From Pseudoalteromonas rubra (lineage in GTDB: Bacteria > Pseudomonadota > Gammaproteobacteria > Enterobacterales > Alteromonadaceae): DNA of 64,000 nt. The stretch spans positions 1,210,501 through 1,274,500 of the forward strand of contig NZ_CP045429.1 of the NCBI RefSeq assembly GCF_005886805.2. Direction: 5' to 3'. Under the pieces are notes generated by a model. It had not been told where the DNA came from. It searched no databases and was given only the letters and a program-made list of their open reading frames with translations. Positions 1 through 64,000 of the stretch are shown here, piece by piece; the first letter of the stretch is position 1; each line of letters begins with the position of its first letter. A program made the translations under genes and the position numbers.

Positions 1-1309
1 TTTTAGCGGCGGCATCGGTATGCTGGCGGGTATCAGGAAATAAGTCGACACAGTTTTTGATGTCTTTAAACTGAGGTTGTTTGCACCAACCCTGGTTGTC
101 TATGTAGTCATCTAAAATGGCATGGTAGTCATCGTAATGCTCAATCACCTCTTCCAGCGTATCGTAATTGCCCGCATGACCGTAAGGGCCGGTGACTTCG
201 ACGTTCAGCAAAGTGGTAGAGCGAAAGCTGTAGATGTCAGCCAGGTTTTGATTGCGCAGGGTGCGGCCACGATCATTGCTTTCATCACCGGCTTCACCAA
301 TGCCTGGGCCTATTTGTGCGAAGGCTAACCTGTGATAATTAGTGCCTTTGGTCTGGCTAAAGCTGTCGGTGTTGTGGCAGCCAATGCACTGGGTTGGCAA
401 AAAATCGGGCTCACTACCGCCATCAGACGGGGGCGGCGGCATGTAAAGATATAAAAAGGCACCGCGCTTTTGTGACCTTGTCAGTGCGGTTTTATCTCCC
501 TGCACGTATCTGTTCCAGGAATTATCCGTCATATTCATTGATTGCTGGTAGGCTGCCAGCGCACGGGTGATATTATCAAAAGTGACAATCTCTTCAGCGC
601 TTTTATCACCATATACTGCTGCGAAATAATCCCGCCACTGATTGCGAAATAACTCGCCCTGGGCATTGCCATAGTTGCCTATTCGGGCAGCCAGATGGGC
701 TCTGACGGCATCATTAGGCGCACCTTCCATAAACTCAAAGCCTTGCATTTCTGAGGGGGTGACCACCGGAAAGCGTGCTTGCGCTGCTAACAGCGAGTCG
801 CCTGCGTTTGGATCGGCTTCACCATAAGGGACATCCGGTGTACTGATCCCCCGCTCAGGGTTTAGCCAGTCCAGAAACTCTACCCGGGCATCACGAAACA
901 GGCTGCGTTTATGCACCCAGGCATTGAAGATACTGGGCGAGTTGCGCGGCACGTAGAATTGTCCTGTGGTGGTTTTACGGCCCGGCCCGAGTATATCCGG
1001 ATCTTGTGCCAGGGTACCTACGGGCAGGGAGAGGCCATCGCCGCCACCCAGGTAGGGGTGATGGCAGCTGGCGCAGGCCACTTGCTTGTCACCACTGAGT
1101 GCTTTGGTGAAAAACAGTAGTTTTCCCAGCTTAACCTCAGGGTCATCGACACCGGGTAAGTCAAACCCGTTAGCCGGCTTGCCAGTCAGGCCATGCTGAA
1201 TAATTAACTCTGTGAGTGCCTGGTCTAAATCATCGGGTATGGGCAGCGCGCAGGTGCTAAACGCACCGCCCATCAGCAGTGCATATGCACTCGTTTTAAC
1301 CTTTATCAT
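1..1309 (-). CDS. Di-heme cytochrome c peroxidase family protein, 3' end beyond window
   Basis: The minus-strand frame opens with ATG at 1309, preceded by a GGAAG ribosome site, and stays open to the window edge for about 436 codons. It carries two c-type heme motifs, CASCH (1061-1075) and CIGCH (374-388), placed as in the bacterial di-heme cytochrome c peroxidase/MauG family. Family features between them include a PRNSPSIFN stretch and an FRDAR segment. The N-terminus (MIKVKTSAYALLMGG, then a small-residue stretch) looks like an export signal, fitting a periplasmic enzyme; a cysteine at residue 20 has no good lipobox. The family reduces H2O2 with electrons from small cytochromes or carries out related heme oxidations. 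Which of these applies cannot be told from sequence, and the C-terminus is missing. Confidence 0.88.
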   Translation of the reverse strand, partial: MIKVKTSAYALLMGGAFSTCALPIPDDLDQALTELIIQHGLTGKPANGFDLPGVDDPEVKLGKLLFFTKALSGDKQVACASCHHPYLGGGDGLSLPVGTLAQDPDILGPGRKTTTGQFYVPRNSPSIFNAWVHKRSLFRDARVEFLDWLNPERGISTPDVPYGEADPNAGDSLLAAQARFPVVTPSEMQGFEFMEGAPNDAVRAHLAARIGNYGNAQGELFRNQWRDYFAAVYGDKSAEEIVTFDNITRALAAYQQSMNMTDNSWNRYVQGDKTALTRSQKRGAFLYLYMPPPPSDGGSEPDFLPTQCIGCHNTDSFSQTKGTNYHRLAFAQIGPGIGEAGDESNDRGRTLRNQNLADIYSFRSTTLLNVEVTGPYGHAGNYDTLEEVIEHYDDYHAILDDYIDNQGWCKQPQFKDIKNCVDLFPDTRQHTDAAAK

Positions 1310-1617
1310 GTTGATCTTCCTTTCGCTACAGTTGTTCTTGGGGGCGGACGAAGCCGATTCAAAGGTCAAATTAACGTGTACAGGGTTAAGTAAAGGTTAA
1401 AGTGAGAGTGGGAGCAAAAATTCCCAAATTGGTAATAATGCGTATGAAAAAACGGTCTGATCAAAACATGAGCTATTTTTATAAATGTTTTTTAACGGAA
1501 GATTATTTATTAATCTCTAATTGATTTAAATAAATATTTCATTAATTAAGGCTTTTTAGGGATATTAAAACCTGATACTGTTACCGCGACTTATGTAACT
1601 AACCAAAGGAAATTAAG
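1310..1617. other. AT-rich intergenic region upstream of the Cys-rich peptide gene
   Basis: No gene is visible in these 308 bases between two divergent genes. The sequence is strongly AT-rich from 1480 to 1575. A possible -10 (GATACT, 1576-1581) and a good ribosome site (AAGGAAA, 1605-1611) precede the peptide gene. The matching -35 is not convincing. Confidence 0.4.
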
Positions 1618-1776
1618 ATGTTACTTAAACTAAGCAAAAAGACCGTTAAAAACCTTAACACCTCTTCTGCTAAGCTCAACCCACAGCAAACCCCACAGGT
1701 TGCAGGTGGTACTAACCTGGACACGCTGATGTGTCTGAAAACCATGCAGTGCCCGCAAACCTGGCAGTGCGCTTAA
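1618..1776 (+). CDS. Double-glycine-leader peptide with three-cysteine core (candidate RiPP/bacteriocin precursor)
   Basis: This 52-codon frame starts with ATG at 1618, preceded by AAGGAAA at a normal distance, and ends with TAA at 1774-1776. The N-terminal part is basic (MLLKLSKKTVKNLN) and leads through a Gln/Pro-rich stretch to VAGG, the classic double-glycine leader cleavage site. The predicted core after GG is 21 residues with three cysteines at equal spacing (C-x5-C-x5-C) and a Trp near the end. Such leaders are cut by the peptidase domain of C39-type ABC exporters or by related proteases. No modifying enzyme, peptidase or immunity gene lies next to it, so any maturation would be encoded elsewhere. 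Gene reality rests on the ribosome site and the leader/core logic; function is inferred. Confidence 0.7.
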   Translation: MLLKLSKKTVKNLNTSSAKLNPQQTPQVAGGTNLDTLMCLKTMQCPQTWQCA

Positions 1777-2182
1777 TCGCTAATTTATGATCGACTCGGG
1801 GTGACCTGAGCGGTTATATCTTTAGTTTCTTGCTAGACAATGTTGTTGATCGTAGGCCAGTTTACTGGCCTGCTTTGTGTCTCTGCGGGTATCGTAGCGA
1901 TTTATCTAATTGTGAAGTGATTTTCCCTCTATCTCATCTTTTGATACTAATTTGGTAGCGTCTGCCTCAGCCGTGATCCGGTTACATTTCTTACATCATA
2001 CTAAGTAATTGCTTGTGTTTATAAAGTGCTGTTTGGCAAGCTAATGCTCATAACTTGTATGTCAGGTAATGGTCCGGGTTATCTTCAGAGTGTGATAGAT
2101 AACTTTTTAATGAGTCGGTATCTACACATATTTTGACCATGCCATCAATTGAGTTTGATCATACTCCAAATTAGTTCTCAAC
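1777..2182. other. Intergenic region with one strong hairpin
   Basis: About 400 bases without a convincing gene. The one clear structure is the 7-bp stem, 4-base loop hairpin at 1854-1871, listed separately. Nothing else is recognisable. Confidence 0.4.
1854..1876 (+). terminator. Hairpin, possible terminator of the Cys-rich peptide gene
   Basis: AGGCCAG and CTGGCCT form a perfect 7-bp stem around a TTTA loop, followed by GCTTTGTG. The T-run is weak, so it may be a poor terminator or simply a stable RNA hairpin. It lies 78 bases after the peptide stop codon. Confidence 0.4.
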
Positions 2183-2194
2183 ATGGGGGCTTAT

Positions 2195-2392
2195 ATGAAA
2201 GTAAAAATCACGTCTACACCTGACCATAAAATTAAAGAGGTGGTTTCAAAAGGTAAGGCAAACAGTGCAGAGCTACTCAGGTGGGGCGGGCAGCGCCCAC
2301 AGAGACAAAGCCTTCAGAAAGCCCAGAGAGTCTCAAAAAACACGACCTCAGTCAGTACCAAGACGCAAAGGCATTGCCAGTCAGATAATTAG
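2195..2392 (+). CDS. Small basic hypothetical protein
   Basis: A 65-codon frame beginning at ATG 2195 (MKVKITSTPDHKIKEVVSKG); an in-frame ATG at 2183 is also possible, but a GGGGGC stretch sits just before 2195. The product is hydrophilic, rich in Lys, Arg, Gln and Ser, with a WGGQ motif near the middle and no membrane segment or signal peptide. The first 20 residues look like ordered protein; the tail looks unstructured. I do not recognise the family. It stands alone, convergent with the membrane protein gene at 2400-2621. It could be a non-coding frame. Confidence 0.35.
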   Translation: MKVKITSTPDHKIKEVVSKGKANSAELLRWGGQRPQRQSLQKAQRVSKNTTSVSTKTQRHCQSDN

Positions 2393-2399
2393 ACGTTTG

Positions 2400-2621
2400 T
2401 TATTTGGTTAGCTCCTTGCGAGAGTTAAGAATAACTATGGCGATATAGACCAGGGTGACATAAAAATTTACGAATGGGATCATTGAGGCCATCAGCGCCA
2501 CTTTCTTACTGTAGTGGTATTTATGTGCAATGGTTAAGTTCACGATAACAAACAAGATAGCCTGAACTGCGAATACAAAGGGGGCAAGCGATAACTCGCC
2601 ATTTCTGAGCATGTCTAACAT
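2400..2621 (-). CDS. Small two-helix membrane protein
   Basis: A 73-codon frame with two hydrophobic segments, roughly residues 14-32 (FVFAVQAILFVIVNLTIAH) and 41-66, separated by a short basic loop (KYHYSKK) and ending in a basic tail. It begins 27 bases after the stop of the secreted protein gene at 2649-3296, in the same direction, so the two are probably co-transcribed. It is a predicted inner-membrane protein of no recognised family. A second in-frame ATG three codons in is equally possible as the start. Confidence 0.5.
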   Translation of the reverse strand: MLDMLRNGELSLAPFVFAVQAILFVIVNLTIAHKYHYSKKVALMASMIPFVNFYVTLVYIAIVILNSRKELTK

Positions 2622-2648
2622 AGTCGGGTCTTCATTTTTATAGTGGTT

Positions 2649-3296
2649 TTAATTGATGGGCGTTATTTCAATACGCAGATGCTGCGCCGTGTCATTCAGG
2701 TGTTTCACCCTGAAATCTGAATGATACTCAGCCGCTTTTTCCAGAAACTGTTGCTGCCTGGCGTGCGAAGAAAACGCATAAATGCCCTTAAAAGTCGTGC
2801 CTGCATCAGCAATCGGGTTGCCGTCTGCGTCTGACGCACTGCCGGGCACATAACTGAATCTGAGCCTGGCACTGGCAAGCGTTGGGGCTTTCATCAAAAT
2901 GTGAGAGCCGTCGGCAAATTCAAACAGTAATTCCATGCCTGCCAAATCGATGAACGGATTTAATGCGCCGAACATACTATCCATGATGGAGGTGAGTTGA
3001 GTGCCATAATAGGTTATCGCTTCATTGTCTTTTATCCAGTCGTCAAATCTTTGCCGGCTGCTGGGGTTTCGTGCCAGCTCCCATGCTGAATTAAACGGGT
3101 AATATTCGGGTCCCGCACTGGCATTACCCGGCACCTTGATCTTGGCGACCATTCGAAGGTTATTGCCTATGTGGGCATTCGGCTTAGCTGCCGTGATAAC
3201 AACTGGGGCGTTTATGTCTGCGGTATTGTGCTCAGATGCAGCAACAGGGCCTGCAAGTGAGAGCATGACAAGCACGGGGAGTCTGTTTAAAATCAT
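2649..3296 (-). CDS. Secreted protein of unknown function
   Basis: A 215-residue protein with a clear signal peptide (hydrophobic residues 5-20, probable cleavage after PVAA-S). The mature part contains a WELARNPSSRQRF segment and a region that reads like a beta-sandwich (LLFEFADGSHILMKAP), then a short acidic turn (DADGNPIAD). I do not recognise a domain family. It is probably periplasmic or secreted and is followed closely by a small membrane protein gene on the same strand. The length and the signal peptide support it as a real gene. Confidence 0.65.
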   Translation of the reverse strand: MILNRLPVLVMLSLAGPVAASEHNTADINAPVVITAAKPNAHIGNNLRMVAKIKVPGNASAGPEYYPFNSAWELARNPSSRQRFDDWIKDNEAITYYGTQLTSIMDSMFGALNPFIDLAGMELLFEFADGSHILMKAPTLASARLRFSYVPGSASDADGNPIADAGTTFKGIYAFSSHARQQQFLEKAAEYHSDFRVKHLNDTAQHLRIEITPIN

Positions 3297-3431
3297 CGTT
3301 GCTTTTTTTAGTATTCTTAGTGGCGTATTAACGGATAATGTTACTGTTTTGTACCAACAATATCAAAGATCATCGCTCGGGGTTTCGAACTGTGGCTTGT
3401 GGCGTACTATTTGACTGATAGGGGAGAATCT

Positions 3432-3455
3432 GGGGCACGCACAAAGCCGTGCCCC
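3432..3455. other. GC-rich hairpin downstream of rapA
   Basis: GGGGCACG (3432-3439) and CGTGCCCC (3448-3455) form a perfect 8-bp stem 24 bases past the rapA stop codon. In the rapA direction no T-run follows, so it is not a textbook terminator; on the plus strand it is followed by GGATGGTTTTTA. Confidence 0.4.
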
Positions 3456-3478
3456 GGATGGTTTTTAAAGGCTGTGCC

Positions 3479-6373
3479 TTAGTGCGCCACTACAATCAGG
3501 CGAATGGCGTCTAGTTTGACCTGAGCCTTGCTGATGTGCTCGCTGAGCGCGCTGCGTTGTTTATCGAACACCTGAATTTCTTCGTCACGGATATTCGGGT
3601 TAACCGCTTTCAGTGCCTGCAAGCGGGCCTGCTCGTCGCTCAGGCGGGTTTCCATCTGTGCTTGTGCAGCTTGTTGCAGGTCAGCCATCTGTGCTTTGGC
3701 CTGCTCTTCGGCTTTGCTGATCAGCGGATGGATACCCGATTGCAGTGCATTGGCCAGTTTACTGGCGGTCTGACGACCAACGGCAGAGAGCTGGTTGTTA
3801 AAGGCATCAAATGCCACGTTTTGTGCCAGATCGTTACCGCTTTTATCCATCAGCACCCGGATCGGTGTGGGTGGCAGGAAACGGCCAATTTGCAGTGATT
3901 TCGGAGCCGATGTTTCGGCCACAAAGATCAGCTCAACAAAGAAAGTACCTACCGGCAGTTTGTTGTTTTTCAGCAGAGCAACAGAGGCACAGCCAAAATC
4001 ATCGTCACAGATCATGTCCATCACACCTTCCACCATAGGGTGATCCCAGCTGATAAACTGAGCATCTTCTTGTGACAGCGACGTAGCACGGTCAAACGTT
4101 ACTGTGATGCCGTCGTCTTTCAGACTTGGGAAAGACGGGTTGAGCATATGCTCGGTGGGCTTCAGGATAATGGTGTTTTCACCTTTGTCTTCCTGATTTA
4201 CCCCAAAGATGTCGAACACATTGATCATGTAAGTGGGTAAGACAACGTCGTCGTCGAGCGCTTCAATTTCTTCTGCAATGCCATCGGCTTTGCCCATACC
4301 GCTAGAGTGAAGTTCCAGCAGACGGTCCCGGCCTTGCTCCATTTTGGCACGCAGCACTGTGTTTTGCTTTGCAACTTGTTCTAGCAACGGATCCAGCTCT
4401 TCTTCATCACAGTTATGCGCAGCAACCAGTTCGAGTAAATCTTCAGAGAATTCTTTGTAAAGCAACTGGCCGGTGGTGCTGGTGGTTTCGAACGCATCCA
4501 GTGCTTCGTCATACCAGCGTAGCAGCACTTCCTGGGCTGTATTGGCAAAGTAAGGCACATGAATATTCACATCCTGCTGCTGACCAATGCGGTCCAGACG
4601 ACCAATACGTTGTTCCAGCAGATCCGGGTTCAGCGGCAAATCGAACAGCACCAGGTGGTGGGCAAACTGGAAGTTACGACCTTCCGAGCCAATTTCTGAA
4701 CACAGCAGCACCTGGGCAGAGTCATATTCATCGGCAAAGTACGCCGCAGCGCGGTCACGCTCTAAGATAGACATCCCTTCATGGAATACGGCTGACTTAA
4801 TGCCTTCGCGTTCACGCAGGGTTTGCTCCAGGCTGATGGCGGTTTGTGCTTCAGCACAGATCAGTAGCACCTTTTGCTGTTTAAGCTCTTTGAGCTTATC
4901 GATCAGCCAGGCAACACGCGGGTCGAATTGGGTCCAGCTGGCGCTTTCACCTTCAAACTCCTGAAAGATTTTTTCCGGGAACAGGGCACGCAGAGCACTT
5001 TTATCTGCACTTTGAATGCCGCCCAGATTACCCATGACAGAGATAGCGGTTTTGTATTGCTTTGGCATCTCAACAGGACAGGCATGCAGTATACGGCTTG
5101 GGTAGCCGTCAATACCACTGCGGCTGTTGCGGAATAAAATACGGCCGGTGCCATGGCGGTCCAGCAGGTTGTTTAGCAGCGTTTGTTTGGCCGACTCCTC
5201 GCCCTGTTCAACCTGGCTAAGCAGATCGGTGATGTCGGTTTCTTTTAACAGCTCAGTCAGGGTTGCTTTGGCTTTGTCGTCCAGCGCGGCGTCTTGCAGC
5301 AGTTTGTTGGCGGCATCGGCGACTTCTTTATAATGGCTTTCTTCTTCCACAAAGGCGTCGTAATCGTAGAACCTGTCCGGGTCAAGCAGTTGCAGACGAG
5401 CGAAGTGGCTGCGGTGGCCAAGTTGATCTGGCGTGGCGGTCAGCAAGATCAGGCCTGCGATGTCCTGGCTCAGTTCCGCAATGCGCTGGTACTCGGTGCT
5501 TGGTTTGTCTTTTTCTACCGTCAGATGGTGCGCTTCATCAACAACCAACAGATCCCAGTCCGCTAATGTTGCCTGCTCAAACCAGCGGCGTTTCTTGGTG
5601 ATAAATTCCAGGCTCACCAACACCAATTGCTCGGTTTCAAATACGTTTGGTGAATCCGCAAAGGCTTCGTCACAGCGGTCTTCATCAAAAATAGAGAAGT
5701 GCAAGTTGAAGCGGCGCAGCATTTCAACCAGCCACTGATGTTGCAGGCTTTCAGGCACGACGATCAGTACACGGCTGGCACGGCCCGTCAGAATTTGCTG
5801 ATGTAGGATCATGCCGGCTTCAATGGTTTTACCTAAACCAACTTCGTCCGACAGTAAAACTCTGGGCGCGAAACGTTTGCCTACTTCATCGGCTATATAA
5901 AGCTGGTGAGGGATCAGGCTGGCACGCTGACCAATGAGGCCTTTTAAATGAGACTGCTGGCGATTGAACTGATGTTGCCAGGTTTGATAGCGCAGCGTGT
6001 AACGGTCAAATCGATCAACCTGACCTGCAAATAGACGGTCCTGAGGCTTATTAAACTTAATGAAGTGATCCAAAAAGGTTTCTTTCAGTGTGACCGGTTC
6101 TTCATTATCAATACGTTCACCGTGATAGCACAGCAAGTCGCCTTGTTCTTCGACTTTTTCAACACGCATTTCCCATTCGTCAACACAGCGGATCACATCG
6201 CCGGGATTAAAAATCACGCGGGTAACCGGGGCTTCCTGTACAGAATACACGCGGTTTTCACCACTGGCAGGAAACAATATGGTCACCTGGCGACCTTCCA
6301 ATGCCACTATGGTGCCCAATCCTAAATCTGACTCAGTATCACTGATCCAGCGCTGACCTAAGGAAAAATTCAT
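3479..6373 (-). CDS. rapA: RNA polymerase-associated SWI2/SNF2 ATPase RapA
   Basis: RapA binds RNA polymerase and uses ATP to help recycle it after transcription. The frame could open at 6460, but the start at 6373 gives MNFSLGQRWISDTESDLGLGT, which matches the usual RapA N-terminus; the protein is then 964 residues, close to the E. coli length. Visible motifs are two N-terminal Tudor-like segments, Walker A (DEVGLGKT), Walker B/DEAH (VVDEAHH), LTATP (motif III), and the C-terminal helicase motifs (SEIGSEGRNFQF and QRIGRLDRIGQ), followed by a long C-terminal domain with a coiled-coil-like stretch near the end. It is divergent from the PhoH-family gene and monocistronic. Confidence 0.97.
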   Translation of the reverse strand: MNFSLGQRWISDTESDLGLGTIVALEGRQVTILFPASGENRVYSVQEAPVTRVIFNPGDVIRCVDEWEMRVEKVEEQGDLLCYHGERIDNEEPVTLKETFLDHFIKFNKPQDRLFAGQVDRFDRYTLRYQTWQHQFNRQQSHLKGLIGQRASLIPHQLYIADEVGKRFAPRVLLSDEVGLGKTIEAGMILHQQILTGRASRVLIVVPESLQHQWLVEMLRRFNLHFSIFDEDRCDEAFADSPNVFETEQLVLVSLEFITKKRRWFEQATLADWDLLVVDEAHHLTVEKDKPSTEYQRIAELSQDIAGLILLTATPDQLGHRSHFARLQLLDPDRFYDYDAFVEEESHYKEVADAANKLLQDAALDDKAKATLTELLKETDITDLLSQVEQGEESAKQTLLNNLLDRHGTGRILFRNSRSGIDGYPSRILHACPVEMPKQYKTAISVMGNLGGIQSADKSALRALFPEKIFQEFEGESASWTQFDPRVAWLIDKLKELKQQKVLLICAEAQTAISLEQTLREREGIKSAVFHEGMSILERDRAAAYFADEYDSAQVLLCSEIGSEGRNFQFAHHLVLFDLPLNPDLLEQRIGRLDRIGQQQDVNIHVPYFANTAQEVLLRWYDEALDAFETTSTTGQLLYKEFSEDLLELVAAHNCDEEELDPLLEQVAKQNTVLRAKMEQGRDRLLELHSSGMGKADGIAEEIEALDDDVVLPTYMINVFDIFGVNQEDKGENTIILKPTEHMLNPSFPSLKDDGITVTFDRATSLSQEDAQFISWDHPMVEGVMDMICDDDFGCASVALLKNNKLPVGTFFVELIFVAETSAPKSLQIGRFLPPTPIRVLMDKSGNDLAQNVAFDAFNNQLSAVGRQTASKLANALQSGIHPLISKAEEQAKAQMADLQQAAQAQMETRLSDEQARLQALKAVNPNIRDEEIQVFDKQRSALSEHISKAQVKLDAIRLIVVAH

Positions 6374-6759
6374 GCTTGTCTCGTCTCGCGGAAAAAAGGC
6401 GGCCATGGTACCGAGAAGCACCGCCTTGTTCAAGGTTGTGAGACAACGATAAACGTACATAAACTGTGATTTTTTTCACATTATGCTATTGACCTGAGCG
6501 AACACAGGAGCCTGGGATACTTGTTGTCCTGTTTGGCGTTATTTTCGGCCACAGTGTTTACGTCCTCACGACGAAAAATAAGCATAGCCCAAGTGTTCAA
6601 AATTGACGTAGCGATGGCGCATTGTCTTACCGGGTGGTTAACGCGGCTGTCATAAAAACGACTTTTGTGACAAATAGACTAAACTTAGGGTAAGAGCATT
6701 GGCTTGCTTGGCGACCAAGTCTTTGTTCAGTAGTAGTTTTCACTAAATAGGAATGCACT
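6374..6759. other. Divergent intergenic region between rapA and the PhoH-family gene
   Basis: These 386 bases must hold the divergent promoters of both genes. I see no gene and no strong consensus promoter. A TTGTGACA stretch near 6665 could be a -35 for the PhoH gene but lacks a good -10. Confidence 0.35.
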
Positions 6760-8160
6760 ATGGGAAATGATGACCTCGACCGTAAAATGTATGTGTTAGA
6801 TACCAACGTACTCCTTCACGAACCCCTCGCTTTCTTTTCATTTCAGGAACACGACGTAGTAATCCCCATGACAGTTCTGGAAGAGCTGGACCACATAAAA
6901 GACAGAAAACGCGACGTCAGCAGCGATGCCAGGGTGGCCATTCGCAGCCTTGATGACGTGTTGCGTAACGCCTCACCAGAGCAAATGCTGGAGGGGGTTT
7001 CTTTGCCCAAAGTGCAGCGCGATACGCATAAACCCGCGAGCAGTGGCAAGCTCATCGTGATCAACGATCACTTGTATCCGGATAGCATCTCTGGTTTACC
7101 GGGTAACGAAAATGACCACCGAATTATTAACTGCGCCATTCAATTACAGAAACAATACTCAGATAAAAAAGTGGTGCTAGTCACCAAAGACATTAATATG
7201 CGCCTCAAGGCCAAAGGGGCCGGCCTCAAATTTGTAGAGGACTACCGCACTGACCAGCTCATTGATGACATTAACCTGCTGACCTCGGGGTATAACAAGT
7301 TTACCGGGGATTTCTGGGCCAATGTGGGCGAGTGCCAGACAGAGCAGCAGGGCCGTTACACTTTGCATCAGGTGCCCGCAAAACTGATGCCGGAAGTCTT
7401 TGTCAATGAATACCTGATAGATGATGGGGAGCACTTTGCTGCCCGGGTGGTGGGTTATGATACAGAGCACGTGACACTAAAAGACATTAGCGTTGAGCGC
7501 CTGATGCACCAACAGGCCTGGGGCGTTGCGCCTAAAAATGTCTATCAGGGTATGGCGCTGGATGCGTTGCTGGACCCAAATATCGAGCTGGTGATCCTGA
7601 CAGGCCCGGCTGGTTGCGGCAAAACCTTACTGGCGCTGGCCAGTGCGTTGGAAATGATCATTGAAAAAGGCGTATACGATAAGGTGATTGTGACCCGCAA
7701 CACCCCGGAAATTGCCGAAAGCATAGGCTTTTTACCTGGCACGGAAGAAGAAAAAATGGCCCCATGGCTGGCGGCAATCACGGATACGCTGGAGGTATTA
7801 CACAAACACGACGAAAGCCCGATTTCGAGCCGTAACTACATTATGGAAAAGGCCAACATTCAGTTTAAGTCGGTCAACTTTATGCGTGGACGTAGTATCC
7901 AAAATGCGGTGGTGATTCTGGACGAGAGCCAGAACCTGACCGCCTCTCAGTTAAAAACCATTATCACACGCTGTGGCGAGGGCACTAAACTTATCTGTAC
8001 CGGAAACCTGGCGCAGATAGACAGCAATTATCTGACCCCTGTGACTTCAGGGCTTACTTATATTGTTGAGCGCTTTAAAGATTTTGAAGGCTCTGCGACG
8101 ATTAATCTCAACGGAGTCGTTCGAAGTCGTCTGGCCTCATTTGCTGAGCAAAACCTGTAA
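6760..8160 (+). CDS. PIN domain-PhoH family ATPase (PhoH2/YlaK type)
   Basis: This 466-residue protein joins an N-terminal PIN-like nuclease domain (residues 7-150, with YVLDTNVLLHEP and later acidic residues such as VLVTKDINMRLKA) to a C-terminal PhoH ATPase domain (Walker A GPAGCGKT at 282-289; Walker B VVILDESQN near residue 386). The combination is the PhoH2/YlaK class, for which RNA-unwinding and sequence-specific RNA cleavage has been reported in mycobacterial members. The length is typical. It stands alone, with an rRNA-sized gap on neither side and a 12-bp hairpin just after its stop codon. Its physiological role in gammaproteobacteria is not settled. Confidence 0.92.
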   Translation: MGNDDLDRKMYVLDTNVLLHEPLAFFSFQEHDVVIPMTVLEELDHIKDRKRDVSSDARVAIRSLDDVLRNASPEQMLEGVSLPKVQRDTHKPASSGKLIVINDHLYPDSISGLPGNENDHRIINCAIQLQKQYSDKKVVLVTKDINMRLKAKGAGLKFVEDYRTDQLIDDINLLTSGYNKFTGDFWANVGECQTEQQGRYTLHQVPAKLMPEVFVNEYLIDDGEHFAARVVGYDTEHVTLKDISVERLMHQQAWGVAPKNVYQGMALDALLDPNIELVILTGPAGCGKTLLALASALEMIIEKGVYDKVIVTRNTPEIAESIGFLPGTEEEKMAPWLAAITDTLEVLHKHDESPISSRNYIMEKANIQFKSVNFMRGRSIQNAVVILDESQNLTASQLKTIITRCGEGTKLICTGNLAQIDSNYLTPVTSGLTYIVERFKDFEGSATINLNGVVRSRLASFAEQNL

Positions 8161-8166
8161 GCGAGA

Positions 8167-8195
8167 CAGCGCAGTGGCGTCAAGCCATTGCGCTG
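8167..8195 (+). other. Hairpin after the PhoH-family gene
   Basis: CAGCGCAGTGGC and GCCATTGCGCTG pair over 12 positions (one G-T) around a GTCAA loop, starting 7 bases past the stop codon. No T-run follows, so it may stabilise the mRNA end rather than terminate transcription by itself. Confidence 0.5.
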
Positions 8196-8349
8196 CATCA
8201 GTGCAGTATGTGTATTGCTCTTCTTGCAGATGGCACGTTTATCCGCATGGAAAATTACCAGTTATCGGCTGAGTATCTCATTCTACCCGAAACGTATTGC
8301 AGTGGTTACTTGCCTATTTTCACACCAACGACTTCGCAGTGGGTAAATT

Positions 8350-8570
8350 ATACCCATTTCACTTAATACCTGCTCCATTTGAAGGAGCAAATAAGACGCT
8401 AATGGCGTTAAAAATTTCTCACTTAGAACCTTCACCTAAGGTATAGGTTCGTACATGTTTGCCTCGCCTACTTGGACGTAGGTGTCTCAGCGATAGCAGG
8501 ACGCGGGAGCGGTGTTATCGACCCTATTTTCTCGCCTCAAAACAGAACACTTAATTAAGTAAATTGGTAT
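8350..8570. repeat. MITE-like non-coding element with imperfect terminal inverted repeats
   Basis: The left end (ATACCCATTTCACTTAAT, 8350-8367) and the reverse complement of the right end (ATACCAATTTACTTAAT, 8554-8570) differ by one substitution and one gap. The 221-bp interior has no open frame and contains short hairpins (for example CCTAC-TTGGA-CGTAGG near 8470). The structure fits a miniature inverted-repeat element. I recognise this type of sequence as a dispersed intergenic repeat of Pseudoalteromonas-like genomes, but copy number was not counted. A near-identical copy of the right end occurs at 40259-40278. Confidence 0.6.
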
Positions 8571-8848
8571 TAGCAAACTCACCGACCAGAGTGAAAGCAC
8601 ACTCGATGCTTTAAAACATACCTCATTAATCTTTGTAAATGAGCTGGTGACTTTAAAGAATTTAAAGTGCTATATTTTTTACATCTCAGGGAATGGATAG
8701 CGCTTTTCTGAGCGCCAGCTTGAATATCATTATTGCTAAACTTGGCTTTTTTTGTTTTATTTATGTTTATTAAGTTAATTTTGTGGTGTTTTGTTTCTAT
8801 TTTTGATAATGCAAGGTTTGTCCAGTTGTGTATCCTAGCTCTATTTTA

Positions 8849-8876
8849 TTGACATTTGTTTTTCTCATGATACTTT
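8849..8876 (+). promoter_or_regulatory. Candidate promoter of the biosynthetic island
   Basis: A perfect -35 box TTGACA (8849-8854) is followed after 16 bases by TACTTT (8871-8876), a weak -10; GATACT at 8869 is an alternative with shorter spacing. Transcription would start near 8883, about 30 bases before the first gene of the island. The -10 is uncertain. Confidence 0.4.
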
Positions 8877-8913
8877 TTTTGCGTTAAGTGAATGTAGTGT
8901 AGATGGACTTGTA

Positions 8914-11900
8914 GTGTTAAGTAGTTATCTTTATTCCAGAACATTGCTCTTTGTTACTTGCGTGTCCATATTCCTCTTCGGTTTAATTGGTGCCTATAAA
9001 AACAAAGTTCAGTTGTTGCCAGATGTTGAGCCTCCCAGGATCTCTTTTTCAGTGAAATGGCCTAATGCCAGTGAAGCATTTTTACTGGCCAATATCGTTG
9101 AGCCTTATGAAAAAGTGCTCAACAGTAAACTTAATACGCTTGAAACTATAAAAGTTACGTTTAGTGATGAAAGTGTCAGGTTCGAAGTTCAGTTTGAATA
9201 CGGAACTAATCTTGAAACTACAGAGCAAAAGATGCGCACTTTGTTGTCTGGGGTGCGAGCATTTCCAACCTATGTTGCTCCGTTAAGGTTTCATCAAGGC
9301 GGTAACAATGTGTCGAATCAAGTTGTCGGCAGCTACTTCTTTACTTCAGAAAATGGTCAATTCACTCAGGCTCAGACTCAGTTAATAAAAGACATCGCTA
9401 AAAAACAGCTAGTCAGTATTTCGGGAGTGGAAAAGGCAGAACTGTTTCCTAACCTCGAGCAGCGAGTTGTTATCCGGCTTAAACCTGAGCAGCTAACGGC
9501 ATTTGGGTTAACTCTTGGAGATGTACAGTCACGTGTTCGGACACTCTTGCAGGATTCAACGGGCACATTCGAACAAGATGCGTATTTATACACAGCAAGC
9601 TATCAAAGTGTTGACTCAATCAGTTCATTACAAAATGCAACTCTGGCAACCAAACTGGGGACTGTTATTCGTCTCAATCAAATCGCCAATGTCTCAGTTG
9701 AAGCTACACCTTCAAAATGGATGACTCGATTTAACGGACAATCGGGGATCCTTGTACGTGTTTTACGTCAGAAGCAGGCTGATCTGTTGACCATTCAAAA
9801 CGCAGTTGACGAACAGCTTGCGCTTAATACCACTGCACTCGATGTGGTTGCGTTAAATTATGAAATCACCTTTGATACTGGCCTGTTTATCAAGCGAGCA
9901 GTGTGGATGATGGTAGAAGCCATTTCACTAGGATTTGCTTTGTCTTTGCTGGTGTCGTTTATCTTTTTTCGCAGGGTAATACCAACTCTGTTGAGCAGCC
10001 TTATCACCCTGTTATCGATTATGGGGGTCCTTGGTGTCCTTTATCTGTTCGATGTTTCAATCAATGTTATCTCTTTGGCCGGGATCACTTTCGCGATAGG
10101 TATGTTTGTAGATGGTGTCCTGATTTTAATTGAGTATCTCGACAGACAGCCACACGCACTCAAACAGTCTCCGCAAGCAATTTTTAATGCGATATCGACC
10201 ATGATCCCTGCTTTATTAGCGTCTACGGTGACGTCTGTCGTGGTGTTTTTACCCATTATCTTTAGTGAAGGAGCAGAAGGGCAGTTATTTTCTGGTTTGT
10301 CACTGGCGTTTGTATCTGGGCTACTTATTTCTCTGGCATTGACCATTCTGATTGTGCCTGTGTTTGTGCACGCTTTTATGTCCGGCGAAGCAGGCCAAAA
10401 GGGTCGTTCTTTTGTGGCTGGTAAGTTGACGCATTTGGTTTTAAATAACATACCCGCCAGATTGGCGGTGATAGTTGTATCTACGGTGGTTTTTCTTTCA
10501 TCGGCAATAATGTTGCTGCCCTCTTTGGGCTATTTACCTGATATTAAGCGTGATGCAATTGATGTTTATATTCCGCTTAAAAATACGGAGTCTAAGGAAA
10601 AAGTCAAAGAAGAGCTTGTTGAGCCATTAAATCGCCTTATTCCTCAATTAGTTGATGGGGATATTAAAAACTATTATGTGATTAGTCTGGGTCGGCTTGT
10701 TACCGTAGGTTTGCGCCTTGAGGACAATGAACAATTGCCTCAGACATTGGCGAAATTGAAGGCTGAGTTACCAGATGCATTTGCAAACTATAATGTCATC
10801 ACAATCCATGGCAATTTATTCGGTGGAATTGAAGCAAAAAACAATCTAAAGATATATCTGCATGCGCATGATAAACAGTGGCTGGCGGCCAATCAGGACA
10901 ATATTAAAGCACTATTTAATAAACACTTATCTGGCGTATCACTGCGTTTCAAACCCGATTTAACGGCACAAAAGAGTGTTTATAAAATTATCCCTAAATT
11001 CGACAACGCCAGTTTCATTGGTGTCAGCGAAGTCGAGCTTAAACAGTTATTTAAATCATTAACTCAGTCAAATTATCTTGAAACCTGGTCAATGAATGGC
11101 GAGGCCATCAACGTTTATATGACCCTAGGTGAGAGACAGTCTTTAAGTGAATATGCCAATGTGCCTTATGTCACACAGGCCGGGCGGCAGACCTATATAG
11201 GTGAACTTTTGGCGTTCGAGCAGACACAAGTCATTCCGTCACAAGTTCGCTTTAATAGCAGCTATGCCATTGAACTCAATATTGGGATCACCGATAAAGC
11301 CCTGTCTGTCAGTGACGTAATGAGCCAAATTGAACAACATATTGCGCCTGAGTTAACGGCGTTATTTGGTGACAAGGGACGGTTTGAATTAGAAGGCAGT
11401 GCTGCGAGCATCACGAAAGCTAAGCAGGCACTCAGCGGTATGTTTTTGTTTGTGGCTTTATCCCTGTTTGCAATTGTCACGTTCACCCTAAAAAACTATA
11501 AAGCCGGCTTGTATGTGCTTGCGAGTCTTATTACGCCGTTACTCGGAGGGGTGATAGCCATCATTTTACTTGAAGTGATGACTGGGATCCGACTCGATGT
11601 ACTGAGTGTGATCGGGTTTATCATTATGCTTGGCACGGTTGCAAATAACTCAATTTTGCTGGTCGACACGGCTGCTCGTCTGGCAGAGTCTGGGTTGGCG
11701 CAATCACAGGCTATATTGCAGGCCATTGCGCAAAGGAAACGTGCAGTATTGATAAGCTCTTTGACAACCATTGCCGGGATGGTGCCGTTATTACTATTCC
11801 CGTCGGAAGCGGGACAGCTTTACAAGGGAATCGCCGCAATTATTATTGGCGGAATGGCGTTTAATTTACTCAGTATTTTTACAGTCGTTCCTGCTTTTAT

Positions 11901-11985
11901 GGCCCAATTTGGCTGTAGCTCAAATAAATCCCCTGAAATCGAACAACAAGAAAAACATCAAAACGAGTATCAAGGAGCTGCTTAG
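8914..11985 (+). CDS. RND (AcrB-like) efflux permease
   Basis: A 1023-residue inner-membrane proton-driven exporter of the resistance-nodulation-division superfamily. The start is GTG at 8914 (product begins MLSSYLYSRTLLFV, entering the first membrane helix), so no better upstream start is needed. It has the family layout: TM1, a large periplasmic loop (about 35-330), TM2-6, a second loop (about 545-835), TM7-12. In TM4 the usual Asp pair reads VDG (AIGMFVDGVL), and in TM10 the usual Lys is replaced by Asn (TVANNSILLVD). Its stop codon abuts the ATG of the adaptor gene, and the NRPS follows, so it probably exports the peptide product or gives self-resistance. No outer-membrane TolC-like gene is in the window. 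Confidence 0.9.
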   Translation: MLSSYLYSRTLLFVTCVSIFLFGLIGAYKNKVQLLPDVEPPRISFSVKWPNASEAFLLANIVEPYEKVLNSKLNTLETIKVTFSDESVRFEVQFEYGTNLETTEQKMRTLLSGVRAFPTYVAPLRFHQGGNNVSNQVVGSYFFTSENGQFTQAQTQLIKDIAKKQLVSISGVEKAELFPNLEQRVVIRLKPEQLTAFGLTLGDVQSRVRTLLQDSTGTFEQDAYLYTASYQSVDSISSLQNATLATKLGTVIRLNQIANVSVEATPSKWMTRFNGQSGILVRVLRQKQADLLTIQNAVDEQLALNTTALDVVALNYEITFDTGLFIKRAVWMMVEAISLGFALSLLVSFIFFRRVIPTLLSSLITLLSIMGVLGVLYLFDVSINVISLAGITFAIGMFVDGVLILIEYLDRQPHALKQSPQAIFNAISTMIPALLASTVTSVVVFLPIIFSEGAEGQLFSGLSLAFVSGLLISLALTILIVPVFVHAFMSGEAGQKGRSFVAGKLTHLVLNNIPARLAVIVVSTVVFLSSAIMLLPSLGYLPDIKRDAIDVYIPLKNTESKEKVKEELVEPLNRLIPQLVDGDIKNYYVISLGRLVTVGLRLEDNEQLPQTLAKLKAELPDAFANYNVITIHGNLFGGIEAKNNLKIYLHAHDKQWLAANQDNIKALFNKHLSGVSLRFKPDLTAQKSVYKIIPKFDNASFIGVSEVELKQLFKSLTQSNYLETWSMNGEAINVYMTLGERQSLSEYANVPYVTQAGRQTYIGELLAFEQTQVIPSQVRFNSSYAIELNIGITDKALSVSDVMSQIEQHIAPELTALFGDKGRFELEGSAASITKAKQALSGMFLFVALSLFAIVTFTLKNYKAGLYVLASLITPLLGGVIAIILLEVMTGIRLDVLSVIGFIIMLGTVANNSILLVDTAARLAESGLAQSQAILQAIAQRKRAVLISSLTTIAGMVPLLLFPSEAGQLYKGIAAIIIGGMAFNLLSIFTVVPAFMAQFGCSSNKSPEIEQQEKHQNEYQGAA

Positions 11986-12747
11986 ATGAAATATTTGGTG
12001 GTCATGGCACTGCTTTGCCATGCAATCGGTGCTGCGTGCGCGTCAGAACTAAAACAGAGTCGTTTCCCTGCACAGGTCTACTCTAAACATAATTATGTTT
12101 TGTCTGTGGAGCTTTTCGGAACGTTAGAGATGGTGTTAGATGAGGGCGCTAAGTTTAAAAAAGGTGATACGGTGTTCCGCCTTGATACGTCCCTGGAGCA
12201 GGCTCAGTTAAAAGCATATCAGCAATTGGAAGTGCTTACACAAGATCAGCTGGCGATCAATCGTACGATCTTTGCTAATTATAAGCAGATGCATGAAAGA
12301 AAGGCACTGAGTGAAGATCTGTTATCTGAAAAAGAACTTTCAGTCATTAACAGCGAAATTCAGCGCACGCGCAACTCTGTAGACATCGCACAAATGCGCA
12401 GTGCTATCAAAAGAAAGCAATTTATAGCGCCGTTCGACGGTGTCGTACTTGAACGCTTGTCCAGCCCTAGAGAAGTTGTTCAGCAGGGTAAAAAAGTGGT
12501 CAGAATACTCAAAGACAATGATCTTTACCTCAAGGTAAAATTGCCTGTCTCCAGCCTGTCTAACTATGCACTTGGTAAAGCGTCTGTGATCAACGGGCAA
12601 TTGTCTTTGCCAATAGAGTTGGACTATGTATCCCAACAAGTTGATAAGCAGACGAATACTGTAGAGGTCAGCTACGCATTACCTGATGCGCCGTTTAGGG
12701 TGAATGAGACCGTGATGATCACCATGCCGTTGAACAAGGAGGTGTGA
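11986..12747 (+). CDS. RND periplasmic adaptor (membrane fusion protein)
   Basis: A 253-residue protein of the HlyD/AcrA-type adaptor family, short for the family (usual length 350-400). It has a signal peptide (residues 2-20, likely cleavage at ACA-S), a lipoyl/biotinyl half-motif (VLDEGAKFKKGDTVFRLD), a short helical hairpin (residues 70-135), the second lipoyl half (FIAPFDGVVLERLSSPREVVQQGKK), and a beta-barrel segment. The C-terminal membrane-proximal domain seems reduced. The ATG directly follows the permease stop codon, indicating translational coupling, and the stop is two bases before the NRPS start. It should link the permease to an outer-membrane channel. Confidence 0.87.
   Translation: MKYLVVMALLCHAIGAACASELKQSRFPAQVYSKHNYVLSVELFGTLEMVLDEGAKFKKGDTVFRLDTSLEQAQLKAYQQLEVLTQDQLAINRTIFANYKQMHERKALSEDLLSEKELSVINSEIQRTRNSVDIAQMRSAIKRKQFIAPFDGVVLERLSSPREVVQQGKKVVRILKDNDLYLKVKLPVSSLSNYALGKASVINGQLSLPIELDYVSQQVDKQTNTVEVSYALPDAPFRVNETVMITMPLNKEV
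12737..12742 (+). promoter_or_regulatory. Ribosome binding site that decides the NRPS start
   Basis: A perfect AGGAGG lies 7 bases before ATG 12750. The longer frame starting at GTG 12744 would begin one base after this site and is therefore unlikely. Confidence 0.85.
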
Positions 12748-12749
12748 TC

Positions 12750-15700
12750 ATGACAACACAACTTAATGAAGCTCAGGCGCATTTTTTGTCTTTTTTTGTG
12801 CAGGTGCTTGGGCAGCCTCTGGGCTGGCAAGAGAACTTTTTTGAAGCCGGTGCCGACTCTGTTGATGTGATCACGCTAGTCGAACGACTCGAAGATGAGT
12901 GTGCTTTGTATGTTCCAGATAATCTGGTGTTTGAATATGAGACGCCAATGGCCATTTGGCAAGCGCTCGAAGAGAATGCACCGTTGGCACCTTTTCAGTC
13001 ACCTGAGCATGCACAGGGAGATGTCCCAATTTCTGCCAGTCAGTATTCTTTCTGGCCCATCTATCAGGACCCGGATAAAACGCCCGCATACAATGTACCT
13101 TTGGTACTAGAGTTGTCAGGAAGGGTGGATCTGGACAAACTCAAAGCGGTATTTCGTGATATTTATCTGGCACATGATGTGCTGCACAGCGTATTTCGCT
13201 ATCAGCACAATGACGTGGTTATGTCTACGGCCGTTGACCCGAACTGGTGTGTGACTGAGGTTGAAGCATCTGAGGATGATTTTGCTGAGTACATTTCAAC
13301 TGAGATGGCCCATATTTTTGATCTGTTTTCAGGCCCTTTGTTTCGTGTCCAGATTGTCCGCTCTGGATCCGAGAAAGTGCTGGTTCAGCTCAATGCACCC
13401 CATATCATAATGGATGGTGTTGCTATGAACCTGCTTTGGCGTGAGTTCATCCAAAGGTATGAAAATAATTATAGGCCTGGCCCTGAACAATCAGATTACT
13501 TTGCTTATCTGGCAACTCAAAAAGTCGAAGACAACGCATTCTGGCAGCAGTACCTGAGTGGGTATCAGCCTTTTGCATTGCACTCCTTTGCGGAGCCTGC
13601 CAGGGACAACGCGTTTAACTGTCAACTGGCCTTAGGTAACAAACTGAGCTCTCAGCTGGAGACGATGGCCAGTGAGCACAAAGTGTCAGTATTCACTGCT
13701 GCAATTCATGTTTTTGCTCACACTCTGGCACAGTATGTTGGTGAGCAAGAGGTGGTAATAAGTACCCCTTACGCTAACAGAACACAGCGCCAGACAAGAG
13801 CAACGATTGGTCAATTTGTGGCAATGTTGCCATTGCGTTTTCGCACCGCGTCTCAATCGATATGGCAGCATGTGGACGAACAGGATAAAGCCATAAAGCA
13901 GGCAATGGCCTGCGCAGAGTTTGATTTAGCTGCACTCAGTGAGCAACTGGGACTAGCCAGTCAGGGAGGTATTCATCCTCTTCAGCAAGCCGTTTTTTCC
14001 TGGAAGTCTGGTTTACTGGAAGCTGACGATTTCGCTGCCGTTAACGTATCTCGGCGTAATGACAGTCGGGCTGCGAGTAAGTTCCCGATTGCCCTAACCA
14101 TGTACAAAGTGGGTGAGCAGTATCAGATGGACTGGGAGTTTGATACCCAGTTATTATCAAAATCAACCATTCAGGTGCTGCAATCTCGTTTTGAGCAGCT
14201 GGTAGCGCAAAACGGTGCACTGAGTTTTCTAGATCAGACAGCCATTCCAGCAGACCCTGGGGTGACCGTCACACTGCCAGAACAGTTCAGTCAGGTTGTC
14301 GCACAATATGGTGATAAAACAGCTGTGCGACATGAATTACGCTCACTCAGTTATATTGAGTTAGATAAACACAGTAGTGCCATTGCTGCTTACCTTCAAG
14401 CACAGGGATACGGTCTTGGGGCGCCGATAGCTGTGGCCTTACCTCACGACTTGGAACTAATCATTGCCGTACTGGGTATCATCAAAGCGGGATGTGTATA
14501 CGTCCCCTTATCGCTGAGGAACACGCCTGAGCAAAACTTAAAGATGATGCGCATGGCACACTGTGATATGTGCTTCAGTGCACAGCAGGATTATACCGAC
14601 ATTACGCTCGCGTCGGTGTCGGAGATAATCGCAGCCGGTGCCGTCGATTACACTGATCCTCTCATTGCGCCTACCGCTGCGGCCTACATCAATTTTTCAT
14701 CGGGAACCACTGGGGAGCCAAAAGGCATTGTATGCCCGCATCAGGGCATTACCCGGATGGTGCTGAACCCCAATTATATGTCACTGAGCAGCGACACTAT
14801 CATGCTCTGTACTTCCAGTATTGCTTTCGATGCATTTACGTTTGAGCTTTGGGGTGGGCTGCTCAATGGGGGCACTCTGGTTCTGAAAGAAAACGGCACC
14901 TTAGACACGCAGGGTTTACGCCAACTGGCAGCCGAGACTCAGGTCAATACTGCCTTACTGACCTCAGCATTGTTTAATACATTAGTCGATATTGATGTTG
15001 GGGCATTTGAGGGGATAACTCAACTCCTGGTGGGAGGGGATGTCGTCAGTGCCGGACACGTAGCCTCTTTGTATGCCAGCAATGAAAATATTCAGGTTAT
15101 AAATGCCTATGGGCCGACCGAAAATACCACGATGACCAGTTGCTTTTTGATCCCCAGAAGTGTTGCGGCAGGGAGTAAATTGCCGATTGGCAGGCCGCTA
15201 AATGGTACTCAGGTTGTGATTTGTGATCCGCAAGGTCAGATCCTGCCGCCAGGTTTTACGGGTGAAATAGTGACAACTGGTGCTGGGTTGGCACTTGGCT
15301 ACCTGGACAACGCGTTAAACGCAGGCAAGTTTATCGAGTTAAACATTGCCGGAGACACAGTACGGGCTTATCGTACCGGTGACTTGGGCTACTTTGATGC
15401 GCAACATACTCTGCAATTTCTGGGGCGACGCGATCAACAGGTTAAAGTGAACGGCCAACGAGTTGAATTGGAGGCTGTCAATCACTGTGTCGCCCAACTG
15501 ACCGGAACGCACACTGTTGAAACCTTGGTTATTAAAGCAAATGGTACGGGATTTTTAGTCAGTTTTGTCTCTGGCCAGAGTGTCGATATGGACGAAGATA
15601 CGCTATTGTCGGCTGTTTCTGCACAGCTTCCTCCTCATCTGACACCGAACAGTATTCTGGGCATGGATACCTTGCCTGTCACCTCAAATGGTAAGGTCGA

Positions 15701-18700
15701 TAAACGTGCCCTGGAGCAGCATTATTATGCCCATACCGTGCGCCAAAATGCCGAGCCTGTCAGCCTTACGCCGGCGCAGTCTGAACTGGCCGATATGTGG
15801 CGTGCAGAGCTGGGAGACGTTGCCTTACATCCTAGAGCGCACTTTTTTAAACTCGGTGGTAATTCTATTCTGGCACTGAAAGTAAAAAATCGGATCGAGC
15901 AGAAGCTGGGGCACAGTATTGCGTTTTCTCGGTTGCTGACAGCACCGTTATTAATGGATATGGCGAAGCTGTTGCAAGCGAGGCAGCCGGAGCAACCTAG
16001 GTTCAATGAGTCCATAGATGAGGTTAACCGTGGCGTTGCCTTGTCGGCGCAACAGCAGGGGCTTTGGCCAATCTACCAGGATCCGACACTGAGTCCGGAT
16101 TACAACATTGTATTTGCCATCGCCGTAGATGGTCCGTTGGACACGGCCAGGCTGGAGCAGGTACTAAAAGATGTTTATGAGCAGCACGATGCGCTCCACG
16201 GCAGGTTTGTGCAAGATGGCGAGCAAGTATGGTTTGCCAGCCACTCCACTTCTGAGTGGTGTGCCCAGACCATCAGGGTGACACCTGAGACACAACAGGA
16301 GCACATTACGCTGGAGTGTCAGCGGGTGTTTGGGTTATGCACTGATCCCTTGTTTGTCGCAAAAATTCTAAAGCAAGACACAAATACGCATACCGTGTTA
16401 CTTAATATGCCGCACATTGTGAGTGATGGCTGGTCGATGAACAAATTATGGGCGGATATTGTGGCTCGTTACGAAGGGCTGGATAAGCCGGCACCTCAGT
16501 CTGGCTTCAAAGCGTATCTTGCCCAACGGGTCACTCGTGCAGACAATGCTGTGTGGCGCGATGTATTACAGGGTTATGAACCGTTTAGCCTGCATAGTGT
16601 CTCAGTGCCACAACAGACTGGGCAATACGTTGTTCACTCGACTTTATCCGCACAACAGACTGAGGCATTGCGAAAACTTGCAGAGCAGTACGAATGCTCT
16701 GTATTTTGTGCTGCCCTGAGCGTGTTTGGTCAGAGTATTGCTCAGTATACGGGCAAAGACGATGTTGTTATTAGTACGCCTTTTGCCAATCGCCTTGACG
16801 CCCAGTTTGCTGAAGTCCTCGGTTTTATGGTCACTATGTTGCCGATCCGGATGCGGTGTGGCAATTTAACTCGGGATCAGCGTTTTACTCAGCTAAAACA
16901 AGACTTAACAAGTTTGTTTGATCACACTGATGTGGATATTAATCAGCTGGTGTCTGACCTGGCTTTAGCGGTTACAGAGGGGCACAATCCGCTTCAGGAG
17001 GTCGTATTTTCGTGGCAGGAGAGCTTGTTATCGCTGGACGCATTCACTGATACGACAGTGTCCAAACAGGAGGTGATGCTATCTCGTGCTAAGTTCCCGG
17101 TATCACTTACGGCGTGCCAAAATGGTGATGAGACTGCGCTGAGGTGGGAGTTTGATACGACACGTATTTCCGTGCAGACTATCGAGCTATTGGATGAGTT
17201 GTTTAAGGCCAACCTGCTGGAGACATCTCATGTTAAAGCACTGGATGTATCGTTTGATGAACCACTGAAAGCAGACCTGAATCGCCGTTTTGCAACGGTC
17301 GCTGCTGAAAACGCCAATGCCATTGCCCTCAGGCAGGGCACACAAACACTGACTTACACACAGCTGGATGAGCTGTCGAATAACGTATGTGCTCATTTGC
17401 AGGCCGCGGGCGTTACTGCTGGCACCCGGGTAGGGATCACCCTTGCCCACGGACTTGAACAGGCGATTGCCTTGCTGGGGATTGTGAAAGCGGGTGCTGT
17501 TTACGTGCCATTGGATATGTCAGATCCTGATGAGCGGTTAGTGAGCCTAATTGAGCTGTGTGAGATAACACATCATATTCACGCCGAACAACCAATTGTG
17601 CATATCATTCACAATCACCCTATCTCAGCCTTACTTGAGCCGTCGGCTCAGCCTGTGTTAGTTGCTCAACTTGATGGTCCTGCGCCGTTATACATAAACT
17701 TTTCATCTGGCACTACGGGCGAACCCAAAGGCATTGAATGCTGTCATCAGGGAGTATTACGTCTGGTGGATCAGCCGAACTTTATGCGTTTAGATGCCGC
17801 TACTACCATGCTGTGTTCAGCACCACTGGCCTTTGATGCTTTTACTTTGGAATTCTGGGGGCCGCTACTCAACGGTGGTCAGGTCAGTTTTCGTCAGGCT
17901 GGACAGATCGACAATGCTGAGTTGAGCTACCAAATCCAGACATTGGGTGTTAATACAGCCTGGCTGACTTCGGCCTTATTTAACACCTTGGTAGACATTG
18001 ACGTGAGTGCATTTAAAGGCCTTAAGACGCTCCTGGTTGGTGGGGATGTTGTGTCTCCTGCGCATGTTCAGCGTGCTTACCGTGAACATAGTGAGCTAAG
18101 CATTATCAATGGTTATGGCCCAACGGAAAATACTACCTTCACTTGTTGTTTTCACATTCCCAGAGACTGGCCACAACAAGCAAGCTTGCCTGTAGGGCAG
18201 CCTATTCAGGGGGGGGCAGTGTATGTACTCAATAATCGGGGAATGCGTTTGCCGGACGGTTGTGTGGGGGAAATTGCCGCTGCGGGACTAGGGCTGGCAA
18301 CGGGCTATCTGGATAGCGCCCAAAATACCGGGCGATTCGCTTACCTTGAAGAGCAGGGTATACGCACTCGTATCTACAAAACCGGCGACCTGGGCTTTAT
18401 TGATGTTCAGGGAGACGTGCACTTTATGGGACGCCGCGATGGCCAGCTTAAAGTGAATGGATTCCGGGTGGAGCTGGATGCCATTGATCGAGTGCTGGCT
18501 GAGCAACGAGGAGTCCAGCAGGCACAGACAATCGCATATAAGCAGCAAACTCAACAGCAGTTGATTAGTTTCCTGGTTCTGGACGCAGAGACTATGTGCT
18601 TCGATGCAGATGAGGTCGCGCGGCTTGTCAATGAGTATAAATCAGACATCAGTACTGCTTTGCCATCTTACATGCTGCCAAATGCCATATTGGCTATACC

Positions 18701-21700
18701 GGCCTTGCCTGTGACGGCCAATGGTAAAGCGGACCGTCGTGCGCTGAAGCGTATTTATCAGCAATGGCTGACAACACGAACTCAGACAAGTCATACCGGG
18801 TTTTCTGCACTGCAAGCCACTGTTGCCCAGGTTTGGTGTGATATTCTGGGTTGCGTCGATGTCACGCTTTACGATCACTTTATGCAGCTGGGAGGGACGT
18901 CTCTTCTGGCGCTGAAAGTATCTCACCAGTTATCACAACAACTTGGTTTTGAGGTCAGCTTTATTGATGTGATGCAGAACCCCGTTTTGCAGCAGTTATG
19001 TGATGAGCTAGCTGCTCGCAAGTTGACGTTTAACCACACCAAAGAAGCCATTTTTAAACGCAATATCACAGCTGCACAGCTGGATGCACGGCAGATGCAG
19101 TTGTGGCCTTTGTACGTGCAAAAACAGGCCGCACATTACAATATACCATTGTGTTATGACCTCAAAGGGTCACTGAATACCCGCAGATTGTGCAGTGCAT
19201 TTAAATATGAATATCTGCACAGGCAGGCGCTGCACAGTGTGTTTGAACAACGTGGCGATGCTATTTGTATGGTGCCCAGACCACAGCTTGACTGGCAGGT
19301 TGAGCTTCATCAAGGGACAGAATCAGACTGTGTTGCCTTGCTACACCGCGAGCAGCATAGAGTGTTTGATCTCAGTTCGGACCCTTTATTAACCGTGCAC
19401 CTTATAAAACTGACGGACGAGCACCATGTACTACTGATGAATACGCCACATATTGTCACCGATGGCGTGTCGCTTGATGTGCTTTGGCAAAGCGTCGCTG
19501 AGTCATATAACTCGGGAATAGGCCGCAGTCAGAGTATTGATTTTTATGACTATGTGGATGCCAGTACACAAGGTGATTTGGATCAACATTACTGGCAAAG
19601 TCGGTTAGCAGGTTACGACCCTGTGACGTTACACAGCTTTGGCCGGACAAATACATCGGGACCTCGTCGCCATCGGGTGACTGTCTCGGCTGAGCATACC
19701 CGGTTGCTGAAAGAGGCTGCTCAATCCCATGATGTGAGCCTATTCAGCTATACATTACAACAATGGGGTCAGACGGTTGCAAGGTACCTGGGTGAGCAGG
19801 ATTTAGTGATCAGTGTTCCCCTGGCCAATCGTCAGGACGCTCAATGGCAGTCAGTGGTCGGCTATCTGGCTTCGGTCGTGCCAGTCAGGTTAGATACCAG
19901 CCTGGCAGCACAGCCCTTTTATCAGTCTCTGCTGCGCGATTTAGATGCCCCGGCATGTGACTATCGGGCAATCTTACCCGAACTTGGGCTGCAGATGGCC
20001 GGAACAAGCCACCCTCTGCAACAGCTGGTGTTTTCCTGGCAAAGTGGTTTACAGCTATCAGCTGAATTAGACCAGCTAACCACATCGCGAAGGGATACAT
20101 CGGGTGTCAGTGCCAAGTTCCCATTGAGTGTGTCCGTTACGGAGCAGGATGACACGCTCGTGATGCACTGGGAGTTTGATAATCACACTCTGAGCTTGTC
20201 AACTATCGAACAGTTACAGCTCATGTTCGTTGCGCAACTCGAAAATGCGTATTGTCGGGAGCTGCCAAAGTCTGTACCTCAGGCAAACTACCCAGACGTG
20301 ATCTCGGTCTTTGCAAAGCAGGTTGCACAGCACCCGGAGGCTATCGCCCTCAGAGCCGGTACCATGTCAATGACCTATCAAGCACTGTGGCAGCAAAGCA
20401 GTCAGGTGGCACATTATTTAGTTGCTCAGCAGGTTAAACCCGGTGAGCGCGTGGGTATCTGTATGGCACGTGAGAACAGTCTGGTACCTGCTATTATCGG
20501 TATTGTGATGGCCGGAGGCGTGTATGTACCTATGTCGGCAGAAGACCCCTCAGAGCGCTTGTCCGAACTAGCGACGCTGGCAAAAATAAGCCATTGTCTG
20601 GTTGATTTACCTCGGGAAGGGGCCTTTACGGCACATCAAATATCTGAGGTGCTTGCACAGACCACCGCGGTGCAGCCTCTGCCAGAGCGTTCCGGAAATG
20701 ACCCAATTTATATTAACTTCTCGTCCGGGACTACAGGCAAGCCCAAGGGAATTGAATGTGTGCATCAAGGGGTGACACGACTGGTGTGCGCGCCGGACTT
20801 CATGCAGCTGAACACACACACCCAGATGTTGTGTGCAGCGGCTCAGACGTTTGATGCTTTCACCCTTGAGTTCTGGGGGCCTTTACTGAATGGCGGTTGC
20901 TTGCATTTGCTGACAGAGCCGCAGCTCAATGGCGCATTATTAAACACCTACAGTGAAACCAATGGCGTGTGTACCGCATGGCTCACAGCTGCGCTATTTC
21001 ATACCCTGGTAGACATCGACCCCAGTGTGTTTAAACACCTTAAACAATTGCTGGTCGGTGGCGACGTCGTTTCGCCTGCTCATGTTCAGAAAGTTTATGC
21101 AGTCAACCCGCAGATTGACATTATCAATGGTTATGGACCAACTGAAAATACGACCTTCACGACCTGTTATCGGATCCCAAGAGATTGGCCAGCAGATGAA
21201 GCATTACCCGTGGGCAAGGCCATTCAGGGGACTGCTGTTTATGTTATGGATGCACACGGGCAGATACTCCCTCATGGCTGTGTAGGTGAGATAGTGACGT
21301 CAGGTTACGGTCTGGCTAAAGGCTATCTGGAAATAGCATTGAATCAGGATAAGTTTATTACCCTGTCGCTACCCACAGGAGACGGTCGGGCCTACAGAAC
21401 CGGTGATTTCGGTTACTTTGACAGCGAAGGGTTGCTGCGTTTTGTCGGGCGTAAGGATCATCAGGTCAAAGTGAACGGCTACCGTATTGAGCTGGATGCC
21501 ATTGATAGAGCGTTACAAACGCTGGAGCCGGTGGAGTCAGCACTGACACTGGCAATAACTCAGGGGAATAGCCAGATCCTGGTAAGCTTCGTGGTTGCCC
21601 CCAATTTGCCTGTACAGCCGGACGGGGCGGCACAATTGCTGCACCCGTTGGCGAATCTGCTACCTGGTTATATGCAACCAGGCACGCTAATCCAGTTACC

Positions 21701-24700
21701 CGCACTTCCTTTAACTGCGTCCGGTAAAGCGGATCGCAAACGACTCACTGACATTTACGCTCAGTGGCAGGCTAACACCCAGCAAAGCGATCGTCAGATG
21801 ACACCGACAGAGTGCTGCGTGGTATCCATCTGGAAGGAGGTGCTGGGTGTTGAACAGATCTTTGCACAGTCACACTTCTATCAATTAGGCGGTAACTCGT
21901 TGCTAATGTTGAAGGTACATGCGGCGCTCAGCGAGCAGTTGGAGCAAGATGTTCCTCTGACTACGCTGATGCAAAATCTCACCGTAGCCACCTTGGCCTG
22001 TGCGCTAGAGGCGTTAACGAGTCAGGCTGTGGCAGTGTACCCGGAGGGCATCGATGACTTTGAAGACGGTGCCGCTTTACGATTGACTGCCCAGCAGGAG
22101 AGTCTGTATCTGGCAATGGCCAAACATCCTGACAGTGCCTATAACGTCCCTTTATTTGTGCCAGTGGATACGACATACAGCACGGCACATATTTTGGCGT
22201 GTGTCACAGCGTTGCTAGACGCATACCCTTCACTGCGTTTGTGCCTTTCGGAATCTGCAAACGGTGTTACGCAAACGGCACTACCAAGTCATGAGGTTGC
22301 ATTGAATCATACTCGTATGAGCCAGCAACAGTGGCAGGAGTTTAGGCATATAGCTAACAGTGCACGTATTGACCTGAGCCAGTGTGTTTCCGATATACAG
22401 CTGGTTGATGTGGATAATGGTACGCGCTGGTTGTGTTTGAATGTGCACCATATTGCGATTGACGGACAGTCCGCTGCGCCACTGATTAATGCGCTTTCCT
22501 GCGTGCTACAGGGTGAGTCTTTACATCGGGATACGGGCTTTATGCGGCAAGCGAAATGGCAACAAAGTGACGACTACCAGGCATTGCTAGCTACTCAGTT
22601 GCATTACTGGTCAGACAGACTTGCAGGATTAACAGAGTTTACCGGGGTAAGCTACCTGAGCACGCCGGATAACGCCCGCCCCGCTGCATATCTGGATACT
22701 ACATTCTCCCCTGAACTCAGCACAGCGGTGACGCGTCTGGCTCAACGGCTGGAGATCAGTGAATTTACCTTTTGGTCCGCTATTGTGACTTATGTGTTGG
22801 GACGTCTAAATCAGACGACTTACGCCAGTGTGCTAACGCCGGCTGCAAATCGTCAGTTTGCTGAAGACCGCAACAGTGTTGGGTATTTTGCTAACACCGT
22901 TTTACTTTATGCTCATTGGGATGAACAGAGTAGCTTCTCCAGTTACTTACAAAACTGGCAATCCCAGATCACTGACGATCTGTGTCATCAGGCTGCTCCC
23001 ATTGATCGTGTTCTGGCGCAAAGAGCACTGCAACAGGCTGCACCAGAGGGGGCGCCGGGCGTCATGTTTAGTTTCCTGGCAGGCGGAGAACCTCCGTTTG
23101 AAACAGGGCGTAATAGTGAAGTGAAGGTTGATCTGGGGATTAGCATTCGTAAAGGTACCGACAGTACCCACTTAACGCTCGAATACAGAGCTAATGCATA
23201 CAGTGCACAGATGCAACGTGCATTGGCTGATACAATTAGCCTGGTTGCTGAGCAGTTTGTCTCTGCAGATACTTTGACGTTAGGTGAAGTAGCTTTATAT
23301 CAGGGGATGATGGCAGGTGATACGCTGGCACCTGACTATGTGCATAACATTGCTGATGTGATTCTGACCAGGGCGCTGATGCAGCCTCGTAGTTTTGCAT
23401 TGTCATGTCAGGCTGAGCGATATACCTATCAGGAAGTCGCTGAGCAGGCGCAGAGCATAGCAGCCAGCCTGCAGCATCGGGGAATTGTAAAAGGCGACCG
23501 TGTTGCGGTGCTGATGGGACGCCATGCTGGACTGCCTATTACGCTGCTGGGGATCTGGCTTGCGGGAGGAGTTTATGTGCCACTGGATCCGGACTACCCT
23601 GAGTCACGAACAGAATACATTTTGCAAGATACTCAGCCCAAGTTGGTGATTTGTGACAGTAAGACACAGTATCAGTCTGAGCAATTTACCCTGGTTGAGC
23701 AGTCCATGCTTACCTCATCGACTGGACAGGCCCTGCGCACGTTAGTGCGTGTTACTGAGTCCGATCTCTCCCATCTGATCTATACATCAGGATCAACCGG
23801 AAAGCCCAAAGGCGTTATGGTTCGTCATGGCGGCGTACTGGCGTTGTATCAGTGGGCCAAAGCTTACTACACACCGGCGGAGCTGGCTCTGGTTTACGGT
23901 GGTACATCTGTTTGCTTTGACTTATCCGTGTTTGAGATTTTTATTACCTGGAGTCTTGGCGGGCAGTTGCACTTTGCGAACAACGCACTGCAATTGCTGG
24001 ATGATGCATCTGAATTGCCGATTACTCTGCTTAATACCGTGCCTTCAGTACTCAAAGAAGTGCTGAAACACCAGCCTCTGAGTGACACTGTGAAAGTGGT
24101 CAACCTGGCTGGAGAGCCTTTGCCCCCTGAACTGGCAACTACACTCTATGAGCAGCAGCCAAAGTGTCGGGTGGTCAACTTGTATGGTCCGAGTGAGGAC
24201 ACCACCTATTCTACCTATTATCAGGTACCGAAAGAACAGTCTGAACCTATGCTAATTGGTGCGCCACTGACAGGCACACAGGCTTTTGTGGCCGATCAGT
24301 CAGGCCGGTTGATGCCGCCTTTATTCAGTGGCGAATTGTATTTAAGCGGTGCCGGATTGGCACGAGGTTATTGGGACCGGGAGGACCTGACAGCCGAAAA
24401 ATTCGTCACTTTACACGGCAGCCTGAGCTATAAAACGGGCGATCTGGTGCGTGATATGGGCCAGGGGCAATATGCCTACCTTGGCCGTATTGATAACCAG
24501 GTTAAGCTCAATGGATTTCGCATAGAACTAGATGAAATTGATAATGTGTTGCTCCGTTGTGACGGTATTGTCGAATCCTGTTCGATTGTGGTTGAGCTGC
24601 CCGCTGGCAAGCAGATAGTGTCTTTCGTTGTGACAAATGGGATGTTCATGGACCTCAATCTTGCTTATCAGAGGGCAGGTGAGTACTTACCACCATACAT

Positions 24701-25088
24701 GGTGCCGGCGCATATTCAGCTGATAGATACTATGCCTAAGACGCTGTCTGGCAAACAGGATCGTAACGCATTGCAGCAACAGGCTCAGACGCTTGAAAGT
24801 CCGGTCTGTGAGATAGACTGGTCTAAGTATTCAGCAACGGTCAAGTGGTGCTGCGAGCTATACCGTGAGCTGCTCGGCTCAGACGTGATCACGCCGCAAA
24901 GTGGGTTTCTTGCTTGCGGAGGTAACTCATTGTTGGTGGTGTCGGTGATTAAGCGTATCAACTCGGAATTTGAAGTTGAAATATCGTTTGCGGATGTCTT
25001 TGCTGCCTCAACACCTGAGCAGCTTGGAGCCGTTATTGATGGCCTTGGCGTGGAAGATAACGCCGACGACGAGTTAATTTTGATTTAA
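12750..25088 (+). CDS. Four-module nonribosomal peptide synthetase with N-terminal carrier domain
   Basis: A 4112-residue NRPS with order T-C-A-T-C-A-T-C-A-T-C-A-T. Phosphopantetheine serines are at about 37 (GADS), 1039 (GGNS), 2051 (GGTS), 3050 (GGNS) and 4060 (GGNS). Condensation motifs are at about 218 (PHIIMDG), 1222 (PHIVSDG), 2234 (PHIVTDG) and 3233 (HHIAIDG). Adenylation core A3 motifs are near 647, 1649, 2655 and 3677. Read against the GrsA pocket, the codes are DAFLLGATMK, DALWLGGTFK, DALWLGGTFK and DLFNNALTYK; the middle two resemble published Val-type codes and the last resembles Ala-type codes, which is only a rough guide. There is no epimerase, methyltransferase or thioesterase. 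The first carrier has no adenylation domain, so its starter must be loaded in trans. Start chosen at ATG 12750. Confidence 0.96.
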   Translation: MTTQLNEAQAHFLSFFVQVLGQPLGWQENFFEAGADSVDVITLVERLEDECALYVPDNLVFEYETPMAIWQALEENAPLAPFQSPEHAQGDVPISASQYSFWPIYQDPDKTPAYNVPLVLELSGRVDLDKLKAVFRDIYLAHDVLHSVFRYQHNDVVMSTAVDPNWCVTEVEASEDDFAEYISTEMAHIFDLFSGPLFRVQIVRSGSEKVLVQLNAPHIIMDGVAMNLLWREFIQRYENNYRPGPEQSDYFAYLATQKVEDNAFWQQYLSGYQPFALHSFAEPARDNAFNCQLALGNKLSSQLETMASEHKVSVFTAAIHVFAHTLAQYVGEQEVVISTPYANRTQRQTRATIGQFVAMLPLRFRTASQSIWQHVDEQDKAIKQAMACAEFDLAALSEQLGLASQGGIHPLQQAVFSWKSGLLEADDFAAVNVSRRNDSRAASKFPIALTMYKVGEQYQMDWEFDTQLLSKSTIQVLQSRFEQLVAQNGALSFLDQTAIPADPGVTVTLPEQFSQVVAQYGDKTAVRHELRSLSYIELDKHSSAIAAYLQAQGYGLGAPIAVALPHDLELIIAVLGIIKAGCVYVPLSLRNTPEQNLKMMRMAHCDMCFSAQQDYTDITLASVSEIIAAGAVDYTDPLIAPTAAAYINFSSGTTGEPKGIVCPHQGITRMVLNPNYMSLSSDTIMLCTSSIAFDAFTFELWGGLLNGGTLVLKENGTLDTQGLRQLAAETQVNTALLTSALFNTLVDIDVGAFEGITQLLVGGDVVSAGHVASLYASNENIQVINAYGPTENTTMTSCFLIPRSVAAGSKLPIGRPLNGTQVVICDPQGQILPPGFTGEIVTTGAGLALGYLDNALNAGKFIELNIAGDTVRAYRTGDLGYFDAQHTLQFLGRRDQQVKVNGQRVELEAVNHCVAQLTGTHTVETLVIKANGTGFLVSFVSGQSVDMDEDTLLSAVSAQLPPHLTPNSILGMDTLPVTSNGKVDKRALEQHYYAHTVRQNAEPVSLTPAQSELADMWRAELGDVALHPRAHFFKLGGNSILALKVKNRIEQKLGHSIAFSRLLTAPLLMDMAKLLQARQPEQPRFNESIDEVNRGVALSAQQQGLWPIYQDPTLSPDYNIVFAIAVDGPLDTARLEQVLKDVYEQHDALHGRFVQDGEQVWFASHSTSEWCAQTIRVTPETQQEHITLECQRVFGLCTDPLFVAKILKQDTNTHTVLLNMPHIVSDGWSMNKLWADIVARYEGLDKPAPQSGFKAYLAQRVTRADNAVWRDVLQGYEPFSLHSVSVPQQTGQYVVHSTLSAQQTEALRKLAEQYECSVFCAALSVFGQSIAQYTGKDDVVISTPFANRLDAQFAEVLGFMVTMLPIRMRCGNLTRDQRFTQLKQDLTSLFDHTDVDINQLVSDLALAVTEGHNPLQEVVFSWQESLLSLDAFTDTTVSKQEVMLSRAKFPVSLTACQNGDETALRWEFDTTRISVQTIELLDELFKANLLETSHVKALDVSFDEPLKADLNRRFATVAAENANAIALRQGTQTLTYTQLDELSNNVCAHLQAAGVTAGTRVGITLAHGLEQAIALLGIVKAGAVYVPLDMSDPDERLVSLIELCEITHHIHAEQPIVHIIHNHPISALLEPSAQPVLVAQLDGPAPLYINFSSGTTGEPKGIECCHQGVLRLVDQPNFMRLDAATTMLCSAPLAFDAFTLEFWGPLLNGGQVSFRQAGQIDNAELSYQIQTLGVNTAWLTSALFNTLVDIDVSAFKGLKTLLVGGDVVSPAHVQRAYREHSELSIINGYGPTENTTFTCCFHIPRDWPQQASLPVGQPIQGGAVYVLNNRGMRLPDGCVGEIAAAGLGLATGYLDSAQNTGRFAYLEEQGIRTRIYKTGDLGFIDVQGDVHFMGRRDGQLKVNGFRVELDAIDRVLAEQRGVQQAQTIAYKQQTQQQLISFLVLDAETMCFDADEVARLVNEYKSDISTALPSYMLPNAILAIPALPVTANGKADRRALKRIYQQWLTTRTQTSHTGFSALQATVAQVWCDILGCVDVTLYDHFMQLGGTSLLALKVSHQLSQQLGFEVSFIDVMQNPVLQQLCDELAARKLTFNHTKEAIFKRNITAAQLDARQMQLWPLYVQKQAAHYNIPLCYDLKGSLNTRRLCSAFKYEYLHRQALHSVFEQRGDAICMVPRPQLDWQVELHQGTESDCVALLHREQHRVFDLSSDPLLTVHLIKLTDEHHVLLMNTPHIVTDGVSLDVLWQSVAESYNSGIGRSQSIDFYDYVDASTQGDLDQHYWQSRLAGYDPVTLHSFGRTNTSGPRRHRVTVSAEHTRLLKEAAQSHDVSLFSYTLQQWGQTVARYLGEQDLVISVPLANRQDAQWQSVVGYLASVVPVRLDTSLAAQPFYQSLLRDLDAPACDYRAILPELGLQMAGTSHPLQQLVFSWQSGLQLSAELDQLTTSRRDTSGVSAKFPLSVSVTEQDDTLVMHWEFDNHTLSLSTIEQLQLMFVAQLENAYCRELPKSVPQANYPDVISVFAKQVAQHPEAIALRAGTMSMTYQALWQQSSQVAHYLVAQQVKPGERVGICMARENSLVPAIIGIVMAGGVYVPMSAEDPSERLSELATLAKISHCLVDLPREGAFTAHQISEVLAQTTAVQPLPERSGNDPIYINFSSGTTGKPKGIECVHQGVTRLVCAPDFMQLNTHTQMLCAAAQTFDAFTLEFWGPLLNGGCLHLLTEPQLNGALLNTYSETNGVCTAWLTAALFHTLVDIDPSVFKHLKQLLVGGDVVSPAHVQKVYAVNPQIDIINGYGPTENTTFTTCYRIPRDWPADEALPVGKAIQGTAVYVMDAHGQILPHGCVGEIVTSGYGLAKGYLEIALNQDKFITLSLPTGDGRAYRTGDFGYFDSEGLLRFVGRKDHQVKVNGYRIELDAIDRALQTLEPVESALTLAITQGNSQILVSFVVAPNLPVQPDGAAQLLHPLANLLPGYMQPGTLIQLPALPLTASGKADRKRLTDIYAQWQANTQQSDRQMTPTECCVVSIWKEVLGVEQIFAQSHFYQLGGNSLLMLKVHAALSEQLEQDVPLTTLMQNLTVATLACALEALTSQAVAVYPEGIDDFEDGAALRLTAQQESLYLAMAKHPDSAYNVPLFVPVDTTYSTAHILACVTALLDAYPSLRLCLSESANGVTQTALPSHEVALNHTRMSQQQWQEFRHIANSARIDLSQCVSDIQLVDVDNGTRWLCLNVHHIAIDGQSAAPLINALSCVLQGESLHRDTGFMRQAKWQQSDDYQALLATQLHYWSDRLAGLTEFTGVSYLSTPDNARPAAYLDTTFSPELSTAVTRLAQRLEISEFTFWSAIVTYVLGRLNQTTYASVLTPAANRQFAEDRNSVGYFANTVLLYAHWDEQSSFSSYLQNWQSQITDDLCHQAAPIDRVLAQRALQQAAPEGAPGVMFSFLAGGEPPFETGRNSEVKVDLGISIRKGTDSTHLTLEYRANAYSAQMQRALADTISLVAEQFVSADTLTLGEVALYQGMMAGDTLAPDYVHNIADVILTRALMQPRSFALSCQAERYTYQEVAEQAQSIAASLQHRGIVKGDRVAVLMGRHAGLPITLLGIWLAGGVYVPLDPDYPESRTEYILQDTQPKLVICDSKTQYQSEQFTLVEQSMLTSSTGQALRTLVRVTESDLSHLIYTSGSTGKPKGVMVRHGGVLALYQWAKAYYTPAELALVYGGTSVCFDLSVFEIFITWSLGGQLHFANNALQLLDDASELPITLLNTVPSVLKEVLKHQPLSDTVKVVNLAGEPLPPELATTLYEQQPKCRVVNLYGPSEDTTYSTYYQVPKEQSEPMLIGAPLTGTQAFVADQSGRLMPPLFSGELYLSGAGLARGYWDREDLTAEKFVTLHGSLSYKTGDLVRDMGQGQYAYLGRIDNQVKLNGFRIELDEIDNVLLRCDGIVESCSIVVELPAGKQIVSFVVTNGMFMDLNLAYQRAGEYLPPYMVPAHIQLIDTMPKTLSGKQDRNALQQQAQTLESPVCEIDWSKYSATVKWCCELYRELLGSDVITPQSGFLACGGNSLLVVSVIKRINSEFEVEISFADVFAASTPEQLGAVIDGLGVEDNADDELILI

Positions 25089-25200
25089 GTGTGCACCGGG
25101 GTATCCGGTAAATACATCCGATTGACAGGATATAGAGTGGCGCTCAGGTAGCCACAAAAGCAAAAATAGTGAAACAAAAACAACCCAATAAGGAACGTCA

Positions 25201-26484
25201 ATGTTAGACAAGTACCAACAAAATGGAAGCAAAGTACTCTTATACTTAGATACCCGGGAGCTCCCTCTGGAGAGAAAACAGGAGATAGCTGCGGCAAAAC
25301 AACAGGGTTACAAGATACTCATGGCGACCCCAACCCCGCGCGCTTACGATGCGTATTGTCTTGACTACGTGCTGGACGTAAATGTCGGTAATTTTGCTGA
25401 AGCTGAGCCGGTGATTCTCGACTATATCGCGACACATAAACTCAATGTGACCGGTATTTTGGTCTGGAAAGATCGCGAAGTCGTACTGGCATCCAAACTA
25501 GGACAGGCACTGGGATTACCCCATACCACACCTGAGCATGCTGAAAATGTTCGTGATAAAAGTAAAACACGTGCCTTACTGGAGAAGTTTCCGGGTCTGA
25601 ATCCTCGCTTTTCAGTGGTAAGAGATGAAGCTTCTTTCATGAGCGGATTAGCTGAAGTAGGCGTTCCCGCAGTATTAAAACAAGCTGGTAATTCAGGTAG
25701 TCGTGGTATGTGTGTGATCACTGACCTGGAAACGGCTCTGGATAAGTACCGCGAAGTGGTTGCTGTTAACAAACAGCAGGCCGGTGATATGTATCATTAC
25801 TACGAAGATATCATGCTACTGGAGCAACGCCTGACAGGCAGTGAACACTCTCTAGCTGGGGTTGTGGCCGATGGCGAGGTGATCACATTTACCATTGCTG
25901 ATAAGAAGTTTGATACAAGTCTGCCTTTGCAGTATGAAAATGTAGTACCCTCTAAGTTAGCAGTTGATCTACAAACAGAAATTGTAGCACAACTGAAACA
26001 AGCTGTAGCTGAAACAGGTATAAATTGGTGCGGCTTCCATGTCGATTTTATGATCACCGAAGCAGGCCTGAAGATCCTGGAAATTGGCGGTCGTCTGGGT
26101 GGTGAGATGATTAACTCTCATCTTATCCCACTGACCCTGCCTGGTGTCAGCAGTTACGCTGCACTGATTGAGGTTGTGCAGGGTAATAACCCGCTTGCAC
26201 ATACGGATTACACCCAGCTTGCTCACTCCCGTGCTGCATCTCGTGTTGTGATGCCAACAGCGAAAGGCGTGATAAGTAAGATCGAAGGGGTACAAAATGT
26301 GATCAAAGATCCCCGTTGCCGCGAGTTTATGCAAACCTGGGGTGTGGGGGATGAAATGGTCTATCCGGACGTCAAATTCAAAGGGTATGAAATCGGCTAC
26401 TTTATCGCTCAGGTTGGCCTGGATGACGATATTGAACAGGCTATCGAAGCACTGAATAACAAAATAACAATCACAATTGAATAG
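25201..26484 (+). CDS. ATP-grasp carboxylate-amine ligase
   Basis: A 427-residue ATP-grasp enzyme. The preATP-grasp part (residues 10-115) is followed by the ATP-binding subdomain (PAVLKQAGNSGSRGMCVI near 155-175) and the catalytic half with ILEIGGRLGGEMINSHLIP near 290-308, where the acidic residue and Arg typical of Mg-ATP and acyl-phosphate binding are seen. These enzymes join a carboxylate to an amine through an acyl phosphate, as in PurK, carnosine synthase or BacD. It has a good ribosome site (AAGGAA). It lies between the two NRPS genes, which suggests it builds an amide in a precursor or tailors the peptide. The substrate cannot be read from sequence. Confidence 0.88.
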   Translation: MLDKYQQNGSKVLLYLDTRELPLERKQEIAAAKQQGYKILMATPTPRAYDAYCLDYVLDVNVGNFAEAEPVILDYIATHKLNVTGILVWKDREVVLASKLGQALGLPHTTPEHAENVRDKSKTRALLEKFPGLNPRFSVVRDEASFMSGLAEVGVPAVLKQAGNSGSRGMCVITDLETALDKYREVVAVNKQQAGDMYHYYEDIMLLEQRLTGSEHSLAGVVADGEVITFTIADKKFDTSLPLQYENVVPSKLAVDLQTEIVAQLKQAVAETGINWCGFHVDFMITEAGLKILEIGGRLGGEMINSHLIPLTLPGVSSYAALIEVVQGNNPLAHTDYTQLAHSRAASRVVMPTAKGVISKIEGVQNVIKDPRCREFMQTWGVGDEMVYPDVKFKGYEIGYFIAQVGLDDDIEQAIEALNNKITITIE

Positions 26485-26523
26485 AATTTTCTCACAGGAT
26501 AGTTCTACACAGAGGCAAGCGAA

Positions 26524-27384
26524 ATGAAAAAAACAACTCTTTTAAGACAAATGCTAAATGACCAAAACATCCACATTGCACCGGGTGTCTTTGATGGAAT
26601 GAGTGCACGACTGGCAGAGCAGACAGGCTTTGATGTCATTTATGCCAGTGGTGGTGCGATTGCCCGAAGCTGTGGTTTCCCGGACATTGGTATCATCAGC
26701 TTTACTGAAGTCATGAATCGCGTTGGTCAGATGGCGGAAGTTACGAAAGTCCCTGTGATTGCGGATGCGGACACAGGGTTTGGTAATGCAATTAATGTTA
26801 GCCGAACAATCAAAGCGTTCGAGCGTGCTGGCATTGCTGGTGTGCACCTGGAAGATCAGACGTTCCCGAAACGTTGTGGTCACCTTGATGATAAATCACT
26901 GATCAGTGCAAAAGAAATGGCACACAAAATTCGTGTAGCTAAAGACAGCCAAACTGATGAAGACTTTGTGTTGATCGCGCGCACCGATGCCATCGCCGTT
27001 GAAGGGTTTGATGCGGCTATTGAGCGCTCACAAATGTATATGGAAGCGGGTGCTGATGTGATCTTCGTTGAAGCGCCTGAAACTATCGAGCAGATTGAGC
27101 TGATCGCTAAACATATTCCACAACCTAAACTTATCAACATGTTCCACAGTGGTAAAACCCCTCTGGTACCAAAAGAGCGCTTACAAGAGCTAGGCTACAA
27201 GTTTGTTATCATTCCATCCGACTTGCAGCGTGCCACGATTCAGGCTTGTCAGAATACTCTGAGCACCATTTTAAAATATGGCGACAGTGGCAGTATTGCT
27301 GACAGCATGGCGTCATTTTCTGACCGAGAGCAAATCATCCGTACTAAGGATTACCTGGCCATCGACGACGGTTATGAAAAATAA
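26524..27384 (+). CDS. Isocitrate lyase/PEP mutase superfamily C-C lyase
   Basis: A 286-residue TIM-barrel enzyme of the ICL/PEPM superfamily, of PrpB-like length. The Mg-binding DADTGFGN motif is near residues 81-88. The catalytic loop reads FPKRCGH, with Cys at about residue 118; this KRCGH signature marks lyases such as methylisocitrate lyase, 2,3-dimethylmalate lyase and isocitrate lyase, and is absent from true PEP mutases. The gene is on its own ribosome site between the ATP-grasp ligase and the second NRPS. In this setting it probably cleaves, or forms in reverse, a 2-hydroxy-dicarboxylate used as a precursor; the housekeeping role of PrpB is less likely because no prpC or prpD is nearby. 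Confidence 0.88.
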   Translation: MKKTTLLRQMLNDQNIHIAPGVFDGMSARLAEQTGFDVIYASGGAIARSCGFPDIGIISFTEVMNRVGQMAEVTKVPVIADADTGFGNAINVSRTIKAFERAGIAGVHLEDQTFPKRCGHLDDKSLISAKEMAHKIRVAKDSQTDEDFVLIARTDAIAVEGFDAAIERSQMYMEAGADVIFVEAPETIEQIELIAKHIPQPKLINMFHSGKTPLVPKERLQELGYKFVIIPSDLQRATIQACQNTLSTILKYGDSGSIADSMASFSDREQIIRTKDYLAIDDGYEK

Positions 27385-27414
27385 CCGTTAGCTCGGGATA
27401 AACGAGCCAGGGGG

Positions 27415-27435
27415 GCTCAGCTAAGTTAGCTGAGC
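27415..27435 (+). other. Intercistronic hairpin before the second NRPS gene
   Basis: GCTCAGCTAA and TTAGCTGAGC form a 10-bp stem with an almost closed loop. It has no T-run, so it is not a normal terminator; it may mark an mRNA processing or stability point between the lyase gene and the second NRPS gene. A smaller hairpin (GCTCG...CGAGC) lies at 27391-27407. Confidence 0.5.
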
Positions 27436-27541
27436 ACTTCTCCCAATACGTTAATGAAAAAAATCATGGGCCTGCTTGGCTTCGGCCTCATGCGGCCAAA
27501 ATTTAATGATTTATCAGCTCTGTGGGAAAGTGGAGTTAAAT

Positions 27542-30500
27542 GTGAAAAAAAGAACAATAAAGGAATTGTTGCAGCGAGTATGGCAGGCAGGTTGTCAGCT
27601 GACGCTCAAATCGCAACAGCTAGCTCTAAGTGGAAATACCAAGAATATCGACCGTGCACTGTTACAGGAAATCAAAGATCACAAAAGCGATATTATCAGT
27701 TACCTGAGTAACACGAGTGACAACCTGGTACTGACGGAACAACGACCAGCTCAGTTACCACCGACTGCTAGTCAGTCTTCACTGTGGATGGCGCACAAGC
27801 TGGCTGAACTGGGTAACGCCTATTCAATGCCGTTGGTTAAAACATTCGATAGCTTGCTGGATATTCAGCGGGTTGAGCAGGCTTTTCATGCCTTGCAGAT
27901 TCGTCATGAAGCGTTACGTACGAATCTTGAAGACACAGACGGCGATGTATACCAGGTGATCCATCAGACGGCGAGAGCCTCTGTAGTGCATCTGACGCAG
28001 GAAGCAGATTTATCTGCACAGGTACAAAGATTATTGGCGGTGCCTTTTTCGTTGCAACAGGAACCGTTGATCCGGCTGTATTGCATACGGGGTGAAGCGC
28101 AGACGACCCTAGTGTTTAATATGCACCATGTCATCAGTGATGGTGTGTCTTTGGGTATTCTTAGCCAGGAATTCGCAAAATTATATCATGGCGAGGCCTT
28201 GTTACCGCTGACCTACCATTATGCGGATTATGCTGTTGCACAGGCAGCCTGGTTGGACTCGCCTAAGTTGCATGCTGCGGTCAGTGCCCTATGCGGGCCT
28301 CTACAAGATCTGCCTGATTACACTAACCTACCGATAAAAACGGCGCGCACCGCTGAGCGTTCAACACTCGGGGAAACCTATTCGTTTGCCATTGAGGCGG
28401 CGCATACCAAGCTGGCTGGTGAGGTGGCTAACCGCGCGCAAGTAACCCGGTTTACAGTCATGATGGCAGCCTTTTTCGTGATGCTGAATAAGGTCAGTAG
28501 CCAGGACTCTCTGTGTATCGGTGTGCCATTTTCAAATCGTCAGGCAAACCACACCGACGACATGCTGGGGTTATTTGCCAACACGCTGCCAATTGCCGCT
28601 CATATTTCTGGCCAGCTGGGCTTTAGTGAGTTTGTTGAGCAGTTGCAGACGCAAATTCTGGATACCTATGAATGGCAGGGTGTACCACTTGATCTCATGC
28701 TTAATGAGCTGAAACTCAAACGCAGTGCGACTTATGCACCGCTGTTTCAGGTGATGTTTGCTTACCAGAATATCGCGGCGGATCCTTTAGTGCTGGACGG
28801 TGTTAGCAGCAAAGACATTGAGTTTGATGTTAGCCATATCAAGTACGATTTGAAGTTGACAATAATTGAAGAGGGCGACGAGTTGCGCGCTGTGTTTGAA
28901 TACAGTAGTGCATTGTTTGAACGCGACACCATAGTGCAGCTAGGTCATAACTACCTGCAAGTGTTGTCTAACCTTGCATCGGCCGCTCCGTTGTCTCAAT
29001 GGTCGCTGTTAAGCGAAGCTGATCAGAGTCAACTATTGGAACACACGAGCAATCGCTCGAATGACACGCCTGTTAGCCCCTTGTGCTTACATCAGCTTTA
29101 TGAGCAGCAGGTCAAGGCACAACCAGACTTTACAGTATTGAAGTGTGGTAGTGAGACTTTGAGTTACGCGGCGCTTGATAGCAGAGTAAATCAGCTTGCC
29201 AATGGGCTGATCGCACTGCCCGGTTACCAGGCTGGCAAGCTCATCGGTGTGTGCACCGATCGCAGTTTTGACATGGTTGCGGCCATCCTGGCTGTACTCA
29301 AAGCCGGCTGTGCTTACGTGCCTTTAGACCCGGAATATCCGTCTGACCGCATCGCTTATATTTGTAAAGACGCAGCGTTGGAGTTGGTGCTGACTCAGCC
29401 AGAATTGAGTGCACAGTTTGAGGCCATGGGAGTTACGCCGCTGAATGTCAGTGATACTCATGGCGAACACTGGTATCAGGCTTATAGCAGTACAGAGCCT
29501 GATACAGCGGCTCAGGTAACAGCAGATCAACTTGCCTATATCATCTATACCTCTGGTTCAACGGGTAATCCGAAAGGGGTGATGGTTGAGCATGGTAATG
29601 CAGTGGCAATGCTTGAATGGGCAAAGCGTACGTACTCAGAGCAGGAGCTGGCTAAGGTATTGGCTAGCACGTCGTTATGTTTTGACTTGTCTATTTATGA
29701 GTTGTTCTTGCCGCTGTGTTTCGGTTCTCAATGTGTGATCGTCGATAACCTAATTGCGTTGTTGGCGGAGCCGGTCGAAGTAACGCTGATTAACTCAGTA
29801 CCTACCGCCATTGAGCTGATCCTGGAACAGGACGGATTACCGTCCGAAACATTGGTAGTGAACTCCGCTGGTGAACCTTTGTCAGCCACGTTGGTGAATA
29901 AATTACTATCGGCTGGGGTGACTAAAGTGTGTAACCTCTATGGGCCTTCTGAAGACACCACTTACTCAACGTATGCAGAGTTTACATCACCGCTGAGCGC
30001 TGCGCCCAGTATTGGCCGGGTCATAGACAATACTCAGGGTTACGTATTGTCAGAACACAACCAGCTGCTGCCTTTTGGGGCGGTAGGAGAGTTGCATTTG
30101 ACTGGTAAAGGGCTGGCCCGTGGCTACCTGAATCAGCCACAGCTAACAGACGACAAGTTTATTACGAACCCTTTCTATCACCCTGAATGTGCCTCGACCA
30201 GTGATCGTATGTACAAGACCGGTGACTTAGTACGCTATTTGCCCAGTGGTGAGCTGGAGTATATTGGCCGTGCTGATGAGCAGGTAAAACTGCGCGGCTA
30301 CCGGATAGAACTCAATGAGATTAAAGCGCAGGTTGAATCTCAGCAGGCGGTTGAGTCAGCACTGGTGGTGGTACGTCAAAGTGGCACTCAAAAACAGCTG
30401 GTGGCATATCTAAAACCAGCTTGTGAGGATTTTACCCCTTACTTGGCACCGCTTAAGGCAGCACTTGAATCCCAGTTACCTGGTTATATGGTGCCGGATG

Positions 30501-32122
30501 CTTTTGTGGTACTCGAGAACTGGCCGCTATTACCAAATGGTAAAATTAATAAACGCGCCTTACCCGAGCCGGAGCTTACTAACCTGACTGACAATTATGT
30601 GGCGCCACAGACGCAACTGCAGACTGAATTGGTGGCCTTGTGGTCGGCGCTACTGAGTCTGCCTGAGAGTGAAATTGGTATCCGTCACAACTTTTTTGAG
30701 CTCGGAGGTAACTCCATTTTGGTGGCCAAAATGTTGTCTTCTATCGCCAAGCAATATCAGGTTTCTATATCGTTTACCGATGTGTTTAATAACGCAGCGA
30801 TTGTTGAGCTGGCTCGCTATATTGAACAGGGTGAATTGTCTGATCTGCCGCAGCTATGCAATACAGATCCTGTTGATTCATTACCTGCATCACCGCAACA
30901 GATCCGTTATTTCGAAACCTATAACATAGATGCCCCAACGTCTAAGCGGATGACGAATACCTTTGACTACTGGGAAGACATTGAGATTTTGCAGCAGGCG
31001 GTTCAGGTTCTGGTTGAGCAAAACGATATTTTCCACACGGGTTACGACTTTGATGAGCAAGGCAAGTTGCGCATTTCATTCAATCCTAACCCGGTGGTAG
31101 AGCCCATTTTCTTTACACAAGAAGTGGAAAGCGACCATGAATTGCAAAAAGCCATGTATGGACGCATTGCTCAGGAAACATTTGAGCTGGCTCACCCACC
31201 GCTACTCAAACTATTGATCTGCAAGTCGCCTAACGGTGGTGGTCATGCGGTGATAGGGATCTTTAATGGGATCCTGGATGCCTACTCGGGCGGTCTGGTG
31301 ACGACTGAAGTTCGACGACTTTATAACCTGATTGCTGAAGGGAAAACCTGTGCAGCGCCGGATGTTGCCTATCGGGACTTTGTGCAGTGGCAATATGCCC
31401 TGACGGACAGTGAAAAATACACTGAAGCCCGCACATTCTGGCGCACTCAATATCCTGACGGGTTCACGCCTTTTTATCTGACCGATCACCCTCAGGGTAG
31501 TCAGGGCGGCACCATGTTCGCGTTTTTACTGGGCGAAACTTTGTCAGAGCAGGCTGCAGCAAAAGCAAAGCAAACGGAATCAAGCTTGTTTAACTTTTTG
31601 CTTGCTAACTTCGTGGAAGTGGCAAGCGGCTGGTATAAGCGCGATGACGTGTCTGTAGGTCTGTTATATCACGGCCGCGATCAGGCCGAACTGGAAGATA
31701 AAATTGGTTACTTTGTTGACTTGTTATGTCTCAAAGCAGAGTACCAGGCAGGCCAGCCATTTGCGCAGTTGGTAGAGCAGGTTAATAAAAACCTCTTTGA
31801 AAGCATAGATAATCGCATTTATCAGTACCAGGATTTGGCTGCTGATTTTGGTCAGTCACTGACGGAGCCACGTTTTCCATTGACGGGATTTCACGTCAAC
31901 AATGTCATCGTACCTGGCGAGGAGAAGCAAGTCCCGGCGCACTTCGAACAGCAAACAGCGCCGCTGCCCTATGAACCTAAGTTTGACTTCAACATTTATG
32001 TTCATGAATCAAACCGCGGCATTTTAATCCGCATGGCGTACGCAAACCGCATCTTAACCGCAGAAGAGGCAGAGCAGTTTGTTACCACCTTCAAAAATAC
32101 CGTTAATAAAAATAGTCAATAA
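27542..32122 (+). CDS. Single-module NRPS with docking domain and degenerate C-terminal condensation domain
   Basis: A 1526-residue NRPS. GTG 27542 is preferred over the upstream ATG 27476 because GGAG sits 6 bases before it and the product then begins directly with a TubC-type N-terminal docking helix (VKKRTIKELLQRVWQAG). Order: docking domain (1-55), condensation domain (HHVISDG at 195-201), adenylation domain (A3 core near 667, Asp235 equivalent at 715; code reads DLYNNALTYK, almost that of the last module of the first NRPS), carrier (GGNS, Ser about 1058), then a second condensation-like domain of about 430 residues in which the active-site motif is replaced by FNGILDA (1241-1247). No thioesterase follows. 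The docking domain suggests it accepts the chain from the first NRPS. Confidence 0.95.
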   Translation: MKKRTIKELLQRVWQAGCQLTLKSQQLALSGNTKNIDRALLQEIKDHKSDIISYLSNTSDNLVLTEQRPAQLPPTASQSSLWMAHKLAELGNAYSMPLVKTFDSLLDIQRVEQAFHALQIRHEALRTNLEDTDGDVYQVIHQTARASVVHLTQEADLSAQVQRLLAVPFSLQQEPLIRLYCIRGEAQTTLVFNMHHVISDGVSLGILSQEFAKLYHGEALLPLTYHYADYAVAQAAWLDSPKLHAAVSALCGPLQDLPDYTNLPIKTARTAERSTLGETYSFAIEAAHTKLAGEVANRAQVTRFTVMMAAFFVMLNKVSSQDSLCIGVPFSNRQANHTDDMLGLFANTLPIAAHISGQLGFSEFVEQLQTQILDTYEWQGVPLDLMLNELKLKRSATYAPLFQVMFAYQNIAADPLVLDGVSSKDIEFDVSHIKYDLKLTIIEEGDELRAVFEYSSALFERDTIVQLGHNYLQVLSNLASAAPLSQWSLLSEADQSQLLEHTSNRSNDTPVSPLCLHQLYEQQVKAQPDFTVLKCGSETLSYAALDSRVNQLANGLIALPGYQAGKLIGVCTDRSFDMVAAILAVLKAGCAYVPLDPEYPSDRIAYICKDAALELVLTQPELSAQFEAMGVTPLNVSDTHGEHWYQAYSSTEPDTAAQVTADQLAYIIYTSGSTGNPKGVMVEHGNAVAMLEWAKRTYSEQELAKVLASTSLCFDLSIYELFLPLCFGSQCVIVDNLIALLAEPVEVTLINSVPTAIELILEQDGLPSETLVVNSAGEPLSATLVNKLLSAGVTKVCNLYGPSEDTTYSTYAEFTSPLSAAPSIGRVIDNTQGYVLSEHNQLLPFGAVGELHLTGKGLARGYLNQPQLTDDKFITNPFYHPECASTSDRMYKTGDLVRYLPSGELEYIGRADEQVKLRGYRIELNEIKAQVESQQAVESALVVVRQSGTQKQLVAYLKPACEDFTPYLAPLKAALESQLPGYMVPDAFVVLENWPLLPNGKINKRALPEPELTNLTDNYVAPQTQLQTELVALWSALLSLPESEIGIRHNFFELGGNSILVAKMLSSIAKQYQVSISFTDVFNNAAIVELARYIEQGELSDLPQLCNTDPVDSLPASPQQIRYFETYNIDAPTSKRMTNTFDYWEDIEILQQAVQVLVEQNDIFHTGYDFDEQGKLRISFNPNPVVEPIFFTQEVESDHELQKAMYGRIAQETFELAHPPLLKLLICKSPNGGGHAVIGIFNGILDAYSGGLVTTEVRRLYNLIAEGKTCAAPDVAYRDFVQWQYALTDSEKYTEARTFWRTQYPDGFTPFYLTDHPQGSQGGTMFAFLLGETLSEQAAAKAKQTESSLFNFLLANFVEVASGWYKRDDVSVGLLYHGRDQAELEDKIGYFVDLLCLKAEYQAGQPFAQLVEQVNKNLFESIDNRIYQYQDLAADFGQSLTEPRFPLTGFHVNNVIVPGEEKQVPAHFEQQTAPLPYEPKFDFNIYVHESNRGILIRMAYANRILTAEEAEQFVTTFKNTVNKNSQ

Positions 32123-32133
32123 GGAAGTCTTAC

Positions 32134-33396
32134 GTGAATAATAATAAGGTATATGATCTCATCGGGATTGGCGGCGGCGTGTTTAACCTGTCGCTTGCAG
32201 TTATGTTAGAAGAGCAGGGCTTTGAAAACGCCATTTTCTTCGAGCGCAATGAAACCATCCATTGGCATCCTGGGTTACTGCTGGATACCTCAGAGCTTCA
32301 GGTTAACTTTATGAAGGACCTGATCCTGCCGGTGTCGCCCACCAGCAAATACACTTTCATTAACTATCTGCACCACAGGAACTTGTTGTATCAATTCTTG
32401 AACCGTAAAACGGATACGATCTCCAGAAACCAGTTCCAGGCGTATTTTCGTTGGGTGGCTGACATGTTGCCGTCACTGAGAATGAATAGCACCGTTGAGC
32501 AGATCCGTCATGATGGTGAGCTATTCATTGTGACGGTGAATGGAGAGGATTACTTCGCCAAGGATATTTCGATTGCGGCGGGGATTAAGTCAAATGTCCC
32601 TGAATGTGCTAAAGATGTTATCTCTGATGATGTTTTTCATGTCACAGAGTTTGCCAGACGTCGAGATGCACTGGCGGGACAAAGAGTATCCGTGATCGGT
32701 AGTGGTCAGAGTAGTGCTGAAGTTTTTGCAGATGTTTTCTCGCAAAATCATTGTAAATCCATTCACTGGCTGGGAAGACGTTATTCCTTTGCTCAGCTTG
32801 AAGATAACTGCTTTGTGAACGAGTTTTATTCGCCAAGTTTTATCAAGGTGTTTAAGGGACTGACTACAGATAAGAAGAAAGACTTCATTCAGCGTATGGA
32901 AATGTCCAGTGATGGTATCAATCAAGGCCTGCTGGACAACATCTATCGCAGTATCTTTGACAGAAAGTTCTTTACGGAGCACGACTGTGATTATGCGATC
33001 CGTCCTTATCATGAGCTTCAGGCCATTGAAAAGTCAGGTAGTGCTTATGTATTGACCTTCAAGAACCTACTTCAGGGTGACACCTATACGCTCGAATCTG
33101 ACAAAGTGATATTGGCAACCGGATTTAAGTCTGCGTCCTGGGATCTGTTGCAGTCTTTGGTGAGTGATGAATATCAAAGCGTGGACGAACTAAAAATTTC
33201 CGACGACTATGAGTTGCACTGGCAGCACATGGGGAAAAATCGAATTTACGTGCAAAACACCAGTAAAATGCAACTTGGACTGGGTGATCCGAACCTTAGT
33301 ATCTCAGCTTATAGAGCTGCGATGATAGCGAATTCTATCTTGAAAAAACCGGTATTCCAGACCCAACCTGATACGCCGTTGCTAGGCTACATGTAG
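32134..33396 (+). CDS. Amine N-monooxygenase (lysine/ornithine N-hydroxylase family)
   Basis: A 420-residue flavoprotein of the SidA/PvdA/IucD family, which hydroxylates the side-chain amine of ornithine, lysine or a related diamine using NADPH and O2. The FAD-binding GIGGGVFNLS motif is at residues 10-20, the NADPH-binding GSGQSSAEV near 190-198, and the ATGF motif near 330. The substrate-loop motif MKDLILPVSPTSKYTFINYLH matches the family. The start is GTG at 32134 with AAGGAA upstream, 11 bases after the NRPS stop codon. Followed by MetRS-like, cupin and DAO genes, it fits the lysine N6-hydroxylase of hydrazinoacetate pathways (the role of Spb38/Tri26). A hydroxamate siderophore role is possible but lacks the usual acyl or formyl transferase. 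Confidence 0.92.
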   Translation: MNNNKVYDLIGIGGGVFNLSLAVMLEEQGFENAIFFERNETIHWHPGLLLDTSELQVNFMKDLILPVSPTSKYTFINYLHHRNLLYQFLNRKTDTISRNQFQAYFRWVADMLPSLRMNSTVEQIRHDGELFIVTVNGEDYFAKDISIAAGIKSNVPECAKDVISDDVFHVTEFARRRDALAGQRVSVIGSGQSSAEVFADVFSQNHCKSIHWLGRRYSFAQLEDNCFVNEFYSPSFIKVFKGLTTDKKKDFIQRMEMSSDGINQGLLDNIYRSIFDRKFFTEHDCDYAIRPYHELQAIEKSGSAYVLTFKNLLQGDTYTLESDKVILATGFKSASWDLLQSLVSDEYQSVDELKISDDYELHWQHMGKNRIYVQNTSKMQLGLGDPNLSISAYRAAMIANSILKKPVFQTQPDTPLLGYM

Positions 33397-33406
33397 GAGC
33401 TGAGCG

Positions 33407-34960
33407 ATGAAAAAGAAACAGTACTTACTGATTTCAGCTAAGCCTGCGCCAAATGGTCAGCTGCATTTGGGGCATTTGTCAGGTCCTTATTTGTCACAGG
33501 ACATGTACTACCGCAAGTTGTGTGCAGACGGACACGATGTGAAGGTGATTTCAGGAACCGATGCGATTGACTCGTTTATTCAGTTGAAAGCTGTCCAGCA
33601 AGGTGTGCAGCCCGCACACCTGGCTGCGCAGCACTTTGCAACGATTGTTGACAGCTTCGCAGGCTTTTCAATCCATTATGATAACTTCATTAATCCTTTC
33701 TCCGAACAGTGGCAACCTCGTTATGTCGCCACGATGCAGGAGGTGGTGACGGTTGCCGAACGTGAAGGCAAAGTCATCACAAAGGAAGCTCCGTTCCCTG
33801 AGAATGAGGCGGGCGAGCCTGCATCGGGTGCCTGGATTGAGGGAATTTGCTGTGATTGTGATTCCCCCATGAGTGGCTACTTCTGTGAGCAATGCGGCGC
33901 GCATCTGGAACCAGGTGAAATCCTCGATGCTCGGCACAGAAACACTGCTCATACCTTGTGTTTTGAGCCGCAGAGTGACGTGTTTTTCCAGATAGCGGAC
34001 AGTGATGGCTTATTGCAATCGCTACAACAGGCTCAGGTTCGTGAACAGGAATATGCCATTGTCGAAAAACAGTTCCAGAATAACCGTACTCAGGTGCGGT
34101 TGACGGAACGTGCTGCTTGGGGTGTCTCGTGTGGCGATAATCAACAGGTATATTTCGGGCACGGTATGCTGTATGCCTACTGCCGTATGATAGGTGAATC
34201 TTATCAGGCGCTGACCGGGTGTCAGACTCATCCATTTGATGCAGAGTCTGAAGTGACCACCATCAACTTCTTCGGCATGGATAACACGGTATCACACATG
34301 GTTAATATTAATGCCATTGGTGCAGAGATCCCTCAGTGGAAAGGGTTTGACCACTTTGTGGTGAACCAGTTTTATCTGCTCAACGGCCGTAAGTTTTCCA
34401 CCAGTGCTGGCCATGTTGTGAACGGTAATGAAGTCATTAGTAATCCGATGATACAGGCCGAAGGCGTGCGTTTTGTACTGGCAGCTACCTCACCGGCAAA
34501 ACACACGATGGACTTTACTCAGGCGTCTTTGCTGCATTGGTATAACAATGTATTGATCAACGAGCTGATGCAGCCACTGGTGATGGCTGCGGAGCAATTG
34601 AGCGGTAAAACCTGGCCAGTATTACCAGCTGGACAAGACTTCGCGCCGGTGTGGGAAAAACTCACACATATCTATGAATATCACAACTTTGACCCGCAAG
34701 AGGTTGTAGCCATTGCGCGGGATTATATTGCTACTGGTGCGGGGATTAAGCGTGAGGATGCACTGGCACAGTATCTTGCTCAGTCGGCGTTACTGCTGTA
34801 TCCGCTGATCCCCGAAACGGCACGCACCCTATGGCAGGCCTGCGGCTTGTCGGGCGACCCAAGCCTTGCCGGGTTGGCCTGTGACAGTGCGGCTTTTAAC
34901 GCATTTCCTTGTCCGTTCGAACGGATCTCTATGCATATGATTGATGGATTATTTAGGTAA
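33407..34960 (+). CDS. Methionyl-tRNA synthetase-like N-N bond-forming ligase subunit (hydrazine synthetase type)
   Basis: A 517-residue class I aminoacyl-tRNA-synthetase-like protein. It keeps the HIGH-type motif (QLHLGHLSGPYL, residues 19-30), paired zinc-binding Cys motifs (CCDCDSPMSGYFCEQCG, about 149-165) and a KMSKS-like KFSTS loop (about 331-335), and is MetRS-related. It is shorter than cellular MetRS, and its gene lies inside a biosynthetic operon. In the s56-p1 and triacsin pathways a cupin-MetRS fusion (Spb40, Tri28) joins N6-hydroxylysine to glycine through an activated glycine to form an N-N bond. Here the gene immediately follows the N-hydroxylase and is followed by a separate cupin. 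A good AGGAG lies 7 bases before the ATG. The cellular MetRS role is therefore unlikely; substrate choice is inferred. Confidence 0.9.
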   Translation: MKKKQYLLISAKPAPNGQLHLGHLSGPYLSQDMYYRKLCADGHDVKVISGTDAIDSFIQLKAVQQGVQPAHLAAQHFATIVDSFAGFSIHYDNFINPFSEQWQPRYVATMQEVVTVAEREGKVITKEAPFPENEAGEPASGAWIEGICCDCDSPMSGYFCEQCGAHLEPGEILDARHRNTAHTLCFEPQSDVFFQIADSDGLLQSLQQAQVREQEYAIVEKQFQNNRTQVRLTERAAWGVSCGDNQQVYFGHGMLYAYCRMIGESYQALTGCQTHPFDAESEVTTINFFGMDNTVSHMVNINAIGAEIPQWKGFDHFVVNQFYLLNGRKFSTSAGHVVNGNEVISNPMIQAEGVRFVLAATSPAKHTMDFTQASLLHWYNNVLINELMQPLVMAAEQLSGKTWPVLPAGQDFAPVWEKLTHIYEYHNFDPQEVVAIARDYIATGAGIKREDALAQYLAQSALLLYPLIPETARTLWQACGLSGDPSLAGLACDSAAFNAFPCPFERISMHMIDGLFR

Positions 34961-34967
34961 CAGCACT

Positions 34968-35303
34968 ATGTTGAACAAATTTACATTACTTCCGCCCACT
35001 TCAAGCCGTCCGGGCGTTGAACTTAAGATGGTGGATTTTGACCAGTTTGGTGAGCAGCGTATTCCGTTTGAAGGCGGGCAGTTTTTTGTCGAGCCTGGTA
35101 AAACCTCTAAGCCGGATACGCATGATGTTTCTGAATGTTGGTTTATTGCACAGGGTCAGGGGATCATCAATTACGATGGTCAGGAGTATCACATTACGCA
35201 GGGAGATTACTTGTATTTTGAGCCGCGCAAAACCCATTTTGTCCATAATGATGGTGAGCAGCAGCTGGTGATTTTCACTGTGTGGTGGATGGCACAGTCA
35301 TGA
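34968..35303 (+). CDS. Small cupin, probable partner of the MetRS-like protein
   Basis: A 111-residue single-domain cupin. The start at ATG 34968 is chosen because AGG at 34955-34957 precedes it; an overlapping start at 34944 (or TTG 34941) is possible. The metal-binding motifs are THDVSE followed by GQG (motif 1) and KTHFVH (motif 2), with the expected His, Glu and His ligands and the beta-strand spacing of the family. In the actinomycete hydrazine-forming enzymes this domain is fused to the MetRS-like domain and catalyses the N-N bond-forming step; here the two are separate genes, seven bases apart, and the next gene overlaps by ATGA. The catalytic role is inferred from context and motifs. 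Confidence 0.87.
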   Translation: MLNKFTLLPPTSSRPGVELKMVDFDQFGEQRIPFEGGQFFVEPGKTSKPDTHDVSECWFIAQGQGIINYDGQEYHITQGDYLYFEPRKTHFVHNDGEQQLVIFTVWWMAQS

Positions 35304-36325
35304 TGCAAGCATATGATATTGCTGTGATAGGCGCGGGTGTCATGGGCACCAATGTCGCCTATCAGGCAGCACGAGAACATCCTGATAAACGCATTGCCCT
35401 AATTGACAGAGATAAAATTGGAGCTGGCTGTAGTGGTTATGCAGGGGCGATTATTTCACCTATTTCATTGACTGCAGCTCATCAACAGCAAACCGCTTTG
35501 TCGAGGGATTGGTATGAAGATCCGGCATTGGGTTGTCAGCACTTGTTACGTCAGCTAGATACACTGATTGTATATAGTGATGCATCGCAGGAGACACTGA
35601 ATCAAAAAACCGATCTGCTGACGCCGGTGCAGTGTGAGGTACCAGGGTGGTTGTCGCCCCCGTCTGATCTCCAGCTGTCGCAAAGTCGTGCCACGTTATG
35701 GGGCAATGTGTTTGAGATCTGTCAACATCTGGCGTACGCAAACGATAGTGTCGATGTCTATGAATGTCTGGCTGTTCGAGATTTCAAGCGCTCTGACGAC
35801 GGTTGGCAGTTATCTATGAGTGACGGCAGGACGTTGCATGCAGGCCAGGTCGTGGTTGCCAAAGGTGCCTGGCTTAGCGCAGAGGAACAGTCTTGCGACT
35901 TGATTATAAACCGCAAGAAAGTCGTTGCCTATGAAATTGATGCACCTGTTGATGAAACCAGTCCACTGGTCTATCTCTATGATCAGGGGGCATTTTTATT
36001 GCCCTTACTGCATAAGCAACGCTGGATCATGAGTATTACCTCTCAGCAGTGGGGTTGCATGCCTGAGCGTCATGAATGCGAAATCTCACAGGAAGACCGT
36101 CAGATTGCAGAAACCATTTTGCAACAGCATGCTCCCAGCCTGATTGGCGCTTTACGTGGCGGACGGTGCCACAGCGACGGTTATGTTCGTGAGCGTCGTC
36201 CTCAGGTAGTGGCCAGTCAACCGGGTCAGCTGGTTATCGGAGGTGGCTCGGGGAGTGGCTTTCGTTTTGCCCCAGCGGTAGGGCGGCAGGCTTGTGAACT
36301 GCTATTTTCGAATTCAACAGTTTAA
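35300..36325 (+). CDS. DAO-family FAD oxidoreductase (glycine oxidase-like)
   Basis: A 341-residue flavoprotein of the D-amino acid oxidase/glycine oxidase family. The FAD dinucleotide motif (IAVIGAGVMGTNVAYQAA) is at the N-terminus and the C-terminal GGGSGSGFRFAPAVG motif is the typical ThiO/DAO flavin loop. The ATG at 35300 overlaps the cupin stop codon as ATGA, so the genes are translationally coupled; the earlier GTG at 35282 is less likely. In s56-p1 and triacsin assembly the corresponding enzyme (Spb39, Tri27) oxidises the N-N-linked lysine-glycine adduct to release hydrazinoacetic acid. That role is inferred; sarcosine or other N-alkyl amino acid oxidation is the alternative. Confidence 0.88.
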   Translation: MMQAYDIAVIGAGVMGTNVAYQAAREHPDKRIALIDRDKIGAGCSGYAGAIISPISLTAAHQQQTALSRDWYEDPALGCQHLLRQLDTLIVYSDASQETLNQKTDLLTPVQCEVPGWLSPPSDLQLSQSRATLWGNVFEICQHLAYANDSVDVYECLAVRDFKRSDDGWQLSMSDGRTLHAGQVVVAKGAWLSAEEQSCDLIINRKKVVAYEIDAPVDETSPLVYLYDQGAFLLPLLHKQRWIMSITSQQWGCMPERHECEISQEDRQIAETILQQHAPSLIGALRGGRCHSDGYVRERRPQVVASQPGQLVIGGGSGSGFRFAPAVGRQACELLFSNSTV

Positions 36326-36337
36326 AGAAGAATAATA

Positions 36338-37519
36338 ATGATAAATCAAACTCAAGAAAAACCGCTTAGTGGGATCACGGTGATCGATCTTACCCGGGTG
36401 TTGGCCGGTCCTTTTTGTACCATGATGCTGGCCGACCAGGGGGCACGTGTTATCAAAGTTGAGCTCAGCGGCAGTGGTGATGATGCTCGCCTGTATGGTC
36501 CCAATGTGAACGAGATGTCTGGCTATTTTGCTTCCATTAACAGGGGCAAGGAAAGCATAGCGTTGAACCTAAAAGATGAAGAAGATCGGAAGGTCTTTGA
36601 AGCCTTACTGGCCAAAGCGGATGTACTAACCGAAAACTTCAGGCCGGGCGTAATGGAGCGGCTTGGTTATGACTGGCCGACTTTACACAGTAAATTCCCT
36701 CGCCTTATTTACGGTGCGATATCAGGGTTTGGTCAGCATGGCAGCCCTCACCGTGATAAGCCAGCGTATGATATGGTGGTGCAGGGCATGGGTGGCATTA
36801 TGACGGTGACGGGACACAAAAATACCCCTCCGACCCGTGTGGGTGTCAGTATTGGGGATCTCAGCTCGGGCTTGTATCTGACCATTGGTGTTCTGATGTC
36901 ACTGAACATGCGTCATCGCACTCAGGTTGGCAACCAAATTGATATCGCGATGCTGGATTGTCAGCTGGCATTACTGGAATACTCTATTATGCGCCATCAC
37001 GCAACGGGAGAAATTCCCAGTCCTGTAGGTACTTATCGTCCAGCAATTGCCCCACCATTTGGCATGTTTGCTGCGCGCGGTGGTTACATGGTCATTGCTA
37101 CGGGTAACGAAACCTTGTTTGGTAAATTATGTGATGTGCTGGGTCACAGTGAACTGAAAACAGATCCGCGCTTTAATGGCCCTGAGGCACGTAAAGATAA
37201 CGAAGAGGAATTACAGCAGCTGTTGGAAGACATCTTGTCTCAGGCAACACCCCAAGTCTGGGTCGAGCGGCTGAGTGCACATGGGGTACCGTGTGGACCA
37301 GTTAATAATGTTGCACAAATGCTGAGTGATCCACATGTGCAGTTGCGCAATATGCTGGTGACTACAGAGGGCGGATTTGGGCCTGAGCAGATAGTGGGTA
37401 CGCCGCTGAAGTTTTCCAATGTGGCAGACATGACCAGCGTACGTTGTGCTCCGACACTGGATCAGGACAGAGACACTATCCTCCGAGACTTTGGTATTGT
37501 TGAGGAGGCACTAGGGTGA
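36338..37519 (+). CDS. Class III (CaiB/Frc family) CoA-transferase
   Basis: A 393-residue CoA-transferase. Family motifs include the N-terminal LTRVLAGPFCTMMLAD, GANVIKVE-like GARVIKVE, INRGKESIALNL, and LTENFRPGVMERLG, and the middle YDMVVQGMGG with GDLSSGLYLTIG; the catalytic Asp of this family lies in the latter region. These enzymes move CoA between carboxylic acids such as oxalate, carnitine or dicarboxylates. Placed between two DAO-type enzymes, it may activate an acid precursor for assembly or recycle a CoA ester made by the lyase upstream. The exact acid is unknown. The next gene overlaps by GTGA. Confidence 0.9.
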   Translation: MINQTQEKPLSGITVIDLTRVLAGPFCTMMLADQGARVIKVELSGSGDDARLYGPNVNEMSGYFASINRGKESIALNLKDEEDRKVFEALLAKADVLTENFRPGVMERLGYDWPTLHSKFPRLIYGAISGFGQHGSPHRDKPAYDMVVQGMGGIMTVTGHKNTPPTRVGVSIGDLSSGLYLTIGVLMSLNMRHRTQVGNQIDIAMLDCQLALLEYSIMRHHATGEIPSPVGTYRPAIAPPFGMFAARGGYMVIATGNETLFGKLCDVLGHSELKTDPRFNGPEARKDNEEELQQLLEDILSQATPQVWVERLSAHGVPCGPVNNVAQMLSDPHVQLRNMLVTTEGGFGPEQIVGTPLKFSNVADMTSVRCAPTLDQDRDTILRDFGIVEEALG

Positions 37520-38808
37520 AACCCGTGAACACTCAACCTCTATGGCTTGAGGAAGCGGTTACGCTCGAGACGCAAGCGCCATTGGCTAAGGCCGATGCCG
37601 TTTTCGTCGGTGGCGGTATCACGGCATTGAGTGCCGCGATACCTTTGCTCAAAGCGGGATTTACGGTACAAGTTCTGGAGGCAAATGCACCACTCTCAGG
37701 GGCCAGTAGCCGGGCCTTTGGTAACCTTGATGTGGGTGTATCTGTGTCTAACAGTGCTTTACGCGCGCAGTATGGTACTCAGTTGGGTGACGAATTGTGG
37801 CTCGAAGCGGCAAATGCAGCAATAGAATTGCAGGCATATATCGCTCGGTGCCAGATCGCGTGTGATCTGGATACCAGCGGTCATTTGAAAGTTGCCTTCA
37901 ATTCGCGCCAGGAAGCGGGGCTGGTGAACGAGTACCATGAGCTTAACGCAGTTTTTCCTCACTCGCAGGCAAAGTTAGTGCGTGGTCAGGAAGTGAGCCA
38001 CTATTGGCCGGGCCGTAAAGCAACTTTGGGGTTTTTTAATCCGCTGAGTGCGACCGTCAATCCCTACAAGTTTGCCAGCGCGCTGTATGCACAGTTTTTA
38101 GCGCTCGGTGGTCATTATAGCGCCTATTGTGCTGTCAAACAGGTGAGACCAGACAAAGGTGAAGGCTATACTGTGGTGCATCAAGCAGGACATACACAAG
38201 CGGAGCATGTCGTGCATACCACCAATGGTTATACTTCTAAAGTTTCGGGTGCGCTAAGGCAACACATATTGCCCATTGGTAGCTACATTATGGCCACCAA
38301 CCCTTTAAGCGAGCAGGAGTATAAAGCGTTTACCCATCCCCATCAGGTCGTAACCACAGCCTATCATTTCAAACAATATATGCGACTGGATCAGCAGCGC
38401 CGTTTGATTTTTGGCGGACGCCTGGGGCTGTCCACTGGATTACAGGAACACAAAGTTGAACGGGAATTACGCAATCTCGCGACTCATTTGTTACCGTTTG
38501 TGGACATCCAAAGTAGCCATGTGTGGGGCGGGAAGCTAGCCATGACCCGAACTATGTTACCTTCTATGGGAGCGCTGGCACACAATCAATACTATGCCAT
38601 GGGGTACTGTGGTCGCGGGATACCTATGGCCTGGTGGTGCGGTATTAAGCTTGCCGAAATGATCGTTCAGGGGTCCACGCGCAACATTACCAGCTTTACA
38701 CGTGCACCCAATCAGTCTTTTCGGTTACTCAATCTTATCCCGTTAAGAAATGAGCTATTGTCTGGCTATTTTTACCTAAAAGACCGTGCATACCGGGAGT
38801 TTCAGTAA
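37516..38808 (+). CDS. Second DAO-family FAD oxidoreductase (PuuB-like)
   Basis: A 430-residue flavoprotein similar in layout to gamma-glutamylputrescine oxidase and other amine oxidases of the DAO fold. The start is GTG at 37516, overlapping the stop codon of the CoA-transferase by four bases. The FAD motif AVFVGGGITALSAAIPLL and an ELEAN/ASSRAFGNL segment are in the first 70 residues; the C-terminal RTMLPSMGA and GYCGRGIPMAWWCG segments are typical of the family's flavin site. The role in the island is unclear: it may oxidise an amine or a hydrazine intermediate, or an amino acid of the product. Confidence 0.85.
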   Translation: MKPVNTQPLWLEEAVTLETQAPLAKADAVFVGGGITALSAAIPLLKAGFTVQVLEANAPLSGASSRAFGNLDVGVSVSNSALRAQYGTQLGDELWLEAANAAIELQAYIARCQIACDLDTSGHLKVAFNSRQEAGLVNEYHELNAVFPHSQAKLVRGQEVSHYWPGRKATLGFFNPLSATVNPYKFASALYAQFLALGGHYSAYCAVKQVRPDKGEGYTVVHQAGHTQAEHVVHTTNGYTSKVSGALRQHILPIGSYIMATNPLSEQEYKAFTHPHQVVTTAYHFKQYMRLDQQRRLIFGGRLGLSTGLQEHKVERELRNLATHLLPFVDIQSSHVWGGKLAMTRTMLPSMGALAHNQYYAMGYCGRGIPMAWWCGIKLAEMIVQGSTRNITSFTRAPNQSFRLLNLIPLRNELLSGYFYLKDRAYREFQ

Positions 38809-38887
38809 GCACTTCGGGGCCAGTCAATATGCGCTTCCTGGGCTGGCCTGCATCATCAATTACAATAAAAAATAAAGGCATACATAT

Positions 38888-40201
38888 ATGTCACAAGAAA
38901 AAAGTTGGCTCTCTAACGGCCTTGTTGTGTTTATTTCCTCTGGCGTTATTGCTGTCAAAGCATTGCTGGACAGCTTTTTACTGGAATCCGTTGATCAGGT
39001 TTTCCTGCAGGCGTTTGCATTGGTGTTTCCGGTGATTATCTTGTCCAATATCGCATCTGTGTCTATTTCAAACGCGGTAATAGGTACAGCGTCCAGCTGG
39101 ATAGACAAGGAGCGCGTCTCAGGTTCTGTGATAGTGCTGAGCATATCAGCCGCCGCTTTGCTGGGGCTAAGCGTATCCGCAGGGCTCTATGTGTTGCAAA
39201 GTAGTTTGATTGAATGGTTTGGCGCACAACAATTAGGTACTGCAATCGGTAGTTTTCTCGACCACCTGGCACTGTGGTTGCCTCTTCAGTTTTGCTCCGC
39301 CGTATTGTTACAGATTGCCCGATACCTTGGCCTGTTCAAATCATCAGGTTTATTGCAGGTTAGTTCAGGTGCCGTGGGTATGCTGACGAGTGTGGTGTTG
39401 CTTATGTGGTTGCCGCTGTTGCCCCCTTTGGTGAGTGTGGTGGTTTCCAATGCCATTATCGCTTTTTGTTCTGTATGTACGTTGCTGTACATGATGAAGT
39501 CGCGAATCCACTGGCAAGCCTGTGAGCGAGAACCTGCCCAACGTGGGGTGGTTGGCAAAGCACTGAGTATCTGTAGTACGACTTTCCTGGGGCAGAGCGC
39601 TGCGGTGGTGTTTATTTTCTTTATTACCAAATCAGTATCAGAGCAGGGAGAGGCTATGGTTGCTGTGTTTGCCTATCTGACCAGATTAGAGCAACTTATT
39701 TTGATGCTCGCGGTGGCATTTATGAATGTCATGCTGCCAGAAGTGGCCAAGTTGATTAAAGATGAACAGGCTGATTTACAAAACTACTTGAAAAAAGCAC
39801 AGCGATTTTTATTGATAAATGGCGTTATTGTTGCGTGTCTTCTGACCGGGTTGTTAGTGATGAAAATTAACCTGGAATATTCAATGTCAGAGCAAGCCTG
39901 GACACTGAGCTTGGTGTCAGTTATCTGGCTGAGCGGCACAGTGCTGCAGGGCATCACGGTATTCTACTCTCAGTTACTGAATGTTTTACTGTCGCCTAAA
40001 GTTGCCGTTGTGCTTAACTTGTTCCGCTTTACTTTGCTTGGTATGCCTTTGGTGTATGCTGGTAGTGTGTGGGCGGATGCAATTGGTATAGCAACGGGCT
40101 TGCTGATGATGCACACCATATCTCTGCTTATTTATCAGCACAAAGTCAATCAGCATATCGTGGCGAATAATGGCATTTCAAGAGCAGGCTTGAACACCTA
40201 A
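38888..40201 (+). CDS. MurJ/MATE-like multi-helix exporter
   Basis: A 437-residue polytopic membrane protein with about 12 predicted hydrophobic segments and no large loop, of the MOP superfamily (MurJ/MATE/Wzx fold). The middle segment (VAVFAYLTRLEQLILMLAVAFMNVMLPEVAK) resembles the MurJ signature around TM7-8. It is the last gene of the island, before a strong terminator. A second exporter beside the RND pump suggests a role in transport of the product or an intermediate across the inner membrane, with the RND system acting outward. The substrate is not known. Confidence 0.8.
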   Translation: MSQEKSWLSNGLVVFISSGVIAVKALLDSFLLESVDQVFLQAFALVFPVIILSNIASVSISNAVIGTASSWIDKERVSGSVIVLSISAAALLGLSVSAGLYVLQSSLIEWFGAQQLGTAIGSFLDHLALWLPLQFCSAVLLQIARYLGLFKSSGLLQVSSGAVGMLTSVVLLMWLPLLPPLVSVVVSNAIIAFCSVCTLLYMMKSRIHWQACEREPAQRGVVGKALSICSTTFLGQSAAVVFIFFITKSVSEQGEAMVAVFAYLTRLEQLILMLAVAFMNVMLPEVAKLIKDEQADLQNYLKKAQRFLLINGVIVACLLTGLLVMKINLEYSMSEQAWTLSLVSVIWLSGTVLQGITVFYSQLLNVLLSPKVAVVLNLFRFTLLGMPLVYAGSVWADAIGIATGLLMMHTISLLIYQHKVNQHIVANNGISRAGLNT

Positions 40202-40233
40202 TATGTGAGGGCGTATAACAGTAGTTTATAAAT

Positions 40234-40260
40234 GGGCTGGCGGATGCAGCCCTTTTTTAT
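40234..40260 (+). terminator. Rho-independent terminator ending the biosynthetic island
   Basis: GGGCTG and CAGCCC form a stem around a GCGGATG loop, directly followed by TTTTTTATT. It is 33 bases past the stop codon of the last exporter gene, so the 8.9-40.2 kb genes probably form one transcription unit. Confidence 0.85.
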
Positions 40261-40278
40261 TAAGCAAATTGGTATTAG
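40259..40278 (+). repeat. Fragment of the MITE-like element end
   Basis: Nineteen of 20 bases match the right end of the element at 8350-8570 (compare 8554-8573), in the same orientation. Only this end piece is visible here; the rest of the element is absent. Confidence 0.55.
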
Positions 40279-40442
40279 TGTGCATTTATTCTCATTGGCG
40301 TGTCCATCCGTTGCACTGTCTTGATGTCGGGCTCTGAGTATGACAATCGAGCGGCTTTCCACGGTGATGAATGCTCGCACTTGAAAGATTGGCATGTGCT
40401 AGTTACTCTTGCTAAAACAAGGAACTAACGTCGAGCCACTGC

Positions 40443-43400
40443 GTGCCGGAATTTCTCCCTCTTAAGAACTATCGTAAGGCGATCAGTATTGCCTTGCTGG
40501 TGCCCATGTTGCTGGCCGTGGTGCTGTGTTTTCACCTGTACCAAATTAAGCTTGAGCGTCAGTATCAAGTGTATCAGGCCCAATTTTTTGTACTTGCCGG
40601 CCAAGTTGAGCAAGAAACGCTGGCTGCGCAAACGGTCATCACCAGTGTCCGCAATAGTCTCGCTGAACCTATCCGCTATCAGCTCGATGCACAGTGGCAG
40701 CAGAATATTCGTCAGCAGGCAGGTTATTTTTATCGCCAGCTGCCAGATAATGGAGGCGAGGTGGTGGGACTAGGCCGTTTTGTGCCAACGCCACAACTGA
40801 TAGACCAATGGCAGCAAATTATGGCATTGGGCCCCAGTTTTAATACCGCGCTTGCCCTAATCGATGAGCTTGAAGCGGTGGTCTTTATTCAGGAAAACGG
40901 CTTTGCGTTTGTCAAACGGCGTGATACCAGCCAGAGCAATCTGCTAACAGCCATTGTTGAATCGCGTTTCACGCCACAATTTAGTCAGGGGATCACAGCC
41001 ACTAGCATGCCTACCCGGGTATTTGGTAAGCACTATTTTGCACTGGGACAGCGCCTTGCCAGTGGCTCGCAGTCGCAGATCCTGTTGATTTATGATGTTG
41101 ATAAGCTTGCCAGCAGGCTACAACAGATGACATTTGGTGGAGGAACTTTGGCACTTAGAGGCACTCAGCCGGGTGTCATATTGGCTTCCAGCAAAGGTTA
41201 TCAGGATCTGGACGATGACCTGATACGAAACGCTAAGCTACCCTGGGAGGGGGGCGTTCTCTTTAACTATCGTCCGACCGGGCAGCCTTTTACCTTAAGG
41301 TTTGTCCAGGAAGAAGCCCGTTTTTCTGCACCGGCGCGATATGAAGTGTTACTGGAGCTCGGGTTTTTGATCATATTTATTGTGTTTACCTTTGCCGCTT
41401 ACGTTTGGCTTAACGCACAAGTATTTATCCGACCACTTAAGCATTTTGTCAGATACCTGACTTATCAGGAACATACCCCGGAAGCGACGATGAATTATGC
41501 TGTTCCGAGAGACTGGCAGCCATGGTTCAGAGAAATCAAACAGGTCGTGACACAAAAGCGGCATGCGCTACAACAGTTGCAGGAAAACAATACCAAACTG
41601 GATGAGCAAGTACAGCGGCAAAAGAAAGCCCTGTCGCGCAGTTTAGAAGCCAAAGAACGCCAGGCGGCCTTACTAAAAACGGTCCTGAACTCAGTGCCTG
41701 ATCTGGTTTATTACAAGAATATTGACGGCTCATTTATTGGCTGTAATGAAGCGTTTGAACGGTTTATGGGAATACCTCAGGTTGACCTGGTTGCGCGAGA
41801 ACATCAGGAAGTGACAGAGCGTCACCTGGCTTTGCTGGATCTTGAGCACACGATGAATTTCCAGGGACAAAGCCTCACCGATACTTTGGTTCTGGAGGGG
41901 AGTAGTTATCTGATCACCGTTTCACCTTTGTATAACGACCAGCGTAAACGCATTGGGACTTTGGGGGTGGCACGGGATATCAGTGAGCAACAGCAAGCGT
42001 TGACGGCTTTGCGGGCGTCGGAGCAGAATTTTAAAGCTGCTATTGAGTACGCCCCTAATGGGGTCATTTTACTGTCTATTGACCGGCTTGTGCTGGAACT
42101 CAACCGAACAGCACGTAAGTTATTTGTACGTGTTGATATTGGCAGTAGTTTGTACAGCGTGTTTGAAGATGCCGATGTTGAGGCGCTGAACGATGTGCTG
42201 GATCATTGCTTACAGGAACGACAGGGGGCCAGTGAACTGAGTCTGGCGCAGCAAGATCCCAAACGCTGGTTGCACCTGAGTGTCTCTCTGGTTTGGGACA
42301 AACAAAAGAACCCCAAATACTTTGTTATTCACGTGCAGAATGTGACTGCACTGGTGCGCGCCCGGTTGGATGCCGAGCGGGCCAATCATGCCAAAAGCCG
42401 CTTTATTGCTAACATCAGCCATGAGATCCGTACGCCCATTAATGCCATTTTGGGTATGGTAAGTATTCTCAAGCCCGAGCTGGATAGCCAAAAAGAGCAA
42501 CGGAAGCTCGGACAAATTGAAAGCGCCGCACAACAGTTGTTGACCATGCTGAATGACATTCTTAATTTTGCCCGGCTGGAAAGCGGGCAGGGTAAACCCA
42601 ATAACCAACCGTTTTGTCTGGTCGATCTAATCGCTAGTTTGAGTGGTCTGATTGCACCATTGAGCAGTGCCAAACAACTTGAATTCGAGATAGAAGTTGA
42701 CCCTTTTATCTGGCCTAGATTGATCGGTGATGAAGCACGTATCAAGCTGGTATTAATGAACCTGTTGGGCAATGCAGTTAAGTTCACAGAGCATGGCAGG
42801 GTGGGACTGAGCCTGTCTTTACAACCTGGCATACAGGCACCTGAACAGACTATCCGGTTTTGTGTCTGGGATACTGGCCCCGGGATCAGTGAGCATGATC
42901 AGGCGCGTTTGTTCGATGCCTTTACTCAGGGCAATGAAACGAGCTCACGTCCCCATGAAGGCATTGGGCTGGGTCTGGCGATTGTGAAGCAGGTGCTCCA
43001 GTTATTAGGGGGTGAAGTGACGCTATCGAGTAAGCCTGAAGTCGGCAGTCGATTTGAGTTTACCCTGCGATTGGAGCGTGCGGCGTTATCTGATGAGCAA
43101 AACCGAAAGTCGCTCTTTTTGATTTTGGACGGGCAGGCACCTTTGCCTTATCTGACCCATCAGGGTATCCACCAGGGCAGTTTGGCTGATTTGAAGTCGC
43201 TCACTCAGTCGACCCCGGTTCATTACCTGGCGTCTAACGAACCTGCCCATGTTCGTGCTCTGAGTCAGTCGGAACCTGCGTTGGACGCACAGTGGTTGGT
43301 GCCTGACACAGCCGCATTTTCACAGCTGTTACCCGCTGATTCTGAGGCGATCAGGTTAGCTCAGCCGGTGTTTTACCAGAGCCTGAGTACCTGCACTTTA

Positions 43401-44147
43401 GAAGTCCCAAAAGCGGCGTTACCGAATACCTGCATCTTATCGCCTTTGCTGTGTATTGTGGTGGACGATAACCCGGTTAATCTGGATATCAGCAGGACGG
43501 TACTAGAGCAGCGCGGTGCCACGGTGGTTGCACTAAGTAGTGCTGAAAATATCGTTGCTATTTGTCAGAAGCTGCGCCCGGATGTGGTGCTGATGGATTT
43601 GTACATGCCTAACATTGATGGCTATGAAGCTAGCCGACAATTACGTAGTCAGTTTGATCGACAAAGCTTGCCCATTATTGCATTAACCGCCAATGCTCAT
43701 GAGCAGGAAAAGCAGCAGGCTATGGCGACCGGGTTAAACGGTTTTTTAGTTAAGCCTGTGGCCCCGGTTGATCTGTGTGCTGCGCTTCAGGAGTATGTGC
43801 CCAGTAACGACTTGATATTAGATAGTTCGTTTGCGCTGACACAAATGATGGGCAATGAAGCGCTGGTGCGCGCCATGTTGGAAAAGTTTGCTAAGCTTGG
43901 TGAAGAGTACATCGTATCTTTACAACAAACGCTGAGTGCATCCGAGTTATTTAGCCTGGCTCACACCATAAAAGGGTCAGCAGCAGGATTAGGATTACAT
44001 CGATTAGCGGCTCAGGCACGAATATGTGAGGCCGCCGCGAAGCAAGTAGATGAAGGTGTATCAGATCAATTACCGTGTGATCAAGCACAGTTACTGGCAG
44101 CTGTAGAACAAACTTTGTGTTTTATTTCGTTTTGGCTAAAAGGATAA
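40443..44147 (+). CDS. Hybrid sensor histidine kinase with PAS, receiver and HPt domains
   Basis: A 1234-residue membrane-bound hybrid kinase. Start GTG at 40443 places the first membrane segment at about 13-31 (ALLVPMLLAVVLCFHLY). A periplasmic sensor region follows to about 295, then a second membrane segment, a coiled-coil, and two PAS-like domains (about 415-525 and 530-640). The HisKA domain has ISHEIRTP with His660, the ATPase domain carries LGNAVKFTEHG, DTGPGIS and GIGLGLAIVKQ, the receiver has the phosphoacceptor Asp1052 (VVLMDLYMP), and the C-terminal HPt domain has His1174 (LAHTIKGSA). The set is a complete His-Asp-His phosphorelay. Its partner is the gene 4 bases downstream. The signal sensed is unknown. 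Confidence 0.95.
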   Translation: MPEFLPLKNYRKAISIALLVPMLLAVVLCFHLYQIKLERQYQVYQAQFFVLAGQVEQETLAAQTVITSVRNSLAEPIRYQLDAQWQQNIRQQAGYFYRQLPDNGGEVVGLGRFVPTPQLIDQWQQIMALGPSFNTALALIDELEAVVFIQENGFAFVKRRDTSQSNLLTAIVESRFTPQFSQGITATSMPTRVFGKHYFALGQRLASGSQSQILLIYDVDKLASRLQQMTFGGGTLALRGTQPGVILASSKGYQDLDDDLIRNAKLPWEGGVLFNYRPTGQPFTLRFVQEEARFSAPARYEVLLELGFLIIFIVFTFAAYVWLNAQVFIRPLKHFVRYLTYQEHTPEATMNYAVPRDWQPWFREIKQVVTQKRHALQQLQENNTKLDEQVQRQKKALSRSLEAKERQAALLKTVLNSVPDLVYYKNIDGSFIGCNEAFERFMGIPQVDLVAREHQEVTERHLALLDLEHTMNFQGQSLTDTLVLEGSSYLITVSPLYNDQRKRIGTLGVARDISEQQQALTALRASEQNFKAAIEYAPNGVILLSIDRLVLELNRTARKLFVRVDIGSSLYSVFEDADVEALNDVLDHCLQERQGASELSLAQQDPKRWLHLSVSLVWDKQKNPKYFVIHVQNVTALVRARLDAERANHAKSRFIANISHEIRTPINAILGMVSILKPELDSQKEQRKLGQIESAAQQLLTMLNDILNFARLESGQGKPNNQPFCLVDLIASLSGLIAPLSSAKQLEFEIEVDPFIWPRLIGDEARIKLVLMNLLGNAVKFTEHGRVGLSLSLQPGIQAPEQTIRFCVWDTGPGISEHDQARLFDAFTQGNETSSRPHEGIGLGLAIVKQVLQLLGGEVTLSSKPEVGSRFEFTLRLERAALSDEQNRKSLFLILDGQAPLPYLTHQGIHQGSLADLKSLTQSTPVHYLASNEPAHVRALSQSEPALDAQWLVPDTAAFSQLLPADSEAIRLAQPVFYQSLSTCTLEVPKAALPNTCILSPLLCIVVDDNPVNLDISRTVLEQRGATVVALSSAENIVAICQKLRPDVVLMDLYMPNIDGYEASRQLRSQFDRQSLPIIALTANAHEQEKQQAMATGLNGFLVKPVAPVDLCAALQEYVPSNDLILDSSFALTQMMGNEALVRAMLEKFAKLGEEYIVSLQQTLSASELFSLAHTIKGSAAGLGLHRLAAQARICEAAAKQVDEGVSDQLPCDQAQLLAAVEQTLCFISFWLKG

Positions 44148-44151
44148 GAAA

Positions 44152-45054
44152 ATGCACAAATCGGCTCATATTTTGGTCTTAGACCCGGACCCGCTCAACC
44201 GGGTGGTGTTACAGAACACCCTGGAAGAAACCTATCTGGTGACGTTGAGTTCGTCACCTGAACAGGCGTTGACACAGCTGCAAGGCACCCGTATTGACCT
44301 CATCATCATGGACAATCAGCAGCTTGGTGAAGAGGCTGAGGCGTTTTTGCAAACGCTAAAGGCAAACCCGGAAACAGTGCAATTGCCTGTGATAGTGATC
44401 TCCGCAAGCGCCAGCTTTTTGGATGAAGCACAGAGCTTGCAACAGGGCGCAGTCGACTACATTACCAAGCCGTTTAACCCCAATATTGTTAAGGCGCGGG
44501 TAAAAATTCACCTGGGCATAAAGCAGCGCAGTGACCAGCTCAGTCAACAAGCTTTGATAGATGGCATGACATCATTACCCAACCGACGGGCACTGGATAA
44601 AACTTTGGCAATGTTCTGGCGGCAGTGCGCTTCGGGGGTTCGGCCACTGGCCGTGTTTGTATTGGGTATTGATCATTTTGAGCGTTATAACAAGTTATTC
44701 GGCCATGCCCGAGGCGACGAGTGTCTATATAAAATCGCCCAGGTAGTGGCGGGTATTATCAATAATATGGATGGCTTTACGGCGCGCTATGATGGCGGAC
44801 GTTTTGTGGCGTTGCTGCGTGATATCAGTGAAGTTGAAGCTCAGGAAGTGGCCGAGGCTATTCATATGGCGGTTGCAGCCTTAGCTATTCGGCATCCTGA
44901 ATCTCCGACTTGTGCCCATGTGACAGTGAGTGCGGGCATTTGCTATACCAAAGCCGATTTTGCCCGAGCTCACCGGGATCCGCTGGACTTGGCTGCTACA
45001 GCCCTGAATGATGCACGCGAACGGCAACAAAAAGCGGTGTTGAGTGTGGTTTGA
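44152..45054 (+). CDS. Response regulator with degenerate GGDEF domain
   Basis: A 300-residue two-domain protein: a receiver domain with phosphoacceptor in LIIMDNQ (residues 48-54) and a GGDEF-type domain in residues 140-300. The GGDEF site reads DGGRF (residues 214-218), which lacks the catalytic acidic pair, so diguanylate cyclase activity is unlikely; it may instead bind nucleotide or a partner. It starts 4 bases after the hybrid kinase stop codon, so it is very probably the output partner of that phosphorelay. Confidence 0.9.
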   Translation: MHKSAHILVLDPDPLNRVVLQNTLEETYLVTLSSSPEQALTQLQGTRIDLIIMDNQQLGEEAEAFLQTLKANPETVQLPVIVISASASFLDEAQSLQQGAVDYITKPFNPNIVKARVKIHLGIKQRSDQLSQQALIDGMTSLPNRRALDKTLAMFWRQCASGVRPLAVFVLGIDHFERYNKLFGHARGDECLYKIAQVVAGIINNMDGFTARYDGGRFVALLRDISEVEAQEVAEAIHMAVAALAIRHPESPTCAHVTVSAGICYTKADFARAHRDPLDLAATALNDARERQQKAVLSVV

Positions 45055-45097
45055 AGGTTCAGTGTTGAGTTGCACTGAACCGGGTCAGTTGTGCTGG

Positions 45098-45463
45098 CTA
45101 CAGCAGTTGCGCCAGGGCCGTGTCACCAAATCCAACGAGTTTGCTGTCTTTAAACAGTAGAGGGGTGCACTCATCTTTGGTGACAACGCCATCTGAATGT
45201 TTACTGTTGGTTGCGAAATACAGTACCTGATAGACAGTATCTCCCTTGGACAGCATATCTGTGAAGTCAGGTGTACCAAGCTTGTTCAGTACACTTTGAT
45301 ATTCAGTGCCCATTTTAAGTTGGCTGATTTTCTCGCGATTTTGTTTTTGCTCTTTTTTCCAGCCATAGTGGCTGCCGTTAACTTCACCATCCGTGACCGC
45401 GACTACACAGCCTGTCAGTACGGTTGAACTTAATAGCGCAGTTGCAAGTAGTAGTTTTTTCAT
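45098..45463 (-). CDS. DUF3192-type lipoprotein
   Basis: A 121-residue protein with a lipoprotein signal peptide (STVLTGC, Cys19) and a compact mature domain that includes LKMGTEYQSVLNKLGTPDFTD and a final LVGFGDTALAQLL, features of the DUF3192 family of gammaproteobacterial envelope proteins of unknown function. It ends 44 bases from the end of the convergent response regulator gene. Confidence 0.75.
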   Translation of the reverse strand: MKKLLLATALLSSTVLTGCVVAVTDGEVNGSHYGWKKEQKQNREKISQLKMGTEYQSVLNKLGTPDFTDMLSKGDTVYQVLYFATNSKHSDGVVTKDECTPLLFKDSKLVGFGDTALAQLL

Positions 45464-45837
45464 CTTTTATATCCCAGGCTTAGCCGTCTTTGTTTTCTTT
45501 GAAGTGTAGTCTGCAAAGAGTTTGCCAGTTTTTAATTTCTTAAAAAATCAAACGGTTACTATTTTAAGTGAAATGGGTGTTATTTAAAAGTACTAAGTTT
45601 TGAATAAAAAAACTAATAGTTAGTTAAAATAACAACTTGCGATTTCGCGCCAGATGTCATTACTACTCGTTACCGGATATCGCTTCGGATGATTTGTTGC
45701 TGGGCGGGCACTCACCCGTTGTACGTGAATAGTTCCCGGCTCGGAAGCCGGGGATGATGGTGCTGAGCTGGCTGGGTCAAGTGCTCAATGGCGTTGAGCT
45801 GACTCGTTGTTGAGCGTAAACACCAGAAGCGACCTGT
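45464..45837. other. Intergenic region with one member of the hairpin repeat family
   Basis: No gene is visible in 374 bases. The left half is AT-rich and may hold the promoter of the lipoprotein gene. The hairpin at 45729-45757, listed separately, is the only recognisable structure. Confidence 0.5.
45729..45757 (+). repeat. REP-like hairpin repeat, copy 1
   Basis: The sequence TAGTTCCCGGCTC starts a hairpin with the arms CCCGGCT and AGCCGGG. The same 13 bases begin the copy at 56555, and the reverse complement pattern TAGTTTCCGCAT...GTGCGGGATG occurs at 54723-54748 and 56684-56709. Confidence 0.55.
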
Positions 45838-46785
45838 TTACACCAGGCGATTGCGCTCACTTCCTTGTAAAAAGCTGGTGATATTCGCGGCAATACCGTC
45901 AATCAGACGTGTGATAGACTCCTGACTGGCCCAGGCGATGTGAGGGGTCAGTAATAAGTTATCGCCTTTGTACTGCACCAGCGGGTTTGTCGCTGTTGCA
46001 GGCTCAACACTGAGTACATCAACGCCTGCACCGCCAAGCTGCTTCTGGGCTAATGCATCTGCCAGTGCCTGCTCATTGACAATGCCGCCTCGCGCGGTAT
46101 TCAATAAAATGGCGTGAGTCGGGAGTAAGGCCAGCGTACTGGCGTCAAATAAATCTCGGGTGGTGTTCGTCAAAGGGCAGTGGACTGAGACAATATCTGC
46201 GTTTCGCAGTGCTTCTTCAAATGCAACGCGTGAGTCACGTATCACCTCTTGTCTGGGGCGCTCTGCGATAATAACCTCGGCACCAAAGGCGGCGGCAACC
46301 TTTGCCACGGCCTGGCCAAGATTACCATACCCGACGATCACAAAACGTTTGCCCGACAAGTCGTGTATGGGGTAGTCCAGACGACAAAATATGTCACTCT
46401 GTTGCCAGGCGTCATTCGCACAATCTTGTGCATACCGGTGAATATTGCTCATTAAGTTGCCGAGCAGCGTAAAGGTGTGAAGGACCACAGAGGGAGTGGA
46501 GTAACCAGCGACATTAGTTACGGCGATATTGTGACTACGCGCGGCTTCCAGATCGATATTGTTGGTGCCGGTTGCGGCCACACAGATCAATTTGAGATCA
46601 GGCAGCTTACTCAGTGTGTCGGCATTGAGCACGACTTTGTTCGTCACTACCACATCTGCACCGTTAAGGTGGGATAGTAGCTGGCTGGGTGACGTGGTTT
46701 GGTACTCGGTGACGGTACCGTGTTTTCTCAGAGGATCCAGGCTGACGCCCGCTAATGTGGCGGCATCTAAAACTACAATATTCAT
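45838..46785 (-). CDS. D-2-hydroxyacid dehydrogenase, NAD-dependent
   Basis: A 315-residue dehydrogenase of the D-isomer-specific 2-hydroxyacid dehydrogenase family. The start at 46785 (MNIVVLDAATLAG) is preferred over 46827 because it matches the family N-terminus and AGGAA precedes it. The NAD-binding motif VGYGNLGQAVAKVAAAFGAEV, the substrate-binding NTARGGIVNEQAL with catalytic Arg, and the C-terminal LLTPHIAWAS with the catalytic His are all present. The family reduces 2-keto acids such as hydroxypyruvate or glyoxylate; the sequence fits hydroxypyruvate reductase-type members best, though the substrate is not certain. Confidence 0.88.
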   Translation of the reverse strand: MNIVVLDAATLAGVSLDPLRKHGTVTEYQTTSPSQLLSHLNGADVVVTNKVVLNADTLSKLPDLKLICVAATGTNNIDLEAARSHNIAVTNVAGYSTPSVVLHTFTLLGNLMSNIHRYAQDCANDAWQQSDIFCRLDYPIHDLSGKRFVIVGYGNLGQAVAKVAAAFGAEVIIAERPRQEVIRDSRVAFEEALRNADIVSVHCPLTNTTRDLFDASTLALLPTHAILLNTARGGIVNEQALADALAQKQLGGAGVDVLSVEPATATNPLVQYKGDNLLLTPHIAWASQESITRLIDGIAANITSFLQGSERNRLV

Positions 46786-46852
46786 GGGGCAAATATTCCT
46801 TACTAACAGATGGCGTGAGTGTATCATTTTTATGGTTAGTTTATCTTTGCAC

Positions 46853-46884
46853 TTGACCTTGAACTCAACTCCAAGGTTTATACT
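46853..46884 (+). promoter_or_regulatory. MerR-type promoter with operator for the zinc/copper regulator
   Basis: A -35 box TTGACC (46853-46858) and a -10 box TATACT (46879-46884) are separated by 20 bases, the long spacing typical of MerR-family promoters. The spacer holds an imperfect inverted repeat whose outer arms are ACCTTG (46856-46861) and CAAGGT (46872-46877). This fits autoregulation and metal-induced expression of the MerR-permease operon. Confidence 0.75.
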
Positions 46885-46917
46885 CTAAGTAGATTCATAA
46901 GGACGGCAAAACTGACG

Positions 46918-47331
46918 ATGTATAAGATTGGCCATATTGCAAAACAATTGAATGTGTCTACCGACACACTGCGTTATTATGAACGCCAGGGCCTGCTGCA
47001 AGCGCGAACACGCAGCTCGGCGGGCTATCGGTTGTATGATGACAGCGCGGTTGAACAGATGCGCTTTATCGTACGAGCCAAAACTGTGGGCTTCAGTCTC
47101 AAAGATATTCAGGAGTTGCTGGCCATTAAAATTGATAAACATAATCACAGCTGTGAAGAGGTTAAATCACTCACTGTGCAAAAACTGGCACAAACCCGGC
47201 AAAGGATTGAAGAACTGGTGAAGTTTGAGCGTTCTTTGAGTGTGCTCGCTGAGCGGTGTTGTGGTGGTGAGGAAAGCGCTGATGATTGTTCTATTTTGAC
47301 TGCGTTGGAGGATATAGATGGCTCTGCTTAG
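46918..47331 (+). CDS. MerR-family metal-responsive regulator (ZntR/CadR-like)
   Basis: A 137-residue regulator with the N-terminal MerR helix-turn-helix (IGHIAKQLNVSTDTLRYYERQGLL), a long dimerisation helix and a C-terminal metal-binding segment with paired cysteines (ERCCGGEESADDC) plus Cys80 in the helix start (HNHSCEEVK), as in zinc-, cadmium- and lead-responsive members. Its promoter has the expected 20-base spacer and dyad. It overlaps the permease gene by 14 bases, so it most likely controls that permease in response to Zn, Cd or Cu. Confidence 0.9.
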   Translation: MYKIGHIAKQLNVSTDTLRYYERQGLLQARTRSSAGYRLYDDSAVEQMRFIVRAKTVGFSLKDIQELLAIKIDKHNHSCEEVKSLTVQKLAQTRQRIEELVKFERSLSVLAERCCGGEESADDCSILTALEDIDGSA

Positions 47332-48538
47332 TAATTTTTGGCAACTCTTTTTGGTTTCGGCACCCTGGCTGATGCTGGGCTTGTTACTTGCCGGGTTGCT
47401 TAATGTATTTATTCCCAAAGACTTTTTACAAAAGCACCTGGGCAAAGAAGGGCTCTGGACCACCATAAAAGCCGCCTTGATTGGGGCACCCATGCCGCTG
47501 TGTTCTTGTGGTGTTATTCCGGCTGCGATTGGACTCAGGCGTGCAGGCGGGTCAAAAAGTGCTACCACGGCCTTTTTAGTGTCGACACCCGAAACCGGGG
47601 TGGATTCTATCTCTGTGTCCTATGCACTGTTGGGTCCATTCATGGCTGTGATACGGCCCATTGCGGCCGTCGCCAGTGCCATTACGGCCGGTGTACTGGT
47701 TGGCAAAGATGAGGGCAAAGCGCCGCAAAATGCAGCGAGCAACTCAGCGGGGGGCTGTTGTGGCAGCTCGGTAAAAAAAGTCCAGCCTGAAAAAAGTAGT
47801 TGCTGCGCCAGCGAGCACACTCCGGTTGCAACGCAGTCTGCAAGTTGTTGCGCTGGTCAAAATAAGACTGAACCAGAGTTTGAAAAAGGCTGTTGTGATA
47901 GTGAGCCTTCACACAACAAGGCAGAGCCTGTGGCTTCCTGCTGCGCGCCAGCTGAGTCTAAGCCGGGGCTGTGGCAAAAACTGGTTTCTGCTGTGCAATT
48001 TAGTTGTAACAAATTACTCGCAGATACTATGCAATGGCTACTGATTGGTCTATTCTTTGCGGCTTTAGTGCAAACCTATGTTCCCGAAGCCTTTTTGGCT
48101 CAGTGGGGTAATGGGATCCTGGCCATGATAGTGGTTATTCTGGTCAGTATTCCGATGTACATTTGTGCCACAGCGTCTACCCCGATTGCAGCCGGGTTGC
48201 TACTGGCAGGTGTATCTCCGGGTGCTGTGCTGGTATTTATGCTGGCCGGGCCGGCCACCAATGTTGCCACCATAGGGGTGGTCGCTAAAGAGCTGGGGCG
48301 TCGTGCCGTGTTTGCTTATCTGGGTGCAGTCATTGGGGTCGCGATTGTATTCGGATTCTTGACCGACTGGTTGGTTGCTCAGTTTGGCTTTACCGTTTCT
48401 CCAATGATGGGGCACGACCATGAAGTCTTACCTGGTTGGCTGACGTTGGCCAGTGGTGTGGTATTGGCTTTATTAATGATCAGGTTGATGCTGATGGGAA
48501 TTAAGCAACGCTTTGCACCAACACAGGTTTCGGCATAG
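47318..48538 (+). CDS. SO_0444-type Cu/Zn efflux permease
   Basis: A 406-residue permease of the DUF318/UPF0718 family. The N-terminal half has about four membrane segments with the conserved MPLCSCGVIPAA motif, a long cytoplasmic loop (about 135-215) with five Cys-Cys pairs, then a second bundle with ATASTPIAAGLL and AGPATNVATI motifs. The Cys-rich loop is a likely metal sensor or chaperone site. The family exports copper and zinc in Shewanella-type members. The start codon lies inside the end of the MerR regulator gene. Metal specificity is inferred. Confidence 0.88.
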   Translation: MALLSNFWQLFLVSAPWLMLGLLLAGLLNVFIPKDFLQKHLGKEGLWTTIKAALIGAPMPLCSCGVIPAAIGLRRAGGSKSATTAFLVSTPETGVDSISVSYALLGPFMAVIRPIAAVASAITAGVLVGKDEGKAPQNAASNSAGGCCGSSVKKVQPEKSSCCASEHTPVATQSASCCAGQNKTEPEFEKGCCDSEPSHNKAEPVASCCAPAESKPGLWQKLVSAVQFSCNKLLADTMQWLLIGLFFAALVQTYVPEAFLAQWGNGILAMIVVILVSIPMYICATASTPIAAGLLLAGVSPGAVLVFMLAGPATNVATIGVVAKELGRRAVFAYLGAVIGVAIVFGFLTDWLVAQFGFTVSPMMGHDHEVLPGWLTLASGVVLALLMIRLMLMGIKQRFAPTQVSA

Positions 48539-48672
48539 TAAACGTGAGCCGGCATCAGGCAGCGCGTCGTGCTAGGACTTCTGGTCAGACTTGATATTCT
48601 TAGCTTCCGATCCGGGCACACGATAGAATAAGACGTTTTGATGACAACCACCAATAATAAAAGAGTAGTTTA

Positions 48673-49770
48673 GTGGATAAATACGCAGATATCAGACCTT
48701 ACAATGACGATGAAGTCCCCGCAGCTTTGCAGCGTTTGTTGGACGATGATCAGTTTATTGATGTGATTGCGGAGCATAACCTGCCCAAATGGCTGGCAGG
48801 ATGGGCGCTGATATCCCGGCCACTAGTGCGCAGCCGGTTGAAGAAAAAGTGGCAGTCTGTGAACAGTGTCGATGCGGTTCAGGATGAGGTAGCAGGGTAT
48901 CTGGCGGTGTTGATTGAGCGCACCACCAGCAAGGTGACCTATTCAGGGTTAGATCAGCTTGATGGCCAGGGGGCTTATCTGTTTATCTCTAATCACAGAG
49001 ACATTGTCCTGGACCCGGCCCTGGTTAACTGGGGTTTGCATCAGCAAAAAATGAAAACAGTGCGTATCGCCATTGGTGATAACCTGCTTCAGGTCCCTTA
49101 CATCACTGAGTTAATGCGCTTAAATAAGAGTTTTATTGTTAAGCGCTCTGCCAAAGCACCAAAAGAAATGTTACGCGCTTTGTCTCAGCTGTCGGCTTAT
49201 ATTTATGATTCACTGACTGAGGGTAATTCAATCTGGATTGCACAAAAAGAGGGCCGCGCTAAAGATGGTGTCGACTTTACCGATCCGGCGTTGCTGAAGA
49301 TGTTGCAACTACAAGGGCGCAAGCTAAAACTGCCGTTTGCTGAATATGTGCGCCAGCTTAAGATTGTACCGGTATCGATTTCCTATCAGTACGAGCCATG
49401 CGCCGTGTCAAAAGCGCGTGAGCTGTATCATAAACAGCAGTTTGGGGAATATGTTAAAGCTGAAGGTGAAGACATCAACAGCATCATCGAAGGATTTAGC
49501 AGTGACAAAGGCCATGTACACGTGGCATTTGGTACGCCCATTGATGATGACTTTGAAACACCGGAGCAGCTTGCTGAAATTATCGATCAGCAGATTGTCA
49601 GCAACTACTATCTGCATTCCAGTAACTATCTGGCTGCGGGCGACGAAAGCCAAAGCAGTGAGCAGGATAAAAACCATTTTACGAATGCGCTGGAGCAGGT
49701 GCCGGAAGAGTTACGTCAACTGGTGCTGTCTATTTACGCGCAGCCCGCCAAACGCAAATTGTCGCAGTAA
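48673..49770 (+). CDS. 1-acyl-sn-glycerol-3-phosphate acyltransferase family protein
   Basis: A 365-residue protein with the PlsC-type acyltransferase core: the NHRDIVLD motif (NHx4D) near residue 112 and a downstream WIAQKEGRAKDG motif that matches the acyltransferase EG(T/R) block. It is longer than PlsC and keeps a hydrophilic C-terminal tail. Start GTG at 48673. It likely transfers acyl groups to a glycerophosphate or similar acceptor at the inner membrane. It stands alone, with a strong terminator after it. Confidence 0.82.
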   Translation: MDKYADIRPYNDDEVPAALQRLLDDDQFIDVIAEHNLPKWLAGWALISRPLVRSRLKKKWQSVNSVDAVQDEVAGYLAVLIERTTSKVTYSGLDQLDGQGAYLFISNHRDIVLDPALVNWGLHQQKMKTVRIAIGDNLLQVPYITELMRLNKSFIVKRSAKAPKEMLRALSQLSAYIYDSLTEGNSIWIAQKEGRAKDGVDFTDPALLKMLQLQGRKLKLPFAEYVRQLKIVPVSISYQYEPCAVSKARELYHKQQFGEYVKAEGEDINSIIEGFSSDKGHVHVAFGTPIDDDFETPEQLAEIIDQQIVSNYYLHSSNYLAAGDESQSSEQDKNHFTNALEQVPEELRQLVLSIYAQPAKRKLSQ

Positions 49771-49795
49771 CGTGACGATTTAGCGATTCAGTTAA

Positions 49796-49819
49796 AAACG
49801 CCTCTTGGGGCGTTTTTTT
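49796..49819 (+). terminator. Rho-independent terminator of the acyltransferase gene
   Basis: AAAAACGCC and GGCGTTTTTTT form a stem around a TCTTGG-type loop, ending in seven T. It begins 26 bases past the stop codon and, being nearly symmetric in A and T tracts, could also end transcription of the 6S RNA gene from the other side. Confidence 0.85.
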
Positions 49820-49965
49820 GTGTCTATCAAAAAGCACTTACCAAAATTAATACCTCAGCTGAATATGGAAACCAAGTCGTCATCATGCTGGGTGGTTAGC
49901 ACTGAGTAAGCTAGAGCTGAATTATTCGGAGTTTTTGTATCTGATTAGACAATGAGAGTGGGAAA

Positions 49966-50147
49966 GGTGTCCCCGGCAACGCGGATGCAGATGTCAGTCC
50001 TTGAACCCTAAGGTTCAAGGCGGAAAGCAACAGCCTACCGTAGGCTTCTCGGTACCTGCCGAGCCTGCGCAATAGTAAGCAAACTGCGTTCCTAAGAAAA
50101 AGTTATCGGCTCAGGGACATCATCCACTGTCCGACGTGCTAGGGAAC
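49966..50147 (-). ncRNA. ssrS: 6S RNA
   Basis: On the minus strand the motif CCCTGAGCCGATA begins about 31 bases from the 5' end, as in E. coli 6S RNA. It is followed by the central asymmetric region with CTCGG...CCGAGAAGCC, then the CCTTGAACC...GGGTTCAAGG hairpin (49 bases later), and the 3' end pairs with the 5' end (TTCCCTAGCA with TGCCGGGGACA). Length is about 182 bases, close to the 183-184 of E. coli. 6S RNA binds sigma-70 RNA polymerase and mimics an open promoter. In E. coli the gene lies between zapA and ygfA; here neither is adjacent, and ygfB lies divergently beside it. Confidence 0.93.
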
Positions 50148-50153
50148 GATTTC

Positions 50154-50159
50154 AGTATA
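50154..50159 (-). promoter_or_regulatory. -10 box of the 6S RNA gene
   Basis: TATACT on the minus strand ends 6 bases before the predicted transcript start at 50147. The -35 (TTTCTA, 50177-50182) is poor. Confidence 0.6.
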
Positions 50160-50368
50160 TAAGACCCAGCCGCATCTAGAAACCTTTATCCGTAAATATC
50201 TGCAAAAAGTCGTTCGACTGGCTGCGATTTATGCACTTTTTGTTTGCCATCTGAGCAGGGCAAAAAAGTGCGCAGATTATTTATACACAAACAGACAAGT
50301 CGTTGCTGTTGCTATACTTCGGGTGGTAGCATTAACGAAGCAGACGAAAGCAAACGAGAACAATATCC

Positions 50369-50926
50369 ATGAGTGAATTTAGAGATTATCAGCAAGCGCA
50401 GCTACTGCTGGAACAACACGATATCTACATTGCCCCGGCTGAAGTGCACGGTACCATCAGCGGGTTACTTGCATGTGGCCTGAATATCGAAGAGCAGGAA
50501 TACCTTGGGCTGCTGAGCGATGTCTTTAACGATGGTCAGAAGTTTGCCGCGCCATTGAAAGAATTTTTTGCCGAGCTGTATAAGCTGGTGGTTGCACATT
50601 TTAATGATCCAGAGCACCACTTTGAACTGTATTTACCACTAGAAGAAAGCCTGAGCGATCAGGCCAATGCACTGGTAGCCTGGGTGTCCGGGTTCTTGCT
50701 TGGCTTTGGCCTTAAGCAAAAAGACTATGGTAAGTTTTCGGCTGACGTAAAGGAAGTGATTGGTGACTTTAGCGAGATCACTAAATTAGATACTCATTTC
50801 GATGAAAGTGAAGAAGACAAACAGGCGCTGCATGAAGTGATTGAATACATCCGTGTATCGGCACTGCTGTGTTTTGCTGAGCTTGGTAAAGACGCCGCTT
50901 CATCGACCTCTAAAACAGTGCATTAA
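50369..50926 (+). CDS. ygfB: UPF0149 family protein (YgfB)
   Basis: A 185-residue protein of the YecA/YgfB (UPF0149) family with the usual all-helical layout, including HGTISGLLACG near residue 28, LVAWVSGFLLGFGL near 105 and the C-terminal VIEYIRVSALLCFAEL motif. The function is unresolved. The gene sits 2 bases before pepP, and the order ygfB-pepP-ubiH-ubiI is the standard gammaproteobacterial arrangement, which supports the name. Confidence 0.9.
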   Translation: MSEFRDYQQAQLLLEQHDIYIAPAEVHGTISGLLACGLNIEEQEYLGLLSDVFNDGQKFAAPLKEFFAELYKLVVAHFNDPEHHFELYLPLEESLSDQANALVAWVSGFLLGFGLKQKDYGKFSADVKEVIGDFSEITKLDTHFDESEEDKQALHEVIEYIRVSALLCFAELGKDAASSTSKTVH

Positions 50927-50928
50927 TT

Positions 50929-52248
50929 ATGATGATAGCCAACCTGGAATTTGTAACGCGCCGCACTCAGTTGCTGGCGCAGATGGATAACAACGCCGTG
51001 GCGGTGATCCCCGCTGCCGTTGAGCTGACCCGCAGCCGCGATACTGAATATCCGTTTCGTCAGGACAGTGACTTTTTCTACCTGACCGGGTTCAAAGAAC
51101 CGGACGCGGTACTGGTGCTGAGCAAAGACAAAGACGGCGCAACACAACAGACACTGTTTTGTCGTAACAAAGATAAGCTGGCGGAGATTTGGCATGGTCG
51201 ACGTATGGGCCATGAAAAAGCTAAAGCAGCGCTTGAGCTGGACCAGACTTTTCCATTGAGCGAGCTGGACGACGAGCTGCTGGGGTTGGTGAATGGTCGT
51301 AAGGCACTGTATTACGGTCAGGGCACATACACAGCGTTTGACGATAAGATCTGGACCCTGCTTGGTACATTACGCAGTGCACCTAAAAAAGGCTATCGGG
51401 CACCTGAGATCATCAAAGATGTACGCCCACTGCTGCATGAAATGAGACTGTTTAAGTCCGACGCTGAAATAGCAGTGATGCGCAAAGCGGGCGAGATCAG
51501 TGCGCATGCACACAAGCGTGCCATGCAATTTGCTAAACCCGGTGCCACCGAGTTCCAGCTGGAAGCTGAAATCCACCATCATTATGCCATGAATGGGGCC
51601 CGGCACCCAGCCTATGGCACCATCGTGGGCTCGGGTAACAACGCTAATATTTTGCACTATACCGACAACTGCGATGAATTAACCGACGGAGATTTGATCC
51701 TGATCGACTCCGGCTGTGAGCTTGAAGGGTATGCTGCCGACATTACCCGTACCTTCCCGGTAAGTGGCCGCTTTAGTGCGCCACAAAAAGCGGTGTACGA
51801 ATTAGTCCTGGCCTCACAACTGGCGGCTTTTGAGCAGGTTAAGCCGGGTGGCACTTTGGTCAAAGCCAATGAAGCGGCCATGCGAGTGATGACCGAAGGG
51901 TTGATTGATTTGGGCATTCTCGCCGGTGAAGTGGACGAGTTACTCGATAAACAGGCTTGTAAAGCGTTCTACATGCATGGTCTTGGCCACTGGCTGGGAC
52001 TGGATGTGCACGATGTTGGCGAATACAAACTGGATGAAGCCGACAGACCATTTGAACCTGGCATGGTACTGACCATAGAGCCGGGCCTGTACTTTGATGA
52101 AGATGCCGAAGTGCCGGAGCAATTTAAAGGGATTGGAGTGCGAATTGAAGATGATTTACTGGTCACCCCGGATGGCTTTGAAAACCTCACCGCAGCGGTG
52201 CCTAAAACCATTGCTGAGATAGAAGCTTTAATGCGTTCAGGCGAATAA
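50929..52248 (+). CDS. pepP: Xaa-Pro aminopeptidase
   Basis: A 439-residue aminopeptidase P. The N-terminal domain is followed by the pita-bread catalytic domain with the metal ligands visible: Asp in LILIDSGCEL, Asp in AADITRTFP, His in HGLGHWLGLDVHD, Glu in TIEPGLYF and Glu in GVRIEDDLL. It removes the N-terminal residue from peptides with proline in second position. It starts two bases after the ygfB stop codon and is followed by ubiH in the same operon. Confidence 0.96.
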   Translation: MMIANLEFVTRRTQLLAQMDNNAVAVIPAAVELTRSRDTEYPFRQDSDFFYLTGFKEPDAVLVLSKDKDGATQQTLFCRNKDKLAEIWHGRRMGHEKAKAALELDQTFPLSELDDELLGLVNGRKALYYGQGTYTAFDDKIWTLLGTLRSAPKKGYRAPEIIKDVRPLLHEMRLFKSDAEIAVMRKAGEISAHAHKRAMQFAKPGATEFQLEAEIHHHYAMNGARHPAYGTIVGSGNNANILHYTDNCDELTDGDLILIDSGCELEGYAADITRTFPVSGRFSAPQKAVYELVLASQLAAFEQVKPGGTLVKANEAAMRVMTEGLIDLGILAGEVDELLDKQACKAFYMHGLGHWLGLDVHDVGEYKLDEADRPFEPGMVLTIEPGLYFDEDAEVPEQFKGIGVRIEDDLLVTPDGFENLTAAVPKTIAEIEALMRSGE

Positions 52249-52267
52249 CGATAAGCAGGAGCAAGAC

Positions 52268-53440
52268 TTGCAACACTTTGATGTGTTAATCGTGGGGGGC
52301 GGCATGGCAGGTGCTACGGCCGCCGTCACGATAAAAAAACAGCAACCCGATAGCCGGATAGCGGTTATTGAAGCCTTTGAACCTAAAACTGCACATCATC
52401 CCAGCTTTGACGACCGTAGCCTGGCATTGGCCGAGCAATCGGTATCTTATTTGCGTGCTTTAGGCTTGTTTGATCCAAACTGGGATTTTGCTGAGCCTAT
52501 CACTCAGGTACATGTGTCAGATCGGGGTCATTTTGGCAAAGCCACAATTACCCATGATGAGTTTGCCGTTGATGCGCTGGGCTATGTGGTTGAGGTCAAC
52601 CCTTATGGCGCTTATCTGCATCAGCAGCTCAGCAAGCTGGATATAGCATTGTATTGCCCTGCTAAGATAGCCAAGCTGACGCAGCAACAGGCGCAGGTCG
52701 AGGTGTTGCTAGACAGTGGCGAGAGCCTGTCGGGTAAGTTACTGGTTGTGGCCGATGGTGCGCAATCGCCGACTCGCAGCAAGCTGAATATTGGCTTTGA
52801 CAGTGTCGCATACACACAAGGTGCCCTGATTGCTAACGTACAGATCAGCGACAAGCATCACGGGCAAGCGTTTGAGCGTTTCACAGAGCACGGTCCGATG
52901 GCGCTGTTGCCCATGAGCAGCAACCGCTACTCTCTGGTGTGGTGTATGCCTGAGCAGGCACTGACGTCTTTAAGTGAGTGCGAAGAGTCTGAATTTTTGA
53001 CTCGTTTGCAAGCGGCCTTTGGCTATCGTGCCGGGATGTTTGAACGGGTTGGCAGACGAACCAGTTATCCACTGGTACTGGGGCGGGTAGAGCAGCTGGT
53101 GCATCATCGTTGTGTACTTATAGGGAACGCCGCACATGCCATTCACCCGATTGCCGGACAAGGCTTTAATTTGGGGCTGCGTGACATTCAGGCGCTGGCT
53201 GAGCAACTGCAAAAGATTGACCGACAGGAGTGGGGCAGTCATGGCTTTACGCACGGCTATAAAATCGCGCGCGAGTCAGATATCCGCCGTGTTATGACGC
53301 TAACCGATGCACTGGTCAGGCTGTTTTCTAATGATTCTCGTATGTTGGCATTGGGACGCAGTTGCGGCCTGTTGTCGATGAGCCTGTTCTCACAACTGAA
53401 AGCGCCACTGGCGCGACAACTCATGGGACGAACCCTGTAA
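52268..53440 (+). CDS. ubiH: 2-octaprenyl-6-methoxyphenol hydroxylase
   Basis: A 390-residue flavin monooxygenase of ubiquinone biosynthesis. Start TTG at 52268 is chosen because AGGA lies 7 bases upstream (52257-52260). The FAD motif VLIVGGGMAGATAA and the second motif GNAAHAIHPIAGQGFNLGLRD are intact. Position after pepP and before a second ubi hydroxylase matches the conserved operon. It hydroxylates C1 of the ubiquinone ring precursor. Confidence 0.93.
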   Translation: MQHFDVLIVGGGMAGATAAVTIKKQQPDSRIAVIEAFEPKTAHHPSFDDRSLALAEQSVSYLRALGLFDPNWDFAEPITQVHVSDRGHFGKATITHDEFAVDALGYVVEVNPYGAYLHQQLSKLDIALYCPAKIAKLTQQQAQVEVLLDSGESLSGKLLVVADGAQSPTRSKLNIGFDSVAYTQGALIANVQISDKHHGQAFERFTEHGPMALLPMSSNRYSLVWCMPEQALTSLSECEESEFLTRLQAAFGYRAGMFERVGRRTSYPLVLGRVEQLVHHRCVLIGNAAHAIHPIAGQGFNLGLRDIQALAEQLQKIDRQEWGSHGFTHGYKIARESDIRRVMTLTDALVRLFSNDSRMLALGRSCGLLSMSLFSQLKAPLARQLMGRTL

Positions 53441-53449
53441 GGAATAATC

Positions 53450-54616
53450 ATGCAACAAGTACAAGTGTGCATAGTCGGTGGTGGGTGTGTTGGTCTGGCG
53501 CTCGCGCTGGGCCTGGCAAAGCACAATGTCTCGGTGATGGTGCTGGATGCCGGTCCTGAGCCGCAGCCACTCAATGAGGCGTATGCCGCGCGGGTCAGTG
53601 CCATTAGTTTAGCCAGTCAGAGTTTGTTTGAATCGTTGGGTGTATGGGACGCCATCAAAGCGCAGCGTGCTACGGCTTATCGTAAAATGTCGGTGTGTGA
53701 TGCCGATAGCTTTGGCCGTATTCAGTTTAATGCACAGCAACTGGCTTTACCTGAACTGGGTCATATCATTGAGAATGATGCGATTCGCTATGCTCTATAC
53801 CAGGCTTTGCAGCAGCACAGTCAGGCAAGTTTGATGTTTGGCAGTCGTTACCAGTCTATTCACCAGACCGACAGTGACGTGCTGATCACGCTGGAACAAG
53901 GGATGCCGGTAATGGCCAAATTGCTGGTTGCAGCAGATGGGGCAAACTCAGGAGTACGTAGTCAGTTTAAGTTGCCGATCAGCTTCTGGGATTACGATCA
54001 TCATGCCATTGTCGCGACCATCAAAACCGAGCAGCCTCACGATGCCACAGCGCGGCAAGTGTTCCTGCCGGAAGGTCCGCTGGCACTGTTGCCTTTATCT
54101 GATCCGCATACCCATTCAATCGTCTGGTCAACTGCACCTGAACATGCCCGTGAGTTAATGGCGATGGACGAGCTGAGCTTTAATAAAGCATTGAGTGCTG
54201 CCAGCGACTTGCTGTGTGGTTTGTGTACGGTGCAGGGCGAACGTGCAGTATTTCCGCTAACAATGCGCTACGCACAACAGTGGTTAACCGGAAAAGTGGT
54301 GTTAATGGGCGATGCGGCACATACCATCCACCCACTTGCCGGATTGGGCATGAATCTGGGCCTCAAAGATGCCGCGCATCTGATCAAAGCACTCAGTGGA
54401 GAGAGTGAGGAGTTTGCCTCTCACCGAACACTGCGTGAGTATGAGCGCAGCCGCAAACTCGATGCACAAAAGCACATTGCGATGATGCAGGGGTTAAAGG
54501 AGCTGTTCAGCGGCAGTCACCCGCTGAAAAAGTTAGTCCGCGGTGTGGGTCTGAATGTGGTAGATAACCTCGGCCCCATTAAAGACTTATTTGTACAACA
54601 GGCCATCGGCGAATAG
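53450..54616 (+). CDS. ubiI: Ubiquinone biosynthesis hydroxylase UbiI/VisC
   Basis: A 388-residue flavin monooxygenase, paralogous to UbiH. Motifs CIVGGGCVGLALALGLAKHNV and MGDAAHTIHPLAGLGMNLGLKDA are intact. It starts 9 bases past ubiH and is the last gene of the operon; the position corresponds to E. coli visC/ubiI, which hydroxylates C5 of the ring. A UbiF-like role is the alternative. Confidence 0.87.
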   Translation: MQQVQVCIVGGGCVGLALALGLAKHNVSVMVLDAGPEPQPLNEAYAARVSAISLASQSLFESLGVWDAIKAQRATAYRKMSVCDADSFGRIQFNAQQLALPELGHIIENDAIRYALYQALQQHSQASLMFGSRYQSIHQTDSDVLITLEQGMPVMAKLLVAADGANSGVRSQFKLPISFWDYDHHAIVATIKTEQPHDATARQVFLPEGPLALLPLSDPHTHSIVWSTAPEHARELMAMDELSFNKALSAASDLLCGLCTVQGERAVFPLTMRYAQQWLTGKVVLMGDAAHTIHPLAGLGMNLGLKDAAHLIKALSGESEEFASHRTLREYERSRKLDAQKHIAMMQGLKELFSGSHPLKKLVRGVGLNVVDNLGPIKDLFVQQAIGE

Positions 54617-54934
54617 CAGGTGCCTAAGGGCTACTGTGTGCAAAGCAGTGGCCCTTTCAAATCGGCAGATTCATTACCCGGTTATCAAGCTCAAAACGCG
54701 TTATCTCGTGTTCATTCTCAGCCATCCCGCACTTGATGCGGAAACTACCATCTGTCATTTTTTACTGTGATATGCAAAAGAGGCATGTAAGCAAGTGAAA
54801 TATCTTTTTGGTGTGGGTTAGTTAATAATATCAATAAGTTAATCCATTGCCTATCTTGATGTGTATAGCAATACGTCAGAGTGGCTAAGATCGCAGTAAA
54901 CAGTATCGCCGAATTAAGTAGTCCAGGAGCAGAT
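54617..54934. other. Intergenic region with hairpin repeat copy 2
   Basis: No gene is visible. The one recognisable element is the repeat at 54723-54748. The rest is AT-rich sequence with a plausible promoter for the downstream orphan gene that I cannot define. Confidence 0.45.
54723..54748 (-). repeat. REP-like hairpin repeat, copy 2
   Basis: The 26-base sequence beginning CATCCCGCACTTGATGCGG is exactly repeated at 56684-56709 in the same orientation. Together they flank the orphan gene at 54935-56515. Its reverse complement is a variant of the TAGTTCCCGG hairpin family seen at 45729 and 56555. Confidence 0.7.
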
Positions 54935-56515
54935 ATGTCAGAGACAAAAACCAAAGTAGAAGAAAACCAGCAAAAACTGGTGGATGGTCTGGTCAGAGCC
55001 GTAGTGGGCACCTATACCGGGGTGCGTTCAAAGAACACCATGCTTCCCATACTGAACGGAGCGCAGGCTTATAGCAAAGCTTTGCCTAAAAATCGCCTGA
55101 GATATGGTTTTGGTATGGGGGGAGCCGTGTTATTTAGCTTTTTGTTGGCGAGTATTTTTGACAATGAAGTAACGGAAAGCGAAAAACTAAGTGAGGCACT
55201 GAATAAGCTGGATGATCTCCACATTGCTATGCTCAAAAATCAGCAAAAATTGGTACAGTTAATTGCCAACTATCATACTTATCAGGAAGTTCTGAGGTTT
55301 AATGACCTGATGCGGGGGATCCACAGCATCAGCAGAGATCTGTACAAATTCAATAATTTGGAAGATAAAAGCCAGACAGCCTGCCAGGATTTACTAAACA
55401 AAATAGAAATCGCCAGAAACCTGGGAGTGGTCTCTAATTTACTTTACCCGCTCGTTGAGAAAAAGAACTATACCAAAGACCTCATGCATGAAGTCATTGA
55501 GCCTCTGATTGAGTGCCATGGCACCATTACCAGGCATGAAGAGTTTGCAATGAATTTGTTTTTTCTACAATTTTTTACCAATCTCGGCGCTTTTATTAGA
55601 ATCGGCCGGGTACTATTTGAAAACATGCAGAGTGTGATCCACTCTGATATGCCGTGTCGTGAGCGGAACCTGCTGATAAGGCAGTACCTTGACGACTCAC
55701 TGGACTACAGAGGCTCCACAAACACGGTATATGATCTGAAATATCGAGATTCACTGATGTTGCAATCTGTGGTTTATGATGAATTGCGTTACTCAGAAAA
55801 AGGCATACAGGCTCTGAGTGAGAAGACCAGCTTGCGGATCCAGCAAGTCTGTGAAGCAAGTATCAATCAAAATATCCAGGATTACGTTACGACACACATT
55901 AATTTTGGCAAAATGAAATCGAACGGTAAACATCTCTATGAGTTTCAGGCCCAGCTTGAGAAAAACTATCCGTCTTACGCTTTCTTTTCTGTGATCACGC
56001 CCGCAACTAGAGGTACACACAGCTTTGATATTGGAAGTGATAAGTTTAACAGTATTTTGTTTCTCAATAAAAAGTTATCCGGCGACGTGCGCAATATTCA
56101 GGTCTTTTTTATTCACAAACGTCATCTGAACAGTGCCACACAGGAATTTGTTAAACAAGGATTAGAGCGCAGGCAGCCAGAAAGCTATAAGCACATTGTG
56201 CCCAAAAATAGTCACACACGTAAGGGAGATAAAAACCTTGATGCAGCGGTAAAAAAGAGCCGAAATTATAGTGAAGCGCTGTCTTTATACTGGCACTACA
56301 ACTCCTCTAATATGCTGCTGAAGACCTATGATCCCAAAACATGCTCCAGTGTAGTGACTTGCGCTGCGGGTAAGGAGCACATAAAAATCAGACGGGGCAA
56401 GAGTATTTACTATTACATGGGCAACGATTTTATGTTTGAGCCCATCTCCACGACAGAGACTGGTATGTATGGTTACGAAGGTCTTGCATTGCACTTCTTC
56501 CCCAAATATAAATAA
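54935..56515 (+). CDS. Orphan 526-residue protein with one membrane segment
   Basis: The start at ATG 54935 follows AGGAG at 54925-54929; the longer frame from 54881 has no such site. The N-terminal 50 residues are basic/polar, followed by one hydrophobic stretch (GMGGAVLFSFLLASIF, about 65-80), a long helix-rich middle (residues 85-370), and a C-terminal part with beta-type segments (YAFFSVITPA, FFIHKRHL, YYYMGNDFMFEP). There is no signal peptide. I do not recognise a domain. The helical region with one hydrophobic segment recalls some pore-forming toxins, but this is only a resemblance of layout. It is flanked by exact 26-base repeats. Confidence 0.8.
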   Translation: MSETKTKVEENQQKLVDGLVRAVVGTYTGVRSKNTMLPILNGAQAYSKALPKNRLRYGFGMGGAVLFSFLLASIFDNEVTESEKLSEALNKLDDLHIAMLKNQQKLVQLIANYHTYQEVLRFNDLMRGIHSISRDLYKFNNLEDKSQTACQDLLNKIEIARNLGVVSNLLYPLVEKKNYTKDLMHEVIEPLIECHGTITRHEEFAMNLFFLQFFTNLGAFIRIGRVLFENMQSVIHSDMPCRERNLLIRQYLDDSLDYRGSTNTVYDLKYRDSLMLQSVVYDELRYSEKGIQALSEKTSLRIQQVCEASINQNIQDYVTTHINFGKMKSNGKHLYEFQAQLEKNYPSYAFFSVITPATRGTHSFDIGSDKFNSILFLNKKLSGDVRNIQVFFIHKRHLNSATQEFVKQGLERRQPESYKHIVPKNSHTRKGDKNLDAAVKKSRNYSEALSLYWHYNSSNMLLKTYDPKTCSSVVTCAAGKEHIKIRRGKSIYYYMGNDFMFEPISTTETGMYGYEGLALHFFPKYK

Positions 56516-56554
56516 GTGACTGCCAGGGGAGAGGACCCTTCAGTCAGCTTCGAG

Positions 56555-56580
56555 TAGTTCCCGGCTCTCTGTCCGGGATA
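56555..56580 (+). repeat. REP-like hairpin repeat, copy 3
   Basis: It shares TAGTTCCCGGCTC with copy 1 and ends GTCCGGGATA. It is inverted relative to copy 4, 104 bases away, an arrangement typical of paired REP elements. Confidence 0.6.
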
Positions 56581-56683
56581 CCGAGTTGCATTAATACAAA
56601 GCCAGATCTGCTTAAAGCCACACAATGGGGTTGTTAAACGCCACCCCTGCATTCACTGCCGATCACCTCGCACCACTTTCTGT

Positions 56684-56709
56684 CATCCCGCACTTGATGC
56701 GGAAACTAC
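56684..56709 (-). repeat. REP-like hairpin repeat, copy 4
   Basis: Identical over 26 bases to 54723-54748. Confidence 0.7.
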
Positions 56710-56757
56710 GAACAGGCAGCGCCTCGATACACTATGAGCGGATCTCAAAAGCAGTGC

Positions 56758-57603
56758 TTACCCCAAGCGCAGTGCAATAAACTCGGCCAGCTTATTCACC
56801 GCGTGCGCAGACTCCTGGGTGTTTTTAACCAGGCTGATACCAATCTGACCCAGCTCTGGCAAAAAGGACGTTTGCGCCTGGTAACTGAGCGTAGCCGGCA
56901 CGGTGCTTTTGGCCAGTACCGTAATGCCCAGGCCTTCTTTGAGGGCTGCCGTCAGGCCGGTTAAATCCGCATTACTATATACAATGCGGTATTGCAGCCC
57001 GGCCTGTTGTAATGCTTCGATGGCACGGCGACGATAAATGCAGCCTTCTGGTGCTGTCACCAAAGTGACAGTTTGTTGTTGTGCCAAAGACAGGTCGCCC
57101 ACCCACACCAGCTGGTCCTGCATAAACACCGGGTAGTTAGACGAATTAAGGTCTTCGTTTAGCGCCAGGACCAAATCGAACTGATCCTGGCGTGATACGG
57201 ATAGTAAATGCTTACTAAGTCGGGATTTCACTTCCAGCGCGACATCCGGATATAAAGACACAAAGTCGCCGATAATGGCGGGCAGAATACGCGCGGCAAA
57301 CTCACTGGGGATCCCCAGACGCACCCGGCCGGTGACGCTCTCTGAGGTAAATTGCTGAATGATCCCATCGTTGAATTGCAGCATTTGCTTGGCCTGAGGC
57401 AGCAGTAGCTCACCATACTGATTGAGTACCTGGCGCTGACCCTGTTTTTTAAATAGTTTACAGCCCAGTTGTTCTTCAAGACGCTTGATCTGCAAACTCA
57501 CAGCGGGCTGAGAGAGGCCCAGCAGCTCACCTGCTTTGGCAAAACCGCCTACTTCAACCACAGTCACCAGGGTGCGCAGGCCATCAATCGATAAGTTTTT
57601 CAT
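56758..57603 (-). CDS. LysR-family transcriptional regulator
   Basis: A 281-residue LysR regulator: an N-terminal winged helix-turn-helix (FAKAGELLGLSQPAVSLQIKRLEEQLGCKLF, residues 20-51) and the substrate-binding domain from about 90. It is divergent from the GcvT-like paralogue, and a perfect 7-bp inverted repeat in the shared 129-base gap fits a LysR operator. By position it may control that gene and the glycine cleavage genes, but homology to GcvA is not evident. Regulated ligand unknown. Confidence 0.88.
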   Translation of the reverse strand: MKNLSIDGLRTLVTVVEVGGFAKAGELLGLSQPAVSLQIKRLEEQLGCKLFKKQGQRQVLNQYGELLLPQAKQMLQFNDGIIQQFTSESVTGRVRLGIPSEFAARILPAIIGDFVSLYPDVALEVKSRLSKHLLSVSRQDQFDLVLALNEDLNSSNYPVFMQDQLVWVGDLSLAQQQTVTLVTAPEGCIYRRRAIEALQQAGLQYRIVYSNADLTGLTAALKEGLGITVLAKSTVPATLSYQAQTSFLPELGQIGISLVKNTQESAHAVNKLAEFIALRLG

Positions 57604-57644
57604 ATTAATAAAATCAATTTATAAAACCCAAATACATTAATATT

Positions 57645-57662
57645 ATTTATCAAACGATAAAT
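57645..57662. promoter_or_regulatory. LysR-type operator between divergent genes
   Basis: ATTTATC and GATAAAT are perfect inverted arms around AAAC, containing the T-N11-A pattern of LysR sites. It lies 42 bases upstream of the LysR start codon and about 33 bases before the -35 of the divergent gene. Confidence 0.65.
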
Positions 57663-57671
57663 AAATACAAT

Positions 57672-57700
57672 TTGTTGTTGCGCAGGCGGATCCCTATACT
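57672..57700 (+). promoter_or_regulatory. Promoter of the GcvT-like gene
   Basis: A -35 TTGTTG (57672-57677) and a -10 TATACT (57695-57700) have 17-base spacing. Transcription would begin near 57707, 26 bases before the start codon. Confidence 0.6.
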
Positions 57701-57732
57701 TTTCTCCATCTTAATTTCATCAGGATAGTCGC

Positions 57733-58323
57733 ATGATGAGCACGCCAATCATCTTCGCTAAACACCGTCAGGGTACGGTGGCGGCGGAAAATCGCCTTTT
57801 TTCGCCACAGGATCTGGTTGTACTGGATTTCAGCGGATTTGAAACCACGCCTTTTCTTAATCAGGAATTGGGGCTGAACCTCAATAAACTGATGGCACCC
57901 GGACTGGGTGTACAAGGACTGTTGGTTGGCGGTCAGTCTTTTGCCGTGTATTACTTCAGCGAAACAGCCTACCGTTTTGTGCTGAGTGAAAGCGCTGCTC
58001 AGGCCCTTTCTGCGCTGGTAAGTAAACATGACAGTGACTACGATATTGAACTGGTACGTCGCAGCGACCTGGCGATTGCTCAACTGAGTGGTCAGGCAGC
58101 GCTTGAGACGGTGCTGAACAGTTTTTCGCTGACGCCGGGTCTGCAAATTTCAGATGAACTGGCCTGCTATGGTAAACAAAGTGGCGATGTGTTTGTGACC
58201 ACTTTAGTACAGCAGGGTCAGCAGCACTATCAGCTGATTGCAAATCAGGAATCTTTGAGCCTGTGGCAGGCTCGACTGGTTGAGCAGGGTTTTGCTCATT
58301 CAGACGAACACGCCCCAAATTAA
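57733..58323 (+). CDS. GcvT/YgfZ-like paralogue, short and probably non-catalytic
   Basis: A 196-residue protein whose first 110 residues align by eye with the folate-binding domain of GcvT encoded just downstream: FSGFETTPFLNQELGLNLNKL corresponds to [21 protein letters not shown], and YYFSETAYRFVLSESAAQAL corresponds to [19 protein letters not shown]. It is about half the length of GcvT (360), lacking the C-terminal domain. It may be a regulator or a decayed relative. It begins 129 bases from the LysR regulator in the opposite direction and ends 78 bases before gcvT. The start could be ATG 57733 or 57736. The relation is judged from a few motifs, so it is moderate. Confidence 0.55.
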   Translation: MMSTPIIFAKHRQGTVAAENRLFSPQDLVVLDFSGFETTPFLNQELGLNLNKLMAPGLGVQGLLVGGQSFAVYYFSETAYRFVLSESAAQALSALVSKHDSDYDIELVRRSDLAIAQLSGQAALETVLNSFSLTPGLQISDELACYGKQSGDVFVTTLVQQGQQHYQLIANQESLSLWQARLVEQGFAHSDEHAPN

Positions 58324-58401
58324 CCCCAATCGCCAGTGTTGCGCTGGTGAACACAATCTGGACCTTGCCGGATGTGTGATGACAATAAGTGAAGAAAGAG
58401 T

Positions 58402-59484
58402 ATGACTTCTAAAACAGTACTGCATGCCAAGCATCTAGAAGCTGGCGCGAAAATGGTCGATTTCCACGGCTGGGAAATGCCAATCAATTATGGCTCACAA
58501 ATCGAAGAGCACAACGCTGTGCGTGAAGACGCAGGCATGTTTGATGTATCTCACATGACAATCGTTGATGTGAAAGGCGCAGGTGCACAGGCGTTCTTGC
58601 GTAAGCTGGTTGCTAACGATGTGGCAAAGCTCAAAGTAGCGGGTAAAGCACTTTACACTGGCATGCTGAACGAGCAGGGCGGCGTGATTGATGATTTGAT
58701 CATCTACTTCTTCACTGAAACTGAATACCGCCTGGTTGTAAACTCTGCTACACGCGAAAAAGACTTAGCGCACATGAACGGTGTTGCAGCTGACTTTGAT
58801 GTGGCGCTCACTGAGCGTCCAGAGTACGCGATGATTGCGGTACAGGGTCCAAATGCCAAAGCAAAAACAGCGACCATTCTGAGCGATGCGCAAAATGCAG
58901 CAGTAGAAGGCATGAAGCCTTTCTTTGGTGTACAAGCCGAAGAGCTGTTCATTGCGACCACGGGCTACACAGGTGAAGACGGCTACGAAATCGTTGTACA
59001 CAACGATGATGCTGCGCAACTGTGGCAAAAATTATTAGATGCGGGCGTCCGTCCGGCTGGCCTAGGTGCACGTGATACGCTACGTTTAGAAGCAGGCATG
59101 AACCTTTATGGCTCAGATATGGATGAAAGCGTTTCTCCATTGGCTGCTAACATGGCATGGACCATTGCCTGGGAGCCGGCAGAGCGTGACTTTATCGGTC
59201 GTAAGGTGATAGAGCAGCAACGTGCAGACAAGAGCACTGATAAGCTGGTTGGCCTGGTACTTGAGAGCAAAGGCGTTCTGCGCGGCGGCTCTAAAGTTAT
59301 CGTAGAAGGTGGCGAAGGTGTTATCACTTCTGGTACATTCTCGCCGACGTTAGGCTTTAGCGTAGCTTTGGCCCGTGTACCTCGCTCTACGGGTGACACA
59401 GCTCAGGTTGAAATGCGCAAAAAGCTGGTAGACGTTAAAGTGGTTAAACCTTGCTTTGTACGCAATGGTAAGTCGGTTCTGTAA
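58402..59484 (+). CDS. gcvT: Aminomethyltransferase, glycine cleavage T protein
   Basis: A 360-residue T protein. The tetrahydrofolate-binding fold is visible through [46 protein letters not shown] and the catalytic-region [18 protein letters not shown]. It transfers the methylene group from the aminomethyl-lipoyl H protein to tetrahydrofolate, releasing ammonia. It is followed by gcvH and gcvP on the same strand. Confidence 0.97.
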
Positions 59485-59546
59485 CGAACAGAGCATTAAA
59501 GAATAACGGGCGATGGCCCACATAAATCGACCAAAGGAACAAAAAA

Positions 59547-59936
59547 ATGAGCAACATTCCTAGCGAGTTAAAGTACGCAACGTCACACGAGTGGGTTCGC
59601 GCTGAAGGCGACGGCACTTACACAGTAGGTATCACTGAGCATGCACAGGAACTTCTGGGTGACATGGTATTCGTAGACCTACCTGACGTGGGTGACGAAG
59701 TTGACGCTGGTGAAGACTGCGCGGTTGCTGAGTCTGTAAAAGCAGCTTCTGACATCTACGCGCCAATCGGCGGTGAGATTGTTGCTGTTAACGAAGAGCT
59801 GGAAGACTCTCCTGAATCAGTAAACAACGACCCTTACGGTGACGGCTGGTTGTTCCGTGTTAAAGCGTCTGACGAAAGCGAGCTTGAAAACCTGCTTGAC
59901 GCAGAAGGCTACGAAGCCAACATCGACGAAGACTAA
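59547..59936 (+). CDS. gcvH: Glycine cleavage H protein
   Basis: A 129-residue H protein. The lipoylated lysine lies in [15 protein letters not shown] near residue 65. It shuttles the aminomethyl group between P, T and L proteins. AAAGGAAC lies before the ATG. A strong hairpin with a short T-run follows the gene. Confidence 0.97.
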
Positions 59937-59953
59937 TTCGTTGTAGATACCAT

Positions 59954-59980
59954 AAAAGCCCCCTGCGTGGGGCTTTTATA
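59954..59980 (+). terminator. Terminator-like hairpin between gcvH and gcvP
   Basis: AAAAGCCCC and GGGGCTTTT form a nine-pair stem around a short loop, followed by ATAG; a T-run is built into the arm. It would reduce read-through from gcvT-gcvH into gcvP, or act as an attenuator. The next gene begins 149 bases later. Confidence 0.7.
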
Positions 59981-60129
59981 GTTGCGCCCAGTGTGGGGCG
60001 TGGCAACACCGTTAAACTCTGTGACTGTTACCAAGGTAATTTCGTCGTTCCGGAAGGCTAAGCCAATCTCCGGCCGGTCGAACAACAGTGACACCCCCAT
60101 TTTTACTTGGATCATAGGAATCTGGACAC

Positions 60130-63027
60130 ATGTCAAACGCCAAATCTCTTGAACAACTAGAGCAAAAGCAAGACTTTATTCGTCGCCACATTGGCCCGAG
60201 CCCGGCTCAGGTGAGTGACATGCTTGCTGCGCTTGGAGTATCGAGTGTTGAAGAGCTGATCGGTCAGACAGTACCTAGCTCAATTTTGTTAGAGCAAGGC
60301 CTGCAAATTGGTGAAAGCCGTACCGAAGTAGAAACGCTGAGCTACCTGAAATCTGTAGCAAGCAAAAACAAGGTCTTCAAATCTTACATCGGTCAGGGTT
60401 ACCACCCGACACACGTGCCAAACGTTATCTTGCGTAACGTACTGGAAAACCCAGGTTGGTATACTGCGTATACGCCATATCAGCCAGAGATTGCACAAGG
60501 CCGCCTTGAGTCTTTGCTTAACTTCCAGACTATGACCATGGACATCACCGGCCTTGACCTGGCCAGTGCGTCATTGCTTGACGAATCAACCGCAGCAGCC
60601 GAAGCCATGGCGCTGGCTAAGCGTGTTTCTAAAGCGAAAAAAGCAAACCTGTTCTTCATTGCTGAAGACGTACACACACAAACCATCGACGTAGTCACAA
60701 CCCGTGCCGAGCAGTTTGGTTTTGAAGTGATCGTTGGCCCTGCAAGCGATGCGGCAAATCACGAGATCTTCGGTGCCCTGTTCCAGTATCCAACTACGTC
60801 AGGTGAAGTGGTTGACATCACGGACATCATCGCACAAGTACAAAGCAAAAAAGCGATTGCCTGTGTGGCCGCTGACATCATGAGCTTAATGCTGCTGAAA
60901 GCACCAGGTAAACTGGGTGCAGACGTGGTGCTGGGTTCTGCACAGCGCTTTGGTGTACCTATGGGTTACGGTGGTCCACACGCTGCTTTCTTCGCAACAC
61001 GCGATGCATACAAGCGTTCACTGCCAGGTCGTATTATTGGTGTATCAAAAGACCGTTTAGGCAACGATGCGCTACGTATGGCAATGCAAACACGCGAGCA
61101 GCACATCCGCCGCGAAAAAGCCAACTCAAACATTTGTACAGCGCAGGTACTTCTGGCCAACATGGCTGCATTCTATGCGGTGTACCACGGTCCTCAGGGC
61201 CTGAAAACCATTGCTGAGCGCATTAACCGTTTCGCCAGCATTCTGGCAACTGGCCTGAAAGCCAAAGGCGTAGCACTGAAGCACGACACCTGGTTTGACA
61301 CCATCACCGTGGTTGCTAACGATGCTGACAAAGACGCGGTAGTCGCGCGCGCCGTTGCAAACGAAGTGAACTTTGCCATCAACCACGCTGGCGAGTACTC
61401 AATTGCACTGAACGAAACCACCACACGTGCTGACATCGCTGAACTGTTCAACATCATCCTGGGCGAAGGCCATGGCTTAGATGTAGCTGCACTGGACAGT
61501 GAAGTTGCTGCAAATGGCATTACTGGTATTCCGGCGAGCCTGGTACGTGATGACGAAGTACTGACACACGACAACTTCAACAGTTACCACAGCGAAACTG
61601 AGATGCTGCGTTACATCAAGCGTCTTGAGAACAAAGATTTGGCACTGAACCACTCTATGATCTCTCTGGGTTCTTGTACCATGAAGCTGAATGCGACCGC
61701 TGAGATGATCCCGGTCACCTGGCCTGAGTTCGCTGAACTACACCCATTCTGCCCGCTAGAACAGGCACAGGGTTATCAGGTAATGATGACTGAGCTGCAC
61801 GACTGGCTGGTTAACATCACAGGTTACGATGCAGTGTCACTGCAACCTAACTCAGGTGCTCAGGGTGAATACGCGGGTCTGATCGCTATTCGTAAATACC
61901 ACGAGTCACGTGGCGAAGGTCACCGTAACGTGTGTCTGATCCCAAGCTCTGCACACGGTACTAACCCGGCGTCGGCGCAAATGGCCAGCATGAAAGTGGT
62001 TGTGGTTGGCTGTGACAGCGACGGCAACATCGACCTGGACGACCTGCGTGCGAAAGCAGAAGACGTATCTGAGAACCTGTCTTGTATCATGGTTACTTAC
62101 CCGTCTACCCACGGTGTATACGAAGAAGCTATCCGCGAAGTGTGTGAGATCGTTCACCAGCACGGCGGCCAGGTTTATATGGACGGCGCGAACATGAATG
62201 CACAGGTTGGCGTAACCAGCCCGGGTTCAATCGGTTCTGACGTATCGCACCTGAATCTGCACAAAACATTCTGTATCCCGCACGGTGGTGGTGGCCCGGG
62301 TGTTGGTCCTATCGGTGTTAAATCACACCTGGCACCATTCATGCCTAACCACAGCGTGATCAAAGTAGCTGGCACCAACGAAGGTAACGGCGCAGTTTCT
62401 GCGGCACCTTACGGCTCAGCAGCTATCCTGCCAATCTCTTGGGCGTACATTGCCATGATGGGCAGCGAAGGTCTGAAGCAGGCCACTGAAATGGCCATCG
62501 TGAACGCGAACTATCTGACAGAGAAGCTAAGCAAGCACTACCCGGTACTCTACCGTGGCCGCAACGACCGTGTTGCCCACGAATGTATTATCGACCTGCG
62601 TCCGCTTAAAGAAAGCTCAGGCATCACTGAAATGGACGTGGCTAAGCGTCTGATGGACTATGGTTTCCACGCACCGACTATGTCATTCCCGGTTGCTGGC
62701 ACGCTGATGATCGAGCCAACGGAGTCTGAGTCTAAGGTAGAAATCGACCGCTTCATCGAAGCCATGATCTCTATCCGTGCGGAAATCGCCAAAGTAGAAA
62801 ACGGCGAATGGTCAGTAGAAAACAACCCACTGGTGTTCGCACCACACACCCAGGCAGACGTACTGGGCAACGAGTGGGATCGCGCCTACGACCGCTTCTA
62901 CGCAGCCTTCCCGGTCGCATCAGTAGCAAAAGACAAGTTCTGGCCAACGGTAACCCGTATCGACGACGTATACGGCGACCGTAACCTTATTTGTTCTTGC
63001 CCAGCTGTAGAGACTTATGCTGAGTAA
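60130..63027 (+). CDS. gcvP: Glycine decarboxylase, P protein
   Basis: A 965-residue homodimer-type P protein (fused alpha-beta form). The pyridoxal-phosphate lysine lies in [18 protein letters not shown] near residue 711, with the preceding [13 protein letters not shown] glycine-rich stretch. The N-terminal half has [16 protein letters not shown] [13 protein letters not shown] and [21 protein letters not shown]. It decarboxylates glycine and passes the aminomethyl group to GcvH. The length is normal. Confidence 0.97.
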
Positions 63028-63063
63028 TGAATTGTAGGTCGGGCTAATCCCCGACTTAGATTT

Positions 63064-63100
63064 GTGAAAACCGCCTTAAGAGATTAAGGCGGTTTTTTAT
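63064..63100 (+). terminator. Rho-independent terminator of gcvP
   Basis: AACCGCCTTAA and TTAAGGCGGTT form a perfect stem of 11 pairs around GAGA, followed by TTTTATT. Confidence 0.9.
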
Positions 63101-63106
63101 TGTCTG

Positions 63107-64000
63107 TTATTTGATTCGCTGTGGGAGGTGAGAAATTGGACTTACCACTCCTTGGCCTCCTTGCTGGATAATATGCGTGTAAATCTGAGTTGTCCGGACG
63201 TCACTATGGCCAAGTTGAGTTTGTATTGTTCTTTTACCAGCGCCATTTTGCAGCAGATGTGTCGCAAAAGAGGGCCGTAATGTATGCGGTGTTACCTGCT
63301 TAGTGATCCCAGCTAAATACGCTGCTTTTTAACTGCTCTTTGAACTTGCTTCTCATCAATGTGGTGCCGTCTGAGTTGTTTTGTTTCTGGGTCAACACTT
63401 AGCTTGTGAGAAGGAAATATATACTGCCACATCAACTGCTTTTCGTGACCATTGTATTTGTGCCTTAGTCTGTGGGGTAACCATACGCCACAGTACTGAG
63501 GATTTTGTAGGTCAAGTTACAGATAATTTTCTACTTGGAGGATTTGGCTTCTTAGTAGGGGAATTAACTCTTTAGCGAGCGTCACAACTCTGTTTTTACC
63601 GCCTTTACCGTCCCATACTCGAAGACAGAGATAATCAAAATCGATACCTTTAACCCGAAGCCTTTAGGCCACTGCCATAAAGTAAGGCGCAAGACAGGTA
63701 ATGACGAGTGCTACACATTGTGAGTAATGAACTAACCTCTTCTTTTGTCAATACAACAGGTAACTTACGAGGACGTTGGCTTTTGATAAAGTTTAGTCGT
63801 AAAGACAATGGCATTTTGAGTATCTCTTTATACAAAAAACATAAGGCGTTTAATGCCTGCGCTTGTGTGCCTTGAGCAACATTTTGTTCATTTACCAGGT
63901 GGTTAAGAAATAGTTCAACTTCTTTATCCCCCATAGTTGTAGGGTGTCGCATATTGTTAAAGCGAATAAATGCAGCAGTCCATTTTAGGTACGCTTCAAT
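63107..64000 (-). pseudogene. Decayed integron-integrase-type tyrosine recombinase
   Basis: On the minus strand, pieces of one protein are spread over different frames. The first frame is open from the window edge to TAA at 63650-63652 and contains the N-terminal core-binding domain and LLYGSGLKASG, where IntI proteins have GLRISE. A second frame follows from about 63648 (IDFDYLCLRVWDGKGGKNRV), with TAA at 63517-63519 and TAG at 63313-63315. It includes RHKYNGHEKQLMWQYIFP and the RRHH region, the additional helix segment found in integron integrases. The last frame has [29 protein letters not shown] (tyrosine nucleophile) and ends at TAA 63107-63109. At least two frame changes and two stop codons show it is inactive. 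Its promoter and any attI site are right of the window. Confidence 0.82.

Follow-up and report, generated by a model that had tools for sequence, protein, structure and literature searches.

What do four consecutive genes of Pseudoalteromonas rubra make, and from which amino acids, when they lie directly behind an NRPS gene and resemble enzymes that join two nitrogen atoms? Nature seldom forms N–N bonds, although drugs make good use of them, and the enzyme families known to build them are few. We analyzed these genes in a 64,000-nucleotide stretch of contig NZ_CP045429.1 (positions 1,210,501 to 1,274,500; hereafter the window). The preliminary description of this locus had recognized tightly coupled genes for an N-monooxygenase (NMO), a MetRS-like protein, a small cupin, and a DAO-type flavoenzyme, and all four are in place on the plus strand with their families matched; the HIGH-, KFSTS-, and zinc-type motifs attributed to the MetRS-like protein are also seen (Table 1). 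Intergenic gaps measure 10 bp and 7 bp, and the last two genes overlap at stop and start. Only 11 bp separate the NRPS 2 stop codon from the cassette, which ends 12 bp before the start of the next gene. Because they are adjacent, co-oriented, and matched at the family level, and because matches to all four families recur together at 59 of 84 related loci (L010–L093), the four-gene set is beyond chance.

Table 1. Features of the P. rubra locus, in window coordinates
Feature	Coordinates	Strand	Match or remark
RND-type exporter pair	8914..12747	+	AcrB-like 8914-11985, HlyD-like 11986-12747
NRPS 1	12744..25088	+	T-C-A-T-C-A-T-C-A-T-C-A-T; leading T domain without A domain
ATP-grasp ligase, L-amino-acid-ligase-like	25201..26484	+	PF13535; L-amino acid ligase BL00235 (3vot), 67 bits
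Isocitrate-lyase-superfamily protein, methylisocitrate-lyase-like	26524..27384	+	KRCGH motif; TIGR02317, 310.6 bits, below cut-off of 354.4
NRPS 2	27476..32122	+	TubC docking-C-A-T-C; last C domain without HHxxxDG motif
N-monooxygenase (NMO)	32134..33396	+	PF13434, 317 bits
MetRS-like protein	33407..34960	+	PF09334, 156 bits
K12 codon, predicted amino-acid-pocket residue	33440..33442	+	
HIGH-type motif HLGH, residues 20-23	33464..33475	+	
CxxC...CxxC zinc-type knuckle, C148, C151, C160, C163	33848..33895	+	
KFSTS motif, residues 329-333	34391..34405	+	In place of KMSKS of cellular MetRS
Stand-alone cupin	34968..35303	+	PF07883, 58 bits; likely ATG 34968, alternative TTG 34941
DAO-type flavoenzyme	35300..36325	+	PF01266, 89 bits; ORF from 35282, likely ATG 35300 or 35303
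CaiB/BaiF (class III) CoA-transferase	36338..37519	+	PF02515, 399 bits
Second DAO-type flavoenzyme	37516..38808	+	PF01266, 154 bits
437-residue protein, possibly a transporter	38888..40201	+	Without Pfam or NCBIfam match

The two central proteins place the cassette among known N–N-forming systems. The nearest solved structure to the MetRS-like protein is the C-terminal domain of PyrN (9l8v; 24% identity in the structural alignment), and PyrN is a proven hydrazine synthetase of the fused type, which acts on glutamate in the pyrazomycin pathway. Among solved structures, the cupin is closest to 5UQP, which is RHS1, a proven N–N-forming cupin (PMC8664883). It retains the four metal ligands D59, H61, E65, and H99 (numbered from the TTG start), including the invariant Glu; the last three ligand letters (H, E, and H) are common to all 82 cupin rows tallied, and the protein is 53 to 55% identical to the cupins of Burkholderia loci. 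Given these nearest structures and the retained ligands, the four genes very likely constitute an N–N-forming cassette, in which the MetRS-like protein is predicted to be the ATP-dependent ligase half, and the cupin the zinc-binding, N–N-forming half, of a split hydrazine synthetase. Among NCBIfam models, NF008863 (methionine--tRNA ligase) scores highest with the MetRS-like protein (390.7 bits, below the cut-off of 551), and a second, ordinary MetRS is encoded elsewhere in the host genome. Checked against cellular MetRS, as the preliminary description had proposed, the protein stands apart: it harbors KFSTS rather than KMSKS, its pocket letters (AKA/DD/FGMAY/FDNSHNI) are not those for methionine (ALY/DG/YLDIG/IDIFHFW in the host's own MetRS), its nearest structure is PyrN, and it is placed away from cellular MetRS in the tree, on which grounds we rejected a cellular identity.

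A comparable arrangement is found in Rhodococcus jostii RHA1, where RHS1 and a MetRS-like partner are likewise separate proteins encoded beside an N-hydroxylase, and where RHS1 has the same D/H/E/H metal ligands. Between this pair and the proteins described here, however, identity is only 27% for the MetRS-like protein and 34% for the cupin, the pocket letters differ, and the RHA1 stretch, unlike our cassette, has no DAO-type match. Afn8/Afn9 is another split-form cupin/MetRS-like hydrazine synthetase, and the review-table entry for Col1–Col2 of Colwellia reportedly goes back to a phylogeny-guided study by Matsuda and colleagues. Passages of that review (PMC11705231) give Col1–Col2 as a split pair, which may belong to the same clade as our MetRS-like protein; the likeness to Afn8/Afn9 and Col1–Col2 is one of split form, the sequence figures covering the RHA1 pair only.

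Two partner genes in the same operon, encoding the CoA-transferase and the ATP-grasp ligase, had been missed by the earlier account. The former is 57 to 58% identical to the CoA-transferase of Burkholderia loci and the latter 45 to 46% identical to its counterparts at hydrazine loci of Burkholderia and Microcystis. In Burkholderia arboris, B. lata, and B. cenocepacia, four loci (L010, L011, L038, and L091) carry matches to the NMO, MetRS-like protein, cupin, DAO-type enzyme, CoA-transferase, ATP-grasp ligase, and second DAO-type enzyme, but their MetRS-like protein is 33% identical to ours, with M12/G300 in the pocket instead of K12/N300, and no NRPS match of at least 100 bits was found in the stretches compared. 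An eight-family conservation with Burkholderia was dropped: the second DAO-type gene is a weak partner because it is only 25 to 27% identical to DAO-type genes of the Burkholderia and Microcystis loci, and the isocitrate-lyase-like gene is not a conserved partner because its Burkholderia counterpart is closer to another host gene (46%) than to the gene in the window (36%). MetRS-like relatives include proteins of Shewanella, Streptomyces, and Saccharothrix. To sample linkage, we took the 14 of 21 MetRS-like relatives (at least 41% identity) on contigs of at least 11 kb and read co-location from an identical longest-contig size. Contigs of the same size carried CoA-transferase matches for seven of the 14 and ATP-grasp matches for eight; both partners were found for four, either for 11, and neither for three, with the counts that involve the CoA-transferase taken from the best 120 of 7828 CoA-transferase matches. 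These same-size contigs, together with the Burkholderia loci that carry both genes, indirectly suggest that this MetRS-like clade is linked to the CoA-transferase and ATP-grasp ligase. Searches of open-licence PMC papers yielded none recognized as describing a CoA-transferase/ATP-grasp hydrazine cassette.

The adenylation codes of the NRPS genes, read by eye with the GrsA mapping, are DAFLLGATM, DALWLGGTF, DALWLGGTF, DLFNNALTY, and DLYNNALTY; by general code rules rather than a database comparison, these would specify, in order, one hydrophobic residue, two Val, and two Ala. The RND-type exporter pair probably exports the product. Among the Pfam families assigned to the genes covered, there is none for the KtzT-like heme enzyme of the piperazate synthase pathway. 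The MetRS-like protein was detected in one of 60 relatives (E 1e-30) and one of 394 genomes of the order (E 1e-40), the host each time, and in two of 369 genomes of the class, once in the host and once at 29% identity. For the end of NRPS 2 and for the ATP-grasp ligase, the host was the single match among 108 genomes of the genus (E 1e-60). Flanking genes compared with plasmids gave matches of 60 to 80% identity only. The cluster thus looks species-limited, and GC content (41 to 52% in 2-kb steps, with no jump at the cassette) neither shows nor excludes recent transfer. That a working hydrazine cassette serves a separate small molecule, with the NRPS genes as mere neighbors, is doubtful: the Burkholderia loci, which combine cassette, CoA-transferase, and ATP-grasp ligase with no NRPS match of at least 100 bits, speak for such an arrangement, whereas the single co-oriented run from NRPS 2 into the cassette, and an ATP-grasp gene sitting between both NRPS genes, speak against it.

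The NMO is flavin-dependent and predicted to hydroxylate the side-chain nitrogen of L-lysine or L-ornithine. A putrescine enzyme and a desferrioxamine enzyme are among its top-scoring solved NMOs, but a diamine N-hydroxylase is disfavored, since the amino-acid enzymes PvdA and MbtG have identical letters at K61 and N229, where 6xbb, 7us3, and 5o8p differ. Scores reach 291 bits against NMOs of hydrazine loci and at most 183.6 bits against any solved NMO, and the best NCBIfam model is histamine N-monooxygenase (226.6 bits of the 700 needed). An SDGI motif is shared with the NMOs of the Nocardia ninae, S. noursei, Glycomyces/S. fragilis, and RHA1 loci and with those of Pseudomonas loci (L027 and L030–L032) that, if we assume orthology, may correspond to the por cluster. 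The por hydroxylamines are of the ornithine/DABA type in passages of the review PMC11705231; because SDGI also occurs at these possible por loci, we dropped it as a lysine marker and keep lysine or ornithine as the substrate. Trees of 43 of the 83 NMO and 37 of the 72 DAO-type proteins found, all from hydrazine-type loci, place both enzymes on long branches, with at most 36% identity to any locus protein for the NMO and at most 32% to counterparts at other hydrazine loci for the DAO-type enzyme, so that the substrates of both are guesses. The DAO-type enzyme is predicted to cleave a C–N bond of an internal hydrazine, releasing a terminal hydrazine; by analogy with Apy10, as described in the same review (PMC11705231), the cleaved bond could instead lie at the opposite side of the hydrazine.

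The gene set had been matched to the known cassettes of the s56-p1 and triacsin pathways, with hydrazinoacetate as the proposed product. These (Spb38–40 and Tri26–28), like the azaserine, N-nitroglycine, and dob enzymes, are of the lysine-plus-glycine type. The match stands for the enzyme kinds, all four of which, DAO-type included, are shared, and fails for their arrangement, as the known systems have a fused cupin–MetRS protein, belong to another clade with another pocket, and are followed by other genes. Loci of Glycomyces harbinensis, S. fragilis, S. noursei, and Nocardia ninae (the last perhaps the dob or nin cluster) served as stand-ins for the Spb and Tri sequences. In a first tree of the MetRS-like rows, five near-duplicate or partial rows were dropped from 112, and a careful tree was built from 30 chosen rows; our protein falls into a separate, mostly split clade. 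The 30-row tree rejects its grouping with seven rows of the fused type (p-AU 1.6e-64), of which four come from organisms whose glycine/lysine pathways have been studied, with Spb40 and Tri28 themselves outside the test. The pocket signature of fused-type glycine/lysine rows (TPT/DQ/WPEYG/FDNYHLY, with small changes) is not found in our protein either, and on these two counts the hydrazinoacetate product is not borne out. K12, at the position corresponding to L13 of E. coli MetRS, is K in all 22 covering rows of its clade, whereas none of the remaining rows among the 112 has K there.

The exact s56-p1/triacsin chemistry, from lysine and glycine to hydrazinoacetic acid, is therefore unlikely, with the rejected clade, unshared signature, split form, and different downstream genes set against the four common enzyme kinds, an NMO of the amino-acid type, and the SDGI motif shared with locus NMOs of S. 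noursei and Nocardia ninae, organisms for which passages of PMC13061610 and PMC13274452 report lysine N-hydroxylation and a lysine–glycine conjugate or hydrazinoacetate. Pockets other than the fused-type signature may also take glycine, and more than one group of organisms uses this amino acid, since the review PMC11705231 reports it for Por11 of Pseudomonas orientalis. A glutamate-type enzyme yielding 2-hydrazinoglutarate is suggested by PyrN and RHS1, the solved structures to which the MetRS-like protein and the cupin come closest, but it is very improbable: our protein keeps H297 and D52, where both glutamate enzymes (PyrN and RHA1) carry R at the first position and V (PyrN) or A (RHA1) at the second, the PyrN letters being taken by eye from the structure-search alignment; among the 112 rows, R297 occurs in RHA1 only. 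Judged by its pocket letters, the putative amino-acid partner is neither of the fused-clade glycine type nor of the glutamate type. A MetRS-like/cupin pair is not known to have a siderophore role. Hardly probable at all is a hydroxamate or siderophore cassette in which the NMO-derived hydroxylamine is merely acylated and no N–N bond forms, a reading that fits the siderophore-type enzymes among solved relatives of the NMO, the NRPS and exporter genes, and the N-acyl hydroxylamine that a MetRS-like domain without a working cupin gives as a shunt product (passages of PMC8664883), but not a cupin that keeps all four ligands or an NMO that scores higher against hydrazine-locus NMOs than against solved ones.

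The four genes most probably encode a split-type cupin/MetRS-like hydrazine synthetase together with its N-hydroxylase and a releasing oxidase. By homology to characterized enzymes, the NMO would hydroxylate the side-chain amine of L-lysine or L-ornithine, the MetRS-like protein would activate a second amino acid with ATP, independently of tRNA, and transfer it to the hydroxylamine oxygen, and the zinc cupin would rearrange the unstable ester to an N–N-linked conjugate; by weaker homology, the DAO-type enzyme would oxidize a C–N bond and free a hydrazine acid. Gene linkage suggests that the CoA-transferase and ATP-grasp ligase probably activate or ligate this acid before or during NRPS use, and it is gene linkage, too, that would connect the hydrazine unit to the NRPS line. 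We tentatively propose, as one possible reading, a separate split-synthetase lineage that uses an amino acid new to the family (e.g., aspartate, giving hydrazinosuccinate, as K12 would suit an acidic side chain). A dedicated CoA-transferase and ATP-grasp ligase would activate the product, which might close to a cyclic hydrazide; the leading T domain could then take it up as a starter, or the terminal C domain could add it as a cap, in an NRPS peptide roughly five residues long. Nothing comparable to this route was met in the literature passages covered.

The enzyme family is a known one, and the branch described here looks different from those studied. If this reading is correct, the two separate enzymes of this locus would add a new pocket to the family, in which K12, D55, and N300 are testable residues for amino-acid choice; the CoA-transferase and ATP-grasp ligase would be a marker pair for finding further hydrazine pathways, including some of actinomycetes and Burkholderia; and the label "methionine--tRNA ligase" could conceal hydrazine synthetases.

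The window harbors four consecutive genes whose positions and strand are borne out as preliminarily described for an N–N-forming cassette, with probable starts of the cupin and first DAO-type genes shifted slightly relative to mechanical ORFs. NRPS 2 ends 11 bp before the cassette, and 12 bp beyond the cassette lies a class III CoA-transferase gene, followed by a second DAO-type gene. The top solved-structure match of the window cupin is 5UQP (RHS1), for which Zhao and colleagues (PMC8664883) show N–N bond formation in vitro and zinc ligands D63, H65, E69, and H103, of which the Glu is critical. At these positions D, H, E, and H are aligned in the window cupin, and the last three are common to all 82 cupin rows tallied. 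According to the same work, MetRS-like and cupin halves are able to act as separate proteins, and thus the split arrangement in the window is no obstacle (PMC8664883). The homologous enzyme set and the RHS1-type ligands uphold the proposed function, and these genes very probably constitute an N–N-forming cassette.

Features of the window and of three related loci (L036, L092, and L093) from other genomes
Feature	Position	Strand	Remarks
NRPS 1	12744–25088		first domain T without A domain
ATP-grasp	25201–26484
Isocitrate-lyase-superfamily protein	26524–27384		KRCGH motif; within NRPS operon
NRPS 2	27476–32122		last domain C without HHxxxDG motif
N-monooxygenase (NMO)	32134–33396	+	PF13434
MetRS-like	33407–34960	+	PF09334; 391 bits against NCBI 'methionine--tRNA ligase' model NF008863 (cut-off 551)
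Cupin	34968–35303	+	PF07883; probable ATG 34968
DAO-type enzyme	35300–36325	+	PF01266; probable ATG 35300 or 35303
CoA-transferase	36338–37519
Second DAO-type	37516–38808
437-aa protein	38888–40201		directly after operon; no Pfam or NCBIfam match
Hybrid histidine kinase-like protein (large; read from sequence), then response-regulator/GGDEF protein	40443–45054		just downstream of cluster
L036, Microcystis aeruginosa S464	11211–12566 and 6852–8957	− (first)	fused cupin-MetRS, TauD-type dioxygenase, ATP-grasp
L092, Robbsia andropogonis plasmid	5577–11832		split MetRS-like/cupin pair, NMO without amino-acid-enzyme K and N, aminotransferase genes; a possible diamine hydrazine pathway
L093, Pantoea ananatis plasmid (onion)	6368–14419		row of NMO, cupin, MetRS-like, FAD oxidoreductase, MFS, ATP-grasp, GNAT

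Among the top-scoring solved relatives of the window NMO are a putrescine enzyme and a desferrioxamine enzyme. Alignments place K61 and N229, which we take to be substrate-binding, with the same letters in the ornithine/lysine enzymes PvdA and MbtG, and with other letters in 6xbb, 7us3, and 5o8p; the substrate is predicted to be lysine or ornithine. An SDGI motif is shared with NMOs from the loci of Nocardia ninae, Streptomyces noursei, Glycomyces, S. fragilis, and RHA1 (Rhodococcus jostii). PMC13061610 and PMC13274452 name lysine as the substrate or precursor for DobG of N. ninae and NngK of S. noursei.

A tree of 107 MetRS-like rows resolves two large groups, divided by a branch with 100/100 support in a careful 30-row tree. 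The window lies in the 47-row group, in a clade of 20 rows whose nearest outsiders are the Burkholderia lata and B. cenocepacia loci (SH-aLRT 98 in the 107-row tree; 94/92, not starred, in the 30-row tree). The opposite group takes in the fused enzymes from Glycomyces harbinensis, S. fragilis, S. noursei, and N. ninae. Residues aligned with positions that we take to surround methionine in the pocket of E. coli MetRS differ between the groups, reading AKA, DD, FG(M/L/W)xY, FDNSHNI in the window clade; AMA, DD, FGLGA, FDNSHGI in Burkholderia; TPT, DQ, WPEYG, FDNYHLY, with small changes, in the fused glycine/lysine type; and SNT, AQ, YFEPR, FDNERLF in RHA1. Every one of the 22 window-clade rows covering the position has K12, which no row outside the clade shares. 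Since neither the glycine nor the glutamate signature is present at the pocket positions of the window protein, which also lies outside the fused glycine/lysine group, the earlier proposal of hydrazinoacetate loses its basis, and this product now appears unlikely. Among the database names of MetRS-like relatives, 'class I tRNA ligase family protein' occurs several times and 'methionyl-tRNA synthetase' once.

Close MetRS-like relatives are rare (21 at 41–53% identity among 7998 scored candidates) and include Shewanella (53%), Streptomyces, Spirillospora, Actinosynnema/Saccharothrix, and metagenomes. CoA-transferase and ATP-grasp searches return matches whose contigs equal theirs exactly in length: both partners on contigs of 91465 (Shewanella), 237362 (Streptomyces sp. 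NPDC052042), 600433 (Spirillospora), and 14170 nt, the CoA-transferase on one of 9360653 nt (Actinosynnema/Saccharothrix), and ATP-grasp on one of 7653710 nt (Streptomyces profundus), with further equal-length contigs also seen. For the 14 relatives on contigs of at least 11 kb, a contig of equal length appears among the CoA-transferase matches for seven (best 120 of 7828 matches) and among the ATP-grasp matches for eight; for 11 this holds with at least one partner and for three with neither, counting the CoA-transferase among the matches listed. CoA-transferase identity falls from at least 61% to 58% right after the equal-length-contig set.

Of the 84 related loci, six give a CoA-transferase match, a strong one only in four Burkholderia loci, the others being Microbispora loci within the window's own large group. 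ATP-grasp reaches at least 100 bits in seven of the 84, including Microcystis L036 (45% identity); a review (PMC11705231) lists the fused hydrazine synthetase of this locus. The Burkholderia loci combine the cassette with a CoA-transferase (57–58% identity to that of the window), cupin (53–55%), and ATP-grasp (45–46%); as queries, their CoA-transferase and ATP-grasp each give a single match in the host genome. L010, L011, L038, and L091 (B. arboris, B. lata, and B. cenocepacia) contain NMO, ATP-grasp, MetRS-like, CoA-transferase, cupin, and two DAO-type genes. No description of a Burkholderia hydrazine-type locus was recognized in the open-license PMC papers searched.

The cassette is embedded in a co-oriented block (8914–38808) of an RND exporter pair, NRPS 1, ATP-grasp, isocitrate-lyase-like protein, NRPS 2, cassette, CoA-transferase, and second DAO; of 108 genus genomes, only the host gave a match to each of two cluster markers. 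A-domain codes, read from motifs, suggest hydrophobic-Val-Val-Ala-Ala. The first T domain of NRPS 1 needs loading in trans, and the hydrazine unit could serve as starter there or as nucleophile at the last C domain of NRPS 2. Finally, the Colwellia pair Col1–Col2, included in the review (PMC11705231), could belong to the window clade, which would make the system less new. The window system is very probably a split hydrazine synthetase from a clade that is both distinct and rare, accompanied by accessory enzymes of its own.
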